Source: Macrosoma leucophasiata (lineage: Eukaryota; Arthropoda; Insecta; Lepidoptera; Hedylidae). Taken from it: a stretch of DNA of 64,000 bases. Of the stretch, positions 1 through 64,000 are shown piece by piece. The DNA is taken from assembly GCA_036365455.1 (NCBI GenBank), contig JAWQUS010000032.1:11133501-11197500 (forward strand), read 5' to 3'. Within the stretch, counting starts at the first letter, position 1. Each line of letters opens with the position of its first letter. Both the position numbers and the translations under genes were made by a program. Under the pieces are notes generated by a model, which made no database searches, was not told where the DNA came from, and worked only from the letters and a program-made list of their open reading frames with translations.

Positions 1-1
1 G

Positions 2-763
2 CATAGCTTTCTAGCCGCGTTAAAACGCTTTCTCGCACGACGTGGTCCCGTACAATATTTGTACTCGGACAACGGTAGAAACTTTGTAGGGGCACGTTCG
101 TATTTAAAAGAACTTTATAATTTTCTTAACAAAGAATATCGTTCAAATTTTGAAGAGGAGTTAGTAGAAAATCGCATTACGTGGAGGTTTATACCACCTG
201 CCTCTCCACATTTCGGTGGATGTTGGGAGAGCATGGTTAAGGTAATCAAAACGCATTTATTTAAGGTTATAGGTCAACAGCTTCTTTCTTACGAAGAATT
301 AAATACAATTCTCGTACAGATAGAAGGTCTGTTGAATTCGCGACCACTGACCGCACTTAGTTTAGATCCGTCTGAACCTATGGCTTTAACTCCTAGCCAT
401 TTCCTACACACTGTTTCTTTAAATTCATTTCCTGCGCCAGACGTAGAACCAGATAAACTTAATTTGCTTCAGAGACACTCATTATTAAATAAATTAGTGC
501 AGTCCTTCTGGAAGCGATGGAAGGTCGAGTACCTCCACAACTTACAAGTCCGTCAGAAATGGAACACCCCTACAGTTCCAATCACTGAAGGAACGGTTGT
601 GGTCATAAACACAGAGAACGCTCCGCCCCTGGCGTGGCCTCTAGGTGTCGTCGACAAAATACACCCTTCCAAAGACGGCGTTACACGCGTGGTGTCGGTA
701 CGGACGACTAAGGGAACCTTCCTTCGTCCAGTGATCCGCCTGTGTCCTCTACCAAATCAGTAG
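2..763 (+). CDS. BEL/Pao retrotransposon integrase C-terminal part (5' partial)
   Basis: C-terminal end of a BEL/Pao-type polyprotein, entering from the left edge in frame (reading from base 2) and stopping at TAG 761-763. The integrase core shows the second catalytic Asp in YSDNG near base 70 and the third acidic residue in HFGGCWE near base 227. A DUF5641-like region follows (FWKRWKVEYL, then a small barrel-like stretch ending LRPVIRLCPL). There is no need for a local start codon, because the frame is open upstream of base 59. The gag, protease and RT parts lie outside the window. No stop interrupts the visible part, so the element may be fairly young. Family assignment is confident; activity cannot be judged. 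Confidence 0.9.
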   Translation, partial: HSFLAALKRFLARRGPVQYLYSDNGRNFVGARSYLKELYNFLNKEYRSNFEEELVENRITWRFIPPASPHFGGCWESMVKVIKTHLFKVIGQQLLSYEELNTILVQIEGLLNSRPLTALSLDPSEPMALTPSHFLHTVSLNSFPAPDVEPDKLNLLQRHSLLNKLVQSFWKRWKVEYLHNLQVRQKWNTPTVPITEGTVVVINTENAPPLAWPLGVVDKIHPSKDGVTRVVSVRTTKGTFLRPVIRLCPLPNQ

Positions 764-927
764 GGTGACAACGTTTTCGCAGTAGCTTAGGTTAAGAATA
801 ATAAACGCATATAAGTACATATATATTTATTTTAATTTTCCAAACCGCTCTGACATATGTTATTTTATTCGCATAACGCTCATTATTTCTCACATATTTA
901 TTTATTTTTTCTTAAAGACGATCCTTT

Positions 928-1370
928 AAGGCCGGGGGGAAATGGTGGCGCCGCTTTCGGCAAAAATCGCTTGTAATTATACTTTGTCTCATCGCACCCG
1001 CAATACCCATCATTACCTATCCTTTTCCCTCTCGTGCACTGTCGCTTACCGCCTCGCAAACCGCGAGGACGCGAGTCGCCGCCAAATCGTCGACTTCAAC
1101 GGACATACGTTTTTCGAAGTCCTCGCATTCCCGCTATCCCAAGTGTGTAGTGTGGTGACTGTTGTGCGCCTGATAAAACTTAACACCTAACCCACCGCGA
1201 GTGTCTGTGTGGTGTGCATTTGCTCCGGAAGGCTCTGTTGCCCGGGGACGCCTGGAGTTGCGCCAACGAGGTAAGTGCACGAGTTCCTTCCTGCTAGATC
1301 TCCTACATCTTCCGCAACCGCATGCCCTCGCGAGAGACAAGACAACGCTTACATTGATCTAAAACATACA
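928..1370 (+). mobile_element. Polypurine tract and 3' LTR of the BEL/Pao element
   Basis: A purine-rich tract (about 928-942, GGCCGGGGGGAAA) sits 165 bases after the integrase stop and is followed by TGGTGGCGCC, which fits the first bases of an LTR starting with TG at about 943. The right end is uncertain: candidate ends in CA lie near 1353 and 1370. The 5' LTR is outside the window, so neither LTR identity nor target duplication can be checked. Bases 764-927 are AT-rich untranslated element sequence. Confidence 0.6.
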
Positions 1371-1423
1371 GTCCACTGCCCTTCAGGCGTGCCGCTGAGC
1401 TACCTACCAGACATGCAGATCAT

Positions 1424-1605
1424 ATAGACACCCACACAAAGAGACCTTACTTATTATATCTTTGTGATAGTTATTACGGGCCCATACATTACGATCTAAC
1501 CGGAACACGATAGTGCTGAACACTACCAATAAGCGGTAGATAGATTAGGTAATGCGGTGGTGCCTACGCCCTCGAGCTCATATACTGGAACTCTACCACC
1601 AGTAA
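1424..1605 (-). repeat. SINE-like repeat family A, copy 1 (partial)
   Basis: Minus-strand copy of a family present about 13 times in the window. In sense orientation the family starts CTGGTGGTAGAGCTCC, has a short inverted pair GAGCTCC/GGAGCTC, and ends in CATTACATAAAAAA. This copy keeps the 5' half and lacks much of the 3' half. It faces copy 2 head to head, 40 bases apart. No protein-coding capacity and no clear Pol III B box were seen, so the class is uncertain. Confidence 0.75.
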
Positions 1606-1645
1606 CATTCTCGTAATATTAAGTCCAACGACTAAGTTTTTTTAA

Positions 1646-1937
1646 TGGTGGTAGAGCTCCAGTGACGGAGCTCGCGGGCGTAGTCACCAACGCATTACCT
1701 AATATACTTGCCGCTAAATGGTAGTGTTCAGCACTATCGTGTTCCGAACAGGTGGTAATGTACGGCCCTCTAATTTCCGGCACAGGGGCATAAACACCAT
1801 ACACCTTTGGCCTCAGGAGTGGTAACGCATCTGCATTTTGACCTTGGTCTTTGTGCGGATGTCTATAGGCTGCAGTCATCACTTAACATCAATGTGAATT
1901 ACATGTTTGTTTGCCACTTCCATTACAATAAAAAAAA
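1646..1937 (+). repeat. SINE-like repeat family A, copy 2 (near full length)
   Basis: Runs from TGGTGGTAGAGCTCC to the A-rich end CATTACAATAAAAAAAA. It is about 290 bp, the usual length for this family here. The A-rich 3' end favours a retroposon over a DNA transposon. Confidence 0.8.
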
Positions 1938-1992
1938 TACGTGTATAAGGCGTCTGTAATCGGAATTAAATTGGTTCGCTGTCTTGTTGAGA

Positions 1993-2194
1993 ATAAAAAG
2001 GCTATTTATTATTCAGGGTCCGGCAGAAAGGGTAGGTCTGGCCTCGCGCCGGTTTGCCTCTTACACTATCCGGTCGCAGTACAAATACACGGGCCGCTCC
2101 GGTCGCCCTAATTAGGGCCCTAACTCCCTAAATGTTAATACCCTTGCTATCGTACCCTAAATACCGAGCCGTGTAATAAGTCTATAAGGCCCCT
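1993..2194. repeat. TIR-bearing MITE family B, copy 1 (degraded left end)
   Basis: Shares long stretches with 33668-33885: GGGTCCG near the left, CACGGGCCGCTCCGGTCGCC in the middle and a right end reading CCGAGCCGTGTAATA. The left terminal repeat is eroded. Non-coding and GC-richer than its surroundings. The intact copy at 33.7 kb shows the terminal inverted repeats. Confidence 0.65.
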
Positions 2195-2462
2195 GGACAC
2201 ATGCAGCAGGCTGGAGGCTAGAACTAGCAAGCAAGGGCAGCTACCGTTAAAATCCTTTACTTTACAGTTTATTCAGTTTATTTCATATAATTAGGCTCCT
2301 GGAGAGTACTTTTATATCGTCATTTTTTTAAATTTACCTAAAGTGAATTACTATTAATAATAATTAAAATTACATAATAAATTAAATAGAAGCTAAACAA
2401 TTTTGTATAATATGGAAAACATCAATTGTTTACAAATTCCTCCATTTCCTAACTTTACTAAT
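2195..2462. other. AT-rich non-coding stretch
   Basis: No open frame, RNA gene or recognisable repeat seen; AT-rich filler between the MITE and the 5S-headed SINE. Confidence 0.5.
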
Positions 2463-2772
2463 TTGACACGTCCCATTGGTGGGCAGTGAGGCCTGGAGCT
2501 TACTCCACCACACTGCTCCAATGCGGGTTGGTGGCCAACCCGCTGTCGAATATTTTCAAATCGCCCATAAGGCCCCCGACAAGGTTTTAACGACTTTTAT
2601 CTATAGCAACCGGGACCGACGGATTAACGTGCACGGAAATGCGATTTAAAAAAAAATTAATTTTCCACTAGCGGTCACCCATCACACATCCGACAGCGCC
2701 CGTATCGCACAACCGAGTAGCTTGCTTGATATCTATCTAACCCAGCCGCAGGACTATGCGCGCTTCAATCGC
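2463..2772 (-). mobile_element. 5S-rRNA-headed SINE, copy 1
   Basis: On the minus strand the head begins TTGAAGCGCGCAT and then carries recognisable 5S rRNA words: ACTCGGTTGTGCGATACGGGC, then GATGGGTGACCGCT at about 2672-2685. These match the internal promoter region (A box, intermediate element, C box) of 5S genes. The body has CCGTCGGTCCCGGTTGCTAT and the tail CTCCAGGCCTC. It shares head, body and tail with the copy at 42.6 kb but is more diverged and has an A-run inside. Confidence 0.8.
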
Positions 2773-3082
2773 TTGTAATTAACATAATTAAACCAAAAAT
2801 AATTTAAGATTACATACCAAAGTTAATTTGTCATCAGTGAACTCTCTCACATGCTTCGAGGTCCTTCCGTTCGGTTCGACTTGTGTTTGAATCAATTTGT
2901 TCCCCTCTAGCACCATTAGAGATTTGACCTGAAATTGACATAAGCGTCCATAAGTTAAAGCCTTTTTTATTCTTTTTTATTTTACTCCTGTAGGCGCTAC
3001 GTCTCAAGGCGGCACCAGTGAAGTCGCTGGGCATTCGGCGAGCGTAGACGGTGCTCTCGGCCTAAATAAAGTAAGCGTTGTC
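2773..3082. other. AT-rich stretch without a supported gene
   Basis: Only short open frames with no recognisable domain. Nothing else seen. Confidence 0.5.
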
Positions 3083-3226
3083 TAAGGGCGAGATTCATAG
3101 ACCGCACTACGTCTTTACTTTCAAGCAAAGTACGCTTCAAACTGTCAAAACTCATACATTTCTGACAGTTCTAAACCTACTTTGCTCAAAGTAAAGTCGT
3201 AGTGCGGTCTGTGAATCTCACTATAA
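3083..3226. repeat. Hairpin (foldback) MITE, about 130 bp
   Basis: Left arm GAGATTCATAGACCGCACTA and onward (3090-3133) pairs with 3176-3219, and the inner parts AACTGTCA/TGACAGTT also pair. Almost the whole element therefore folds back on a loop of about 15 bases. Non-coding; typical of a non-autonomous DNA element. Confidence 0.75.
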
Positions 3227-3376
3227 GAGAGACCCTGGATGTCCGAACCTCGGCCACACCGCGCACACTCCGCCAAAACTCCATGCAAAACGCTTAATTT
3301 GGTCTCTATTACAAACAACCGGTGACGTGTGTTTACACGTGCACCGGTGTACGTAGCACGTAGAGAATACCAAACG

Positions 3377-3472
3377 TCGCCCATAAGAGGGGAGGAGGTT
3401 GGTTGATGCGGAGAAATCGGGCGGGACGTCAAAGTGTCCATTCTAAACGAACTTAGTGTTATTACATATTCT
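3377..3472 (+). repeat. Dispersed repeat C, copy 1
   Basis: About 95 bp starting GTCGCCCATAAGAGGGGA, repeated with few differences at 44011-44106, where it cuts off a mariner. The surrounding 3227-3593 is moderately GC-rich and probably belongs to a larger element, but no domain was recognised. Confidence 0.6.
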
Positions 3473-3593
3473 CTGCCTCGGCTTAAGGCGTTGCAGAGGG
3501 ACACATAAGACATATGTGATTAGGGGCGGTGCAACTTTCGCTCTTGTCATAGGTTGGTGATAACCGGAAACGAACGGCGGCGTCGTGTGACGG

Positions 3594-3945
3594 GTTGCTC
3601 ACTTCCCTTCAAAATGGTCGAGGAGAGCAATGGCTGCCACATGCGTCATACTCGTGAACGGGTGCTGATTGTAAGGACTGGTCTGTTGTGATTTGCGGGT
3701 GTTATTTGCGTATGTGTTTATATGCAAATATTTATTTGCCATGGACGTTCACATTATCTTTATTTTATTTTAAAATATTTGTTTTAAATCTAAGGTTTTG
3801 ACAAAAGAGCAACACGCTGAGTTTGTTGGGTAGCGGAGTTCTTCTCAGTAGTGCCTGCACTTGGAACTCTGCTAAGTAAATGACTATGATTATGACGCAC
3901 AGATTTTTCATTTTCTTCTATGAAGGAATTGAAAAATTTGATGAT
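3594..3945 (+). repeat. Dispersed repeat D, copy 1
   Basis: Matches the reverse complement of about 39118-39475: TTGCTCACTTCCCT, then ATGGTCGAGGAG, CATACTCGTGAACGGGTGCTG, and later GTTGGGTAGCGGAGTTCTTC. A short frame across it could be a scrap of an element protein, but no domain was recognised. Confidence 0.6.
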
Positions 3946-4544
3946 TCACGTTGAATATTATTATTAAATTGGTATTTATTAATACCTATTGGATTATTAT
4001 TATAAGTCATAATCTCTAGGTAGCTTATAACCCGACAATGCAAAAGTGTCCTTGTAGACTAATTTGAAATAAATGATTTGAATTTTGAACCAAGCGGATT
4101 GTTTGTCGAATGTTGTTATTAGTTTAAGGATACAACAATTTTAACGTTTGGAGTTTAGAAAGTAGGAATCCTGTAGGAAGGGGGTGAGGCCTGGATAATA
4201 TAGTCTAGATACGCCCGTGGATGTGAAAGTATGACATATATGACGGTTGTAGAAAATCCGCAAATACAATTTCTACAATGCATGAATCTCGCGAAAACCT
4301 GCGAAAACGTTATATTATGGTTATTGCAATATTTTCAAAAAAGAAAGACGTAAAAAATTTAAGATCTATAGGTCGGTATAAGATATTCTCATTTGAAGAT
4401 TTTGTCAGTGTGTGTGTGTGTGTGCCTCACATATAATACCTAGTTTTTTTTATTTGACATACCTACATAGCAATCTATACTAAAATAAAACTGTAGAAGT
4501 GTAAATCCTATACACTAAAATATTGAAAAAATAAATACCAGGGA
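3946..4544. other. AT-rich stretch
   Basis: No gene seen; contains a short GT run near 4409-4424. Confidence 0.5.
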
Positions 4545-5640
4545 TGTTACTAGATCGATGCCGAACACAAATATGTGATTAAAACAATTTTTGTCTGTCT
4601 GTCTGTTTGTTCAAGCATCACAGAAAATCTACCGGTCCGATTACGATGAAACTTGGTATGTATGTATGTATCTTCACGCCAGGTCCCTAACGGGGTAGGC
4701 AGAGAGTGTAGAGCGCCAGATAACCCGGTTCTGACAAACCTCTCGTGCCTCGTCTATGCACATGCACACCGATTCCTAAGACTTTTGATCCCACCATCAG
4801 ACAGAACTCGACCTATTTGGTCATGGTAGGTCAGTCTTGGTCTTCCTGGGTCTCTGCAACCATCCACATTCGCATTGTATATTTGTTTAGTCATTCGCTC
4901 ATTCGACATTATTTCTATATGCCCGAACCATCGGAGCATGCCTTTTTTCATTTTTACACCGATACAATCATTCACACAAAGCCTCTTTCTTACATCTTCA
5001 TTACGAACGCGATCGGTGAATGATACACCGCAGATCTTGCGCAATGAAACTTGGTATAGTTATAATTTAACCTTTGGCGCACAACACTGGGTTTTTGTCC
5101 CGGAAAAATGTCTGTTTGTCTGTGTGTATGTGCACGCTAATTTCAGAAACGGCTTATCCGATTTGCGGGTTTCACTTTTATATTGTGGTAAGCTTCACTT
5201 AACATTTAATGTTTGTTTCATGTCAATCAATTCAGAAATAAAAAAGTGACGTCAATTTAAAGAATCATATCGAATATTTTTAAACTATTAAATAATAAAA
5301 ATATTAAGTAATTAAACTATGTCATATTTTCTGCCACAGATCTACGGTAGACTCGATTGAAACCTATTTACAATTAAAGATCGTAAGAAAAATAATTGTT
5401 CTGAATCGAGAACATGTATCCTCAAAATTCGTATTTTTTGATAATTCGTGAAATAAAATGCCATTATGACGCACACATTTAATTTTTAACAAATGTCATT
5501 GAATTATAAGCGAAACTGGACAGGATTCGCAATTTTCAAAAATCAATTGCTGTTTGTTAGTTTCGCAACTGTAGTGTTTTTTTTTATCTTTATTCTTATT
5601 ATTTTTCAAAGCGATACGAAGTTCGCCGGGCCAGCTAGTT
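4545..5640 (-). repeat. LINE-tail-like repeat, split by a truncated RTE copy
   Basis: Contains TGTCTGTCTGTTTGTTC, GATGAAACTTGGTAT and the end GCGATACGAAGTTCGCCGGG, words common to 3'-tail repeats of arthropod retroelements and seen elsewhere here (7.4 kb, 36.9-37.1 kb). Bases 4660-5043 are a later insertion. Precise origin not known. Confidence 0.55.
4660..5043 (-). mobile_element. 5'-truncated RTE LINE copy with 14-bp target duplication
   Basis: Reverse complement of the 3' end of the full-length RTE LINE at 7820-11012 (its last 400 bases), with a small internal deletion and a 3' tail of ATAC units. The 14-bp ATGAAACTTGGTAT occurs on both sides (4646-4659 and 5044-5057), showing target-primed insertion. 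The coding remnant is the RTE C-terminal tail (KKGMLRWFGHIE) and is not a gene. Confidence 0.9.
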
Positions 5641-6185
5641 AATATAATAAAAACTTCTTATTAAGCACTATTAAGACATCAGTACTTTAATATAAATATT
5701 TCATAAACAAATTAGATCTAAACTACTTTAACTATAGAAGCCCAATTACCGGTAAGGTTCTTTTCGGTAACCAGTAAGGATGTCAAGGTGACATTAAAAT
5801 AATATACATTTATAAAGTTCTAAATCTACATTATTATATTTAAGATTACCTTAAAAGTAAAGGTTCCTTGTAATATATAAGTTAATTTCATAAAATTCTG
5901 CAAAGTAAGGGCCCATACCTGACTGCCGTAGTACGTAGTTTCAGACTAAAGGAATAATCATTTAGTCTGAGATGTAACGTTATTACACTTATTACGGTTT
6001 AACCATCTATGTTAATAACAATAAGATTTAAGCATAACAAAATGAGTAATTTTAAGTCAGTGAGTAATCACTGAATAAAGTCATTCACGCTTAAGTCATT
6101 CATCAATTCGAATATTATGAATCACGATTGAACATAAATGATAGATATGGCACTCGGTTCGGATAAGAAATTTTTATCTGATTAG
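5641..6185. other. AT-rich stretch with small hairpin
   Basis: No gene recognised. A short stem CAGACTAAA/TTTAGTCTG lies near 5942-5970. Confidence 0.5.
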
Positions 6186-6742
6186 ATCATAGAGCAACAC
6201 CGGAGGGGGGTAGCCATATGCAGGCTTTCCCCTCTGTCAAAGTAAAAGCCCAAATGGGCCTTTACCTGTCGTCTAGATGTTTTAATGTGTGCGTGAAATT
6301 GTTTCTGTATTTTGTTAAAGTCAAGGTGTGAGTTTCGTAGTAATAGATGATTTTTGTAGTGCGCGTATGTGTCGCACGTATTTCCCCCCGCAAAAAATGA
6401 CAGACTGTTTTGCATCGGTAATACACGCTATGGCTAAATTTTTTTTGTTTAGTCTTGTCTTGCCGTTTGTAAAAGAGAGTATGGAACATTCTGTTGATAC
6501 CTGTTTTTATTATTAAGTATTTTTGGACCATTATTTATTTCATTTTGTTTACTATGTCAAAGTAAACAAAATGAAATAAAAAAATATCAGTTGTTATTCG
6601 CTTTAATTTTTAATTTTGTAATTTGACCTATCACAAGCAAATTCTATTATTTCCAAGTGATTAAATAATTTTTTGTGTTTGAGTTTGAGTTTTGAGCTAT
6701 TCCCCTCCGGTCCGCCGAGACCGATGGGCCGCGTTGCTCTAT
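6186..6742. mobile_element. DNA transposon family E, copy 1, interrupted
   Basis: Outer parts match the intact copy at 60727-61022: left end ATAGAGCAAC with part of the terminal repeat deleted, and right end GACCGATGGGCCGCGTTGCTC. The middle (about 6440-6690) is foreign and resembles the 3' UTR of the jockey-like LINE at 60.3-60.6 kb (TATCAGTTGTTATTCGCTTTAAT). It also contains a hairpin with 20-base perfect arms (6534-6553 and 6561-6580). Confidence 0.7.
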
Positions 6743-6847
6743 GGATTAGATAGATACTACATACCCAAGGTTTTTTATATTATTTATGTACCTAGATATC
6801 ACAAAAGTCTTAAGATCAATCTATAATATCTATATTAATCTACCAAA

Positions 6848-6928
6848 GTAGTCTAGTGATAGCAGGCCAGTACTCGTACTACTACGCTGGGGTCCTGGGC
6901 ATCCTGGGTTTGATTCTTGGGTCGTAGG
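6848..6928 (+). repeat. Possible tRNA-like SINE head
   Basis: TCTAGTGATAGCAGG resembles a Pol III A box, and CCTGGGTTTGATTCTTGGG a degenerate B box, about 60 bases apart. No cloverleaf could be confirmed. The rest of 6743-7142 is AT-rich with nothing else seen. Confidence 0.35.
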
Positions 6929-7142
6929 ATATCAGAGATAACTGTATAAAATCCTTTATCTATGGTTCTATTGGGATTTTTCCATTTTCTGGATGTTTTC
7001 TAGTGCATCGAAGTTTGGTAAAGAGACCGCAGATGTCAAATATTATGGTAAAACATGTTAAATAACTAAGACTAATATGACTAATACGCATCGACGACAC
7101 AACGCAGCTATGGGAGTCCTAGGGTATATCCTATGACATGAC

Positions 7143-7320
7143 TTTTTTATGTTTTGGTAGTGGCAAACAAGCATGCAGTACACATTGATATTAAGTGATG
7201 ACTGCAGCCTATAGACACCCACACAAAGACCAAGGTCAAAATGTAGATGCGTTACCACTAATGAGGCCTAAGGTGTTATGCCTCTGTGCCGGAAATTACA
7301 GGGCCGTACAAACTGACCGT
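7143..7320 (-). repeat. SINE-like repeat family A, copy 3 (5' truncated)
   Basis: Keeps the A-rich 3' end and the part up to GCCGGAAATTACAGGGCC. The 5' half of the family consensus is missing. Confidence 0.8.
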
Positions 7321-7374
7321 TAAATCGTCATCGTATTGTAAATGTAGGTAAGTACCTATTTTTATTATGTAAAC

Positions 7375-7612
7375 TAGCTGTCCCGGCAAACTTCGCTGTG
7401 CCTCACAATGAAATAATGTGTCAAAGGTTTGATAGATATGGACTATTTGTATCGGAGAACAAAATTGTGGTTTTTACTATTTCCTCTCAATTTCTTCATA
7501 TTTTCTTACCTTTTAAACCTTCCCTGGACTTCCAAAGATCATTCAAAACCAAAATTAGCCCAATCGGTTCAGCAGTTCTCGTGTTTTAGCGAGACTAACG
7601 AACAGCAAGATT
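7375..7612 (+). repeat. Retroelement 3'-tail repeat F, copy 1
   Basis: Begins AACTAGCTGTCCCGGCAAAC and ends near GTTTTAGCGAGACTAACGAAC. The reverse complement of the same family lies at about 36870-37105. Very common type of short repeat in arthropods; probably a retroelement 3' fragment. Non-coding. Confidence 0.65.
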
Positions 7613-7628
7613 TTTTTTATATGTATAC

Positions 7629-7819
7629 TAGCGGCCCGCCCCGGCTTCGCCCGCGCTGCTCTGCTCCTATTAGTCATAGCGTAATCTAAGCTATCCTATC
7701 TCTCAAGTTGGATCGAATTGCACATGGTGTGCGAATTTTATTATAATCGGTTAAGTGGTTTAGGAGTCCATTGAGGACAAACATTGTGACACGAGATTTA
7801 TATATATTAAGATAGATAG
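7629..7819 (+). repeat. Retroelement 3'-tail repeat G, interrupted by the RTE LINE
   Basis: Starts CTAGCGGCCCGCCCCGGCTT and continues to TAAGATAGATAG, which is the 5' target duplication of the RTE LINE. The repeat resumes after 11024. Non-coding. Confidence 0.65.
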
Positions 7820-10800
7820 GGGGTCATGCCAGAAGCGTGCACGTCGCGATCCCTGCCAGTCCTTTGGGGCTACAATTCTGGCACGAAGTCGTACCGCAGT
7901 GCGGGTTAGGGCGTCCCCCCGAGGCGACGCGTACCGACCCGTCCCCGTCGGTACGAAAAGCGGCCAAAGCGGCGATGGGGACCGCCACCTGTCACGCCGG
8001 GCCCGATACGGCGGATCGAGGAGTGGGGAGTGCCAGATAGGCACGTGGAATGTGAGAGGTGGAATTTGTGAGAAGATGAATGAGTTGACGAACGTAATGA
8101 GTGTGAGACGCCTGGATGTTTTGTGTGTAACAGAGACTAAACGAAAGGGCTGCGAGGTCGAAGATCTCCCGGGTGGCGCGATGGCTCTGTGGGCAGGTGT
8201 GCAACAGAGCGATCATGCCAGCGCGGGGGTGGGCGTCCTTCTGTCCTCTCGTTTAGTCACTGGAGTGAAAGATTATGGTTTGGTGAACCCGAGACTAATC
8301 TGGGTCCGAATTAAATTGGGCGTCACTAGGGTGTTTTTGGTAGCAGCTTATGCACCGGTTAGCTCAGCGACGACCCAAGACCTGGAGAAGTTTTGGGAAT
8401 CTACAAGGGAAGTTCTCGATATGGTTGAAGCTAATGAAAGGGTAATTTTGTGTGGTGATTTGAATGGATGGGTCGGGACTAGGCGGCCAGGATACGAGGC
8501 CGTTCTAGGTCCATATGGTGATAGAAGAGTAAATGATGCTGGTAAGCTGATACTTGACGTATGCTTGGAACGAAGTCTCCTTGTGTCTAACACAGAATTC
8601 CGTCATAAGGACATTCACACGTACACATGGAGGAGGAATGAACAAAAAAGTATGATTGATTTGATCATGGTTGATAGTCGTCTTCGGAAGAGCCTGATGG
8701 ACACTAGAGCCTACAGAGGTCCCACTCTTGATACAGATCACTACTTGGTAATAAGCCGGTTTAGGGGTCTGTTCAAGAAATGGCGACATTGGCGTGTCCG
8801 TGTGCCTTTCGGAGGACTTGAAAGAATAAAGAGTGAAAAGTTACAAGACATTAGTGCAAGGAGAGTGTATGAACGTCAAGTCCGTGAAAAGTTAGACAAG
8901 GTTTGTCTTACGGACTTGGACGTGGATGAATGTTGGCAAGTTATGAAAGATAGTATGGTGGAAGTTGCGAAAGAAGTATGTGGTTATGCAAAGATACGCA
9001 AATCCTTGAAAGGGGATGCGTGGTGGGACAAGGAGGTGCAAGACTCCGTTGAAAGAAAGAAGAAAGCATGGCTGGATTATGTAGCATCTTTGCAAATGAA
9101 TAATGGTATGAGAGATGAGAAGAGAGAAATTTACCGTCGGCTCAAGAATGACACCAAGATTTTAGTGAATGAAAAGCGTGAGAGAAATAAAGTGGAAGCT
9201 GATGAGAGACTGGCGAAGAGCTTTGAGACTAACATCAAACTCTATTGGAGGGAGGTGAAAAAGTCTAGAAGCTCTTCTCCAGTTTCTGGAATGAATAGAA
9301 TAAAATCTAAGTTGGGTGACATTCTTGAGAACACGCAAGATGTGTTAAAACGATGGAGCGAGTATTATGGGGAAATGTATGATTATGCTCACAACCCTGA
9401 CGCCGGAGTTGCTGACTTGACGGTGCCGGCTTGTGAGGATATAACAATAGATGAGATTGTAAGGGCGATACGAAGTTTGAAATGTGGTAAGGCTGCGGGT
9501 ATTGATCAGGTTTCTGCCGAAATGATCAAATATGGTGGTGCTGCCCTTTGGGATTCTTTCTGGGTGTTGTGCAACCTTTGCTGGAGGTCCGGAAGAATCC
9601 CAAAGGATTGGCGGTGTGCGGTCATCGTGCCTTTGTATAAAGGCAAGGGTTCACGTATGGACTGCACCAGCTATCGAGCGATCAGTTTGATCAGTTTGGC
9701 AGCTAAAGTGTATGGGAAAGTCTTAGAAAGAAGAATGAAAGAGAAGTCCGACGGGTTGTTGTGGGATGCACAGGGTGGTTTCAGAACTGGAAGAGGATGT
9801 ATGGATCAAGTTTTCTCCCTCCGCAACATCGTAGAGAAGCATCTGGCTGTGAGCCAGAAGGTTTTCTGCGGTTTTGTGGATTTGGAGAAGGCGTTTGATA
9901 GGGTATTACGAAAGGAGCTGTGGGACATTTTGCCAGAGTATGGTATTGATGGCAGTCTGCTCCGTGCAATACAGTCCACGTATGTGGGCTGTCAAGCATG
10001 TGTGCGGGTAGATGGTAACATGTCACCCTGGTTTGATGTTAACATCGGTGTCAAACAGGGTTGCGTGCTTTCGTCTAGGCTGTTTATTATATATCTGGAC
10101 AAATGCCTCCAGAGGGTGAAGTTGATGGATGTGGGAGTGCGTATGGGTGACTTAGTGGTGAACTGTCTGCTTTACGCAGATGATGCGGTAATTGTTAGCT
10201 CTACACCATCTGGGCTACAAGCACTAGTCACAGTCATGAAAGAGGATTGTATGGAGAAAGGCTTACATTTGAATGTGGATAAAACTAAAGTATTAGTATT
10301 TGAAAGAGATGAACAGAGAACAAATGCAAGGGTAGTAGTAGATGATGCAGTGTTAGAACAGGTTGATGAAATTGTATATCTTGGATGTGCTTTTAGCAAG
10401 GATGGTAGGTACACCACTGACATAGAAAGAAGAGTGCTTGCTGGGAATTGCGTGAATGGAGCGTTGGGTAAGCTGCTAGAATCTAAACATCTCAGCCAGC
10501 GGGCTCGACTAGCCGTACATAATGCTGTACTTACTCCAACGCTTTTATATGGAAGCGAGAGCTGGGTATGCAGGAAAGAGCATGAAAGTAAGTTGAACGC
10601 GGTCGAGATGAGATCTTTGCGCAAGATCTGCGGTGTATCACTCACCGATCGCGTTCGTAATGAAGATGTAAGAAAGAGACTTTGTGTGAATGATAGTATC
10701 GGTGTAAAAATGAAAAAAGGCATGCTCCGATGGTTCGGGCATATAGAAAGAATGTCGAATGAGCGAATGACTAAACAGATATACAATGCGAATGTGGATG

Positions 10801-11012
10801 GTTGCAGAGGCCCAGGAAGACCAAGGCTGACCTACCATGACCAAATAGGTCGAGTTCTGTCTGATGGTGGGGTCAAAAGTCTTAGGAATCGGCGTGCATG
10901 TATGAAGAGAATGATGAAGGTAGACGAGGCACGAGAGGTTTGTCAGAACCGGGATGTCTGGCGCTCTACACTCTCTGCCTACCCCGTTAGGGACCTGGCG
11001 TGAAGATACATA
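7820..11012 (+). mobile_element. Full-length RTE-clade LINE
   Basis: Bounded by a perfect 12-bp direct repeat TAAGATAGATAG (7808-7819 and 11013-11024) and ending GAAGATACATA, a short non-poly(A) tail as is usual in RTE elements. The 5' leader is GC-rich and structured: GTACCGAC (7931-7938) pairs perfectly with 7947-7954, and TGCCAGAA (7828-7835) with 7876-7883. It has one long open frame with no stops. Length 3.19 kb is that of a complete RTE element. A truncated sibling lies at 4660-5043. Confidence 0.93.
7899..11003 (+). CDS. RTE LINE endonuclease-reverse transcriptase
   Basis: Polyprotein that nicks target DNA and copies its own RNA there. The N-terminal half is an APE-like endonuclease: it opens with IGTWNVRG (about residue 47), carries CGDLNGWVG and ends with the TDHYLV motif. 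The reverse transcriptase follows: KCGKAAGIDQVSAEM, then the first catalytic Asp in GFVDLEKAFDR near residue 659, VKQGCVLS, and YADD near residue 758. The C-terminus has the RTE-type tail with LRWFGHIERMSNER. The frame is uninterrupted over 1034 codons. The first ATG lies after the endonuclease start motif, and the listed start is a GTG, so the true initiation site is not resolved. Coding capacity looks intact. Confidence 0.9.
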   Translation: MRVRASPRGDAYRPVPVGTKSGQSGDGDRHLSRRARYGGSRSGECQIGTWNVRGGICEKMNELTNVMSVRRLDVLCVTETKRKGCEVEDLPGGAMALWAGVQQSDHASAGVGVLLSSRLVTGVKDYGLVNPRLIWVRIKLGVTRVFLVAAYAPVSSATTQDLEKFWESTREVLDMVEANERVILCGDLNGWVGTRRPGYEAVLGPYGDRRVNDAGKLILDVCLERSLLVSNTEFRHKDIHTYTWRRNEQKSMIDLIMVDSRLRKSLMDTRAYRGPTLDTDHYLVISRFRGLFKKWRHWRVRVPFGGLERIKSEKLQDISARRVYERQVREKLDKVCLTDLDVDECWQVMKDSMVEVAKEVCGYAKIRKSLKGDAWWDKEVQDSVERKKKAWLDYVASLQMNNGMRDEKREIYRRLKNDTKILVNEKRERNKVEADERLAKSFETNIKLYWREVKKSRSSSPVSGMNRIKSKLGDILENTQDVLKRWSEYYGEMYDYAHNPDAGVADLTVPACEDITIDEIVRAIRSLKCGKAAGIDQVSAEMIKYGGAALWDSFWVLCNLCWRSGRIPKDWRCAVIVPLYKGKGSRMDCTSYRAISLISLAAKVYGKVLERRMKEKSDGLLWDAQGGFRTGRGCMDQVFSLRNIVEKHLAVSQKVFCGFVDLEKAFDRVLRKELWDILPEYGIDGSLLRAIQSTYVGCQACVRVDGNMSPWFDVNIGVKQGCVLSSRLFIIYLDKCLQRVKLMDVGVRMGDLVVNCLLYADDAVIVSSTPSGLQALVTVMKEDCMEKGLHLNVDKTKVLVFERDEQRTNARVVVDDAVLEQVDEIVYLGCAFSKDGRYTTDIERRVLAGNCVNGALGKLLESKHLSQRARLAVHNAVLTPTLLYGSESWVCRKEHESKLNAVEMRSLRKICGVSLTDRVRNEDVRKRLCVNDSIGVKMKKGMLRWFGHIERMSNERMTKQIYNANVDGCRGPGRPRLTYHDQIGRVLSDGGVKSLRNRRACMKRMMKVDEAREVCQNRDVWRSTLSAYPVRDLA

Positions 11013-11177
11013 TAAGATAGATAGATTACGCCACAGGTAAAAAATTTAGGGCATTGTGTCTTAGTAGGAAGATATGGAATCCTTATAGGATCACTTGTGG
11101 GTCTGTCCGTCTGTCACAGCCAAGTTGTTTCAAAACTACTAGGCAATTGAGATAAAATTCATTAAAGTTACTTAAAC

Positions 11178-11325
11178 ACAAAGCCTGGGTTGCACCAAGA
11201 TATAAGTTAAGTTAAAGTTAATGTAACATTTCACATCCTTCTTTAACTGTAACAGATATGTTTAGAAAAGGATGCGAAATGTTACAATATCTTTAACAAG
11301 TATTTGGGTGTAACCAAGGCTTTAA
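11178..11325. repeat. Hairpin MITE, about 148 bp
   Basis: AAGCCTGGGTTGCACCAAGA at the left pairs with TTTGGGTGTAACCAAGGCTT at the right, and inner parts TGTAACATTTC/GAAATGTTACA pair too. Non-coding foldback element. Confidence 0.7.
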
Positions 11326-11365
11326 GTAATTTCAAATACTATGAAGGTCACTTTCGGTTAATATA

Positions 11366-11490
11366 TTAAAAAAGTAGCCAAGTGCGAGTCAAATACATCC
11401 AAATTTTAAAAGTAAGAGATTAAATCTTAATTAGCTTACCTCTTCCTTAAAATTTGGATGTATCCGACTCTCACTTGGCTACTTTTTTAA
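11366..11490. repeat. Hairpin MITE, 125 bp
   Basis: Terminal inverted repeats of about 43 bp: left starts TTAAAAAAGTAGCCAAGTG, right ends CACTTGGCTACTTTTTTAA. The ends read TTAA, a possible TTAA- or TA-type target. Loop about 38 bp. Confidence 0.8.
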
Positions 11491-12100
11491 TGAGATACTT
11501 ATTATTTATTATTATTGCTATGAGATACCTACCAGATCTACCTACTCATTTTACAAAGGTACTTTGGAATTGTCTGTCTTTTAAACGATTGGCTTTCAGA
11601 AAGACTAGGACATTCCCTAAAGGGAAATATATGAGGGAACAGACAGACAGACAGACAGACGCGTGGGGGAGACTTTGTTTTATAATATGTATGTTGTATA
11701 ATATGTATTGTTTTATAATGTGTAATGTTGTTTTATAAGTATGGATAGATAGATTGAATTACCTTAACACCATCTGCTCTCTCCTCGACGAACTCTTCGT
11801 CAAGTTTAAACGTGGTTGGGATATTTCGGAAGGTGGTGTTCATCCAGAGAGTGTAGCTGCCGTCTTCGTTTTTTTTTAGAACTATAACTGGTGATAACGC
11901 CAATACAGTTTTTCTCTGAATAAGGCCCACTTCTGTTGACATAAAAAAAATTGGTAATGGTTGAACCGTCCGCGTCGATGTAGAAAGCAGAGAGATAAAG
12001 AGAGTTCCAAGAAAGGCGTATCAAGAAAACATTGAAACATATAGTGGGAGAGAATTCTTCCGCTAGTGGAGTCAGTCAGCCGATCAGTGGCGGTCAAACC
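11491..12100. other. Non-coding stretch with ACAG run
   Basis: Short ACAG microsatellite at 11639-11660. Short frames on the minus strand (11733-12097) have no recognisable domain. No gene supported. Confidence 0.5.
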
Positions 12101-12159
12101 ATTTCAATAGGGCGGCAGTAAATATAATAACGCGGGATGGGCAGCGGCATCCCGCGACA

Positions 12160-12255
12160 AAACTACTGCCACTGCGATGGCCAATCCGAATGCCATGCGT
12201 CATGATTATGGCATGTTCCAGACCCGAAACAAATATTTGTAGACCATTCAAATAA
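12160..12255 (-). repeat. Fragments of dispersed repeat and tRNA-SINE tail
   Basis: 12160-12215 resembles 60660-60720 (AAACTACTGCCACTGCGATG). 12220-12255 is the reverse complement of the tail word of the tRNA-type SINE at 34.0 kb (CCCGAAACAAATATTTGT). Confidence 0.5.
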
Positions 12256-12281
12256 AAATTTGTTGAAGTTTGGGTATCGAA

Positions 12282-12520
12282 CTGGTGGTAGAGCTCCAGT
12301 GACGGAGCTCGCGGGCGTAGGCACCACCGCATTGCCTAATATACTTGCCGCTAAATGATAGTGTTCAGCACTATCGTGTTCCGGTCAGGTGGTAATGTAC
12401 GGCTCTGTAATTTCCAGCACAGAGGTATTACACCTTAGGCCTCAGGAGTGGTAACGCATCTGCATTTTGACCGTGGTCTTTGCGTCTATAGACTGCAGTC
12501 ATCACTTAACATCAATGTGA
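12282..12520 (+). repeat. SINE-like repeat family A, copy 4 (3' truncated)
   Basis: Begins CTGGTGGTAGAGCTCCAGTG and stops at ATCAATGTGA, missing the last 40 bases and the A-rich end. Confidence 0.8.
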
Positions 12521-12620
12521 AAAATCGTACCCGTGAGCCTTGTTTAAGACGATCACCCCCTACACCACTCAATAATAGTCTCACCAAGCCGAACTAGGGC
12601 AGTGATCAAATCGCCACAAA

Positions 12621-12809
12621 ACGTCACCGAAGAGAGAAATGAAAACGAAAGTTCTGTTTTGTTTTATCCAATCACTTAAAACATACCTACCTACTTAGCT
12701 ACATTACATTCAAAACACTTTTTTTTCTATTTCAACCTTGATAAGTTCCTAAAACACATTAATATTGAGAATAATAAATAGCACGTCACCGAAGAGAGAA
12801 ATGAAAACG
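12621..12809. repeat. 135-bp insert between perfect 27-bp direct repeats
   Basis: The same 27 bases, starting ACGTCACCGAAGAG, occur at 12621-12647 and 12783-12809. The intervening AT-rich 135 bp could be a small insertion flanked by a long target duplication, or product of a templated repair event. Confidence 0.7.
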
Positions 12810-13010
12810 CCTCGCGCGGGTGCTATGTTACCTATCCTCTCCTGTTCATCTTATCGTGATGTTATATATCCTAAAAACTTCTTCAATAAATGGGCTATCT
12901 AACATTGAAAAAAATTTTCTAATCGGACCAGAAGTTCCTGAGATTAGCGCGTTCAAGCAAACAAACAAACTCTTCAGCTTTATAATATTAGTACAGATAA
13001 ATGCAAAAAA
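12810..13010 (+). repeat. Retroelement 3'-tail repeat H, copy 1
   Basis: Contains CTCTCCTGTTCATCTTATCG, ATAAATGGGCTATCTAACA, GAGATTAGCGCGTTCAAGCA and ends CAGCTTTATAATATTAGTAC. Two further copies: 14503-14554 plus 30876-31040 (split by the giant foldback) and 42358-42560. Confidence 0.75.
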
Positions 13011-13437
13011 AATACTGAACGAACTGATGTGATATCATGGACCATTCTAACTTAAGTCATGCACGAGTACGTGCATGCACTAATAGGTATAAAGTAAATA
13101 TTTTTTTATTGAAGCAAGAATTCATCAACCGTCATTATAAACAAAGATCTTACCAGAGTTATATTTTATGGTATGCTAAAAACAAATTAGCACGTGATTG
13201 TTAATTTTTTCGTCAAATACCTAATAGGTAGCAATTTCCATCATGATGCACGCTTGGTATCTGAAAGGTGAAGGTGATATTGAAGTCTACCTCCAAACCT
13301 TTAAAAAATAGCATGACTAATTACTAATTAGGTACTACAATGAGGCAAAAACCTATTTTTATTTTATAAAGAGATAATATGGATGATTGTGATATGTTAT
13401 TGTAAAATATGAAGTTTAACTCGAAATATGGAAAATG
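13011..13437. other. AT-rich non-coding stretch
   Basis: No gene, RNA or clear repeat seen. Confidence 0.5.
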
Positions 13438-13532
13438 AAAAACCGTTTTTCACGATCCCAGTAGGTACCTTATTTTATACGATTTTCATTCGGGATCAAA
13501 AAAGGTACTGAGATCGTGAAAACGGTTTTTTT
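13438..13532. repeat. Hairpin element, about 95 bp
   Basis: AAAACCGTTTTTCACGATC at the left pairs with GATCGTGAAAACGGTTTT at the right; inner GTAGGTACC/GGTACT also partly pair. Confidence 0.65.
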
Positions 13533-14502
13533 TTTTTAATAAAAACTAAGAGGTAGTTTACACAAATAATAATGTATTATTTGTCAGTTTTTTACTAATA
13601 ATAGTACCTAATCAGTCATGCTATACTTATTAAAAAAGGTAAGGCTTTCAAATACCCAGCTTGCATCGTGATCTAATTACTATTAATTAATTACCTATCT
13701 ATTAATCATTAATTAGTCATTAACCAGGTAAAAATTAGTCATTCTACTTCGTCATGTTTTCTTATCAGTTTTTTCTGTTATCAAAATCAATCCAGTTCAA
13801 TTAGTCAGCGATTAGTCATAAACAAAAAAATATGGTCCGATTTGGTTTATCTACTTATCAGTTAGTCATGCTCCAGTTCCAAAATCGAATGACATTGTTT
13901 GAAATTTTCAACTACCATAGGGGTACTACCTACCTAAGCAAAATGATCATTCAATCCCTACCTCGCTTACATCAAATTATTTTGATGTTAACATCAGTGG
14001 GTAATAATTGACTGTTATTATAGAGAACGAACTTACATACATTTTTAATTTAAAAAAAAATTCTAGCTGTTTGGGCAATATTCGTATCGCGTTAGCGTTA
14101 TAAAAAAATGTTTACCATCTATATTCAGATCTACCAAATATACTCTACAAACATACCAATCAGTCAAGTCGCTTCAATGGAATTTTGTTACAAACACTGT
14201 GATGCGAGAATTTTAGGTATATATTTTATGTTAAGTGTAGGTATATACAACGTGTAACAGGATTAAATGTACAACCCGAAACTAGTTTGTTCAGAATCGA
14301 TAACCGAATCGATTTCAGGCTTTCTTGTATAGGTAATATTTTGTCTTAAAATTAATTGCAATTAAGGAAATTATGGTCACCCATTTGGTGAACAGTCAAT
14401 ACAAAAGAAAATGAGACTAACGTCTATCCAAAATAATCCAAAATGCTAGTCTCAACAAATTTATTAGAACTCGTTGAGACGTGCTTTTTATTATAAACTA
14501 GC
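13533..14502. other. AT-rich non-coding stretch
   Basis: Rich in TTAATTA and ATTAGTCAT words; no gene or established repeat recognised. Confidence 0.5.
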
Positions 14503-14554
14503 GGCTCGCCCCGGCTTTGCGCGATTGTAATGTTACCTCTCCTGTTCATCTCAG
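14503..14554 (+). repeat. Repeat H, copy 2, left part (foldback insertion site)
   Basis: Starts CGGCTCGCCCCGGCTTTGCG and ends TCATCTCAG, the 9-bp duplication (14546-14554). The repeat resumes after 30884, so removing 14555-30875 plus one duplicate restores a normal copy of repeat H. Confidence 0.85.
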
Positions 14555-15441
14555 AGGTCCATCAAGGTAGCATGGGAAAATTAGCAAAAATCAATTAAAA
14601 AATCTTCAAAATTAGTAGCTGATTTGTTGCTAATTAGTTACCAAAATGCCAATTTTGTTGCTCCAGCGGATTACGAAATATCGCGATTAGTGCTAGCATT
14701 ATATAAAGTGAGCATGAAAAGTGGAAAAAAGAGATGGAAGGAATTCGAATTGTACGTTATAATTTGTTGCTAATTAATTGCTAACAGATAATAAAATCGA
14801 AAAAATGAAAAAAAAATTTTTTGACTAACTTTTGAAATTTAATCAAAATAAAAAAATTGTGCTATCTTGATACCCGACTATCTACCACTTGATGAGAGTC
14901 CTGAATTTGTTGCTAAAGGGAATATATGTGTAGCAAATGGAAGGAACTAGCAACAAAATAGTTTCGCAAAATTTGATCGATTTTCCATTCCATAGTAATT
15001 TTCCATCTACATGCTGTCTTGAAACCAGTATATCTACCACTTATTAGGAGTCTGGAATTTGTTGCTGTACTAAATGTCGTTCATAGTAACCGTAGGAGTG
15101 AGAAACAAAATAGTTTCGCAAAATTTGATCGATTTTCCATTCCATAGTAATTTTCCATCTACATGCTGTCTTGAAACCAGTATATCTACCACTTATTAGG
15201 AGTCTGGAATTTGTTGCTGTACTAAATGTCGTTCATAGTAACCGTAAGAGTGAGAAACAAAATAGTTACGCATAATTTCATCAATTTTCCATTTCACAAT
15301 AATTTTCTTTCTACATGCTATCTTGAAACCGGTAATTCCTACCACTTATTAGGAGTCTGGAATTTGTTGCTGTACTAAATGTTGTTCATAGTAACCGTAG
15401 GAGTGAGAAACAAAATAGTTACGCAAAATTTGATCGATTTT
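14555..15441 (+). repeat. Foldback left arm, terminal module and first array part
   Basis: 14555-14870 is the terminal module; a diverged first unit starts near 14865, then 152-bp units follow with CTACCACTT at 15034, 15186 and 15339. The word TTTGTTGCT occurs at 14623, 14654, 14763 and 14906 and once in each unit. The array is cut at 15441 by the CR1/L2-type LINE. Confidence 0.85.
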
Positions 15442-15658
15442 ATTTATTTATTTATTTATTTATTCTTTTGTGCACAAATTGATGTACATAAGGCGTGCTT
15501 AATACCTAGTGGTATTCTCTACCAGCCAACCTTAGGGCTAAATGAATCTGTCGAAAAGGTGCATTAAACTATTGATGAAAAATTGAATAGAAAAAGAAGA
15601 AATTATTAAGAGGATAATAATATTAAGTACATATTTAGTAACATTAATATATATATTA

Positions 15659-16933
15659 GGTTGGGGAAAAAGTTTCTTCGTATTTTTTAAGATAATTCAA
15701 AACATTTTTTAATATAGTTTATTTAAATTTAACTAAAGTATGTATGTACCATTTTGTTCGATAACCTTTTGCCATCTTGTAGGTAGGGACATGATCCCAT
15801 TGCTATAAAAATTTTGGGACTTCTCATCAAAATACCGCGACAAGTGGATTTGGCAGTCCTCTCGTGATGTTAACCTAACATTGCATAAAGAATTCTGAAG
15901 AAACCGAAACAGGTGGAAATCTGAAGGTGCAAGGTCAGGACTATACGGCGGATGCATTAACACCTCCCAGCCAAACTCTCTTAATTTTTGCTGAGTGGCT
16001 ATAGATGTGTGAGGTCTAGCGCTATCATGATGAAACACCACACCCCTTCTGTTGATCAATTCCGGCCGCTTTCTCTCAACTTCTTGCTTTAATCTCATCA
16101 GTTGTTCGCAGCAGAGTTCAGAATCGATAGTCCTGCCTGGTGGTAATAGCTCATAATGAATAATGCCCTTCTAATCCCACTACACACACAACATCACCTT
16201 ATTGCGAGTTAACCCGGGTTTCGCCACAGTCTGTGAAGCCTGACCGGCCTTTGACCACGACCTTTTTCGCACGTTCTTGTACGTGATCCATTTTTCATCA
16301 CCAGTTATCAGCTTCTTCAAAAATGATTCGATTTCATTACGTCGTAATAAAGAATCACAAATGAGTACACGGTTCATTAGGTTTCTTTCAGTGAGCTCGT
16401 GAGGTACCCAAATATCGAGTTTTTTTTTGTACCCAGCTTTTTTCAAATGCGCCAAAACTGTTTTGTGATCAATTCTCAGTTCTTCAGCTACGTCGTAACT
16501 ACTGATATGTCGATCTTGCTCCACTTTTTCAAAAATGGCATCCATTTTATTCGAAATAGGGCGACCAGAGCGAGGTGCATCTTTGACATCAAAATTTCCG
16601 GATTGAAAACGCTTAAACCTAATTTGTGCTACTCTCACAGACACTGCACTAGGTCCATAAACATCGCAATTTTTTTTTGCGGCTTGCGTTGCATTTTACC
16701 TTTTTTGTAGTAAAATTTTAAAATGTATCGAATTTCTTCATTAGATTCACTCATCTTGACAGTACGAAAAACAAATGAAAATCACACATTTGCCAAATTT
16801 GAATTTGGAATTATGTTCTTTAAAATTGTAACTTTCAATAATACCAAAACCAGCCAGATACAAATACTACAGCCAAAGAGATTTTATTACAAGTTCATTT
16901 ATACTATAATGCGAAAAGACTTTTTCCCCAACC
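15659..16933 (-). mobile_element. Mariner element, copy 1 (inactivated)
   Basis: Ends GGTTGGGGAAAAAG and CTTTTTCCCCAACC flanked by TA on both sides, within TA-rich DNA of the LINE 3' UTR. Complete in length but the transposase is broken. Confidence 0.9.
15733..16700 (-). pseudogene. Mariner transposase pseudogene
   Basis: Two frame blocks (16644-16180 and 16098-15733) align with the intact transposase at 40103-41131. Two Trp codons in the WWDWKG region have become stops (near 16171-16180), and an A-run near 16670 shifts the frame in the N-terminal part. The second and third catalytic Asp remain readable (HHDSARPH, with Asn changed to Ser, and DLAPSDFHLF). Not functional. Confidence 0.9.

Positions 16934-16968
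<35 letters not shown>
16934..16968. repeat. TA microsatellite
   Basis: About 15 TA units directly beside the mariner end, in the LINE 3' UTR. Confidence 0.9.
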
Positions 16969-16970
<2 letters not shown>

Positions 16971-17091
16971 TATAATACATAAGTAATATCGATATTACAT
17001 ACGAATATAGTACGAAATACATATAAATAAATAAATATTATATATTTAAAAAGTAACGTTATAATATATGATAAGTAGTGATGATTAAATT

Positions 17092-20022
17092 TTACACACG
17101 ATTTGGATCCACAGAGGCCAAAAAATGTTTTTTTAGCCTGCATTTGAAAGAGAATTTACTAGGAGATTTCTTGATGTCTAAGGGAAGCGCGTTCCAGAGT
17201 TTAATTGCCTTAACACAAAAAGAATTAGAGTAAAAACCTGTACGGTGAGAAGGAATTTGAAATATTAGATTTTCAGCGGAGCGAAGATTGAAGGAATGTA
17301 AATCACCGAGGATTTGGAAATTGCATCTGAGATAAGTGGGTGCACAAGGATCGGTAAGAATAGAAAAAAGCAAGCAGAGTATCCGAATGGATCTCCTTTC
17401 GCAAATAGGCAGCCACTGCAGCTGAGAACGGAAGTGTGAAATATGGTCGAATTTACGTAAACCGAAAATATAACGTATACAGTTATTCAGAATCCGATCC
17501 ATTTTGTTGAGAAGATCTTGTGAAGCATCAGAGCAGCAAACATCTGCATAGTCAATAATAGGTAATACAAGTGATTGGACTAAAAGAGTTTTAGTGCTAG
17601 TTGGTAGGAAATGTTTAAATCGATAGAGGGTCCGCAGTACACTAATCACTCGTTGATTTATTTGGCAGACATAATTCTTCCAACTTAACGTGTTATCAAT
17701 AATTAAACCTAAATCCTTAACGTGAGAAGATAAAGTTATTACACTGTTATTAAAAATAATCGGAGTTACAACATTATTGGTTAAGCTATTGATGTAGTAT
17801 GAACTGCCTAAAATGATCGCCTGACATTTCGTAACATTGACATTAACACCAAATTTCTCTGACCATAGAGAAATTGCTTCAAGATCAGCATTTAACAAAG
17901 AAATAGCATCATTAATGTTCTCTAAACTAGCTTGGAAATAGAGCTGCAAGTCATCCGCGTACAAATGATAAGAGCATTTGAGATTTTTTAAGACAGTGTT
18001 GACAAAAAGTGAGAATAAAAGTGGTGAGAGAATACCGCCTTGCGGGACGCCAGAAGTCAAGCAGCACCAGTCAGATAAATTATTATTGACCTTGACCGCC
18101 TGCTGACGACCGCGAAGATACGAAGAAAACCAGCTCAGTTCAACTGACGAGACTCCACCATTCGAAAGAATGTCACAAAGAATATCGTGGTCAACAGCGT
18201 TAAAAGCGTTAGAGAAATCAAGTAAGACTAACACTGTCAACTTCGAATTCTCCATGCCCAACCGGACGTCTTCTGTAATTTTTAAGAGCGCAGTCGATGT
18301 ACTGTGTCCCTTTCTAAACCCCGATTGAAATTCAGATATTAAGCTATTTTTTACTACAAAGTTTGATAGTTGTCTGTGAACTAATCCTTCTAAAACTTTA
18401 GAAGTGAAAGGAAGAATAGATATGGGTCTATAATGGTTTGCTAAACTTGGGTTCGTTGTTTTAGAAAGAGGGATAATATAAGCTTTACGCCAGACAGTAG
18501 GAAATGTCCCAGTTTGCAGTGAGAAGTTAAAAATATGGGTTAGGGCTGGAAGAATACTATCAATAATAAGAAAAATCATCTTACGGCTCACTCCATCACA
18601 TCCGACAGCGTTGGATTTAATAGCGTGAGCACATTTTAATACGTCTTCGTCAGTGACAGAGGCAAATGTAAATAAATTTGGGGGTAACGGCGTGGAAGAT
18701 AAATGAAATGAAGTTGGAGAGGTAGCAGAAACGTTAGAAGATGACATTGAAGCGAAATAGTTATTAAGTTCGTTCAGGGAAAGAGATGAGGATCTGATAT
18801 CATATTTAGATTTGCTTAAACCCAAAGAACATAGAAATTTCCACATGTCAGCCGAAGAAGAATTTTTAATATTATCGTGGATATATCGGCGTTTTGATAC
18901 TCTTATCATATTGTTACACCGATTTCTTGCTAGCTTGTACAAGTTCCAATTGTCAATGTTTCGATTCCTTCTAAATTTACGAAATGCTCTATCTCGTCGA
19001 GCCATAGCCATGCGGATAATTCTAGTCATCCAGGGAGCTGGAGGACGCTTGATACGAACAGATCTAATAGGAGCGTGAGAGTTAAAAAGATTCAGTACCT
19101 TATCACTTAATAATGTTAATTTATCATCAACTGTAGAGGCAGTCAAAAAATCCGTCCAGTTCATATTCTGTGCATCTGCTTTGAGACTAGCAACATCCAA
19201 ACGAGCGTAATTTCTTAAATGTACAATAGCTGGACGTGATTTAGGTGTTCTCATTTTGTAGCAAATGTAAATCAGGTCGTGTCGCGAGAAACTAGGGGCA
19301 GCGACTTGTCCATGATGCATAACTAAGTCCTTTGACGAAGAAAAAATTAGGTCTAGCCAAGTATCATCCGAATCAATATTCAAATGTGTAGCCTCGAGTG
19401 GAAGTAACGATATATGGGTTGATTCAAGGATTAACCTCAATCTTTCTGAACGTGGAGAGACCCTAAGCATATCTGTGTTAAAATCACCCATTACTATGAG
19501 ATGGTTGTACTCTGAGGCTAATGTTTCAAGCTGAGCTTCCAGAGTGGAAAAGTAATTGATAGCAGGAGGGCAATAAACAACACCCAGTACGGCTTTGCAC
19601 CCATTCACTGATATTTCAATGAACAAAAATTCCGGATTACTGTCATAAAGCGAGGGTGTAGATGCAATAATTTTATAAGTGATGTCGCTCCGAAGATAGA
19701 TAGCGACGCCCCCGCCTCTAGCCCCGGTACGATCGTTCCGAATAAGAACAAAATTAGGCAGACCAAAAGCAGTAGATGTAAGTGAGGGTTTGAGCCAGGT
19801 CTCCGAAACTAAAATAGCATGCAAAGAAATATCAGTGAATGCATCAAGAAACTCCGAGTGATGCTGTGGAACACTTTGTGCGTTTATGTGACACACATTT
19901 AGATGCTCAGACTGTGAAAAAATATTGTGTAATCTACTATTCAAAGAAAAAGAATCATCACACGACGAAAGAGATAGCGAAGAATTATCACACGCAGAGT
20001 AAAAAGAATCATCATCCGACAT
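17092..20022 (-). CDS. LINE ORF2: endonuclease and reverse transcriptase (CR1/L2 type)
   Basis: 976-codon frame with no stops. An APE-type endonuclease comes first (LNVCHINAQSV, VSETWLKP, GGGVAIYL, VMGDFNTDML, and the SRHDLI form of the catalytic His motif). A linker with APWMTRIIRMAMARRDRAF follows, then the RT: YRPISILPFTSKVLE, FQSGFRKGHSTSTAL, LLDFSNAFNAVDHDIL, GVPQGGILSPLLFSLF and YADD near residue 687. The C-terminus has LRKFDHISHFRSQLQWLP and RLWNALPLDI-like words (KLWNALPLDI), shared with the remnant at 35.0 kb. The ATG start precedes the endonuclease by about 40 codons. Clade assignment rests on motif style. Coding capacity looks intact. Confidence 0.9.
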   Translation of the reverse strand: MSDDDSFYSACDNSSLSLSSCDDSFSLNSRLHNIFSQSEHLNVCHINAQSVPQHHSEFLDAFTDISLHAILVSETWLKPSLTSTAFGLPNFVLIRNDRTGARGGGVAIYLRSDITYKIIASTPSLYDSNPEFLFIEISVNGCKAVLGVVYCPPAINYFSTLEAQLETLASEYNHLIVMGDFNTDMLRVSPRSERLRLILESTHISLLPLEATHLNIDSDDTWLDLIFSSSKDLVMHHGQVAAPSFSRHDLIYICYKMRTPKSRPAIVHLRNYARLDVASLKADAQNMNWTDFLTASTVDDKLTLLSDKVLNLFNSHAPIRSVRIKRPPAPWMTRIIRMAMARRDRAFRKFRRNRNIDNWNLYKLARNRCNNMIRVSKRRYIHDNIKNSSSADMWKFLCSLGLSKSKYDIRSSSLSLNELNNYFASMSSSNVSATSPTSFHLSSTPLPPNLFTFASVTDEDVLKCAHAIKSNAVGCDGVSRKMIFLIIDSILPALTHIFNFSLQTGTFPTVWRKAYIIPLSKTTNPSLANHYRPISILPFTSKVLEGLVHRQLSNFVVKNSLISEFQSGFRKGHSTSTALLKITEDVRLGMENSKLTVLVLLDFSNAFNAVDHDILCDILSNGGVSSVELSWFSSYLRGRQQAVKVNNNLSDWCCLTSGVPQGGILSPLLFSLFVNTVLKNLKCSYHLYADDLQLYFQASLENINDAISLLNADLEAISLWSEKFGVNVNVTKCQAIILGSSYYINSLTNNVVTPIIFNNSVITLSSHVKDLGLIIDNTLSWKNYVCQINQRVISVLRTLYRFKHFLPTSTKTLLVQSLVLPIIDYADVCCSDASQDLLNKMDRILNNCIRYIFGLRKFDHISHFRSQLQWLPICERRSIRILCLLFSILTDPCAPTYLRCNFQILGDLHSFNLRSAENLIFQIPSHRTGFYSNSFCVKAIKLWNALPLDIKKSPSKFSFKCRLKKHFLASVDPNRV

Positions 20023-20666
20023 AATATAGATTTATATAAAAATAAATATATAAAAATAGATATACAATAAATAAAAATATAATTATATATACCTTAAAAA
20101 AAAATAAGTAAGTAGTCTATAAATCGACAGTCACTTATCCTGCCAATCGACCGTTTACAGATATTGATATTATACAAAAACAAAGCTTACAAAGTCACCG
20201 TCACATAAAACTAAACAACACATCAAATACGCATACATTAATAACAAAAACAATATTTAGGCGATAACGTATTAAGGAATTCAAAGTTGCATTATTTTAT
20301 GTTAATCCATAACGACTTAAGTTATCTACTACAATTAACAAAGAAAAAAAAAAAATAGTTTCAGAACGAAACCAAGTGACAGTTATGTCAACCTGACAAC
20401 ATGCAAAAATTATAAGGTTATGACAGGTGACTTGTAAAGTGTAAACAATAAATAGCACAGCAAAATTATTAAAAAATACGATGGTAGATGAATTTTATGG
20501 AAGACAACGCTATCTTTAACGAGTTATCAACACTTGAACAAAAAGGGTCGCTATTAACCAAGTGTGTACATGAGTGACAAACAAAACGAAAAATACATTC
20601 ACGACATTGATTGTTAACGAAACGCGGGATGATAACAGTAACGAAACGACACAACAACACAATCAC
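20023..20666 (-). other. LINE inter-ORF region
   Basis: 644 bp between ORF1 and ORF2 of the LINE, AT-rich, with no open frame of note. Longer than the short spacers often seen in two-ORF LINEs. Confidence 0.6.
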
Positions 20667-21449
20667 TTATTTCTTGACAATGCGTTTGGATCTGGAAGGC
20701 AAAGGAAGCACCTCCTTTGGTGGAGTGGGTTGCGGCTTGTTCCGAGTGCTTGAAGATTTCACAACAGCCTCCACGGGCGGTCTGCCATGCTTAGCCGTCA
20801 GTGCTGCGAGATCTTCTTGCCACAATATACGGCTACGCTTGCCATCCGGGAGTCTTACGTAAACGCTGCAGTCCAAAGTCCATACCTTAGTGACGCCAAA
20901 ATGTTTCTTAGCAGCTGTAAAAATGGCTTGACGCTGACGGGTCAGGAACTCCGACAGTACATAAGGGGAGCCTTTCAATTTGGTTTTATTGTTCCAGACA
21001 GTGCATTTGATATTGGGATCATTAAAGCGCAGTAAAATGGGCCTAGTACGTTCATCACTTTTTAAGCCCAATCTATGACAAGAAGTCAGAACTGTTGAAT
21101 TCAGCTCAGTTAAGCCTAGCTGTTTATGCATAATAGCGATAGTGGTGTCTGCAGTATTCTCATCTGTCATCTCCGGTACCCCATTGAGTAATAGAAACTT
21201 GCGCCTATGTCGAGTCTCAATTATATCCACGCTCCGGCTCAGATCAATAATTTGCTGATGGAGTAGACTAAAGACACTTCTCACGTGCTCCTTAAAGTCA
21301 GCAAAGTCTCGAGACAATACACATAAATCGGTACCTGTGGTTGATGTTGAGGTAGCCTGGAGATGAGACTCAAAGTCAGCCATACGCTGACTGAGGGACA
21401 ATAATGCTGTTCTCTGGACCTCTGCGATGTCTTGGATGGTAGATGTCAT
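20667..21449 (-). CDS. LINE ORF1: L1-type RNA-binding protein
   Basis: 260 codons from the ATG at 21449-21447; the open frame goes 30 codons further up without an ATG, so this start was chosen. The N-terminus is heptad-rich (RMADFESHL, VLSRDFADFKEHVRSVFSLLHQQIIDL), consistent with a coiled coil. Next comes an L1-ORF1-like RRM part (KFLLLNGVPE, SCHRLGLKSDERTRPILLRF) and a C-terminal part (LSEFLTRQRQAIFTAAKKHF, VWTLDCSVYV). The end is Pro/Lys/Ser-rich and basic. Such proteins coat LINE RNA and act as chaperones. No zinc knuckle seen. Confidence 0.8.
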   Translation of the reverse strand: MTSTIQDIAEVQRTALLSLSQRMADFESHLQATSTSTTGTDLCVLSRDFADFKEHVRSVFSLLHQQIIDLSRSVDIIETRHRRKFLLLNGVPEMTDENTADTTIAIMHKQLGLTELNSTVLTSCHRLGLKSDERTRPILLRFNDPNIKCTVWNNKTKLKGSPYVLSEFLTRQRQAIFTAAKKHFGVTKVWTLDCSVYVRLPDGKRSRILWQEDLAALTAKHGRPPVEAVVKSSSTRNKPQPTPPKEVLPLPSRSKRIVKK

Positions 21450-21712
21450 TATAGTGGTAGCAAAAACAGTGAACAACAACAAACAACAGTGATGTGTTTC
21501 AGTGTTGACAGGTCGATGGCAGGTTGGTGCAATATACAACTTCTAAATCATTTAATAACTTGCTGTCTTCTTATTATATAATCAATTGAAGTGTAAATAA
21601 GATATGTAAGTACTTTTGGTCAACTTAAACTTAATTAATTATTATTTATGAATATAATATACGTAGAATACATGTGCATTACTTTTTGCACCTACCCGAA
21701 AAAAAAGATTTT

Positions 21713-22595
21713 CCATTCCATAGTAATTTTCCATCTACATGCTGTCTTGAAACCAGTATATCTACCACTTATTAAGAGTCTGGAATTTGTTGCTGTACTA
21801 AATGTTGTTCATAGTAACCGTAAGAGTGAGAAACAAAATAGTTACGCAAAATTTGATCGATTTTCCATTCCATAGTAATTTTCTCTCTACATGCTGTCTT
21901 GAAACCAGTATATCTACCACTTATTAGGAGTCTGGAATTTGTTGCTGTACTAAATGTTGTTCATAGTAACCGTAAGAGTGAGAAACAAAATAGTTACGGA
22001 AAATTTGATCGATTTTCCATTCCATAGTAATTTTCTCTCTACATGCTGTCTTGAAACCAGTATATCTACCACTTATTAGGAGTCTGGAATTTGTTGCTGT
22101 ACTAAATGTTGTTCATAGTAACCGTAGGAGTGAGAAACAAAATAGTTACGCAAAATTTGATCGATTTTCCATTCCATAGTAATTTTCCATCTACATGCTG
22201 TCTTGAAACCAGTATATCTACCACTTATTAAGAGTCTGGAATTTGTTGCTGTACTAAATGTTGTTCATAGTAACCGTAAGAGTGAGAAACAAAATAGTTA
22301 CGCAAAATTTGATCGATTTTCCATTCCATAGTAATTTTCTCTCTACATGCTGTCTTGAAACCAGTATATCTACCACTTATTAGGAGTCTGGAATTTGTTG
22401 CTGTCCTAAATGTTGTTCATAGTAACCGTAGGAGTGAGAAACAAAATAGTTACGCAAAATTTTATCAATTTTCCATTTCACAATAATTTTCTTTCTACAT
22501 GCTGTCTTGAAACCAGTATATCTCTACATGCTGTCTTGAAACCAGTATATCTACCTTTTATTAGGAGTCTGGAATTTGTTGCTGTACTAAATGTT
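21713..22595 (+). repeat. Foldback left arm, inner 152-bp array
   Basis: About six units in + orientation, each with AGTCTGGAATTTGTTGCTGT, ATAGTAACCGTA and GAAACAAAATAG. Units differ by a few bases; the last one is partly duplicated around 22500-22560. Confidence 0.9.
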
Positions 22596-22753
22596 GTTCA
22601 TTTATTATGTACACATATATATTAATAATGAATAATTTATAAATTTCATATAAAATTTTGTTCATTACGTATCGATTATGTGTACGATTTTCATTACTTA
22701 TAGTTACTACACACTCTGTCCTTCAAGTAAGTTCTAGTAGGTAAACAGGTAGT
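22596..22753 (+). repeat. Foldback left arm, inner unique module
   Basis: Inverted copy of 24446-24604 with no mismatch noticed. Ends GTAGGTAAACAGGTAGT at the palindrome breakpoint. Confidence 0.9.
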
Positions 22754-23018
22754 CCCCCCCGAGGGTTTCCGCCTTGTCGTGGCGGGGGGGCTCAGTAGCC
22801 GGTGGTTGGCCTCAAATCAAATCAAAAATGCTTTATTCATTTTTAAACGGTATTACAAGTAACATCGCAAGGGCCCCCATACTGGGTTAAGAAACCTGTA
22901 TTACAGGGTACCCCGCTCATCCACCAGGGAAATTAAAGCTATACATATATTGTATTTATCTAAAAGGATTACAGCATTTTGATTAGCATAATAGCAAAAT
23001 AACTTAAATAAGGTTTTG

Positions 23019-23101
<83 letters not shown>

Positions 23102-24445
23102 CCTCACACCGGAGAAGCCAAGAGGAACCCAGAGAGGGGGCGGCGTTTGGCGTGGCTCTGCCCGCCACTCGCTGCTGTGGTGAGGAGACGGCTGACTGAT
23201 TTGATCGACATTCGCGTCATTCGATAAGGTTCAGCGAAACTTAGACTTCCTCATAAATTTAAAAAGACTTTTTGCTTTTAACACCTTTTAAGCAGATGTA
23301 ACGATCAATTCCAGAATCTAATCAGCTCTTTAATTTGAAAACTACGTTGATTGCTGCAAACCGCATCAAAATCGGTGATGTGTTGAAAAGAGATCATACA
23401 CTAACTGTTTCAAAAAAGTTTCTTTATCAAATAAGATCGAATTATTCTCGGATTATTTTTGATGTCATAATTTAACTATCAATGCTCAGAAAACTGAGTC
23501 AGAGGCCGCCTATTTCTTCAAAATCATTCGGTACGCTTGTGAGATATTTAATTTAAAAAGTAAGATCTCCCGGCCAACAAGATTATTCAGTTTGAAAAAA
23601 TTTTCCTGAATCCCTAAGCCAAGAAAGAGATTGCAAAAAAATTACGAATCTTTTTTTTCGTGCTATTACTTTGAATTGCATAAGAAACTATGAGTCTGAA
23701 AAATTTTTCACCAGGAGATCCAAAAATTAGAATTTTCTCAAGAGAACTCTTTTTTTATCTTGATATTATTTTTACTCTAGCGAAACCTGTCAAAAATTAC
23801 TACAAACTTTTAAATTTTTTTTTTGCCAGCTCAATTTTTGTTAGGAGTATATTGCTTTAACTAACAATGTCAATTTTTTGGTAGATTTGTTCCTATCTCT
23901 AGGTTCTTTCGTAGATTATCGATAAGAAAATGTTATTTTTTTAACGATATTTCATTTTCAGATGATGAAATTTTTTTTTTCACTTTTTCAGGGGGTACCC
24001 CATTTTGCCCCCAAAAAAAAAATTTTTTTTTCTACGGCAACTTGAAATTTGATTATTTTTCTTCAATTACGACTGAAAACGAGAAAAATCAGCGTATTTA
24101 AGTCCTTAAATTCATAACGATTTCTTAAGTACCCCATTTTGCCCCTCCCTCCCCTATAACCATATATGATCATATATAAAGTTCCTCATATATGAACATG
24201 TAAAAAACTGGCCTTATATAATCTGATATGACTATATAAGATCATATATGATGAGCTGTGACCATACCCGAGTAAAAAAGATTTTATATAATTAGATACA
24301 ATTATGTATAGATTATATATAATTATATAAAAAAAATGGCCCGATAAAATTGGATAGAAATTATATATAATTATATCCATAGAAATAAAAATATCTGGCG
24401 TGGGCAGGGATCGAACCTGGGACCTGACGCTTGGAAGACTGTTTC
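22754..24445. other. Foldback centre: LINE-tail fragment, GT run and AT-rich DNA
   Basis: Non-palindromic spacer. 22810-23020 looks like an antisense LINE 3' end (AAATCAAATCAAAAATGCTTTA). 23026-23098 is a long GT microsatellite. 23100-23200 has a GC-rich scrap (GGCGTGGCTCTGCCCGCC) shared in reverse with 52980-53030. 23200-24160 is AT-rich without genes; 24160-24390 is dense in ATATAATTATAT words. No transposase frame was found. Confidence 0.65.
23026..23098. repeat. GT microsatellite
   Basis: About 36 uninterrupted GT units. Confidence 0.95.
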
Positions 24446-24475
24446 ACTACCTGTTTACCTACTAGAACTTACTTG
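24397..24475 (-). repeat. tRNA-Gly-like module across the palindrome breakpoint
   Basis: On the minus strand: TAGGTAAACAGG (A-box-like), CAGTCTTCCAAGCG (resembling a tRNA-Gly(TCC) anticodon arm), GGTTCGATCCC (B box), ending GCCCACGCCA. The first third belongs to the palindromic arm and the rest to the centre. Either a SINE head or a tRNA pseudogene; a real tRNA is doubtful. Confidence 0.55.
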
Positions 24476-24604
24476 AAGGACAGAGTGTGTAGTAACTATA
24501 AGTAATGAAAATCGTACACATAATCGATACGTAATGAACAAAATTTTATATGAAATTTATAAATTATTCATTATTAATATATATGTGTACATAATAAATG
24601 AACA
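24446..24604 (-). repeat. Foldback right arm, inner unique module
   Basis: Reverse complement of 22596-22753. Confidence 0.9.
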
Positions 24605-26306
24605 ATATTTAGTACAGCAACAAATTCCAGACTCCTAATAAAAGGTAGATATACTGGTTTCAAGACAGCATGTAGAAAGAAAATTATTGTGAAATGGAAA
24701 ATTGATAAAATTTTGCGTAACTATTTTGTTTCTCACTCCTACGGTTACTATGAACAACATTTAGGACAGCAACAAATTCCAGACTCCTAATAAGTGGTTT
24801 CAAGACAGCATGTAGATGGAAAATTACTATGGAATGGAAAATCGATCAAATTTTGCGTAACTATTTTGTTTCTCACTCTTACGGTTACTATGAACAACAT
24901 TTAGTACAGCAACAAATTCCAGACTCTTAATAAGTGGTAGATATACTGGTTTCAAGACAGCATGTAGATGGAAAATTACTATGGAATGGAAAATCGATCA
25001 AATTTTTCGTAACTATTTTGTTTCTCACTCCTACGGTTACTATGAACAACATTTAGGACAGCAACAAATTCCATACTCCTAATAAGTGGTAGATATACTG
25101 GTTTCAAGACAGCATGTAGATGGAAAATTACTATGGAATGGAAAATCGATCAAATTTTGCGAAACTATTTTGTTTCTCACTCCTACGGTTACTATGAACG
25201 ACATTTAGTACAGCAACAAATTCCAGACTCATGTAGACAAGACAGCATGTAGATGGAAAATTACTATGGAAGGGAAAATCGATCAAATTTTGCGAAACTA
25301 TTTTGTTTCTCACTCCTACGGTTACTATGAACAACATTTAGTACAGCAACAAATTCCAGACTCCTAATAAGTGGTAGATATACTGGTTTCAAGACAGCAT
25401 GTAGAGAGAAAATTATTGTGAAATGGAAAATCGATCAAATTTTGCGTAACTATTTTGTTTCTCACTCTTACGGTTACTATGAACAACATTTAGGACAGCA
25501 ACAAATTCCAGACTCTTAATAAGTGGTAGATATACTGGTTTCAAGACAGCATGTAGATGGAAAATTACTATGGAATGGAAAATCGATCAAATTTTGCGTA
25601 ACTATTTTGTTTCTCACTCCTACGGTTACTATGAACAACATTTAGTACAGCAACAAATTCCAGACTCCTAATAAGTGGTAGGAATTACCGGTTTCAAGAT
25701 AGCATGTAGAAAGAAAATTATTGTGAAATGGAAAATTGATGAAATTATGCGTAACTATTTTGTTTCTCACTCTTACGGTTACTATGAACGACATTTAGTA
25801 CAGCAACAAATTCCAGACTCCTAATAAGTGGTAGATATACTGGTTTCAAGACAGCATGTAGATGGAAAATTACTATGGAATGGAAAATCGATCAAATTTT
25901 GCGTAACTATTTTGTTTCTCACTCCTACGGTTACTATGAACAACATTTAGGACAGCAACAAATTCCATACTCCTAATAAGTGGTAGATATACTGGTTTCA
26001 AGACAGCATGTAGATGGAAAATTACTATGGAATGGAAAATCGACCAAATTTTGCGAAACTATTTTGTTTCTCACTCCTACGGTTACTATGAACGACATTT
26101 AGTACAGCAACAAATTCCAGACTCCTAATAAGTGGTAGATATACTGGTTTCAAGACAGCATGTAGATGGAAAATTACTATGGAATGGAAAATCGATCAAA
26201 TTTTGCGAAACTATTTTGTTTCTCACTCCTACGGTTACTATGAACAACATTTAGTACAGCAACAAATTCTAGACTCCTAATAAGTGGTAGATATACTGGT
26301 TTCAAG
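24605..26306 (-). repeat. Foldback right arm, inner 152-bp array
   Basis: About eleven inverted units, one shortened near 24790 and one near 25230 with a deletion. A variant unit (GGAATTACCGGTTTCAAGAT) occurs at 25681. The array ends in the target duplication ACTGGTTTCAAG of the right-arm LINE. Confidence 0.9.
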
Positions 26307-29300
26307 GAAGGAGGCAAGGCAAGGAAGGAGCCTCCACGAGCGACGAATATTGCGAAACGTACAGCACGTAAACATGCATAAGCGTCCGGCGCACCCTGGA
26401 CACGCTGCTCCAAGCTCGGCTCAAAGAAGTCGATATTGGAGTGACGTGACTAATCCTTCCGCCACAATGGCCCAAAACAGCTCTTTTCAGAGCCAAAACG
26501 GTTCTTTTCTGAGCCATTACAATAAACCTACTTTACAGGTGGTTTCTATAAATATTGAAGGTTTTTCTAGCATTAAAGCATCCATTCTTGAAAGTTTGTG
26601 CCATGATACTCAGTGTGATGTCCTCTGTCTTCAAGAGACGCATAGAGGCCAACTACAGCAGAGACCGGCAATTAATGGAATGACACTAGTAGCAGAGACT
26701 CCCCACGAAAAGTATGGCAGCGCAGTATTTACAAAGCCTACCCTACCCGTAAAGTCTACATCGTGTACTACAAATAACAATATTGAGATTCTCACTATTA
26801 ACATCGGCAACTGCACAATAACCTCAGTATATAAACCACCAAATCAACCTTTTGAATTCACTCCGCCACAAAACTTTAACGATCAACCAGTAAAAATAGT
26901 AGTAGAAGACTTCAATAGCCATAACACTATATGGGGCTATAACACCACGAATTCCGATGGGGATGCGGTTGAGGAGTGGGCGGACGCGAATCGACTGGTT
27001 CTTATACATGATGCCAAATTGCCCGCATCCTTTAACAGTGCAAGATGGAATCGTGGTTATAACCCTGACTTGCTTTTTGTCAGTGAAAACATCAGTGCAT
27101 TGAGTAAAAAAAGTATCGAACGACCCATTCCTCGGAGTCAACATAGACCAATTAGCTGCAGAGTCTATGCGGCCGTGAAACCAACGATTATTCCGTTCCG
27201 ACGCAGGTTTAATTTTAAAAAAGCTGATTGGGAGAGCTTTTCGAAAGGAGTTGATTCGTGTTTACTAAATCTAGAACCTGTCCATGAAAATTACGACCAG
27301 TTTGTTAAAACCATCCAACTGATATCACGTCGGACAATACCTCGTGGCTGCCGTACAACATATATCCCAGGACTAAATGAAAACTGTTCCAACCTCCTGT
27401 CAGCCTACGAAACTGAATACGAAAAAGACCCCTTTTCAACTAATACACTGGCGCTTGGCGAGGATCTAATGAAGAAAATAGGTGAAAGTCGTCTTGAGAC
27501 ATGGATGGATCTCGTGGCCAGCGTTGATTTGACGCACAATAGCAAAAAGGCGTGGAGCACCATTAGAAAACTCACTGACGACCCTCCCATTGCAACCAGT
27601 CCAGGCCCAGTAACTGCCAACCAAGTAGCATATCAACTATTACAAAACGGAAAGCCTCCCCATCGCCTAAAAAAGCCAGTAAAATGCTCTTCAAACCATG
27701 AGAATTCTGACCTGATAAGTAGAAGTTTCACTCTGCCAGAAATTCAAAAGGGCATTATGGATTTGAAGAAAGGTAAGGCAGCGGGCATAGATGACCTTAC
27801 GACGGACCAACTTAAGCATTTTGGCCCTGTGGCGGTCTCTTGGCTTTTGGCTCTTTTTAATAACTGCCTAGAATCGCTTAAATTCCCAAAGCAATGGAGA
27901 AAGTCGGAAGTCATGGCCATATTAAAACCCGGTAAATGCCCTAAGGATCCAAAAAGTTACCGCCCCATTTCACTTCTTTGCCACACATACAAACTCTTCG
28001 AAAGACTTCTCCTCAATCGTCTCACAACAGTTCTAGAACCTAATATTATCCCTCAACAGGCTGGCTTCCGTCCTGGTAAATCATGCACCAACCAAACTTT
28101 AAGTCTCACTCAGTATATTGAGGATGGTTTTGAAGAGAGAAAAATTACCGGTGTCGTTTTTGTCGATTTGTCCGCGGCCTATGACACAGTCAATATTAAA
28201 CGTCTACTTGTCAAAGTCCATCAGCTAACTAAGGACCTAGGTTTAGTCGGCATCCTCCGTGAAGTCTTGAACAATAGAAGATTCCGAGTGCACTTAAATC
28301 ACACCAAAAGTCGATGGAGATGTCAGAAGAATGGTCTCCCGCAAGGAAGTGTCCTCGCTCCAGCGCTTTTTAATATCTACACAAATGACCAGCCCATTAT
28401 ACCCAATACGCGACACTTCCTCTATGCTGATGATCTTGCGCTAGCTGCTCAGACAACTAGTTTTGAGGAGGCTGAAAAAAACTTGACGGTTGCGCTGGAG
28501 GCACTCGATGTGTATTATGATGAGAATGCCCTAAGGCCGAATCCAGCTAAAACCCAGACATGTGTGTACCACCTGCGCAACCGTGAAGCTAATCGGGTTC
28601 TTAAATTGTCATGGCGAGGAGTTAAGATCGAGCACTGCAGTAAACCGCGCTATTTGGGGGTCACACTAGACAGATCGCTGAACTTTAAACCACACTGTCA
28701 CGGTATAAAAAAGAAAGTGAGAGCGCGAAACAATCTTTTAAAGCGTCTTATCTCGACATCTTGGGGAGCATCCCCGAATGTACTAAGATCGTCAGGCCTT
28801 GCCCTTTGCTTCTCTACAGGTGAATATGCATGTCCAGTGTGGCATCGCTCGGCCCATGCTGGAGAGGTAAATGTCGCATTGAATGAAACCTGCAGAATTA
28901 TGACCGGATGCTTAAAACCAACACCGCTAGATAAACTCTATCCCCTAGCCGGTGTTGCTCCGCCAGAAATTCGCCGACAGGTAGCCTGCGAGATTGAGAA
29001 ACGCCATCAGGAGAGCGATAATCGTCACCCATTGTTTGGCTGCGTTAAAGCGCAAGCGCGTTTGAAAAGTCGCAAAAGTTTCTTAGGCTGCACTAAACCA
29101 ATTGTAGGTTTTCCAAATGAGGTGAAGAAGCGACTTTGGAACCAAAAATATCCAGTCCCTTCCGATTTCATATCGCCCTCGGAAAATATTCCGCCAGGTT
29201 CTGAGCTGCAGTGGCCTATTTGGCGTACGCTAAATCGGTTACGTTCCGGAGTGGGCTGCTGCAGATCCAATATGTCCAAATGGGGCTTTTCTTCTAGACC

Positions 29301-29488
29301 TGAATGTGACTGCGGTGCTCCGATACAAGACATGACGCATCTTCTTTCCTGCCCATTGTGCCCTAATAGCTGCACAAGCAAAGACTTGATGAAGGCAACG
29401 GACTCGGCTATTGCGTTGTCATGTTTTTTATCAGGATCAATATAACACATAAAGTAATAAAATTGGCCATTGACACGAGAAGAAGAAG
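26307..29488 (+). mobile_element. Full-length single-ORF LINE inside the right foldback arm
   Basis: Flanked by a perfect 12-bp repeat ACTGGTTTCAAG (26295-26306 and 29489-29500), which is part of the 152-bp unit. The 3' tail is AGAAGAAGA. Length 3.18 kb with one long frame, so probably complete. No counterpart at the mirror position of the left arm. Confidence 0.92.
26374..29445 (+). CDS. Single-ORF LINE endonuclease-reverse transcriptase
   Basis: 1023 codons from ATG 26374; the open frame extends upstream into the target repeat, so that part was left out. An alternative ATG is 26467. The N-terminal endonuclease has LQVVSINIEGF, CLQETHRG and VVEDFNSHNTIWG (Glu where Gly is usual), and SQHRPI instead of the usual SDH motif, near residue 255. 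The RT has KKGKAAGIDDLTTDQLKHF, SYRPISLLCHTYKLFER, QAGFRPGKSCTNQ, FVDLSAAYDTVN (about residue 596), LPQGSVLAPALFNIY and YADD (about residue 683). The C-terminus has a Cys/His cluster (CDCGAPIQDMTHLLSCPLC). Clade uncertain (jockey/Daphne-like). Frame intact. Confidence 0.88.
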   Translation: MHKRPAHPGHAAPSSAQRSRYWSDVTNPSATMAQNSSFQSQNGSFLSHYNKPTLQVVSINIEGFSSIKASILESLCHDTQCDVLCLQETHRGQLQQRPAINGMTLVAETPHEKYGSAVFTKPTLPVKSTSCTTNNNIEILTINIGNCTITSVYKPPNQPFEFTPPQNFNDQPVKIVVEDFNSHNTIWGYNTTNSDGDAVEEWADANRLVLIHDAKLPASFNSARWNRGYNPDLLFVSENISALSKKSIERPIPRSQHRPISCRVYAAVKPTIIPFRRRFNFKKADWESFSKGVDSCLLNLEPVHENYDQFVKTIQLISRRTIPRGCRTTYIPGLNENCSNLLSAYETEYEKDPFSTNTLALGEDLMKKIGESRLETWMDLVASVDLTHNSKKAWSTIRKLTDDPPIATSPGPVTANQVAYQLLQNGKPPHRLKKPVKCSSNHENSDLISRSFTLPEIQKGIMDLKKGKAAGIDDLTTDQLKHFGPVAVSWLLALFNNCLESLKFPKQWRKSEVMAILKPGKCPKDPKSYRPISLLCHTYKLFERLLLNRLTTVLEPNIIPQQAGFRPGKSCTNQTLSLTQYIEDGFEERKITGVVFVDLSAAYDTVNIKRLLVKVHQLTKDLGLVGILREVLNNRRFRVHLNHTKSRWRCQKNGLPQGSVLAPALFNIYTNDQPIIPNTRHFLYADDLALAAQTTSFEEAEKNLTVALEALDVYYDENALRPNPAKTQTCVYHLRNREANRVLKLSWRGVKIEHCSKPRYLGVTLDRSLNFKPHCHGIKKKVRARNNLLKRLISTSWGASPNVLRSSGLALCFSTGEYACPVWHRSAHAGEVNVALNETCRIMTGCLKPTPLDKLYPLAGVAPPEIRRQVACEIEKRHQESDNRHPLFGCVKAQARLKSRKSFLGCTKPIVGFPNEVKKRLWNQKYPVPSDFISPSENIPPGSELQWPIWRTLNRLRSGVGCCRSNMSKWGFSSRPECDCGAPIQDMTHLLSCPLCPNSCTSKDLMKATDSAIALSCFLSGSI

Positions 29489-29500
29489 ACTGGTTTCAAG

Positions 29501-30875
29501 ACAGCATGTAGAGAGAAAATTATTGTGAAATGGAAAATCGATCAAATTTTGCGTAACTATTTTGTTTCTCACTCCTACGGTTACTATGAACAACATTTAG
29601 TACAGCAACAAATTCCAGACTCCTAATAACTGGTAGAATTACCGGTTTCAAGATAGCATGTAGAAAGAAAATTATTGTGAAATGGAAAATTGATGAAATT
29701 ATGCGTAACTATTTTGTTTCTCACTCTTACGGTTACTATGAACGACATTTAGTACAGCAACAAATTCCAGACTCCTAATAAGTGGTAGATATACTGGTTT
29801 CAAGACAGCATGTAGATGGAAAATTACTATGGAATGGAAAATCGATCAAATTTTGCGTAACTATTTTGTTTCTCACTCCTACGGTTACTATGAACAACAT
29901 TTAGTACAGCAACAAATTCCAGACTCCTAATAAGTGGTAGATATACTGGTTTCAAGACAGCATGTAGATGGAAAATTACTACGGAATGGAAAATCGATCA
30001 AATTTTGCGTAACTATTTTGTTTCTCACTCCTACGGTTACTATGAACGACATTTAGTACAGCAACAAATTCCAGACTCCTAATAAGTGGTAGATATACTG
30101 GTTTCAAGACAGCATGTAGATGGAAAATTACTATGGAATGGAAAATCGATCAAATTTTGCGAAACTATTTTGTTTCTCACTCCTACGGTTACTATTAACG
30201 ACATTTAGTACAGCAACAAATTCCAGACTCCTAATAAGTGGTAGAATTACCGGTTTCAAGATAGCATGTAGAAAGAAAATTATTGTGAAATGGAAAATTG
30301 ATGAAATTATGCGTAACTATTTTGTTTCTCACTCTTACGGTTACTATGAACGACATTTAGTACAGCAACAAATTCCAGACTCCTAATAAGTGGTAGATAT
30401 ACTGGTTTCAAGACAGCATGTAGATGGAAAATTACTATGGAATGGAAAATCGATCAAATTTTGCGAAACTATTTTGTTGCTAGTTCCTTCCATTTGCTAC
30501 ACATATATTCCCTTTAGCAACAAATTCAGGACTCTCATCAAGTGGTAGATAGTCGGGTATCAAGATAGCACAATTTTTTTATTTTGATTAAATTTCAAAA
30601 GTTAGTCAAAAAATTTTTTTTTCAATTTTTCGATTTTATCATCTGTTAGCAATTAATTAGCAACAAATTATAACGTACAATTCGAATTCCTTCCATCTCT
30701 TTTTTCCACTTTTCATGCTCACTTTATATAATGCTAGCACTAATCGCGATATTTCGTAATCCGCTGGAGCAACAAAATTGGCATTTTGGTAACTAATTAG
30801 CAACAAATCAGCTACTAATTTTGAAGATTTTTTAATTGATTTTTGCTAATTTTCCCATGCTACCTTGATGGACCT
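29501..30875 (-). repeat. Foldback right arm, outer array and terminal module
   Basis: About six inverted 152-bp units, with variant units at about 29630 and 30240. Then comes the diverged first unit and the terminal module (30520-30875), mirror image of 14555-14910. Confidence 0.9.
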
Positions 30876-31040
30876 TCATCTCAGCATGATGTTGTATAGC
30901 CTAAAGCCTTCCTCGATAAATGGGCTAGTAACACTTAAAGATTTTTTCAAATCGGACCAGTAGTTCCTGAGATTAGCGCGTACAAACAAACAAACAAGCA
31001 AACTCGTCAGCTTTATAATATTATTCGTATAAGTATAAGT
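30876..31040 (+). repeat. Repeat H, copy 2, right part
   Basis: Begins with the duplicated TCATCTCAG and runs on as GATGTTGTATAGCCTAAAGC to the end CAGCTTTATAATATTATTC. Confidence 0.85.
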
Positions 31041-31390
31041 ATAGATAATAATTTAAGTAATAAAATAGTGGAAATTAATCTAATTACTAGCGAGTTTTAA
31101 ATAAGGGTACGCAGGTTACGCTACATCACATTGCAACAGTGTGCGTGTGTAAATAGGTTCGTGTTTTATGTGCGGCCATAGGTAGAGGTAAAATAAGTAC
31201 GCATAGGGTGTGCATACTGTTCGTACTAATTCGGGACAACTTATTTCTTAAATTAAGAGCATTAAATACATAAACATGTAATTTCAGTTCATCTATTATG
31301 ATTATTACTCGATTTTCTAATCGGGGTATATGAGAGTGTGCATTATTCCTGTTACATGTTGTATATGTATAGGTGCATACATATATGTAC

Positions 31391-31393
<3 letters not shown>
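31041..31393. other. AT-rich non-coding stretch
   Basis: No gene seen. Confidence 0.5.
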
Positions 31394-31432
<39 letters not shown>

Positions 31433-31443
31433 CTCTCTCTCTC
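31394..31443. repeat. TA microsatellite
   Basis: About 18 TA units followed by a CT-rich run. Confidence 0.9.
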
Positions 31444-31859
31444 CAAGCCAAATCCCTTGCGTAGTAGGTAGAGAGCGAGAAAACGATACTAAGGTATCCT
31501 TGTTTACACTAAAAAAAATATGAAAAAAAGTATTGTTATCACTTAACATCCATGTGAACTGCTCGCTTTTTAACCACCATCGTTAAATAAAAAAAGAAGA
31601 CCACACTCTTCCATTGTCGTTAGGTAAACTGTGATTACTAAGTACATGCATGTTTTCTATGTAAGGTACACTACATTAAAAACGTGATTTAGTTTAATTT
31701 CCTGCAGCATGGATGCTGTGTCTATAATAATATTCAGATCATTACCAAATTTTATAGGTTTCATATTTTTAGGTGATAATAGAAACGTCATCAGCATTGG
31801 GTTAAAAATAAAATATGTTGGGATATGTAGACATTATTTATTATTCATTGTGAAATCCC
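31444..31859. other. Non-coding stretch
   Basis: Contains a small trace of repeat family A 3' end (CACTTAACATCCATGTGAAC near 31539). No gene. Confidence 0.5.
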
Positions 31860-32050
31860 TACTTATATTATAAATTCGAAAGTAACTCTGTCTGTCTGTT
31901 TGTAACACTGTTACCTTTTCACGTCCAAACGACTGAACCGCTTTTAATGAAATTTGGTACAAAGATAGAGCTGACTTTGGGAAAGAACATAGGCTACTTA
32001 GTTACTTATAAAACGACACGCCACGCGGGCGAAGCCGCGGGCAACAGCTA
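31860..32050 (+). repeat. Retroelement-tail-like repeat
   Basis: TCTGTCTGTCTGTTTGTAAC, GAAATTTGGTACAAAGATAG and the end GCGGGCGAAGCCGCGGGCAA, words of a very common arthropod repeat type. A related end lies at 54823-54855. Confidence 0.6.
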
Positions 32051-32384
32051 TTTATAAATATACTTATTTATTTTTGTAAAAAATCTGTTCAATGATTATA
32101 CGTTGTTGTATTATCCACTTATATTATTTTATTATAAAATTTGGTGTTGTCTATTCACCTACAAATACTAACATCGAAATACGAAATATAGGTAAGTATA
32201 TCTAATTAGAAAAGATGATTTTCGTTTCTTTTTATGTCACAAACTTGCTGTTATTATTCAAAATATTGTTTTTTTTTGCGTTTCGATAGTTACTATAATA
32301 GGTACAAAGTTGAAAATGTTCATAAAGTGTCCAGTTTATGTTTGTTTACCTTGCAGCATAATGAATAAATAATAAACGGACAAA
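32051..32384. other. AT-rich stretch
   Basis: Nothing recognised. Confidence 0.5.
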
Positions 32385-32520
32385 TGGCCGAATACTCAAA
32401 CGTCACTCAGTTTTAAGCAACCCTCAAATGAGCGCTATCTCTATCGTTTGAACGTGTTTTATAGAGACAGAAGAATTTTAAATCCCACTTAGATTTAAGT
32501 GACGTTTGAGTCTTTGGCCG
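32385..32520. repeat. Hairpin MITE family I
   Basis: TGGCCGAATACTCAAACGTCAC at the left pairs with GTGACGTTTGAGTCTTTGGCC at the right. A fragment of the same family is at about 53047-53085. Confidence 0.7.
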
Positions 32521-33345
32521 AAAAAGTCTTACATAATATCACTGTACAAGACCGACTCAAGATGCATTAATAGGGAATAAACGCATTTTAGGTAGGTATC
32601 TGCATTTTTCGTTTTCTTCCATTAGAAATAGGTACGTGCCATTCTAGGTTGCCATATTATTTGCATACAATAATAATTATTATTTATTTATGTTATCACC
32701 TATCATCCATGTCAATTGCATGTGAATGCTTTTTGTCACCATAGTAGGTTTAATTAAAAAAAATTGTTTTGATTACTTTTGATTAATCAAGTAACGATTG
32801 TTTACAGCTAATTAAACTTATCAATATTCCGACTTTGACGGTTTCACGTACTTTCGATATTTAATTTTTCAGTTATTATTAACTTACAAGCTCTGAAAAA
32901 TTAAATATTGACGAACGAAAGAAGAACATGAAAAGAAAGATAAAAAAAATAAACATCGACTTACCAATAAATTTCAAGTAATCCTCAAACTTGTCCGATG
33001 ATCGTAATTTATATTTTTTATCTACATATTGGTCCATTGCGTATGTTTTTATTTTTTTGAATTACCGAAACGCGTTTGTGTCCGTCTTTCAAGGGAAACA
33101 GACAACAAATAAGTTTACATTACACTTGCACGATCTACTTCGCGGCAATAACAACGCGCCACAGACTAAAATTAAACAGCATGTAGGTTTTAAGTTATCC
33201 ATGCCGGCTTTCTGTAAATGTAACGCTATTCTCACTTGATAAAACAAGCGTTCTGTTTGGAAAATGACATTCTAACTTATTGTAAAATAATAATATTAAA
33301 CTAAGGATCGCAATGTCGATATAAAGGTTTTTTTGGAGACAACAA
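32521..33345. other. AT-rich non-coding stretch
   Basis: An 82-codon frame at 32991 has no recognisable domain; no gene supported. Confidence 0.5.
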
Positions 33346-33490
33346 TTCGCCTCTTTACAAGAATAATGTGACATTTCATCTAAATCGTTCTTTATGAAAT
33401 GCAACATTATTCTTACAAGAATAACGTGAAATTTCATCTAAATCGTTCTATATGAAATGTCACATTATTCTTGTAAAGAAGCGAATTAAT
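33346..33490. repeat. Nested hairpin element
   Basis: Outer arms CTTTACAAGAATAATGTGAC and their reverse complement. Inside, the block TTTCATCTAAATCGTTCT occurs twice in the same direction, with TATGAAATG between, so two hairpins sit within one larger hairpin. Confidence 0.75.
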
Positions 33491-33667
33491 TTTATAAATA
33501 AGCTAACCATGGAGTCTCTATCTATTTATTCCAACAACAACAATATTCTTTATTGTACACCAATCAGGAATAGGTTAGATACAATGGCAGGAGGACAAGC
33601 ACAAATGGCGGCCTCATCGCTACACAGCGATTTCTACCAGGCAATTTATTCCAGTTCTTTAAAAGGC
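33491..33667. other. Non-coding stretch
   Basis: Nothing recognised. Confidence 0.4.
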
Positions 33668-33885
33668 TATTACACGACTCGGTATTCAGGGTCCGACTGA
33701 AAGGGTGGGCGTGGCCTCGCGCCTGGTTGCCGCTTATTACACTATCCGATCGACAGCGCCCTAACTCAATCACAGTACAAATACACGGGCCGCTCCGGTC
33801 GCCCTAATTAGGGCCCTAACTCCCTAAATGTTATTACACTATCCTGACCCTTGCTATCGTACTCTTAATACCGTGCCGTGTAATA
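33668..33885. repeat. TIR-bearing MITE family B, copy 2 (intact)
   Basis: Left end TATTACACGACTCGGTATT, right end AATACCGTGCCGTGTAATA: 19-bp inverted repeats with two mismatches. A TA duplication is possible if the outer TA is host DNA. The interior is GC-rich and matches copy 1. Confidence 0.8.
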
Positions 33886-34021
33886 AGTCCTCTACCAATC
33901 TACTTTACTTGAAGAAAAACAATGCTCCACAGACTGAATATACGAGTACTATACAAATGTGGCGTTCTGTAAATTTAATCCCTTTTTTTATTTAACTTGA
34001 TACTTCGACGATCCAGTTAGT

Positions 34022-34228
34022 GTGAGACGACCCGGTTAGTTCAGATGACCGTTTGATTCGAAGGGTCGCGGGTTCGATCCCTGCACCGGGATAAATATTT
34101 GTATGGCCTAGAACAGATATTTGTTTCGGGTCTGGGTGTTTGTGTATGTGTTGTTTGTGTACAACGGCATCCACAACACAGGTTTTTAAAATACCTAATG
34201 TGCTGCTTTGAGTGTAAGCGTATTTGTA
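34022..34228 (+). mobile_element. tRNA-type SINE
   Basis: The head has a Pol III A box (GTTAGTTCAGATGAC) and a clear B box (GGTTCGATCCC, about 34071-34081). The body has GATATTTGTTTCGGGTCTGG and the end GAGTGTAAGCGTATTTGTAT. The body recurs at 42570-43050 (split by a 5S SINE) and briefly at 12220-12255. Confidence 0.75.
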
Positions 34229-34548
34229 TTTAATTTAAAGTGAAAGTATTCCATCTATAAATTTACTCATAACTTTGTATGTATGTTAAAACTACAGCTT
34301 GTAGAAGAGCAAATATAAAGCCAGAGGTATTAATGTAATATGTTTATTATTTATTCATTGCCCACAACAAAATAATTTTAATTTTTTTTGTCGAATATGC
34401 GAGTGAATTTAGAAATTTAGAAAAAATAGAAAGAGAGACTGTAACATCGGGCAGAAATCATACTTGCGACCTCTGGATAACCACTCCAAATAAAATGAAT
34501 CTCTATAATAATTAAGAAGGTTTAATTTATACTAATACTTACCCCCTT
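34229..34548. other. AT-rich stretch
   Basis: No gene seen. Confidence 0.5.
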
Positions 34549-34688
34549 ATTCATAAGCGTACTTTAGATACGTTTTAGCTATAGAATGCTTTGTCTTTGT
34601 CAGTTGCATTGTCAAATGTCCAGGATAGAAAAAGACAAGGGAGAGATTAGCAACACTTAAGCTAAAATACGTTTATGAATAAGGGAGT
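34549..34688. repeat. Hairpin MITE, about 140 bp
   Basis: CCTTATTCATAAGCGTACTT at the left pairs with GCTAAAATACGTTTATGAATAAGG-type sequence at the right (last bases TTATGAATAAGGG). Confidence 0.75.
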
Positions 34689-34992
34689 ATCTATATAAAA
34701 GGAAACATGTGTTATTGTATGTAGGTATGTTTGTAACGTTTTTTTGAGTGACAAAGGCTATATTACATTAAAAAAAAATAGGGACCATGTTATGGGGAAA
34801 AAATGGAATAACGTAACCGTACTTATCAGAACAGTCCACAGAATGGCACAAAATTACATAAAATGTCAAAATATTTTGACTACTATTATTTATTTTATGG
34901 AATTTTTACCGATTTATTTTTAAAGATGTTATGACAGATAATCTAAACACCACCATGGATGACAACGTTGTCGTCTATTCTTATACACAATT
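34689..34992. other. AT-rich stretch
   Basis: No gene seen. Confidence 0.5.
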
Positions 34993-36131
34993 GGTCTTGA
35001 CGTTTTGCCTGAAGCTATATTAAATATGAACATTAATCTTAAGAGAATTTCTGACTGGAGTAGAGCTTATGTACTTCAGGTAAACCCCATCAAAAGTCAA
35101 GCTATCTTAATGGGTAGTTATCGGTTGATTCGGAAAATTGATTTTGATGTGCTCCCGTCTATTTCATTTGATGGTTCTGTAATTGAATACTGTGATACTG
35201 TTAGAAATCTTGGTGTCATTATGGACAGTTGTTTAACTTGGGCTCCACAGATTAGTGAGGTGAGCAGGAAGATGTTTGCTGCTGTAGGTTCTATGAGAAG
35301 ATTGCATAATTTCTTACCATATGCCACTAAGGTTACACTTGCTCGATCTATCCTTTTCCCTATCTTAGATTATGCTGACATATGCTATCTTGATTTAACC
35401 CAAGAGCAGCTAAATAAGCTTGAGCGTCTTCAAAATCTGTGTATAAGGTTCGTATTTGGTTTACGTAAATACGACCACATTTCCGAATTTAGAATTCAGC
35501 TCAAGTGGCTGCCAATCCGCCTTCGCAGGAATACTCACATTATTTCTCTTCTCTATTGTTTACTTTTCTATCCTAACTCTCCTCAATATCTTAAGGAACG
35601 CTTTCACTACCTCAGCCTCGCTAACTCCTACTTCCTTCGCTCCTCCAACAATCTGCGCTTAAAGATTTCTTTCTTCATCTCTAACTCTTTCATCAATACT
35701 GCTATCCGTCTTTGGAATGCGTTGCCTTTGGATATTCGTCGAGTTCAAACTCTTGAAACTTTAAAAAAACATTTATATAAACATTATCTTTCCTTGAATA
35801 CATAGTATTTATCCTATAATTAGTATGTTTTTTATTCTTTTTTTCTCTGTATCATCTATATGTAATATATCGATCATTTTCATAGGTTGCACTATACACT
35901 TATTTAAATGTATATTTTCCTTTTTTAATAATATCAGATATAAAATATATTATTCATTTATATATTAACCGTACACCCCCACATAAGATTTTATTCTAAT
36001 TTCTACTCCACTTGGTTGTCTGGAAGAGATCGCTGTTAGCGATAAGACCGCCAATTGTACATAAAGTTTTTGTATTCCGTTTCTGTGTTCTGTCTTTGGT
36101 GTACAATAAAGAATATTGTATTGTATTGTAA
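34993..36131 (+). mobile_element. 5'-truncated CR1/L2-type LINE
   Basis: Starts just after where YADD would be and continues through the RT C-terminus, a 320-base 3' UTR and a tail of ATTGT units (36112-36130). No target duplication recognised. Confidence 0.85.
35005..35805 (+). pseudogene. LINE reverse transcriptase C-terminal remnant
   Basis: 266 open codons: SQAILMGSYR, VRNLGVIMDSCLTWAPQI, LARSILFPILDYADICYLD, FGLRKYDHISEFRIQLKWLP, AIRLWNALPLDIR. These match the order and wording of the C-terminus of the intact ORF2 at 17092-20022 but the sequences differ, so it is a related family. Endonuclease and catalytic RT motifs are absent; a dead-on-arrival copy whose frame has stayed open. Confidence 0.85.
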
Positions 36132-36600
36132 GCGTCGAAAAAATTTAAGGATTATTTTTATCGGCCTATTTGAACGACGTGAGGTTTGTATAAAAAAGTA
36201 TTAATTAGCCTATTGTCAGACGAAACCAAACGGAACGCTCATAATATCAAGTGCTGGGTTCGCACTTGATATTACACGCGTTACATATTTAGAAAAATAG
36301 TATAAATTAACAATTTTTTTTAAATCCACATGCTGTTTATTTTATTCTGCGGCATATTGATTACGGAACGAAGGAATAAATAACTTATTTTGAAATTGTA
36401 GATAAAATGGAAAGAAAAATTGGACTTTGGCACAGTAGATAGATATCTACTGTGACTTTGGGCAGGAATCGTACCTACCTGCGACCTGCAGTATAATTAA
36501 ATCTTATTCAGCTTAGTGGTAAAATCTTTCCTTTTTCTCTTAAATTTCTTCGCAATAACTTGTTCGTAGGAATGTTCACGTGATAACAGGTAAGTAGACT
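36132..36600. other. AT-rich stretch
   Basis: No gene; a weak tRNA-like trace (GGCAGGAATCGTACC) near 36460. Confidence 0.45.
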
Positions 36601-36743
36601 CTACGAATATAAGTACATTATTAGAGTCATAACTCACACTCAGAGCCACCCGGCACTCGAACAGCGCCCGACCGGCACCGGACCGCTCGCTGGTCGGGTG
36701 CCGGGTGGCTATAGTGAGCTATGACTATGACCCTTATTCGTAG
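36601..36743. repeat. Hairpin MITE with GC-rich core
   Basis: Ends CTACGAATA and TATTCGTAG. Inner arms AGAGCCACCCGGCA and TGCCGGGTGGCT; GTCATAACTCAC pairs with GTGAGCTATGAC. Confidence 0.7.
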
Positions 36744-36869
36744 ACTGCTGTGTGATGTTTATATTTGCATTACATTACAGGCAACGAATATAATAAATAC
36801 TTAGGTAACATAAATTATGTAAATGACTACAGTTTTTTTAAAAATACCTATCTACTTATCTTACTACCA

Positions 36870-37105
36870 ATAAATGAATTGTTGTTCGTTAGTCTCGCTA
36901 AAACTCGAGAATGGCTGGACCGATTTGGCTAATTTTGGTTTTAAATGATTTTTGGAAGACCAGGGAAGTTTTGAAAGGTAAGAAAATATGAAGAAATTGA
37001 AGGGAAATAGCAAAAACCACAATTTCATCTTCCAAGTCCGTATCTATCAAACCTTTGACACATTATTTCATTCTGAGGCAATACGAAGTTTGCCGGGTCA
37101 CCTAG
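36870..37105 (-). repeat. Retroelement 3'-tail repeat F, copy 2
   Basis: Reverse orientation of 7375-7612, ending GTTTGCCGGGTCACCTAGTT. Confidence 0.7.
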
Positions 37106-37140
37106 TTAAGTATATAAAAGTATTTGTGCTAAGCAGCGGC

Positions 37141-37900
37141 AGACGGACATAGCGAATTAATAAGGCGTCATTTATTCAGAAAAGGCGGCGTAAGGCATAA
37201 TTTACACAGAAACGGCGTAAGGTGAAGGCGCGGTGCAGGCGCAGCGCAGGCGTATACCGCTTCAAAACGTTTGCATACAAATTGTAAGCAGGCGACATTC
37301 GTGAATTACACTGAAGCGGCGTGCCTGCTGGCTGCACCACGCCGCTTCAGTGCACCGCACCTTCGCCTTAGGCAGCCTGTCCATTGACGCGGTGCGAGGC
37401 GGCGGAGCTAGTGAGCGCGCAAATATTAACCAATGGAATTGCATAAAATCTCCGATCAGCTCCTCCACCAGTCCTCAGTGAACAAAGATTTGCGGCTGGT
37501 TTTTTAAAAAAAAAAATTTCGGCACAACTCGTGAGTTGCGAGGCGGTGGAGCGTACAACTGAACTGATCGTTTGGCGCGCCGCCATCCGCTATGACTCGT
37601 CGCGAAAACTCCCACAGTCCGAAAATTTACCGCTGTCTCGCTCCGCGTCAATGGACAGACAAAGTCCGCAAGTCCGCCCCGCAATACTCCCTCGCCCATC
37701 TCCGCCGCCTCGCTCCGTATCAATGGCCAGGCAGCCTTACATCATTTCTGTTTATGACGCCGACAGACTAATCAGATCACGCCTTAGGTGAAGGTGCAGT
37801 GCAGTCGCAGCGCAGGCGTGTACCACTTCAAAACGATTTCATAGAAATTGTACGAGGGTGACATTCGTTCACCTTAGGCTGTTTCTGTTTTAATGACGCC
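37141..37900. repeat. GC-rich compound repeat with hairpins
   Basis: The block GTGCAGKCGCAGCGCAGGCG (K = G/T) with its flanks occurs twice in the same direction (about 37218 and 37789). Within it, CACTGAAGCGGCGTG (about 37309) pairs with CACGCCGCTTCAGTG (about 37338). Short frames have no recognised domain. Probably a DNA transposon derivative; class unknown. Confidence 0.55.
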
Positions 37901-38280
37901 TAAGGATTCCTTATAGTAACGTAACTAAAATGAGTAGGTACCTATTCTGTATTCACCGGCATAGCGAATATATTCGATGTTTCATCCGAGTAGTGTAGGC
38001 ATAAAAACCAAATGTCTCCATGCTCTCGATATTGTAAAGGCCAAACATGTTTAATTTGTCGTTAAAAACGTGGACATACATTAGCATCTTATCGGAATAA
38101 TATAGTGCTAAAAGCAACTTTAAATTAATGATATATTATGATAAGATGAATAATTAATGATGTCAAACAAGATACATACACCATACACCGGCAGTAAATG
38201 CAACAGAACGTGTATATTAAAATGTGTAACTTTTTATAATGTAATTGTGGTAAGTAAGTAAGCATAAAGACATCACAACT
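37901..38280. other. AT-rich stretch
   Basis: Nothing recognised. Confidence 0.5.
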
Positions 38281-38426
38281 AAGATCTCAGAGGTGTCAAC
38301 GCATCTACATTTAGTCCTCTGGTATTTGTGTAGATGTCTCTATAGATCTTCAGCTTTTGCTGCAATCATCACTTAACATCTATGTGAACTGCATGCTTTG
38401 TTTGCCATCTTCATTACATTAAAAAA
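38281..38426 (+). repeat. SINE-like repeat family A, copy 5 (5' truncated, diverged)
   Basis: Keeps CACTTAACATCTATGTGAAC and CATTACATTAAAAAA. Confidence 0.65.
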
Positions 38427-38620
38427 CTGGTTGCCTGTAAAGTCGGTTTTACGGGCGAAGATTTTACGTGACAACGTCTTTTTCTCGGTAGAAAGGCATT
38501 CGCCGGTCCGGCAGGTCTCTCTCTCGTTCGGTGACTCCTCGTTACGTTACCGGGCGTTACACTTTTTCATGAGTGACTCCGAGCCGCAACCTAATTTAAG
38601 ACGTTGTCACGTCAAAAATA
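38427..38620. repeat. Repeat with inverted ends ACGTGACAACGTCTT
   Basis: ACGTGACAACGTCTT (about 38467) and AAGACGTTGTCACGT (about 38599) form a 15-bp inverted pair around GC-rich sequence. Looks like a MITE fragment; class unknown. Confidence 0.5.
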
Positions 38621-39117
38621 AGTATATATGTAACCATGACGATATTTGTATGGCTTATTCATCGATTCGATATCTTAATCTTCTAGATTAACAATATTTT
38701 TCAAAGATAAAACATACTCTTTTATCTACCTGCTTCTACTTTGATTGATACAAGGGTTTCCTTTTACTTGACTAGTAGGTATATCAGGTATTATTATTAT
38801 CAGGTAGATATTGATAACTTTGAGTGGTATCAATGAAAAAAGCAGAAACACATTAAATTGTAAGTAAAAAAAACTAATAAAAAAGTGAAAATCATACATA
38901 CTAAGTATGATTACGTCCATTATTTTTAATGAAATAGAAATAGAAAATATTTTTATTTCGAATAGATCTTTACAGATACTTTCAAAACGTCAATAAATCA
39001 TAAACTACCTAGAGCGAATAACCATTACATATAGTAAAAGCAAAATTATATATTAATAGTAAATTAAAAATTAAAATTTAAACTATTTGGCTAAAACATA
39101 ATAATCATAAAATTTTT
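38621..39117. other. AT-rich stretch
   Basis: No gene seen. Confidence 0.5.
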
Positions 39118-39480
39118 CAATTCCTTCAATGATAATAAATGAAGAAAAAGAAAAACTTATTCGTCAAGATCAATGTTATTCACTTAGCAGAGTTCCAAGT
39201 GCAGTCACTACTGAGAAGAACTCCGCTACCCAACAAACTCAGTAAGAGCTCTTTTAAATGAGAGCTTAAATCTAGTACAGATTATCGTGAAAAATCAAAT
39301 AATGTCAACGTCCATAGCATAGATGCAAATAAACTGCTATCTACTAAATGTGATGTAGCCCCTGCAAACCAGAACAGACCAGTCCCCACCAACAGCACCC
39401 GTTCACGAGTATGACGCATGTGACAGCCATTGCCCTCCTCGACCATTTTAGAGGGAAGTGAGCAATGCATACATGTGATG
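39118..39480 (-). repeat. Dispersed repeat D, copy 2
   Basis: Reverse complement of 3594-3945 over most of its length. Confidence 0.6.
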
Positions 39481-39550
39481 ACTGCACATGCATAGTTGAT
39501 AACATGAAGAGATTAAAATGTTTGAACTCGGCACTTTTCATTCAGGTAAG

Positions 39551-39813
39551 TTTTTTTTATGTAATGGAAGTGGCAAACAAGCATGCAGTTCACATTGATG
39601 TTAAGTGATGTCTGCATCCACACAAAGACCAAGGTCAAAATGCGTTACCACTCCTGAGGCCTAAGGTGTTATGCCTCTGTGCCGGAAATTACAGGGCCAT
39701 TACCACCTGACTGGAACACGATAGTGCTGAACACTATCATTTAGCGGCAAGTATATTAGGTAATGCGGCGGTGCTTACGCCCGCGAGCTCGGTCACTGGA
39801 GCTCTACCACCAG
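39551..39813 (-). repeat. SINE-like repeat family A, copy 6
   Basis: Near full length, with a 20-base internal gap around the CTATAGACACCC region. Confidence 0.85.
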
Positions 39814-39923
39814 TAGTATACAATTTTGTTAAATTCATGTTGTAGATTTTCGTACACCAGCGGTGTCGTGGATTGTGGCAGCTCTAGAAACTTTATTTTC
39901 ATCCTGCACTGGACATTATAGTA

Positions 39924-41206
39924 GGTTGGGGAAAAAGTCTTTTCGCATTATAGTATGTATGAACTTGTAATAAAATCTCTTTGGCTGTAGTATTTGTATC
40001 TGGCTGGTTTTGGTATCATTGAAAGTTAAAATTTTAAAGAACATAATTCCAAATTCAAATTAGGCAAATATGTGATTTTCATCTGTTTTTCGTACTGTCA
40101 AGATGAGTGAATCTAATGTAGATATTCGATACATTTTAAAATTTTACTACAAAAAAGGTAAAAATGCAACGCCAGCAGCGAAAAAAAATTGCGATGTTTA
40201 TGAACCTAGTGCAGTGTCTGTGAGAGTAGCACAAATTTGGTTTAAGCGTTTTCAATCCGGAAATTTTGATGTCAAAGATGCACCTCGCTCTGGTCGCCCT
40301 ATTACGGATAAAATGGATGCCATTTTTGAAAAAGTGGAGCAAGATCGACATATCAGTAGTTACGACGTAGCTGAAGAACTAAGAAATGATCACAAAACAG
40401 TTTTGGCGCATTTGAAAAAAGCTGGGTACAAAAAAAAGCTCGATATGTGGGTACCTCACGAGCTCACTGAAAGAAACCTAATGAACCGTGTACTCATTTG
40501 TGATTCTTTATTACGACGTAATGAAGTCGAATCATTTTTGAAGAAGCTGATAACTGGTGATGAAAAGTGGATCACGTACGACAAGAACGTGCGAAAAAGG
40601 TCGTGGTCAAAGGCCGGTCAGGCTTCACAGACTGTGGCGAAACCCGGGTTAACTCGCAATAAGGTGATGTTGTGTGTGTGGTGGTGGGATTGGAAGGGCA
40701 TTATTCATTATGAGCTATTACCACCAGGCAGGACTATCGATTCTGAACTATACTGCGAACAACTGATGAGATTAAAGCATGAAGTTGAGAGAAAGCGGCC
40801 AGAATTTATCAACAGAAAGGGTGTGGTGTTTCATCATGATAACGCTAGACCTCACACATATATAGCCACTCACCAAAAATTAAGAGAGTTTGGCTGGGAG
40901 GTGTTAATGCATCCACCGTATAGTCCTGACCTTGCCCCTTTAGATTTCCACCTGTTTCGGTCTCTTCAGAATTCTTTATGCAATGTTAGGATAACATCAC
41001 GAGAGGACTGCCAAATCCACTTGTCGCGGTATTTTGATGAGAAGTCCCAAAATTTTTATAGCAATGGGATCATGTCCCTACCCACAAGATGGCAAAAGGT
41101 TATCGAACAAAATGGTACATACATACTTTAGTTAAATTTAAATAAACTATATGAAAAAAATGTTTTGAATTATCTTAAAAAATGCGAAGAAACTTTTTCC
41201 CCAACC
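39924..41206 (+). mobile_element. Mariner element, copy 2 (apparently intact)
   Basis: The left end GGTTGGGGAAAAAG follows a TA. The right end CTTTTTCCCCAACC is followed by AATA instead of TA, so the right duplication is mutated or displaced. Terminal repeats extend about 28 bp with few differences. Carries a full transposase frame. Confidence 0.92.
40103..41131 (+). CDS. Mariner transposase
   Basis: 342 residues, usual length for the family. The N-terminal paired helix-turn-helix DNA-binding region covers residues 1-110 (IWFKRFQSGNFDVKDAPRSGRP in the middle), followed by WVPHELT at 116-122. The catalytic DD34D triad is complete: Asp153 (TGDEKW), Asp246 (HHDNARPH) and Asp281 (YSPDLAPLDFHLF). 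The protein cuts and pastes the element at TA sites in the nucleus. Compared with both broken copies it has one extra Trp (WWWDWKG at 194-197 rather than WWDWKG), an in-frame 3-base gain, and Leu instead of Ser before Asp281. The ATG lies 180 bases inside the element, as normal. Confidence 0.93.
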   Translation: MSESNVDIRYILKFYYKKGKNATPAAKKNCDVYEPSAVSVRVAQIWFKRFQSGNFDVKDAPRSGRPITDKMDAIFEKVEQDRHISSYDVAEELRNDHKTVLAHLKKAGYKKKLDMWVPHELTERNLMNRVLICDSLLRRNEVESFLKKLITGDEKWITYDKNVRKRSWSKAGQASQTVAKPGLTRNKVMLCVWWWDWKGIIHYELLPPGRTIDSELYCEQLMRLKHEVERKRPEFINRKGVVFHHDNARPHTYIATHQKLREFGWEVLMHPPYSPDLAPLDFHLFRSLQNSLCNVRITSREDCQIHLSRYFDEKSQNFYSNGIMSLPTRWQKVIEQNGTYIL

Positions 41207-41560
41207 AATATAATGTTTTTCTGATCAAAAACGACATCCATCGGGCGAAGCTGCGGGCTTCAGCTAGTTTTACATAATTTTCGGCCTATAAATGTCACAC
41301 GATAACCATTAACTTGCGCTTAAATGAAGGCCATGAAAGCAAAATAATTATTTTGGGGTATATCGATACCTACAAATATACTGCGTAATTTAAATTCTGT
41401 TACATAATTGATTAAAAGTAATATGCATTTATTTTATTAATTGTTGTTTTATGTAATTTTTAATTTATACACCTGCTTATTTAAATTAGATTAAATTACG
41501 TACGAATTCAAAGTCGAGTCTTGTATTATACTACTTAATTAATATCTATGTATATTAAAA
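41207..41560. other. AT-rich stretch
   Basis: Short repeat-tail word GGGCGAAGCTGCGGGCTTC near 41240; no gene. Confidence 0.45.
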
Positions 41561-41564
41561 TCTG

Positions 41565-41800
41565 TCGGTCTGTCTATCTGTTCGTGATAAACTCAAAGAC
41601 TGCTGCACGTATTTTCATGCGGTTTTCAGCAAAAGATAAAGTGATTCATAAGAAAAGTTTGTATATAGGTGTGTATAATTTGCTAAAGTTTTGTGTTAAT
41701 TGATTGGAATAATATAGATAGAATATAACAATAAATGTTGGAGGTGTCAGAAAAGTGAACCCACCTTCGAGCTTTTATTGAAGACGCTGCTTAAACTCTT
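41565..41800 (+). repeat. Dispersed repeat J, copy 1
   Basis: Shares GTCTGTC...GATAAACT, AATTGATT and GACGCTGC..AAAC with 62455-62570. Confidence 0.5.
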
Positions 41801-41802
41801 TT

Positions 41803-42190
41803 ATACAGGGTTATTTGTTATTAGCGCATAACCTCTTGCAGGCAGCCTCTCTACAACATATTTTGTTCTACGACTTTTTAAAATTCATAGTTATCAAAAT
41901 GTAAACTTTCCCATTCTAAATTTTATTTTGCCTTTAAATTGGCATTTATTCTTCGCGTAGGTATACAACGCACTTTTGAGGCGAAATATTGCCACGTCCA
42001 GCGGGGAGCGGGGTTGCGAGGTGACGCAGCAGCGGCTATGCTCTTTTGAACTTCTGAAACCATTTTTGTTTATTTTTTTTGGGGTATTTATCAAGATTTG
42101 TAAAAAGTCGCAAAACAAATGTTGTTGGGATTGATCTAGAGAGGCTGCCTGCAGGAGTTTATGCGCTAAATTAAATTAACCCCGTATGTA
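41803..42190. repeat. DNA element with 50-bp inverted ends
   Basis: Left ATTAGCGCATAACCTCTTGC and CAGGCAGCCTCTCT pair with AGAGAGGCTGCCTG and GCAGGAGTTTATGCGCTAAA at the right. The interior has no transposase; non-autonomous. Confidence 0.65.
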
Positions 42191-42357
42191 AAAAAAACGA
42201 AATATTGTGGAATATTTCCATTTTAGAATGGGTAGAAATTGATGATTGTAAATTGCATCAAATTACCAGTAAAAAACTACATTGCAACCGCGCGAAGCCG
42301 GAGCGGGTCATTTATTGCATAATGATTTATGCATACTCGTATCACAAATATGTAATA

Positions 42358-42560
42358 CTAGCGGTCCGCCCGGCTTCGCGCAGTTGCAATGTTACCTACC
42401 CTCTCCTATTCATGTAAGCGTGATGTTATAGCCTAAAGCCTTCCTCGATAAATGGCCTATCTAACAATGAAATAATTTTTTAAATCGGACTAGTAGTTCC
42501 TGTGTTTAGCGCGTTCAAGCAAACAAACAAACAAACTCTTCAGTTTTATAATATAAGTAA
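42358..42560 (+). repeat. Retroelement 3'-tail repeat H, copy 3
   Basis: ACTAGCGGTCCGCCCGGCTT to CAGTTTTATAATATAAGT. Serves as reference for the empty site of the foldback element. Confidence 0.75.
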
Positions 42561-42565
42561 GTATA

Positions 42566-43050
42566 GGAATTTATGTGGCCTACAGATATTTCATTTTGAA
42601 GCGCGCATGGCCCAGCGGCTGGTGAAGATCGTAAACGATCTACTCGGTTAAGCACTACGGGCGCGGTCGGGTAGTATGATGGGTGACCGCTAGTGGCAAA
42701 TTAAATGCGCGTTTCCGTGCTTCGGAGGGCACGTTAAGCCGTCGGTCCCGGTTGCTATCGATGGATAGCAGTCGTTAAACCTTGTCGGAAGCCTAATGGA
42801 CGGTTTGAAAACATCCGACAGCGGGTTGGCAACTAACCCACCCACCTCCACCAAACCGCATTGGAGCAGCGTGGTGGAGTAAGCTCCAGGCCTCCCCCCA
42901 AAAAGGGGAGAGACTCGTGCCCAGCAGTGGCACGTATAATGGGTTGCCATTATTATTTATATTTTTATACAGATATTTGTTTCGGGTCTGGTTGCTTGTA
43001 TATGTGTTGTGTGTATACAACGGCAGAGTGTAAGCGTAGGTATTTATTTA
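42566..43050 (+). repeat. tRNA-SINE tail fragment split by a 5S SINE
   Basis: Left part ATGTGGCCTACAGATATTT and right part ACAGATATTTGTTTCGGGTC match the body of the SINE at 34.0 kb. Confidence 0.7.
42592..42967 (+). mobile_element. 5S-rRNA-headed SINE, copy 2 (with target duplication)
   Basis: Flanked by TACAGATATTT at 42581-42591 and 42968-42978. The 5' part resembles 5S rRNA over about 70 bases: GATCTACTCGGTTAAGCACT, ACGGGCGCGGTCGGGTAGTA, GATGGGTGACCGCT (about 42680-42693), covering the internal promoter. The body has CGTGCTTCGGAGGGCACGTT and AAGCCGTCGGTCCCGGTTGC, then a dyad around GCAACTAACC...CATTGGAGCAGCGTGG, and the tail AGTGGCACGTATAATGG followed by TTATTATTTATATTTTTA. Copy 1 is at 2463-2772. 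Confidence 0.85.
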
Positions 43051-43186
43051 TTATTTTTATACTTCCAATTTTACATCCAGTTTATTTGTCTGTTTTACGC
43101 TTAGCAATTGCGTAAGATGTCCAAAAAACTGGATACTTTCTGATTATCTAACTTATGCAAAGGTATGGTCTTATGGTGATATATTA

Positions 43187-44009
43187 GGTTGGGGAAAAAG
43201 TTTCTTCGCATTTTTTAAGATAATTCAAAACGTTTTTTAATATAGTTTATTTAAATTTAACTAAAGTATGTATGTACCATTTTGTTCGATAACCTTTTCC
43301 CATCTTGTAGATAGGGACATAATCCCATTGCTATACAAATTTTGGGACTTCTCATCAAAATACCGCGACAAGTGGATTTGGCAGTCCTCTCGTGATGTTA
43401 ACCTAACATTGCATAAAGAATTCTGAAGAGACCGAAACAGGTGGAAATCTGAAGGTGTAAAGGTCAGGACTATACGGCGGATGCATTAACACCTCCCAGC
43501 CAAACTCTCTTAATTTTTGCTGAGTGGCTATAGATGTGTGAGGTCTAGCGTTATCATGATGAAACACCACACCCCTTCTGTTGATCAATTCCGGCCGCTT
43601 TCTCTCAACTTCTTGCTTTAATCTCATCAGTTGTTCGAAGTAGAGTTCAGAATCGATAGTCCTGCCTGGTGGTAATAGCTTATAGTGAATAATGCCCTTC
43701 TAATCTCACCACACACACAACATCACCTTATTGCGAGTTAACCCGGGTTTCGCCACAGTCTATGAAGCCTGACCGGCCTTTGACCACGACCTTTTTCGCA
43801 CGTTCTTGTCGTACGTGATCCAATTTTCATCACCAGTTATCAGCTTCTTCAAAAATGATTCGGTTTCATTACGTCGTAATAAAGAATCACAAATGAGTAC
43901 ACAGTTCATTAGGTTTCTTTCAGTGAGCTCGTGAGGTACCCAAATATTGAGCTTTTTTTTGTACCCAGCTTTTTTCAAATGCGCCAAAACTGTTTTGTGA
44001 TCAATATAG
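43187..44009 (-). mobile_element. Mariner element, copy 3 (5' truncated)
   Basis: Same terminal repeat GGTTGGGGAAAAAG at the 3' side. Transposase fragments at 44009-43760 and 43627-43403 with stops in the WWDWKG region and a frameshift near 43460. Breaks off at 44009 where dispersed repeat C begins, losing the DNA-binding half. Confidence 0.9.
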
Positions 44010-44010
44010 T

Positions 44011-44106
44011 GTCGCCCATAAGAGGGGAAGGGGCTGAGTGATGCGGGCAAATCGGGCGGGACGTCGAAGTGTGCATTCTATAGGTACGTAGCATTATTAC
44101 ATATTC
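44011..44106 (+). repeat. Dispersed repeat C, copy 2
   Basis: Matches 3377-3472 and joins directly to the broken mariner. Confidence 0.65.
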
Positions 44107-44867
44107 TCTTCTAAAGTGTTAGAACAGTTTCTGAAGTTAGGGCTTGCAGAGTTAGGGCCTACAGAGTTAGAAACTTGGTTCTACATTAAATCTGATATTT
44201 TTTTGACAGTATGTACGATTTGTGAGCCATAGGCACTAAATGTCTTATACCTATTTAGTAATATATAAGACCATAACATAAACCTAGTATTTACATAAAA
44301 GTTCATAAGTAAGCTATAACTGACTTTGGAACATGTTTGAACTTTAACTATGACATGTGTATGAGAACCAACGAAAAATGTTTAACATGAAAAAAACATA
44401 TCCTATCCAATAATACTACTTTCAAAAACGTAAAATATTAATAAAAGGTCCAAAACTTAAATGAAATATCCTTAATATTCGTAAACTTGACAGTTATTAT
44501 GAGAGAGATACCTATTATGAGTAATATCATAACAAATCGTGTTATCGGTGATGCCTACTACCTACATTCTTTAACAAGACTTACATCTTATCGTATGAAA
44601 TCTTTACCTATATTTATTCTAAGGTAATACAATATTAATAAAGCGAAATAATGCTTCAAAACAAACTTATACATAACTGATATAAAATTATACGGAAACT
44701 ATCCTATCTCGATACACATACATGAATGATATTACCTACTAATTACACGATAAGCTTGTCGCCGACAACATAGATTTAAGCGGACTCTACCGTGTATGGT
44801 TGGACTTTGTTATTTGATAGTTTTTATTGATAAATTGAGATTTTATTTTTTACCATACTGATAAAAA
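44107..44867. other. AT-rich stretch
   Basis: No gene; short direct repeats AGAGTTAGGGC near 44150. Confidence 0.5.
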
Positions 44868-45059
44868 CTATGTAAAAATGATCTGATATGAATGATAATG
44901 AGCAGTGGACACGGCAGGCATCAGCTTTGTCAGTTGATTGATGTTGAAAGGCAAATATCTTCCTGATTCCAGTTCGAAAGCGAAACCTATGTTAGGATGT
45001 AGTGAGTTGAGATACTCCAGAAACTGTTTTACGTCCTGCGCCCCCCCTTCAATATACAA
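44868..45059 (-). pseudogene. Penelope-like element RT scrap
   Basis: Translation carries VKQFLEYLNSLHPNIGFAFE followed by LESGRYLPF, the pattern FL..LNS.HPNI.FT.E.E....LPF typical of the palm/thumb part of Penelope-like reverse transcriptases. About 45 recognisable codons, no other domain. A degenerate fragment; the family call is moderately sure. Confidence 0.5.
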
Positions 45060-45119
45060 AATACATCATCGACTATGTCAACTAGGGGTGCGATACGGGC
45101 CTTCGAAAAGTAACACCGA

Positions 45120-45400
45120 ATGTCACGTCCCCGTAAGTTCACTAACACGAATCACGTGACAACGAATGCACTGTACCACGAAAAACTTAGCACCGAATGC
45201 ACGCGATCCCGAATAATACCACCTCTAATTCACTGTAATACGAATCACTTGAAAACGAATGCACACCACCACGAAAAACTTAGCACCGAATGCACGCGAC
45301 CCCGAATAACACCACCTCTAATTCACTATAATAGGAGAATCACTTGAAAACGAAACCACTACAAAAAAGTTAGTACCGTAGCCATGCGATCTCGAACATT
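45120..45400 (+). repeat. Minisatellite with unit of about 100 bp
   Basis: About 2.5 units. Each contains CGAATCACNTGANAACGAA, CACGAAAAACTTAGCACCGA, ATGCACGCGA and CACCTCTAATTCACT. The last unit is more diverged. Confidence 0.8.
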
Positions 45401-46763
45401 TTGTTTTTTTTTTTTTCAAGAGGAGAGGAGAGGATAGGAAGGGATGAGAAACACTATTATAAAACAAAATGCTCCAGAAAATTGTTCTGATAAACATGGC
45501 GTCGAACGGCGACATTGCCGTGATGATACTGTGTGAGTGGAGTTTTTTTATAACCGAACCTTAGAGAAACATGTAAAAAATTACAAAAACTTTAACAAAT
45601 ATATTATTTTGGTGCAATCACCTTACATACTTATACAAAATTTCGCCATGTTCATCCTTCCGCCCGTCCGTCCATCTGTCCGAAAATTATTATGCTCGGA
45701 GACTGAGTACTAGAAAGCTGTAATTTGGTATGATTATACATATTAGTAACGCCAAGAAAGAAGTGTTATTCAATCTTGGAAAATATTTTATTTTCGGGTG
45801 ACACGTAAAGTGCGAATGAATTTTTTTTTTTGGAATAGTTCGTAAAATCCCTGTTGGATAGATCTTTGAAAAATATTTTGGGTTTCATAATACCACCACC
45901 AAAGGAGATGTTGCAAAAATGTATGGACCTCAGGCCATGTATTGTACACAATAACATTATCGGGCAAAATCAATACAATAACGTTTTTTACTGCATATTT
46001 TCAATTAATTAGCTTTGTTTGCAGTTACAAAACATTATTTGCAGTTAGAATTGCAACTGAAAACCAACATGGCGAATATGGCGGGCGATGTCATTTTGAC
46101 ATTCTCATGACACCTGGAGAAAAACGTAATATTTTCTAAATACTATCAAAATCGATTATTTTTGTTTTATCTACATAGGTACGATCAACTACTATACCAA
46201 GCGTCGGCTGTATCGCCACCATGTTGAACATGGTTGAAAATGATAAAATCGTTTGAATTAAATGTAATTGTGACTCTAAAATATAATATATTCTTGAATA
46301 AATTAATTGTATTCTTCTTCAATTTACCCATTTTTTGAAGACGTGTACGAATTAGAGCCGAGCTCGCAACATCTCCCTTGTCCTAATATTTTAATTTTTT
46401 TCAAAATCTAACACATACCGAGTTAATTTAGAAATTAAAGAAAAAATGGAAAGAAGTATTCACTGGAAGATCTGAAATAAATTTAATAAATTTTGTAAAC
46501 CTAGTCTAATTATTTAGGTTTTAAGGAGGATATTAACCTTAATTCTTTGTTCAAAATCTTATCAGAAGTTCAGACGATAAGTTTTTGATAATAAATGTTT
46601 ACAGGTAACATAAATATTATTAATTAATTTCCGTAATAATGAAATATCATGTATCATGTTGGTTGTTATGGGCGTTATCAGTTTTTTGAGCTAATCGTTA
46701 CATGAGCAAACTAAGTTTTTGCTGCCGCGCTATGATTATGACAAGTTAACAAGTTATATCGTG
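45401..46763. other. Non-coding stretch
   Basis: AT-rich, several short frames without domains. No repeat family of this window recognised. Confidence 0.5.
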
Positions 46764-46850
46764 AACTAGCTATGCCCGCAACTTCGTTCGCGTATTTAAC
46801 AATATTATTGTTCAGTATCTACGCGGACGAAGTTGTGGGCACAGCTAGTT
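46764..46850. repeat. Foldback of a retroelement-tail repeat
   Basis: AACTAGCTATGCCCGCAACT pairs with GTTGTGGGCACAGCTAGTT across a 25-base loop. A sister copy is at 61635-61722. Confidence 0.7.
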
Positions 46851-46893
46851 TATTAATATAACTCATTAATAAAGCCTAAAGTAGCATAGCTTA

Positions 46894-47180
46894 CTGGTGG
46901 TAGAGCTCCAGTGACGGAGCTCACGGGCATAGGCACCACCGCATTACCTAATAAACCTACTTGCCGCTAAATGGTAGTGTTCAGCACTATCATGTTCCGG
47001 TCAGGTGGTAATGTACGGGCCTGTAATTTCCGGCACAGAGGCATAACACCTTAGGCCTTAAGAGTGGTAACGCGTGTGCATTTTGACCTTGGTTTTTGTG
47101 TGGGTGTCTATAGGCTGCAGTCATCACATAACATCAATGTGAACTGCATGCTTGTTTTCCACTTCCATTACATAAAAAAA
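46894..47180 (+). repeat. SINE-like repeat family A, copy 7 (full length)
   Basis: CTGGTGGTAGAGCTCCAGTG to CATTACATAAAAAAA. Possible 11-bp duplication AGCATA..TTA on both sides (about 46884-46893 and 47180-47190), two mismatches. Confidence 0.85.
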
Positions 47181-47315
47181 GCATAAGTTACTCCATAATA
47201 CATGAGCTATCTGTCAGTGAAAGTCCCGTCAAAATCGGTCCAACGGCTGGACCGATTTTGACGGGACTTTCACTGACAGATAGCTCATGTATTATGGAGT
47301 AACTTATGCTTTTTT
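47175..47315. repeat. Perfect inverted repeat, 68-bp arms, 5-base loop
   Basis: Arms 47175-47242 and 47248-47315 are exact reverse complements; loop ACGGC. The sequence is the GGTCCAGCCGTTGGACCGAT-type part of a retroelement tail, also seen around 61740. Begins at the A-rich end of SINE copy 7. Confidence 0.95.
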
Positions 47316-47581
47316 GCCCAAGATTAGCCCCGCCAAACAGACAGACAGACAGACAAAAATTGTAAAAAATGTTCTTTTAGTTTAAATACCATGTATATGC
47401 ATTTAGTTAAAAGCGATTATTTTAATATTACAAACAGACACTTCAATTTTATTCATTTGTATAGATGTATAGATTTATTATGGAAAGGTAATATACAACA
47501 TAAGACCTAAAAATTCTGTGAAAATTTTAAGCGTTTACTTGCTACCGTAATTTTAATCGAGCAAAAAAATATACGAAAACC

Positions 47582-47583
<2 letters not shown>

Positions 47584-47635
<52 letters not shown>

Positions 47636-47697
47636 GGACGGACACGGACGGACGGACGGACGGACGGACGGACGGACGGACGGACAGACAGACAGAC
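47584..47697. repeat. CAGA/CGGA microsatellite
   Basis: About 13 CAGA units, then CGGA units and again CAGA. Confidence 0.95.
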
Positions 47698-47704
47698 AAA
47701 AATT

Positions 47705-47960
47705 TGCAGTTCACATTGATGTTAAATGACTGCAGCCTATAGACACCCACAAAAAGACCAAGGTCAAAATGCAGATGCGTTACCACTCCTGAGGCCTAAG
47801 GTGTTATGCTTCTCTGCCGGAAATTACAGGGCCGTTCATTACCACCTGACCGGAACACGGTAGTGCTGAACACTACCATGTAGCGGTATATTAGCTGTGA
47901 TATTAGGTAATGCGGTGGTGCCTACGCCAGTGACCTCCGTCACTGGAGCTCTACCACCAG
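47705..47960 (-). repeat. SINE-like repeat family A, copy 8
   Basis: Nearly complete, lacking the A-rich end; joined to the microsatellite on that side. Confidence 0.85.
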
Positions 47961-48066
47961 TAAATAATACTATTCGGTCATAAGTATGATGTTATCTATT
48001 TTCAAAACAAATACAATTTTAGTGGTCTTATAATAAGGGTTTATGTTATCATCTTTTGAGAGTCAC

Positions 48067-48130
48067 AAATCAGTCAGAGAACCCGCGACCACTGGGAATC
48101 TAGTCCAGCCGCTCTTTCAATTGAGCTACC
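48067..48130 (-). repeat. tRNA-derived fragment
   Basis: On the minus strand GGTAGCTCAATTGAAAGAGC matches a tRNA D-arm/A box, followed by GGCTGGACTAGATTCCCAGT and a damaged T-arm GCGGGTTCTCTGAC. Probably a tRNA pseudogene or SINE head. Confidence 0.5.
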
Positions 48131-48318
48131 GAATATTTAAAAATATTTCACTCGCATGTTTTATTGCGAAAAAATAATATAAAAAGAATTATTTTTATTA
48201 GAAATTCCACCCCTAAAAGTAATAATGGGAAGGTAAATGGTGAAACGAAGTTCACAGGAAAAGCTGGTACCGAGTGCCGGTAGAAGTGAAAACTAGTGCA
48301 TTTTTTGTTTTGTTGCAC

Positions 48319-48422
48319 CACCATCACCAACGCCACCAACACCACCACCAACACCACCAACACTACCAACACCACCAACACCACCAACACCACCAACACC
48401 ACCAACACCACCAACACCAATA
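48319..48422. repeat. CACCAA minisatellite
   Basis: Short runs of CACCAA / CACCACCAA. It keeps open frames on both strands (Asn-Thr-Thr or Val-Leu repeats) which are not considered genes. Confidence 0.9.
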
Positions 48423-48694
48423 ACGTCATTAACGCTACCAACGCCAATGACGGCAGGAACGCCATTACCGCCACCGACCTCATTGACGCCACCACCGCCG
48501 CCAACACCACTAGTATCACAAACGCCACTATGGCTTTTGTAATTGGGTCCCCATTAATAGGGGATGCAATCCTGGTCACGTGTGCGTCTTACGTATTTTC
48601 GATCAGGGTCATGTGTCCCGACGCGAGTTAACATTATTTGGCCATTACAAGATTTATAGTATAATTAGATCATATTAATATAATATAATATTTT

Positions 48695-48910
48695 TGGTAG
48701 AGCTCCAGTGACGGAGCTCGCGGGCGTAGGCACCACCGTATTACCCTGTCATTACCGGAACAGAGGCATATCACGTTAGGCCTCAGGAGTGGTAACGCAT
48801 CTGCATTTTGACATTGGTCTTTGTGTGGGTGTCTATAGGCTGCAGTCATCACTTAACATCAATGTGAACTGCATGCTTGTTTGCCACTTCCAAAACATAG
48901 AAAAAAAAAG
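48695..48910 (+). repeat. SINE-like repeat family A, copy 9 (internal deletion)
   Basis: Has both ends but lacks about 80 bases between the GCATTACC and CCGGAACAGAGG words. Confidence 0.8.
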
Positions 48911-49107
48911 AAAAAGTGATTCAAAATCGCATTTTTATCAAGCTTAATTTTATCTTGTGCCATACTAAGTTATAATTGAATACAGCTGTACAACCGAGAT
49001 AAAGAAGTGGGGGCGGAAATCTCCAAATCATTCTGTCAGTTTTATATCAACAACTTCCGTTCTTTAAATCAATTTAATCATTTATCACTATTTGTAATTT
49101 GTCGACG

Positions 49108-49145
49108 TTATATAAAGGTAGCGTAATCAAGGAGTTATTTCAAAT
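49108..49145 (+). promoter_or_regulatory. Putative TATA promoter of the acyl-CoA ligase gene
   Basis: TTATATAAAGG at 49108-49118, about 140 bases before the exon 1 ATG. A CA initiator-like step at 49141-49142 lies 31 bases after the TATA start, giving a 5' UTR of about 114 bases. No SINE or LINE overlaps it. Confidence 0.45.
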
Positions 49146-49255
49146 CAGCGTCTAATTTCATATTAACATATTGTGCAGACTTCTCTTCGGATTTGGCAAA
49201 TTTATTTAGTCGTACGTAAAAATCGGTATAGAATAGGCTTATTTTAATAGCTACA

Positions 49256-49411
49256 ATGCCGAAATATTATCCAGTAAGTAAAGAAGAAGAGTGGTATATA
49301 AACGATTTGACTCATCGCTTGGTGGCTAAAACTGGTATACCAAGTGACAGATATCATCTTGGAAAAATAATACTACAGTGTTTACGGGATTCTCCAGAAT
49401 TCGTTTTGCAG
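49256..49411 (+). CDS. Acyl-CoA ligase exon 1
   Basis: 52 codons from ATG: MPKYYPVSKEEEWYINDLTH, then HLGKIILQCLRDSPEFVLQ. Donor GTTAGT at 49412, phase 0. The HLGK..L..LR pattern is the usual opening of this family, and the peptide reads straight into exon 2 (VLQ-IDGATG). Confidence 0.85.
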
Positions 49412-49730
49412 GTTAGTAGTTTTACTATTTATATTTTTATTAATAGGTAGGTAGACTATAATTTTTTAGGAAATGATAAACCATAAAGTCTATAGTTTTA
49501 TTGCGATTCATGCTAATGCCTTGGAGTAGCGGCTCATAGAGCCACCACTATGCACCACAAAAACTGACGCAATACCGGTAGTCAAGAGTCAAGTAGCCAC
49601 TGAGCTATTTTAGGGAATGCATAGTGTGAGATTTGCTTAATTATACCAAAGAGAAAGAACGGATAACAATGCAATAATTAGCTGCCTTTCTGCATTAGTG
49701 AATATGTGTCTTTGTACTGAAAGCAGTAAA

Positions 49731-49820
49731 TTGGACCCTTTAAGAAGAAAAGATCCAGTCAACATTTATGTGATATTTGACTGTTTGACTGGATCTTTTC
49801 TGCTTAAAAGGGTCCAATTG
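49731..49820. repeat. Hairpin element in intron 1
   Basis: ATTGGACCCTTTAAGAAGAA pairs with TTCTGCTTAAAAGGGTCCAAT-type sequence (end AAGGGTCCAAT); AGATCCAGTCAA/TTGACTGGATCT inside. Bases 49412-49730 hold nothing else recognised. Confidence 0.75.
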
Positions 49821-50508
49821 ATGTACCTAACTATTTGTGTAATTTGCAAATCAAACTAGTAAATATTTATGAAAAGAAAAATGATTTCGATATTTTAGGT
49901 CCACTAATACTACATTGTGTATAAAAATCGGGTGGCTTTTTTTTAAATATTTAAAATATTATATAACTTACAATTATCAGAACTCGAAACAATTTTGCTA
50001 ACGTTAAAATAACACGAACTAAGAACTATTTGTGCAACATTTGTGCGATCGTGCAGGTCTTGAATTTGACGCTTAATTTTGTCAAACAGAGTAGAATGAA
50101 CTTTTCAACATAAAATGAACCAATCGCAGAGCGATATTCAACTCTATGAAACCACATAGTAAGTAAAGCTCAAGCGTTGTTTAAAAATTAGATGGCTTGA
50201 TATGACGAGCACATAGCAAAAGAGCATAGTATTTTATAAAGCAAGTGTGCATCTTGAATGCGGCCGTATACGGCACGGCATACGGTGAGCACAACGTTGC
50301 CGTTTCGTACAGCTTTTTCGGCATCATGATATTTGCAGTTCACTCATAAGCAGGCTTGGATTACCTATATACCTACATTAAATACGATTTGCTTCATAAG
50401 AGCGTGTTTTCAATAGTTATCATCTTGATTGACATTATAGTAAAAGTTATCACGTTCGTTTTCTTTAGACTGTGGTAATAGATAGATACGTTTTTTAGAG
50501 TGTGTAGT
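49821..50508. other. Intron 1 sequence
   Basis: AT-rich, no repeat family recognised; small GC-rich spot CGGCCGTATACGGCACGGCA near 50262. Confidence 0.5.
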
Positions 50509-50565
50509 ACTTCACTTGACGAAAAATAGATGCTATTACAGCATCTATTTTTCGTCAAGTGAAGT
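50509..50565. repeat. Perfect inverted repeat, 26-bp arms, 5-base loop
   Basis: Arms 50509-50534 and 50540-50565 (ACTTCACTTGACG...), loop ATTAC. Confidence 0.95.
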
Positions 50566-51007
50566 AAGTCATAATATCATAAAACTGTTGTAAGTATAAA
50601 AAAATTATCCCCAACATTTAAAGATGAATCTAACCGTGAGTTTGCACTGATGAAACATTCACATGTTAAAATCCCTATTTCTTGACAATGTATCGTATCG
50701 CCTTTGCACTGTCATAAATCATGTATCTAAAAGCAAAAATCATCGCGGATTCAATTCAAAAGTCTTGAATTGCAACAAGTTTAAGTCTTGGAACATGTTG
50801 TTTGATCAGGTTGTCAGATTTACACTCAGGGTATCGGATCTTGTCCACTACATGTTTTGTGTTTACCAGATGGTTCGGAAACCTTAAAAACTTTGAATTA
50901 GACAAATTGTGTGATTTGTAGGTATAGCGACAATGTAAACGTCAACATTGACAGATCTATGTATAAATATGACATAAAACTATGTTTGCAGCTATGGTGG
51001 TTTTTTA

Positions 51008-51291
51008 CTGGTGGTAGAGTGCCAGTGTAGGAGCTCAAAGGCGTAGGCACCACCGCATTACTGCCGTTAATTTATCTGCCGTTAAATGATAGTGTTCAGC
51101 ACTGTAGTGTTCCGGTTAGATGGTATGGCCACGTAATAACTATCACAGAGACGTAATAATCAAGGTCTCAGGGGTGTCAACGCATCGGCATTTTGACCTC
51201 TGGTCTTTTTGTGGGTGTCTTTAGGCTACAGGCATCACTTAACATCAATGTGAACAGCATGCTTGTTTGGCACATTCATTACATAAAAAAA
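51008..51291 (+). repeat. SINE-like repeat family A, copy 10 (older)
   Basis: Full length but diverged: CTGGTGGTAGAGTGCCAGTG to CATTACATAAAAAAA. Confidence 0.8.
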
Positions 51292-52444
51292 TGGAAACAC
51301 AGATAACAACAAAATATCTTGAGATGTTTCACTAAAATGACAGGATAATCTTTAGTGCAAACGCAACCCCGACAAAACATATTGTGACACAAATTGCATA
51401 CGACGAGTTGCGAAACTTTACCTGTTTTATGTCGTGCAGTGCAAACTTACCGTAAGAAGACTGCTCAGTTGATTAATAATTAGGTACTTGTACTTAATTA
51501 ATTGACGGAAAATAGAATAAATAATGTAATTTATGTTGCTGCATTAATCTAATAAATAATGTTTGTAACAAAAATCTGTGTTTGAGTATAATTAACATAT
51601 CTGACCCGGTAAATGTCGCACTCACGGATAAAAAATAATGAAGCCAAAACCTTAAAATAAATTTAAAAAAAAACAGGCGAGTTCAATCATCAGTGTGCGC
51701 AACGCGTAGAAAGTTAGAATTAAACTTACGCGCTATTTTTGCGACAACTTCTAACACGTTTATATATTAATTTTACACGGTGTTATGAGTACCTCATATA
51801 TTATAATAATGTGCATGTGATGCATAAGGTCATTGAAGTATTTAATTTGATAAGGATTAATTTTGTATTGGTGTAAATAGCTTTCCAATTATCGCATTGA
51901 TAACTTGTTTATTTTATACGTAATTGATAACTAAATCAATTTTTTAGAAGATAATAATATAATGTGGTGTCGTGGTGACCGATTGCACTAAATATTATTA
52001 TTAACTATACCTTTTTAAAAACCGGTCAAGTTCGTGTCAAGCCACGCGCAATGTAAAAGCAATGCAATGTAAGAAATGTAATGTGAAAAAGATATATTTC
52101 CTATGGAGTTGTTAGAAATTTTCGAGTAAAATACATTTGGTCGACTATTACTCGCAAACTTGTAAAGCCAACTTGAGTGTAATAGTTTTCCTTTTAATTT
52201 CATTATATATGTGTACTATTGCCGTAACGTTTGAATTTCTAACAACAACCGTTTAGTTGGTAGGGAGGGGGGAGACTTGCCCCTAACGAAAATTGGCTTA
52301 ACTTAATGGCCTTTGTGAAGCTCGATAAGCATTCGCCTACGGAGTCACAAACAGTTGATTGAATCGAAAAATTATGTTTCCACACCCTTAACATTTTTAA
52401 AAGAGCTATTCAACAATATCCCACACTATATAGAAAACGAAATT
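51292..52444. other. Intron 1 sequence
   Basis: AT-rich, no gene or clear repeat. Confidence 0.5.
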
Positions 52445-52491
52445 ACGCATACCCTTCCTTGGGGACCCTCTCCCCAAGGAAGGGTATGCGT
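52445..52491. repeat. Perfect inverted repeat, 21-bp arms, 5-base loop
   Basis: Arms 52445-52465 and 52471-52491 (ACGCATACCCTTCC...), loop CCCTC. Marks the edge of the GC-rich repeat that follows. Confidence 0.95.
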
Positions 52492-53040
52492 GGGTTATAA
52501 GGACTCCGAGAAAGGACTATCCGTCTACCCACTAAAATCCCTGGGTGTTCCGACTCGTCCGCCATAAGTGGCGGGGTCACGGGAACGTTTTCGCACACAT
52601 CCGAGACCGCACCGGTGCGTGCTCGTTGCCAAGCCCGCCTCGGGGCCTTTCGGCTCCAATCAACACTAGTGGCGTGCGGAACAGCTGTATGCACACATTG
52701 CATTAGGGCGACGGACATCCCCTAGTGTGACGCCCGAAAGTCCCTGCCCCGACCACTCACAACACCAGGCGTCCCAAGACACCGGGGTGGAGGGGTAAAG
52801 GATCACACAGTTTGGCCCCGGGGAGCGGGAGTGTCAGGGTCGAACTGACTCTCAACCGTCCCTCCGCGGCCCCACGACGTCCCTACCTGACGGCGAGATC
52901 ACCGCTAGGTGGCTGGGGATAGGGTGCAGGGCCAACGACATGCCCATAGACCACTTCCCCAGAGACCCCAGCCGTCTCCCCACCACAGGAGCGAGTGGCG
53001 GCCAGAGCCACGCCATACGCCGCTTTGCACTTTATAACTG
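52492..53040 (-). repeat. GC-rich repeat, probable LINE 5' region
   Basis: Much higher GC than its surroundings. Its end (52980-53030) is the reverse complement of a scrap at about 23130-23190 (GGCGTGGCTCT.CCGCCACTCG). A 91-codon minus-strand frame (52718-52443) has no recognised domain. Likely a retroelement leader; family unknown. Confidence 0.5.
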
Positions 53041-53171
53041 AGAGTTGCTTAAAATAATGTGACGATTGAGTATTCGGCCATAGAATCCTAAATTTAGCCT
53101 AGTAAATAAGCCCTGCTGGCACTGACCTTCCAAAAAATGCCTTCTGAATGGGTATTTTCGGTCCGCGGGAG

Positions 53172-53207
53172 GAATCGCCCCATATGTTTATTATTATGGG
53201 GCGATTC
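53172..53207. repeat. Small hairpin, 13-bp arms
   Basis: GAATCGCCCCATA (53172-53184) and TATGGGGCGATTC (53195-53207). Just before it, 53047-53085 is a fragment of MITE family I. Confidence 0.85.
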
Positions 53208-54822
53208 GTCCCAATACGAATACCTGTTTTGAAAGATTAAAGTACAGTTCGTTACAAAAAATTGAGAAATAAATAAAAGGCAATGTAATATAATAAAATT
53301 TAGATTTATTTATATTACCTACACATATATCAACACAGAACATTAATCATATTACATAATAATACGGTGCCAAGCCAATAGGATGGATACATTTTACATA
53401 AAAGTTGAAAGAGCTACAAACATTCAAGCTCTGTAAAAAATAAATGTCTAGAAAACGAAAAATGACAAAGGAATTTTCAAACAAATATACCTACTTATTT
53501 TATGTTCTTACGTGCATTAAATGGAAGAGAAATGTCCGTTTTCACCATTGAACCCGGCAACATCCCCTTATAAAATACAAAAAAGTAACACGACGGCTTC
53601 TTGCTATAGGCAAAGAGTATACAAATACTTGGCTATAGGTTTGGTATTACGTCATCAAGGCAGGGTGAAACAACACAACAACAAAAAAATATTGGAACTG
53701 AAAATTAATTTTGATAGCCAACGCCTTAGCAACTGTCAACGAACTATAAACCACTGTTGACAAAGGTATCGTAACGTACTTTTCAAAGTCGTGGTTCCAC
53801 TTTGGATGACTGATTACACTTATCTTGTTCGTAGGTGGTCACATATTTTATGACGATCATATATTTAATTTCATAATACCTACATTGTAGGTACATTGTA
53901 AAATGGCTTCCGCTATCGAGCTTGGAATTTCTCCACCGATGTTATCACCCCCCTAAAGTACTTACTATAACATGCAAAACCGGGTTTTACGGATTATGAA
54001 TGATATGATTTATAAAAACCGGGTATAACGTTTTTTTGATATTATCGATGTTTTTGAAAGGTCAATAAAATCGTTAAAAATTATTGTCTTTAATAATTGT
54101 TTATTGTACTAGAAATTTGACAATTCGGTTGTCGCCCTATCATCTGAAGTAGCGTGAGCTGTATCTCAGTACTAAAGTACTTACTAGACTGGACATTCCC
54201 CTTGATAGCATGTTTCCAGTTTTTTCCATACAATTACCTGCCCTTTCCCATAACACCATGACAGCTGACGTGAAACGTCATAATAAATATCGGTCAAATA
54301 GTTATGCCTCCTGGCGGTCGCCAATAAAAAAAAAACGATTTAAAAACAGAACCGGCTGTTTGTTCCCGGTGTCTACTCTTTAATATTGACCTCGTTGTTA
54401 CCAGACTTTGGCAGAATAATAAACCCTTAAAGTTGGTAATTGCCATCAAAAAAGAAAGAAAAGAAAGACCTCATTGTTAAAAATAGTTGAAATACTAAAC
54501 TCATCGACGATAGAAAAGCTGTGTTGTTTCGTCGATGACTAAACTAAACCCATTGCCTGAACCTAGAATTAAGAGATGGAAAAACGTTTTTACATTAATG
54601 CTGGAGCGTCTTCTTTCTCCACCTCTCACGCTTACCATCACTTTAGGAGTGGCTTTTAGGAGGTCCTGATTGGACCCTGTGATAGGCTGCCTCTACTTTT
54701 TTAGAGACAAAGATGTGATAGTTCCTACGTGGCAATGTAATGGCTATATAAATTGGCACGGGTATATGTATACTATATTATTGGTCTGGATTATTGTTTC
54801 CACAGATTACGCGAAAAACAAC
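53208..54822. other. Intron 1 sequence
   Basis: AT-rich; short frames at 53521 and 54670 have no recognisable domain. No gene supported. Confidence 0.5.
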
Positions 54823-54860
54823 CTACCCGCGGGCGGAGCCGCGGCAACAGCTATTTCATA
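54823..54860 (+). repeat. Retroelement tail end
   Basis: CTACCCGCGGGCGGAGCCGC and GGCAACAGCTATTTC, as at 32020-32050. Confidence 0.5.
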
Positions 54861-55158
54861 ATATATCACAAAATAATAATCTTAATTCTATGTTTGAACT
54901 CATTATCTGATCACTGTTGAGATATTGATAAATGATAGTCATAAAAAGATATTATGATTTATTAAAAGGAAGGACTAAACATGACACTTCGAAATCAAAA
55001 GTTAATGGCCGCAAATTTTATCTGCTACATGACAATACAAAACCAAAGTAAACAATTATACTGTACTATCGCTTATTAAGAAGCTGATAGTACATCAACT
55101 TCCTTAAGGCTTACATAAAAATTATCGGATGGAAAATCCCAATAGTAAGATATAGGTA

Positions 55159-55443
55159 TTTTTTTTAATGTAATAAAAGTGGCAAGCAAGCATGCAGTTC
55201 ACATTGATGTTAAGTGATGACTGCAGCCTATAGACACCCACACAAAGACCAAGGTCAAAATGCAGATGCGTTACCACTCGTGAGGCCTAAGGTATTATGC
55301 CTCTGTGCCGGAAATTACAGGACCATATAATACCACCTGACCGAAACACGATAGTGCTGAACACTACCATTTAGTGACAAGTATATTAGGTAATGCGGTG
55401 GTGCCTTCGCCCGCGAGCTCCTTCACTGGAGCTCTACCACCAG
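55159..55443 (-). repeat. SINE-like repeat family A, copy 11 (full length)
   Basis: TTTTTTTTAATGTAATAAAAG at the 3' side to GAGCTCTACCACCAG. Confidence 0.85.
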
Positions 55444-56314
55444 TAATAATTACTTTTAACCCGGGATCTAAAAGATTCAAGCCCTAGGAAAACAGATTAG
55501 TAAGTTTTCAGCAACATTCTTTAAAAAAATATGTCAAAAGGTTAACAGACAACAAGGGGCATTGCCAACGCGCTGCTAGCCCTGAATGACTCTTTTGACG
55601 CCATTTATGAAGAACCCCATATTGTAGCACGTAGGGAACACCTCAGCAGAGGGAAGTTCGTTCCATAATATACTTATATGTTTTTCTTCAGCCAATTAAT
55701 GTAGGTATTCTTAGCAATGACAACGCATGCTGATGATCATGATGCTTGAAATCGTTTAAAGAATTTGAAAGAAATAATGGCAACAAATATTTCCCTTCGC
55801 CGAATCCGCTACCATTGGATCACTACCACAGCCTCTATACAATTTTAAAAAATTAAAAAAAGTAATATTATTTATATTTATCAAATATGAAGGGTAAAGC
55901 GATATCTTAAACTTTTGCATTATTTTGCATTACTTGGTATTGGTATTATAAAATGGTTCACCGAATTTTTATACTGCGCCCAACAAGCTCTAGCCCGTTT
56001 TTTGTTTATTTAATATACTTACAAAATAACACATCCAGGTTGCGTTTTTTTTGTTATTAAATGCTAATTGGTTTCCTAAAGCATACATGTTTATTTCATT
56101 AATAAATAACGACCGAGAGGTGATCATGAGTTTTTGTGATGAAGTGGAAAACCAGGTTTCGATTTGTATTGATGGTAGGTAAGTGAAAACTGTACCCTAT
56201 ATGCACCTACATAAAATGCATATAGCATGGCAACGCTCCTGAGCCCTAGGCTACACATCTGTGCAGAATATTCTAAGATGTATCTTAGTCAATGCTTAAA
56301 ACTTTGATTTCCAG
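55444..56314. other. End of intron 1
   Basis: AT-rich; ends TTTGATTTCCAG at the exon 2 acceptor. Nothing else recognised. Confidence 0.5.
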
Positions 56315-56522
56315 ATTGATGGAGCAACAGGCGAGCGAGAGACGTGTGGTTCGGTCTGGGAACGTACCATAAAATGTGCCATCACTATGAAGAAGTTGGG
56401 CTTGAAACGAAACGATGTCATAGTCCTGATGGCGTCAAATTGCCTCGACCTTTGTATACCGATGTACGCGAGCTTTTGTATAGGAGTCGCTGTGGCGGGT
56501 GTTGACAGAACATTAAAAACAA
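56315..56522 (+). CDS. Acyl-CoA ligase exon 2
   Basis: IDGATGERETCGSVWERTIK to AVAGVDRTLKT. Acceptor CCAG at 56311-56314, donor GTAAGA at 56523, ends in phase 1. Contains the VIVLM..N..DLCIPMYA core of the N-terminal subdomain. Confidence 0.9.
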
Positions 56523-56804
56523 GTAAGATAATATTTCTACTAGGAAACAAAAATTTAATTGAGAGCATAGGCATAACCGTATTACATAATCTTTCTGCAG
56601 CTAAATGGTTGTGTTCATAATTCTTAACATATGCATGGAAAGTTCCATGATGGAATGGAACAAAAAAAAACGAAAAAGGTAAAATTACTCCGGACATATA
56701 CATTTAAAATGTTTTACCAAACCGGTATAAAGAAGGAAAGATTTCTTCCTTGCCAACAGTAGGTAATAGCCACTCTTAGTACCTCTTAAAAGTTAATTTT
56801 AAAA

Positions 56805-57050
56805 TTTTATTCCGGTGAGATATAAATATTTTAGACCCTGAGGCTCAAATTTCCCGTACACTCCTCTTTTCTAAATCCTTAAATTTTTATTCCGGTGAGA
56901 TATAGATATTTTAGACCCTGAGGCTCAAATTTCCCGTACACTCCTTTTTTCTAAATCCTTTACCGTAGACGCCGTTCGGTTGTGGAATGCCTTGCCTCAA
57001 AATATCCGTCAGTCAGAATCTATAGGTAGATCGATTCAAGAAAATGATCA
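56805..57050 (+). pseudogene. CR1/L2-type LINE scrap with 73-bp tandem duplication
   Basis: Reads GEI.IF.TLRLKFPVHS and then VRLWNALPQNIR, the C-terminal signature of the LINEs at 17 and 35 kb. A block starting TTTTATTCCGGTGAGATATA is repeated in tandem (about 56808-56880 and 56881-56953). Confidence 0.7.
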
Positions 57051-57955
57051 AATCATCATGGTCAATTTTATCTCTTCTTGATACTCTTCATACATTTAAA
57101 TATTTTTCTAGCTCGTGCTTGCCAGCTTTTGCTGTTGTTATTCTTAGTGACATACATGTTTTTAGTTTTGGTTTTAATTTATTTCTCCACGTAATCAGTA
57201 CATCCCACACTAATGAAATATATCAGTTTATTCAGTACCTATTTGATATATTTTATGTCAACTACTGTTAATTTTTAATGGTGTACTTACAATGAAGAGT
57301 AATGTTGTTGTTGTCATTTTCAAATCAATCAAATCAGAAATGATTCTTTAGGTTCTTAAAATAAGATTTGCAAGCTGTTACATCTTTTACATTTTTTATA
57401 TTTTTTGGTACAAAATAAATTTTATACAGATTTTTACTCACGTCCAATATTTTACAAAATGATTGTGGAGTTGGTTATTCCTGATTTGTTGTAAGAGCAA
57501 GTGGAGATCGATGACAAGTTGAATTTTTTTCGCAGGAACCATATACTTAATCGTTAGATAAACGCATGGAAGTAATTACGTTACTACATGTCTGTTTCCC
57601 GAAGCAGGCAAAGGGGAATGCATGCATTCAAGCATACTTGATAAGACGATTCACTAGTCTGTTTACATTTTATCTTAAGTAATAAGTGGCGAGCTTACTG
57701 ACATATTACCGAATTTCAAGGGTGACATTTAGAAACTTTCGAAAAATGGTTAAATCCCAATATGTAGTATCTACTCACTTACATCAGACATTGAACTCAG
57801 GAACAGATACCTAATACAGCAATTAATACCATAAGAAGATGCTCGTGATATTCTACAATTTGGACCATCTGTAACTTAAAATTAGAAAATGAACACTGCA
57901 ATTTAATTTTAAGTTCAGAACAAAAATATCTCAAAAGTGAATAATATAATTTCAG
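57051..57955. other. Intron 2 sequence
   Basis: AT-rich; first part may be LINE 3' UTR. Ends TAATTTCAG at the exon 3 acceptor. Confidence 0.5.
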
Positions 57956-58154
57956 CCGAACTTCAAGAAACATTTAGTTACATGAAACCAAAAATCATTT
58001 TTTGTCAAAGCAAAAGGTCTTCAGATGTTAACGCTGCAGTGGCAAATATTGGATTAGACGCAAAGGTAGTCACAATCGATAAATCTGAAGATGCTGAAAA
58101 CTTTACAGACCTACTGAACAAGCACGGCAATGGACAATCAGTTGAAGGTTACAG
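57956..58154 (+). CDS. Acyl-CoA ligase exon 3
   Basis: Continues T-ELQETFSYMKPKIIFCQSKR to LLNKHGNGQSVEGYR. Acceptor TTTCAG, donor GTAACC at 58155, ends in phase 2. Confidence 0.9.
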
Positions 58155-58315
58155 GTAACCGAAAATTACATTACACAGACAACACATACACCAACACCCA
58201 TCTAGACCCTGTTTCCGAGTCAAGAAATAAGTGATAGATTATTATTATTTTTATTTTTTAAAAGGAGATTATATTATAGTTTTAGTAGGTATTATCCCAT
58301 GTTTTTTTTAATGTA

Positions 58316-58525
58316 TTTTTTTTAATGTTACAAAGGTGGCAAACAAGCTTGCAGTTCACATTGATGTTAAGTGATAACTGCAGCCTATAGACACTTACAG
58401 AAAGACCAGAGGTCAAAATGCACATGCGTTGCCACCCCTGAGACCTTAGATGTTAGCGGCAGATAAATTAGTTAATGCGGTGGTGCGTACGTCCTCGAGC
58501 TCCTACACTGGAACTCTACCACCAG
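58316..58525 (-). repeat. SINE-like repeat family A, copy 12 (internal deletion)
   Basis: Both ends are present; about 70 bases in the middle are missing. Confidence 0.8.
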
Positions 58526-58561
58526 TAAATGAAGAAAAGTAAATGTTTACCAGAATCATTT

Positions 58562-59481
58562 ACTGGTGGTAGAGCTCTATACTAATCTTCATCATCCCTC
58601 CCTCCGCGCGAACGCAAAGGAGGGGGGGGATGGTTCGGGGATTGAGGCGAATCCTCGTACCCCGGGCCTATCTGCCCCCGAAGCGTCGGGGGCGTGGTCC
58701 TAAATGGGGATTGTGACACGCGGGGAAACTCGCTAAGGGAGGTCATATACACACATTTTTTTTTTTGTTTTTATTTAGTTATTTTTTTCTTAGTTTGTTT
58801 TTTTTTTGGTAGCTTTTTAGCCCATTTAAAACATTTTGTATTTTTTTCTTATAATCTTTTTATTATATTTTTTTTTTCGGGCATTTTCTTTTCTCCCCCT
58901 CAGCTATCCCCCGCGTGCCGCTTACAAGTGGTCGTGGTCTATTAAATTAAATAGGTGTAAGTTCCCTATTGTGAGGGGCCACACGTCCACTCCGTCACTC
59001 TGGCCTAAGCCGGGCGACGCAGCCGCGGGCCCGATCGGTGACTCCGTTCCTCGACCGGGTCATGAACCCGGTCGGTGGGCGGGACTCGAACCCGTCCAGT
59101 AGGATGCGGGTGAGTGGGGCCTGCCAATTGGTATGTGGGTGTCAGTGTGAATGTATGTGTGGCCGGCACTTACTGTGATCCGGGGGATCGGAGCCTAGTA
59201 GTAGAGCTCTAGTGACGGAGCTCGCGGGCGTAGGCACCACCGCATTACCAAATATACTTGCCGCTAAATGGTTGTGTTCAGCACTATTGTGTTCCGGTCA
59301 GGTGGTAATGTATGGCCCAGTAATTTCCGGCACAGAGGCATAACACCTTAGGCCTCAGGAGTTGTAACCCATCTGAATTTTGACCTTGGTCTTTGTGTGG
59401 GTGTCTGTCTATAGGCTGCAGTCATCACTCAACATCAATGTGACCTGCATGCTTGTTAACCACTTCCATAACATAAAAAAA
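58562..59481 (+). repeat. SINE-like repeat family A, copy 13, split by an insert
   Basis: The first 18 bases (CTGGTGGTAGAGCTCTA) are at 58563-58579. The copy restarts at 59198 and runs to CATAACATAAAAAAA. TAGAGCTCTA occurs on both sides of the insert (58570-58579 and 59202-59211). Confidence 0.75.
58580..59201. mobile_element. 622-bp GC-rich insert of unknown type
   Basis: Sits between a 10-bp duplication (extending to about 16 bp with two mismatches). Has GC-rich ends, a T-rich middle (58757-58875) and a dyad ACCGGGTCATGAACCCGGTCGG near 59055. No open frame with a known domain and no poly(A); perhaps a retroelement 5' part or a novel non-coding element. Confidence 0.55.
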
Positions 59482-59509
59482 GAATCCATTTATTTAGTAA
59501 AAAAACCAA

Positions 59510-60216
59510 ATGTATCCGTTTTACCCTCCCTAATGTAAAAAGTAAAGAAGGAGACATTTTTGTAAACAATGACAAAATTCAATTTGTTGATGACGCTACC
59601 TTCTTGGGAATAACGCTTGACTCGAAGTTACAATGGGGACCACATATTAGGCAATTAGCGAAACGTCTGAGTGCCGCAGATAAGCTGCGAAAAAAAGCAA
59701 TTAACTGATATAGACACTGCAAGACTTGTTTATTTTAGCTATTTTCACAGTGTGTTGTATTTTATTGTGGGGTCGAGCGGCTGACATACAATCAATTTTT
59801 GTATTACAGAAGAGGACCATTAGAGCGAACTTACGTAGTCGTGATTCTTTGAAAGAACTATTTTAAGAAATAAATATAATGACAGTCCCGTGCCATTACA
59901 TCTACGAAAATATACCTTTCGCAAGGAAAAATTTACATCTGTTTGATAAATCTCCGATAGGCATAGTTATAATACGAGGAGAAAGAACAAGTTGTCGCTG
60001 CCAAGTTTTCGACTGACGAAAACGAATACATATTTCCTAAAATATAGTGTAGAATTTTATAACAAGATCCCATCCGGGATTGCTGAACTCACCGATGGTA
60101 AATTCAAAGCATTAATTAAACGCACTTTATGTAAAAAGGCTTACTATAAACTCGAGGACTATCTCAAGGATAGAAATGTTTGGCTAAATGCTGATCTAGC
60201 TCCACAAGGGTGTTAA
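59510..60216 (+). pseudogene. LINE reverse transcriptase C-terminal remnant
   Basis: Readable in pieces: FLGITLDSKLQWGPHI, DTARLVYFSYFHS-like text with stops, NILFARKNLHLFDKS, then an open block YSVEFYNKIPSGIAEL to AYYKLEDYLKDRNVW. Several frameshifts and stops. Jockey-like wording. Confidence 0.75.
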
Positions 60217-60640
60217 ATGTAATAATTAAAGTGTAATGTTGATATTATATTGTTAATTTTAAGCTTGCTTAAGTTATGGAAAATTGTAAAAATATGCCTA
60301 AGAGATATTTTTAAAAGAGCCGACTAGTTTTTCTCACATCATATTGGCCTTTGGAACTTTGCCGGTGAATGACAAATAATGACTCTTTTTCTTTTCTTTT
60401 TACTCTTTGTTATCAGTTTGTAAAGGGGAAATGAGACATTCTACTGATATACTTTTACATTAGTTTATTACATTAAGTTTTATCTTAGTGATATTCTTGA
60501 CTTTACATATATTTTTTATCTTGTTGACATGTATATCAATTGTTATTCGCTTTAATTTATTTTGTTTGTTTTTGACGTGTCATAAGAGGTGCCTGTCACC
60601 CTAAATGAATAAATGAGATTCTGATTCTGATTCTATCATC
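59510..60640 (+). mobile_element. 5'-truncated jockey-like LINE
   Basis: Degraded RT C-terminus followed by a 420-base 3' UTR and a tail of ATTCTG units (60617-60635). A piece of the same 3' UTR is at about 6440-6690. Confidence 0.75.
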
Positions 60641-60726
60641 TACATTTTTACCACCATTTACCAAAACTACCGCCACTATGATCTGCAATCCACATGCCAA
60701 GCGTGGCAATTTAGTATGGTCTATCC

Positions 60727-61022
60727 ATAGAGCAACACGGGCCACCGGCCGCGGTAATCCGGAGGGGAGTAGCATGCGGGCTTTCCTCTCTGTCAAAGTA
60801 CAAGACTAAATGGTCCTATGCCTGTCGCCCAGATATTTAAATGTGTGCTTTAAATTGTTTATTTATTTTGTTAAAGTCAAGGTGTGAGATCCATTTTTTT
60901 TGTGTGAGCGTCTCACGTATTTCCCTCCACAAAAAATGACAGACTGTGTGGCATCGATAATAGCCGCTATAGCTCCTCCCCTCTGATCCGCCGCGACCGG
61001 TGGGCGAAGTTGCTCTGTGAGT
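60727..61022. mobile_element. DNA transposon family E, copy 2 (intact ends)
   Basis: Inverted ends of about 48 bp: CATAGAGCAAC...GGCCACCGGCCGCGGTAATC at the left, GACCGGTGGGCGAAGTTGCTC at the right. About 296 bp, non-coding. Bases 60641-60726 share a short repeat with 12160-12215. Confidence 0.75.
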
Positions 61023-61207
61023 TATGGGTCTACCCTTAATCCTTTAGGAGAGGCTTTGCTCCAACAGACGTCTTTCACCTGAAATTATGACGATGACCTA
61101 CCTATTTATAAACCTAATACTTTATAGCATTATTCCAAAGTCTTCATTATGTTGAAAACATGTGTTATAAATATGAACTTTTTGCATGCAACAATTTTTA
61201 TTTTAAG

Positions 61208-61330
61208 GCCCGATGATTTCGACCCTACTGACACTAATGCGTTGCTAATGTCCACGAGTGGAACATCTGGAAAACCTAAGAGTACTGAATCCACCCATTA
61301 CCAGACAATACTCGGATTCGGAACCGTTTG
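61208..61330 (+). CDS. Acyl-CoA ligase exon 4 (AMP-binding P-loop)
   Basis: R-PDDFDPTDTNALLMSTSGTS then GKPKSTESTHYQTILGFGTV-W. Holds the STSGTSGKPK phosphate-binding loop; the usual Gly after GKPK is Ser here. Acceptor TTTTAAG, donor GTAGGT at 61331, ends in phase 2. Confidence 0.9.
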
Positions 61331-61420
61331 GTAGGTTTAGTACTTGGTACATATATTTTTTTTATCGGACCTCGTGTGATTGTGGATATACCTATTATTA
61401 CTTGTTGGTGGTATTGTGGG

Positions 61421-61470
61421 TACACGTGTTAGAAATCCGCAGATATATCTGCGGATTTCTAACACGTGTA
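61421..61470. repeat. Perfect 50-bp palindrome without spacer
   Basis: 25-bp arms (61421-61445, 61446-61470) centred on CGCAGATATATCTGCG, 90 bases after the exon 4 donor. Confidence 0.97.
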
Positions 61471-61634
61471 TTATATACGTATATGTATATCTCAATAGTA
61501 TAAAGCTCGGAAAAATCTGTGAATCGAGAAAGTAATTAAAGTGAAACCACAGTTTTACAACGTAATAACTTAGTATAAGGAAAATCACATGTTAGTTATT
61601 CGTTTAACGGGGAGTATTCGAATTTTATTTAATG

Positions 61635-61910
61635 ACTAGCTGTAGGCTCGACTTCGCCCGCGTGAGAATTTATGATTGTTCAGTATCTATCTACCCGGAC
61701 GAAGTCGTGGGCGCAGCTAGTAAAAGAGTAGTCTAAGATACTCCTTATTACATCAGCTATCGGCCAATGAAAGTCAAAATTTGTAAAAAAATGTTGTTTT
61801 GGTATATGTACCGTGTATACTTACATATGCATTTAGTGCAAAGCGGTTATTTTTTAATTACAAACAGACACTCCAATTTTATTTATTTGTATGTATAGAT
61901 AGATATAGCT
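61635..61910. repeat. Retroelement-tail repeat with foldback
   Basis: CTAGCTGTAGGCTCGACTTC pairs with GAAGTCGTGGGCGCAGCTAG; the following 61740-61910 matches 47316-47470 (ACAAACAGACACTCCAATTT). Confidence 0.65.
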
Positions 61911-61955
61911 ACTCAACAGCTTATTAAGTCTTATTTTTCATTTTATAATTTTCAG

Positions 61956-62109
61956 GGGTAAGGCTTCCTCGTGTTTAATCATGTCACCAATACAGTGGTT
62001 ATCGGCAATTATATATTATCTCTTAGCACCAGTTTTAAAGATGACCCGGATTCAGTCTTCCCTGGATATGACTAAGGAACATGTTTATTATTTAATAAAT
62101 ACATATAAG
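61956..62109 (+). CDS. Acyl-CoA ligase exon 5
   Basis: W-GKASSCLIMSPIQWLSAIIY to DMTKEHVYYLINTYK. Acceptor TTTTCAG, donor GTATGA at 62110, ends in phase 0. Confidence 0.88.
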
Positions 62110-63574
62110 GTATGACGTTTTTCGTAATGAAATTTAATGGTATCGTTTATATCATAATTTATTGGTTTTTAACAAACTCTTTTTGATCTCAATTAGCTTG
62201 ATGTGAACCTACCTAGAGTGAATAACTTATTATAGAAAAAGTAATTCAATATGTATTAATAATTATCAATAATTAATAACATTTAACAATAATGTCATGA
62301 TTCTCAACTTGTTCAATCTACACATATTTTAGGCTGTAGCGTCTTCTACGCTCGCCGATTGCCCGGTAAAGTAGACTATTGCCGGGTAGAATAGTGCGGC
62401 AACCCGTCCAAAAAAAAAATACTGTACATTATTTTAAAACAAAGTTCCCCGCGGCGTCTGTCTGTCTGCTCATGATAAACTTAAATAAAGAAATTGATTA
62501 GAATATAATGATAGAGAAAATTAGGCCGACTGTGAGCTTTCATCGAAGACGCTGCCTAAACGTTTTGAAATACAACAAATCAATGTAGGATGTAATATTT
62601 TCTCGTTTATAGATGTACAAAAAAGTCCGCGATGGCTATACAACGTGTTACGGGAATAACCACGGAATAGATACTCGTAAATAAGGATGGAAAGGCCTTT
62701 GATTCAATGTAGTATTAGAACCAGTGTCGCCGCTTTTCTCTCACCATGCAATTTCTTACACAAATGTAACACCATCTCGACAATCACTTACACATTAATC
62801 CTCAGAGCTGCTATTCGTTTGCGTAAGTTTGCATTGCATACTAAGACAACACCCGTAGACAATAAACACTCGCACGCTCACAACAATATACTCTCAAGGA
62901 GCTCGCACGTCAGTAGTCGAAGTGTAGCGGACGCATTACATGCTGTACATTGCAAGCGGAGACAGTAATAGCGTTAATTGAGCGAGTACTTAACGAGCAA
63001 TGTATTCGCTAGCAGTAACGTTTAAATAATGCAGTTTAAGTTCGAATATTCATATTCCTTTGTATTTTTTTATGTTTTTTACAAATATTATAACAATAAA
63101 TGTTATTTGTGACTTACCGATGGAAAGATATACCTCTTCGCTTTGTACTTGAGGTCTGACATATTGTTAAAATTGGAACTACACGGTATTTTACCAAGAG
63201 ATGTGATGAGTCTTTCGAAGCAGTCTACACGACACTACGAGCGGCGAACGAATGGTACGGCCGAACTGTGTTTGTTCATACATAGTTGTGGCGCGCTTGC
63301 TACGCCCACATTACCATTCCATCTTTATTTATCTATTCCGTGGGCATAACGCCCACATAATTATTGTAACCGACAAATAATTTGCAATAAAATAATATTG
63401 CGACCATAATTTGATATTAGGCTATCGCCTATCCTATCGAGTTGATAGACAGACAGATGGTCAAGTGATTCTGTGATGATAAGTAGTCTGTGTCTTTCCT
63501 TTTGAGCCACGGAACCCAAAGAGACTTTAACAATGAAATATCACAAATGAAGATATCTACAATTTACATTTCAG
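62110..63574. other. Intron 5 sequence
   Basis: 62455-62570 is dispersed repeat J, copy 2. The rest is AT-rich; short frames (62687, 63143) have no domain. Ends TACATTTCAG at the exon 6 acceptor. Confidence 0.5.
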
Positions 63575-63715
63575 CCAGAAGTAACGATTTGCAGCCCGAC
63601 ATTCATGGTGGAACTGACGAAGCCTCCCGATTGTGAGAAATGTGACTTCACGTGCTTTACACATTTTTTTATCGGTGGCAGTGCTGTTTCACAAAAAGTT
63701 ATTGATAATCTGGAG
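63575..63715 (+). CDS. Acyl-CoA ligase exon 6
   Basis: PEVTICSPTFMVELTKPPDC to FIGGSAVSQKVIDNLE. Donor GTAGGA at 63716, phase 0. GGSAVS corresponds to the GGA..S motif of the adenylation fold. The next exon lies beyond 64000; 63716-64000 shows only intron sequence. Confidence 0.88.
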
Positions 63716-64000
63716 GTAGGAGAAAACGTTTAAGTGGGTCCTGAGACTATTACTAGTCATAATTGCGAATCAGTTTAGAAACCTTACGTTTTGTAGGTAT
63801 TCCAAAATAGAGTATATTTATTTAATCTAACAATTGAATAGGTACGATTGAAAGTTTTAAAGATAGAAAATGTTGTACATAGGAAACTTTTCTATTAAGT
63901 ATGACGCACCCGCTTCTCTCACGTCGATTTATCTCTCACATGATTCGACATTGAACGACGAACGACCGACACAACCGCCGCACGCTCCCCACTGCCACTG

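Follow-up and report, generated by a model that had tools for sequence, protein, structure and literature searches.

The locus described here raises two questions: whether the facing tandem arrays at positions 14555-30875 of the window (the whole 64,000-nucleotide stretch of the Macrosoma leucophasiata assembly that was analyzed) form one mobile element, and which enzyme moved it, the mover of foldback elements being uncertain in several families. A sequence-only reading had proposed a single mobile unit with Drosophila Foldback (FB)-like architecture, inserted in a copy of repeat H and without a transposase of its own, and these points were supported. Both termini, read inward from 14555 and from 30875, are AGGTCCATCAAGG, and the left (14555..15011, plus strand) and right (30419..30875, minus strand) terminal domains of 457 bp are identical at 455 positions and differ at two. 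Flank comparison revealed a perfect 9-bp target site duplication (TSD), TCATCTCAG, at 14546-14554 and 30876-30884. When the flanks were joined, the alignment ran through the junction to two uninterrupted copies of repeat H, at 42357-42554 (83%) and 12836-12990 (84%), which represent the empty site.

The element has the foldback structure of long inverted repeats built from tandem units with a variable middle between them. Units of 152 bp were delimited by TRF at 14952-15441, 21707-22523, 24795-26306, and 29489-30478. They make up an outer and an inner left arm on the plus strand (15012..15441 and 21707..22600, with the register kept past a nested LINE) and an inner and an outer right arm on the minus strand (24611..26306 and 29489..30418). 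Inside the arms lie the left inner inverted domain (22590..22754, plus strand), matched at 99-100% in seven other copies, and its right counterpart (24455..24620, minus strand), whose alignment with the left one covers about 215 bp with one mismatch. The middle, or loop, domain (22755..24454) contains no convincing gene among the window open reading frames and is smaller than in five other copies, where the middle spans 2.1-3.4 kb. Within it, a 286-bp segment containing a (TG)n tract (22815..23100) is a probable further insertion, since it is absent at the equivalent place in copies L031, L033, and L037.

The claim of a giant 16.3-kb element did not hold, and native giant size was rejected, because later insertions account for 9,465 of the 16,321 bp (58%). 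These are two nested LINEs, one of them holding a mariner, all foreign to the foldback element. The first LINE (15442..21706, minus strand, TSD GATTTT) carries an EN-RT frame at 17092-20031 and a further frame at 20667-21542, and encloses the mariner (15657..16940, minus strand, limits approximate) with a broken transposase. The second LINE (26307..29488, plus strand, TSD ACTGGTTTCAAG) has an EN-RT frame. The interior open frames belong to nested elements, and the mariner and the two reverse transcriptases were rejected as the element's own transposase. Once the insertions are subtracted, about 6,856 bp remain, and five two-ended relatives free of these inserts measure 6.4-9.9 kb.

The same end domain was found at at least nine loci in the assembly. 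Six copies besides that in the window are two-ended, and the predicted 9-bp duplications were perfect in 7/7 two-ended copies and different in every one. Domain order was identical in five of the six other two-ended loci. The exception lies on C15, a 14.9-kb composite in which additional end pieces occur internally and nothing matched the inner inverted domain. A partial end comprising terminal bases 1-181 was located at C26:2223681-2223861, where neither a second end nor a clear duplication was found, and the terminal 21-mer had no exact match in viral contigs. End divergence is 0.6% inside a copy and 1.2% from copy to copy, by which activity of the family looks recent.

No transposase gene was found in the two-ended copies, for which the frames of the L031 and L033 middles were read. 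The transposase-bearing relative for which a search had been suggested was found in part: a transposase-like gene adjoins such an end in the 3644-3664 kb region of C8, and the second end is missing. The catalytic piece of this NOF-like gene, with one match in the whole genome, lies inside a single-ended family copy, where the gene pieces are on the minus strand with their 3' side facing a 152-bp arm and the terminal domain. A last-exon-like piece lies inside a second single-ended copy, on C31. The second end was not found at C8 or at C31 (19.9 kb read), and a complete autonomous element was thus not found; elsewhere on C8 there was no exact end, and a 20-mer with three mismatches occurred 11 Mb away.

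NOF is the protein of Drosophila FB-NOF. Homologues carry the NOF name, a Drosophila elegans homologue showing 38% and 44% over parts, and full-length NOF-like relatives include a 1107-aa Photinus protein. The matches listed in the protein searches (120 of 146 in one of them) did not include D. melanogaster NOF. The C8 piece at 7516-7956 of L036 had no match among six compared proteins, and a PDB profile search by sequence gave three weak matches and nothing meaningful. The model of a relative protein (mean pLDDT 62) had the IS256-family (Mutator-like) transposase ISCth4 as its best structural match, which points to a Mutator/IS256-like DDE core. The candidate NOF-type transposase also seems to have a ubiquitin-peptidase-like domain. 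Set against the PHD-type zinc finger expected of a Rehavkus/NOF-type transposase, the only finger detected was Znf_SCAND3 (E 1.4e-5, below the cut-off, on C8; above the cut-off in the relative P0005), and the Pfam MULE domain PF10551 had no match in the C8 pieces at E up to 1.

The window element is best explained as a non-autonomous foldback element derived from a Rehavkus/NOF-type (Mutator-like) DNA transposon, a reading to which we assign a probability of roughly 0.8. The NOF-like protein would be the transposase, binding both the terminal domain and the TTTGTTGC sites that recur along the units, and would then pair the ends, cut, and insert with a 9-bp stagger. Palindromic copies would have arisen by loss of the gene and duplication of the 3' minisatellite end in inverted orientation, after which a gene-bearing copy would have moved them in trans. 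Unit number may have been altered by unequal exchange or slippage, and the LINE and mariner insertions would later have swollen the window copy to 16.3 kb. Counted against this reading are the missing second end of both gene-bearing copies, the lack of a Pfam MULE domain in the catalytic piece, the model's mean pLDDT of 62, and the absence of the inverted motif GCAACAAA from the main-family units.

Alternatively, a Mutator/Phantom-type (PF10551) transposase encoded elsewhere in the genome could have mobilized the foldback, with the NOF-like gene as cargo or neighbor. The genome has 14 PF10551 matches, several with inverted repeats, 9-bp duplications fit Mutator, and in nematodes the foldback family Tm1 has a Phantom-type transposase. 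Tm1 of Meloidogyne has repeat-bearing foldback-like terminal inverted repeats (TIRs) and a 9-bp TSD, and the family comprises MITE-like groups as well as groups that code for a transposase (PMC3169594), but its units are mostly 13-15 bp and its Phantom-like transposase has the Pfam MULE domain. Within 1.5 kb on each side of the 14 loci, however, matches to the foldback end were short and at chance level, among them an exact terminal 9-mer in L053, so these loci were not supported as the transposase source. Inverted repeats at L057, L060, and L064 start with CATTTCGGGGCAGTGG or one base in, 8-bp repeats are present at L060 and L064, and the inverted repeats examined at four other loci have different sequences. 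The NOF-like catalytic piece, by contrast, is inside a foldback copy, another copy contains part of the gene, and we consider the PF10551 explanation improbable.

Still less probable is that the foldback belongs to a different superfamily whose elements share this shape, for instance to the P superfamily, as Galileo does. The foldback shape did arise in several superfamilies, and Drosophila Galileo has long TIRs with tandem repeats, its transposase sites lying within the repeats and some 70 bp in from the end (PMC3688188); the first TTTGTTGC here is 69 bp from the element end. Galileo has a P-superfamily transposase. The gene associated here is NOF-like, and P transposase also appeared in the fold-match list, with a lower Z than ISCth4. 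Misassembly was rejected, as was a chance juxtaposition of unrelated minisatellite arrays: palindromic arrays are hard to assemble, but near-identical ends with different perfect duplications recur at the six other two-ended loci, five with the same domain order, and both nested-LINE junctions were found uninterrupted in other copies (0 mismatches over 90 bp and 1 over 97 bp).

The Rehavkus/NOF-type derivation was compared with known systems by description. Drosophila FB has long inverted arms of tandem units, with repeat units of 10, 20, 31, and 155 bp, and a 9-bp TSD. FB and FB-NOF share with the present family the inverted tandem-unit arms, the 9-bp TSD, and the association with a NOF-type protein, but FB units are organized otherwise and the gene-bearing copies here keep one end only. 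FB-NOF is reportedly non-autonomous and confined to the melanogaster group, which was counted against the preferred reading. By description, Tribolium castaneum Rehavkus-1_TC is the closest published architecture. Rehavkus elements are described as having a 9-bp TSD, TIRs of 26-400 bp, and a minisatellite before the 3' TIR, and Rehavkus-1_TC as a 9.5-kb element with 164-bp tandem units in inverted termini, mostly five and eight monomers (PMC6446971, PMC10218199). The present family likewise has the 9-bp TSD, tandem units in inverted arms, and, in the single-ended C8 copy, a minisatellite 3' of the gene before the terminal domain. It differs in its 152-bp unit (a comparison of descriptions, not sequences) and in two-ended copies without a transposase gene (L031 and L033 middles) that are mostly palindrome, with a middle of 1.7-3.4 kb. 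Tetris of Drosophila virilis is a non-autonomous foldback with ~220-bp tandem units, 8-10 bp TSDs, and outer flanking, tandem-unit, inner, and non-coding middle domains (PMC4079207). Its layout is the same by description, but the unit length differs, and for Tetris no source of transposase was found, whereas there is a candidate here. The family is new and the kind of element already known; no description of the family was among the matches listed in a literature search that did not extend to Repbase and Dfam.

A foldback family and a single NOF-like gene are thus linked within one genome. PMC3688188 called it untested whether Foldback and Phantom elements have binding sites in their tandem repeats. 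Both the mover of foldbacks and the binding role of the repeats can now be tested at the bench: a single enzyme is the candidate, the roughly nine copies have diverged little, a sister family shares the unit period, and a short motif recurs.

The 152-bp units are probable transposase-binding arrays, as far as motif content tells. We propose, tentatively and with more doubt than confidence, that the arms are a transposase-loading array for a NOF-type enzyme recognizing the TTTGTTGC core, and that foldback palindromes form again and again when the 3' binding end of the gene undergoes inverted duplication. TTTGTTGC is present in 135/138 main-family units and, in the left terminal domain, at 14623, 14654, 14763, and 14906, with an inverted site at 14950. 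The inverted motif GCAACAAA occurs in 0/138 main-family units, which therefore do not keep the pairing of motifs that the terminal domain and the sister family show. The sister family has 152/153-bp units and 9-bp duplications, the latter being weaker evidence because offsets were allowed in the search. A core of ~58 bp around TTTGTTGC, with a period of 152-153 bp, survives between the two families, whose units are otherwise unalignable.

Unit numbers vary between arms and between copies. Unit order was compared with the partner arm in L031, L033, L034, L035, and L037, the window copy being left out. The partner ranked first for both arms of L033 and L035, the left arm of L031, and the right arm of L034, second for the right arm of L031 and the left arm of L034, and sixth and fourth for L037. 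A best match to the partner in some copies only was counted against the preferred reading. The unit period of ~150-165 bp may correspond to nucleosome spacing.

The element at 14555-30875 of the window is real and well bounded. Its inward-facing ends and the perfect 9-bp duplication TCATCTCAG flanking it were confirmed where the sequence-only reading had placed them, and the joined flanks aligned across the insertion point to the uninterrupted copies of repeat H at 12836-12990 (12.8 kb) and 42357-42554 (42.4 kb), the empty-site references. Repeat H is dispersed in the host genome, and a CAAACAAAC tract lies close to its end. The two terminal 457-bp ends differed at 2 sites, and the arms contained 4 blocks of 152-bp tandem units. 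The same reading was right in kind, this being a foldback mobile element; its single 16.3-kb unit held as to the kind of element and failed as to native size, since nested inserts make up 58% of the 16,321 bp. A minus-strand LINE (15442-21706), flanked by the duplication GATTTT and itself carrying a broken mariner, and a plus-strand LINE (26307-29488), with a ACTGGTTTCAAG duplication, each interrupted a 152-bp unit, and uninterrupted counterparts of both sites were present elsewhere in the foldback family: L033 matched over 90 bp without a mismatch, and L031 over 97 bp with 1 mismatch. Subtraction of the nested LINEs left a native element of ~6,856 bp. The middle also contains 286 bp with a (TG)n tract, probably another insertion, because copies L031, L033, and L037 lack it at the corresponding place. 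Elsewhere in the window, an unbroken 351-aa mariner-like transposase frame (40076-41131, plus strand) closely resembled the nested broken mariner, as judged by eye.

The genome assembly comprises 616 Mb in 61 contigs, with the window on contig C32, and the overall character of its repeats suggests a lepidopteran. A search of it using a 396-bp end as the query yielded 43 matches, with 40 of 76 candidates scored, among which 16 were whole or nearly whole ends with 98 to 100% identity. These 16 ends were distributed over nine loci: a facing pair was present at seven of them and a single end at the other two, on contigs C31 and C8; contig C26 contained a partial end. A pattern scan of the end allowing up to 3 mismatches agreed with this search, returning 16 exact matches, 1 with one mismatch, and 9 with three, and the reversed pattern used as a control returned 8. 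The further copies with 9-bp duplications envisaged from the sequence alone were found, a perfect duplication flanking 7/7 two-ended copies, window included, with no two duplications alike. The lengths of these copies were 6.4, 8.2, 8.9, 9.4, 9.9, 14.9, and 16.3 kb, the last being the window element. Mean end-domain divergence was 0.57% within copies (two ends compared, 7 copies) and 1.24% between copies (113 pairs), and these low values suggest that the foldback family moved recently. Exchange between copies could also have kept the ends alike. Regarding recent movement, the window element itself is probably recent. The 14.9-kb copy (L039 and L040, C15:986329-1001227) was a composite with extra internal end pieces and nearly 60 unit starts, 29 per direction, and may be a record of unequal exchange or repeated insertion.

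From the end inward, a foldback copy consisted of the 457-bp terminal domain, the 152-bp units, an inner inverted domain, and the middle. Over its final third, the terminal domain was itself a diverged unit (71 to 81% identity). Unit number varied among arms and copies, 140-bp forms and longer spacings were present, and 137 units of exactly 152 bp (14 arms, 8 loci) fell into 12 sequence clusters. The inner inverted domain was detected in the window copy and at 7 further loci and was not found in the C15 copy. The middle, itself partly palindromic, spanned 1.7 to 3.4 kb in six copies, and inspection by eye of the L031 and L033 middles showed open frames of non-coding appearance.

The terminal domain contained 5 occurrences of the motif TTTGTTGC against 0.03 expected, and one copy of a sister family contained 14 against 0.17 expected (both strands counted); these counts were reached by 0/500 shuffles in each case. 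The motif was present in 135/138 main-family units of 152 to 153 bp, in 26/26 units of 140 bp, and 32 to 51 times per copy in six main-family copies (L037 without its last 121 bp), compared to 2 occurrences in the 47.7 kb of window outside the element. A forward and an inverted TTTGTTGC lay 44 bp apart in the terminal domain and the sister copy; this arrangement was absent from the main-family units, where the inverted motif was found in 0/138 units of 152 to 153 bp. The first TTTGTTGC was 69 bp from the end of the element. Galileo has transposase sites at ~70 bp from its end, with others in two of its four repeats (PMC3688188). Judged by sequence, the TTTGTTGC copies are putative transposase-binding sites.

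Weaker end matches, with ~73% identity over terminal positions 23 to 129, represented the separate sister family. Its five two-ended copies examined (L042, L043, L044, L049, and L050) were each ~1.2 to 1.4 kb long with GGTCTAAAAAAATGG ends, and 5/5 had inverted ends of ~250 bp, ~99% alike, together with a terminal direct repeat, 9 or 10 bp long, in a search that allowed offsets. L042 and L043, the two analyzed by TRF, each contained three tandem 152- to 153-bp units, and the best unit alignment between the families covered ~58 bp with 73% identity (one unit against L042). Further sister-family copies were present in the assembly.

The single-ended C8 and C31 copies shared ~2.2 kb with 97% identity, ~1.6 kb of it absent from L031, including a 129-aa open stretch (98% alike) that was weakly UCH-like, below the cut-off (E 0.0023). 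Further minus-strand open stretches followed on C8, and 5/6 C8 pieces were collinear with P0044, a 1107-aa Photinus homologue (residues 1-197, 198-356, 356-736, 741-869, and 1007-1105); the sixth (L036 7516-7956) fits the P0044 gap by position, yet gave no match in the protein comparison. On inspection by eye, a GT-AG intron could connect the last two pieces. The first protein search gave 27 matches, and two profile searches gave 146 homologues (120 of them listed) and 12. Most were nameless, the names among the matches listed being of insects; two, from Eumeta japonica and Lasius niger, were named after the NOF-FB transposable element, one from Chilo suppressalis was named USP domain-containing, and one came from Drosophila elegans. 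The 400-aa catalytic piece had a single match in the whole genome, ~8.8 kb from a foldback end, a closeness with a rough chance of 3 in 10,000 (nine loci, 10-kb reach each side). The family's enzyme is probably identified as the predicted NOF-like protein. The transposase-carrying relative sought after the sequence-only reading was recovered as a transposase-like gene in the single-ended C8 copy, and the assembly yielded no gene-bearing copy with both ends.

Repeat classifiers label the Rehavkus/NOF group MULE-NOF. Published descriptions place Rehavkus elements, very few of which had been identified by 2019, close to MULEs and give as their features a PHD finger, 9-bp duplications, and a minisatellite preceding the 3' TIR; Rehavkus-1_TC of Tribolium measures 9.5 kb, its inverted termini built of 164-bp units (PMC6446971, PMC10218199). 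The C8 copy resembles them in having its minisatellite on the 3' side of the NOF-like gene. These descriptions and the C8 minisatellite position point, short of proof, to a kinship of the window element with Rehavkus/NOF-type transposons, of which it would be a palindromic relative that lacks the gene, with Rehavkus compared by description and gene-bearing copies single-ended. The foldback family is new, of a kind already known.

The genome also contained 14 MULE-domain loci (L051-L064), several with inverted repeats; three had CATTTCGGGGCAGTGG ends in common, with 8-bp repeats at two of the three. A CPEB3-type HDV-like ribozyme (Rfam, 44.9 bits) was located at window 7808-7883 on the plus strand, close to where an open frame of 1079 aa (7764-11003) begins that reads like an endonuclease-reverse transcriptase, an arrangement similar to the 5' ends of some LINEs, where HDV-like ribozymes occur.
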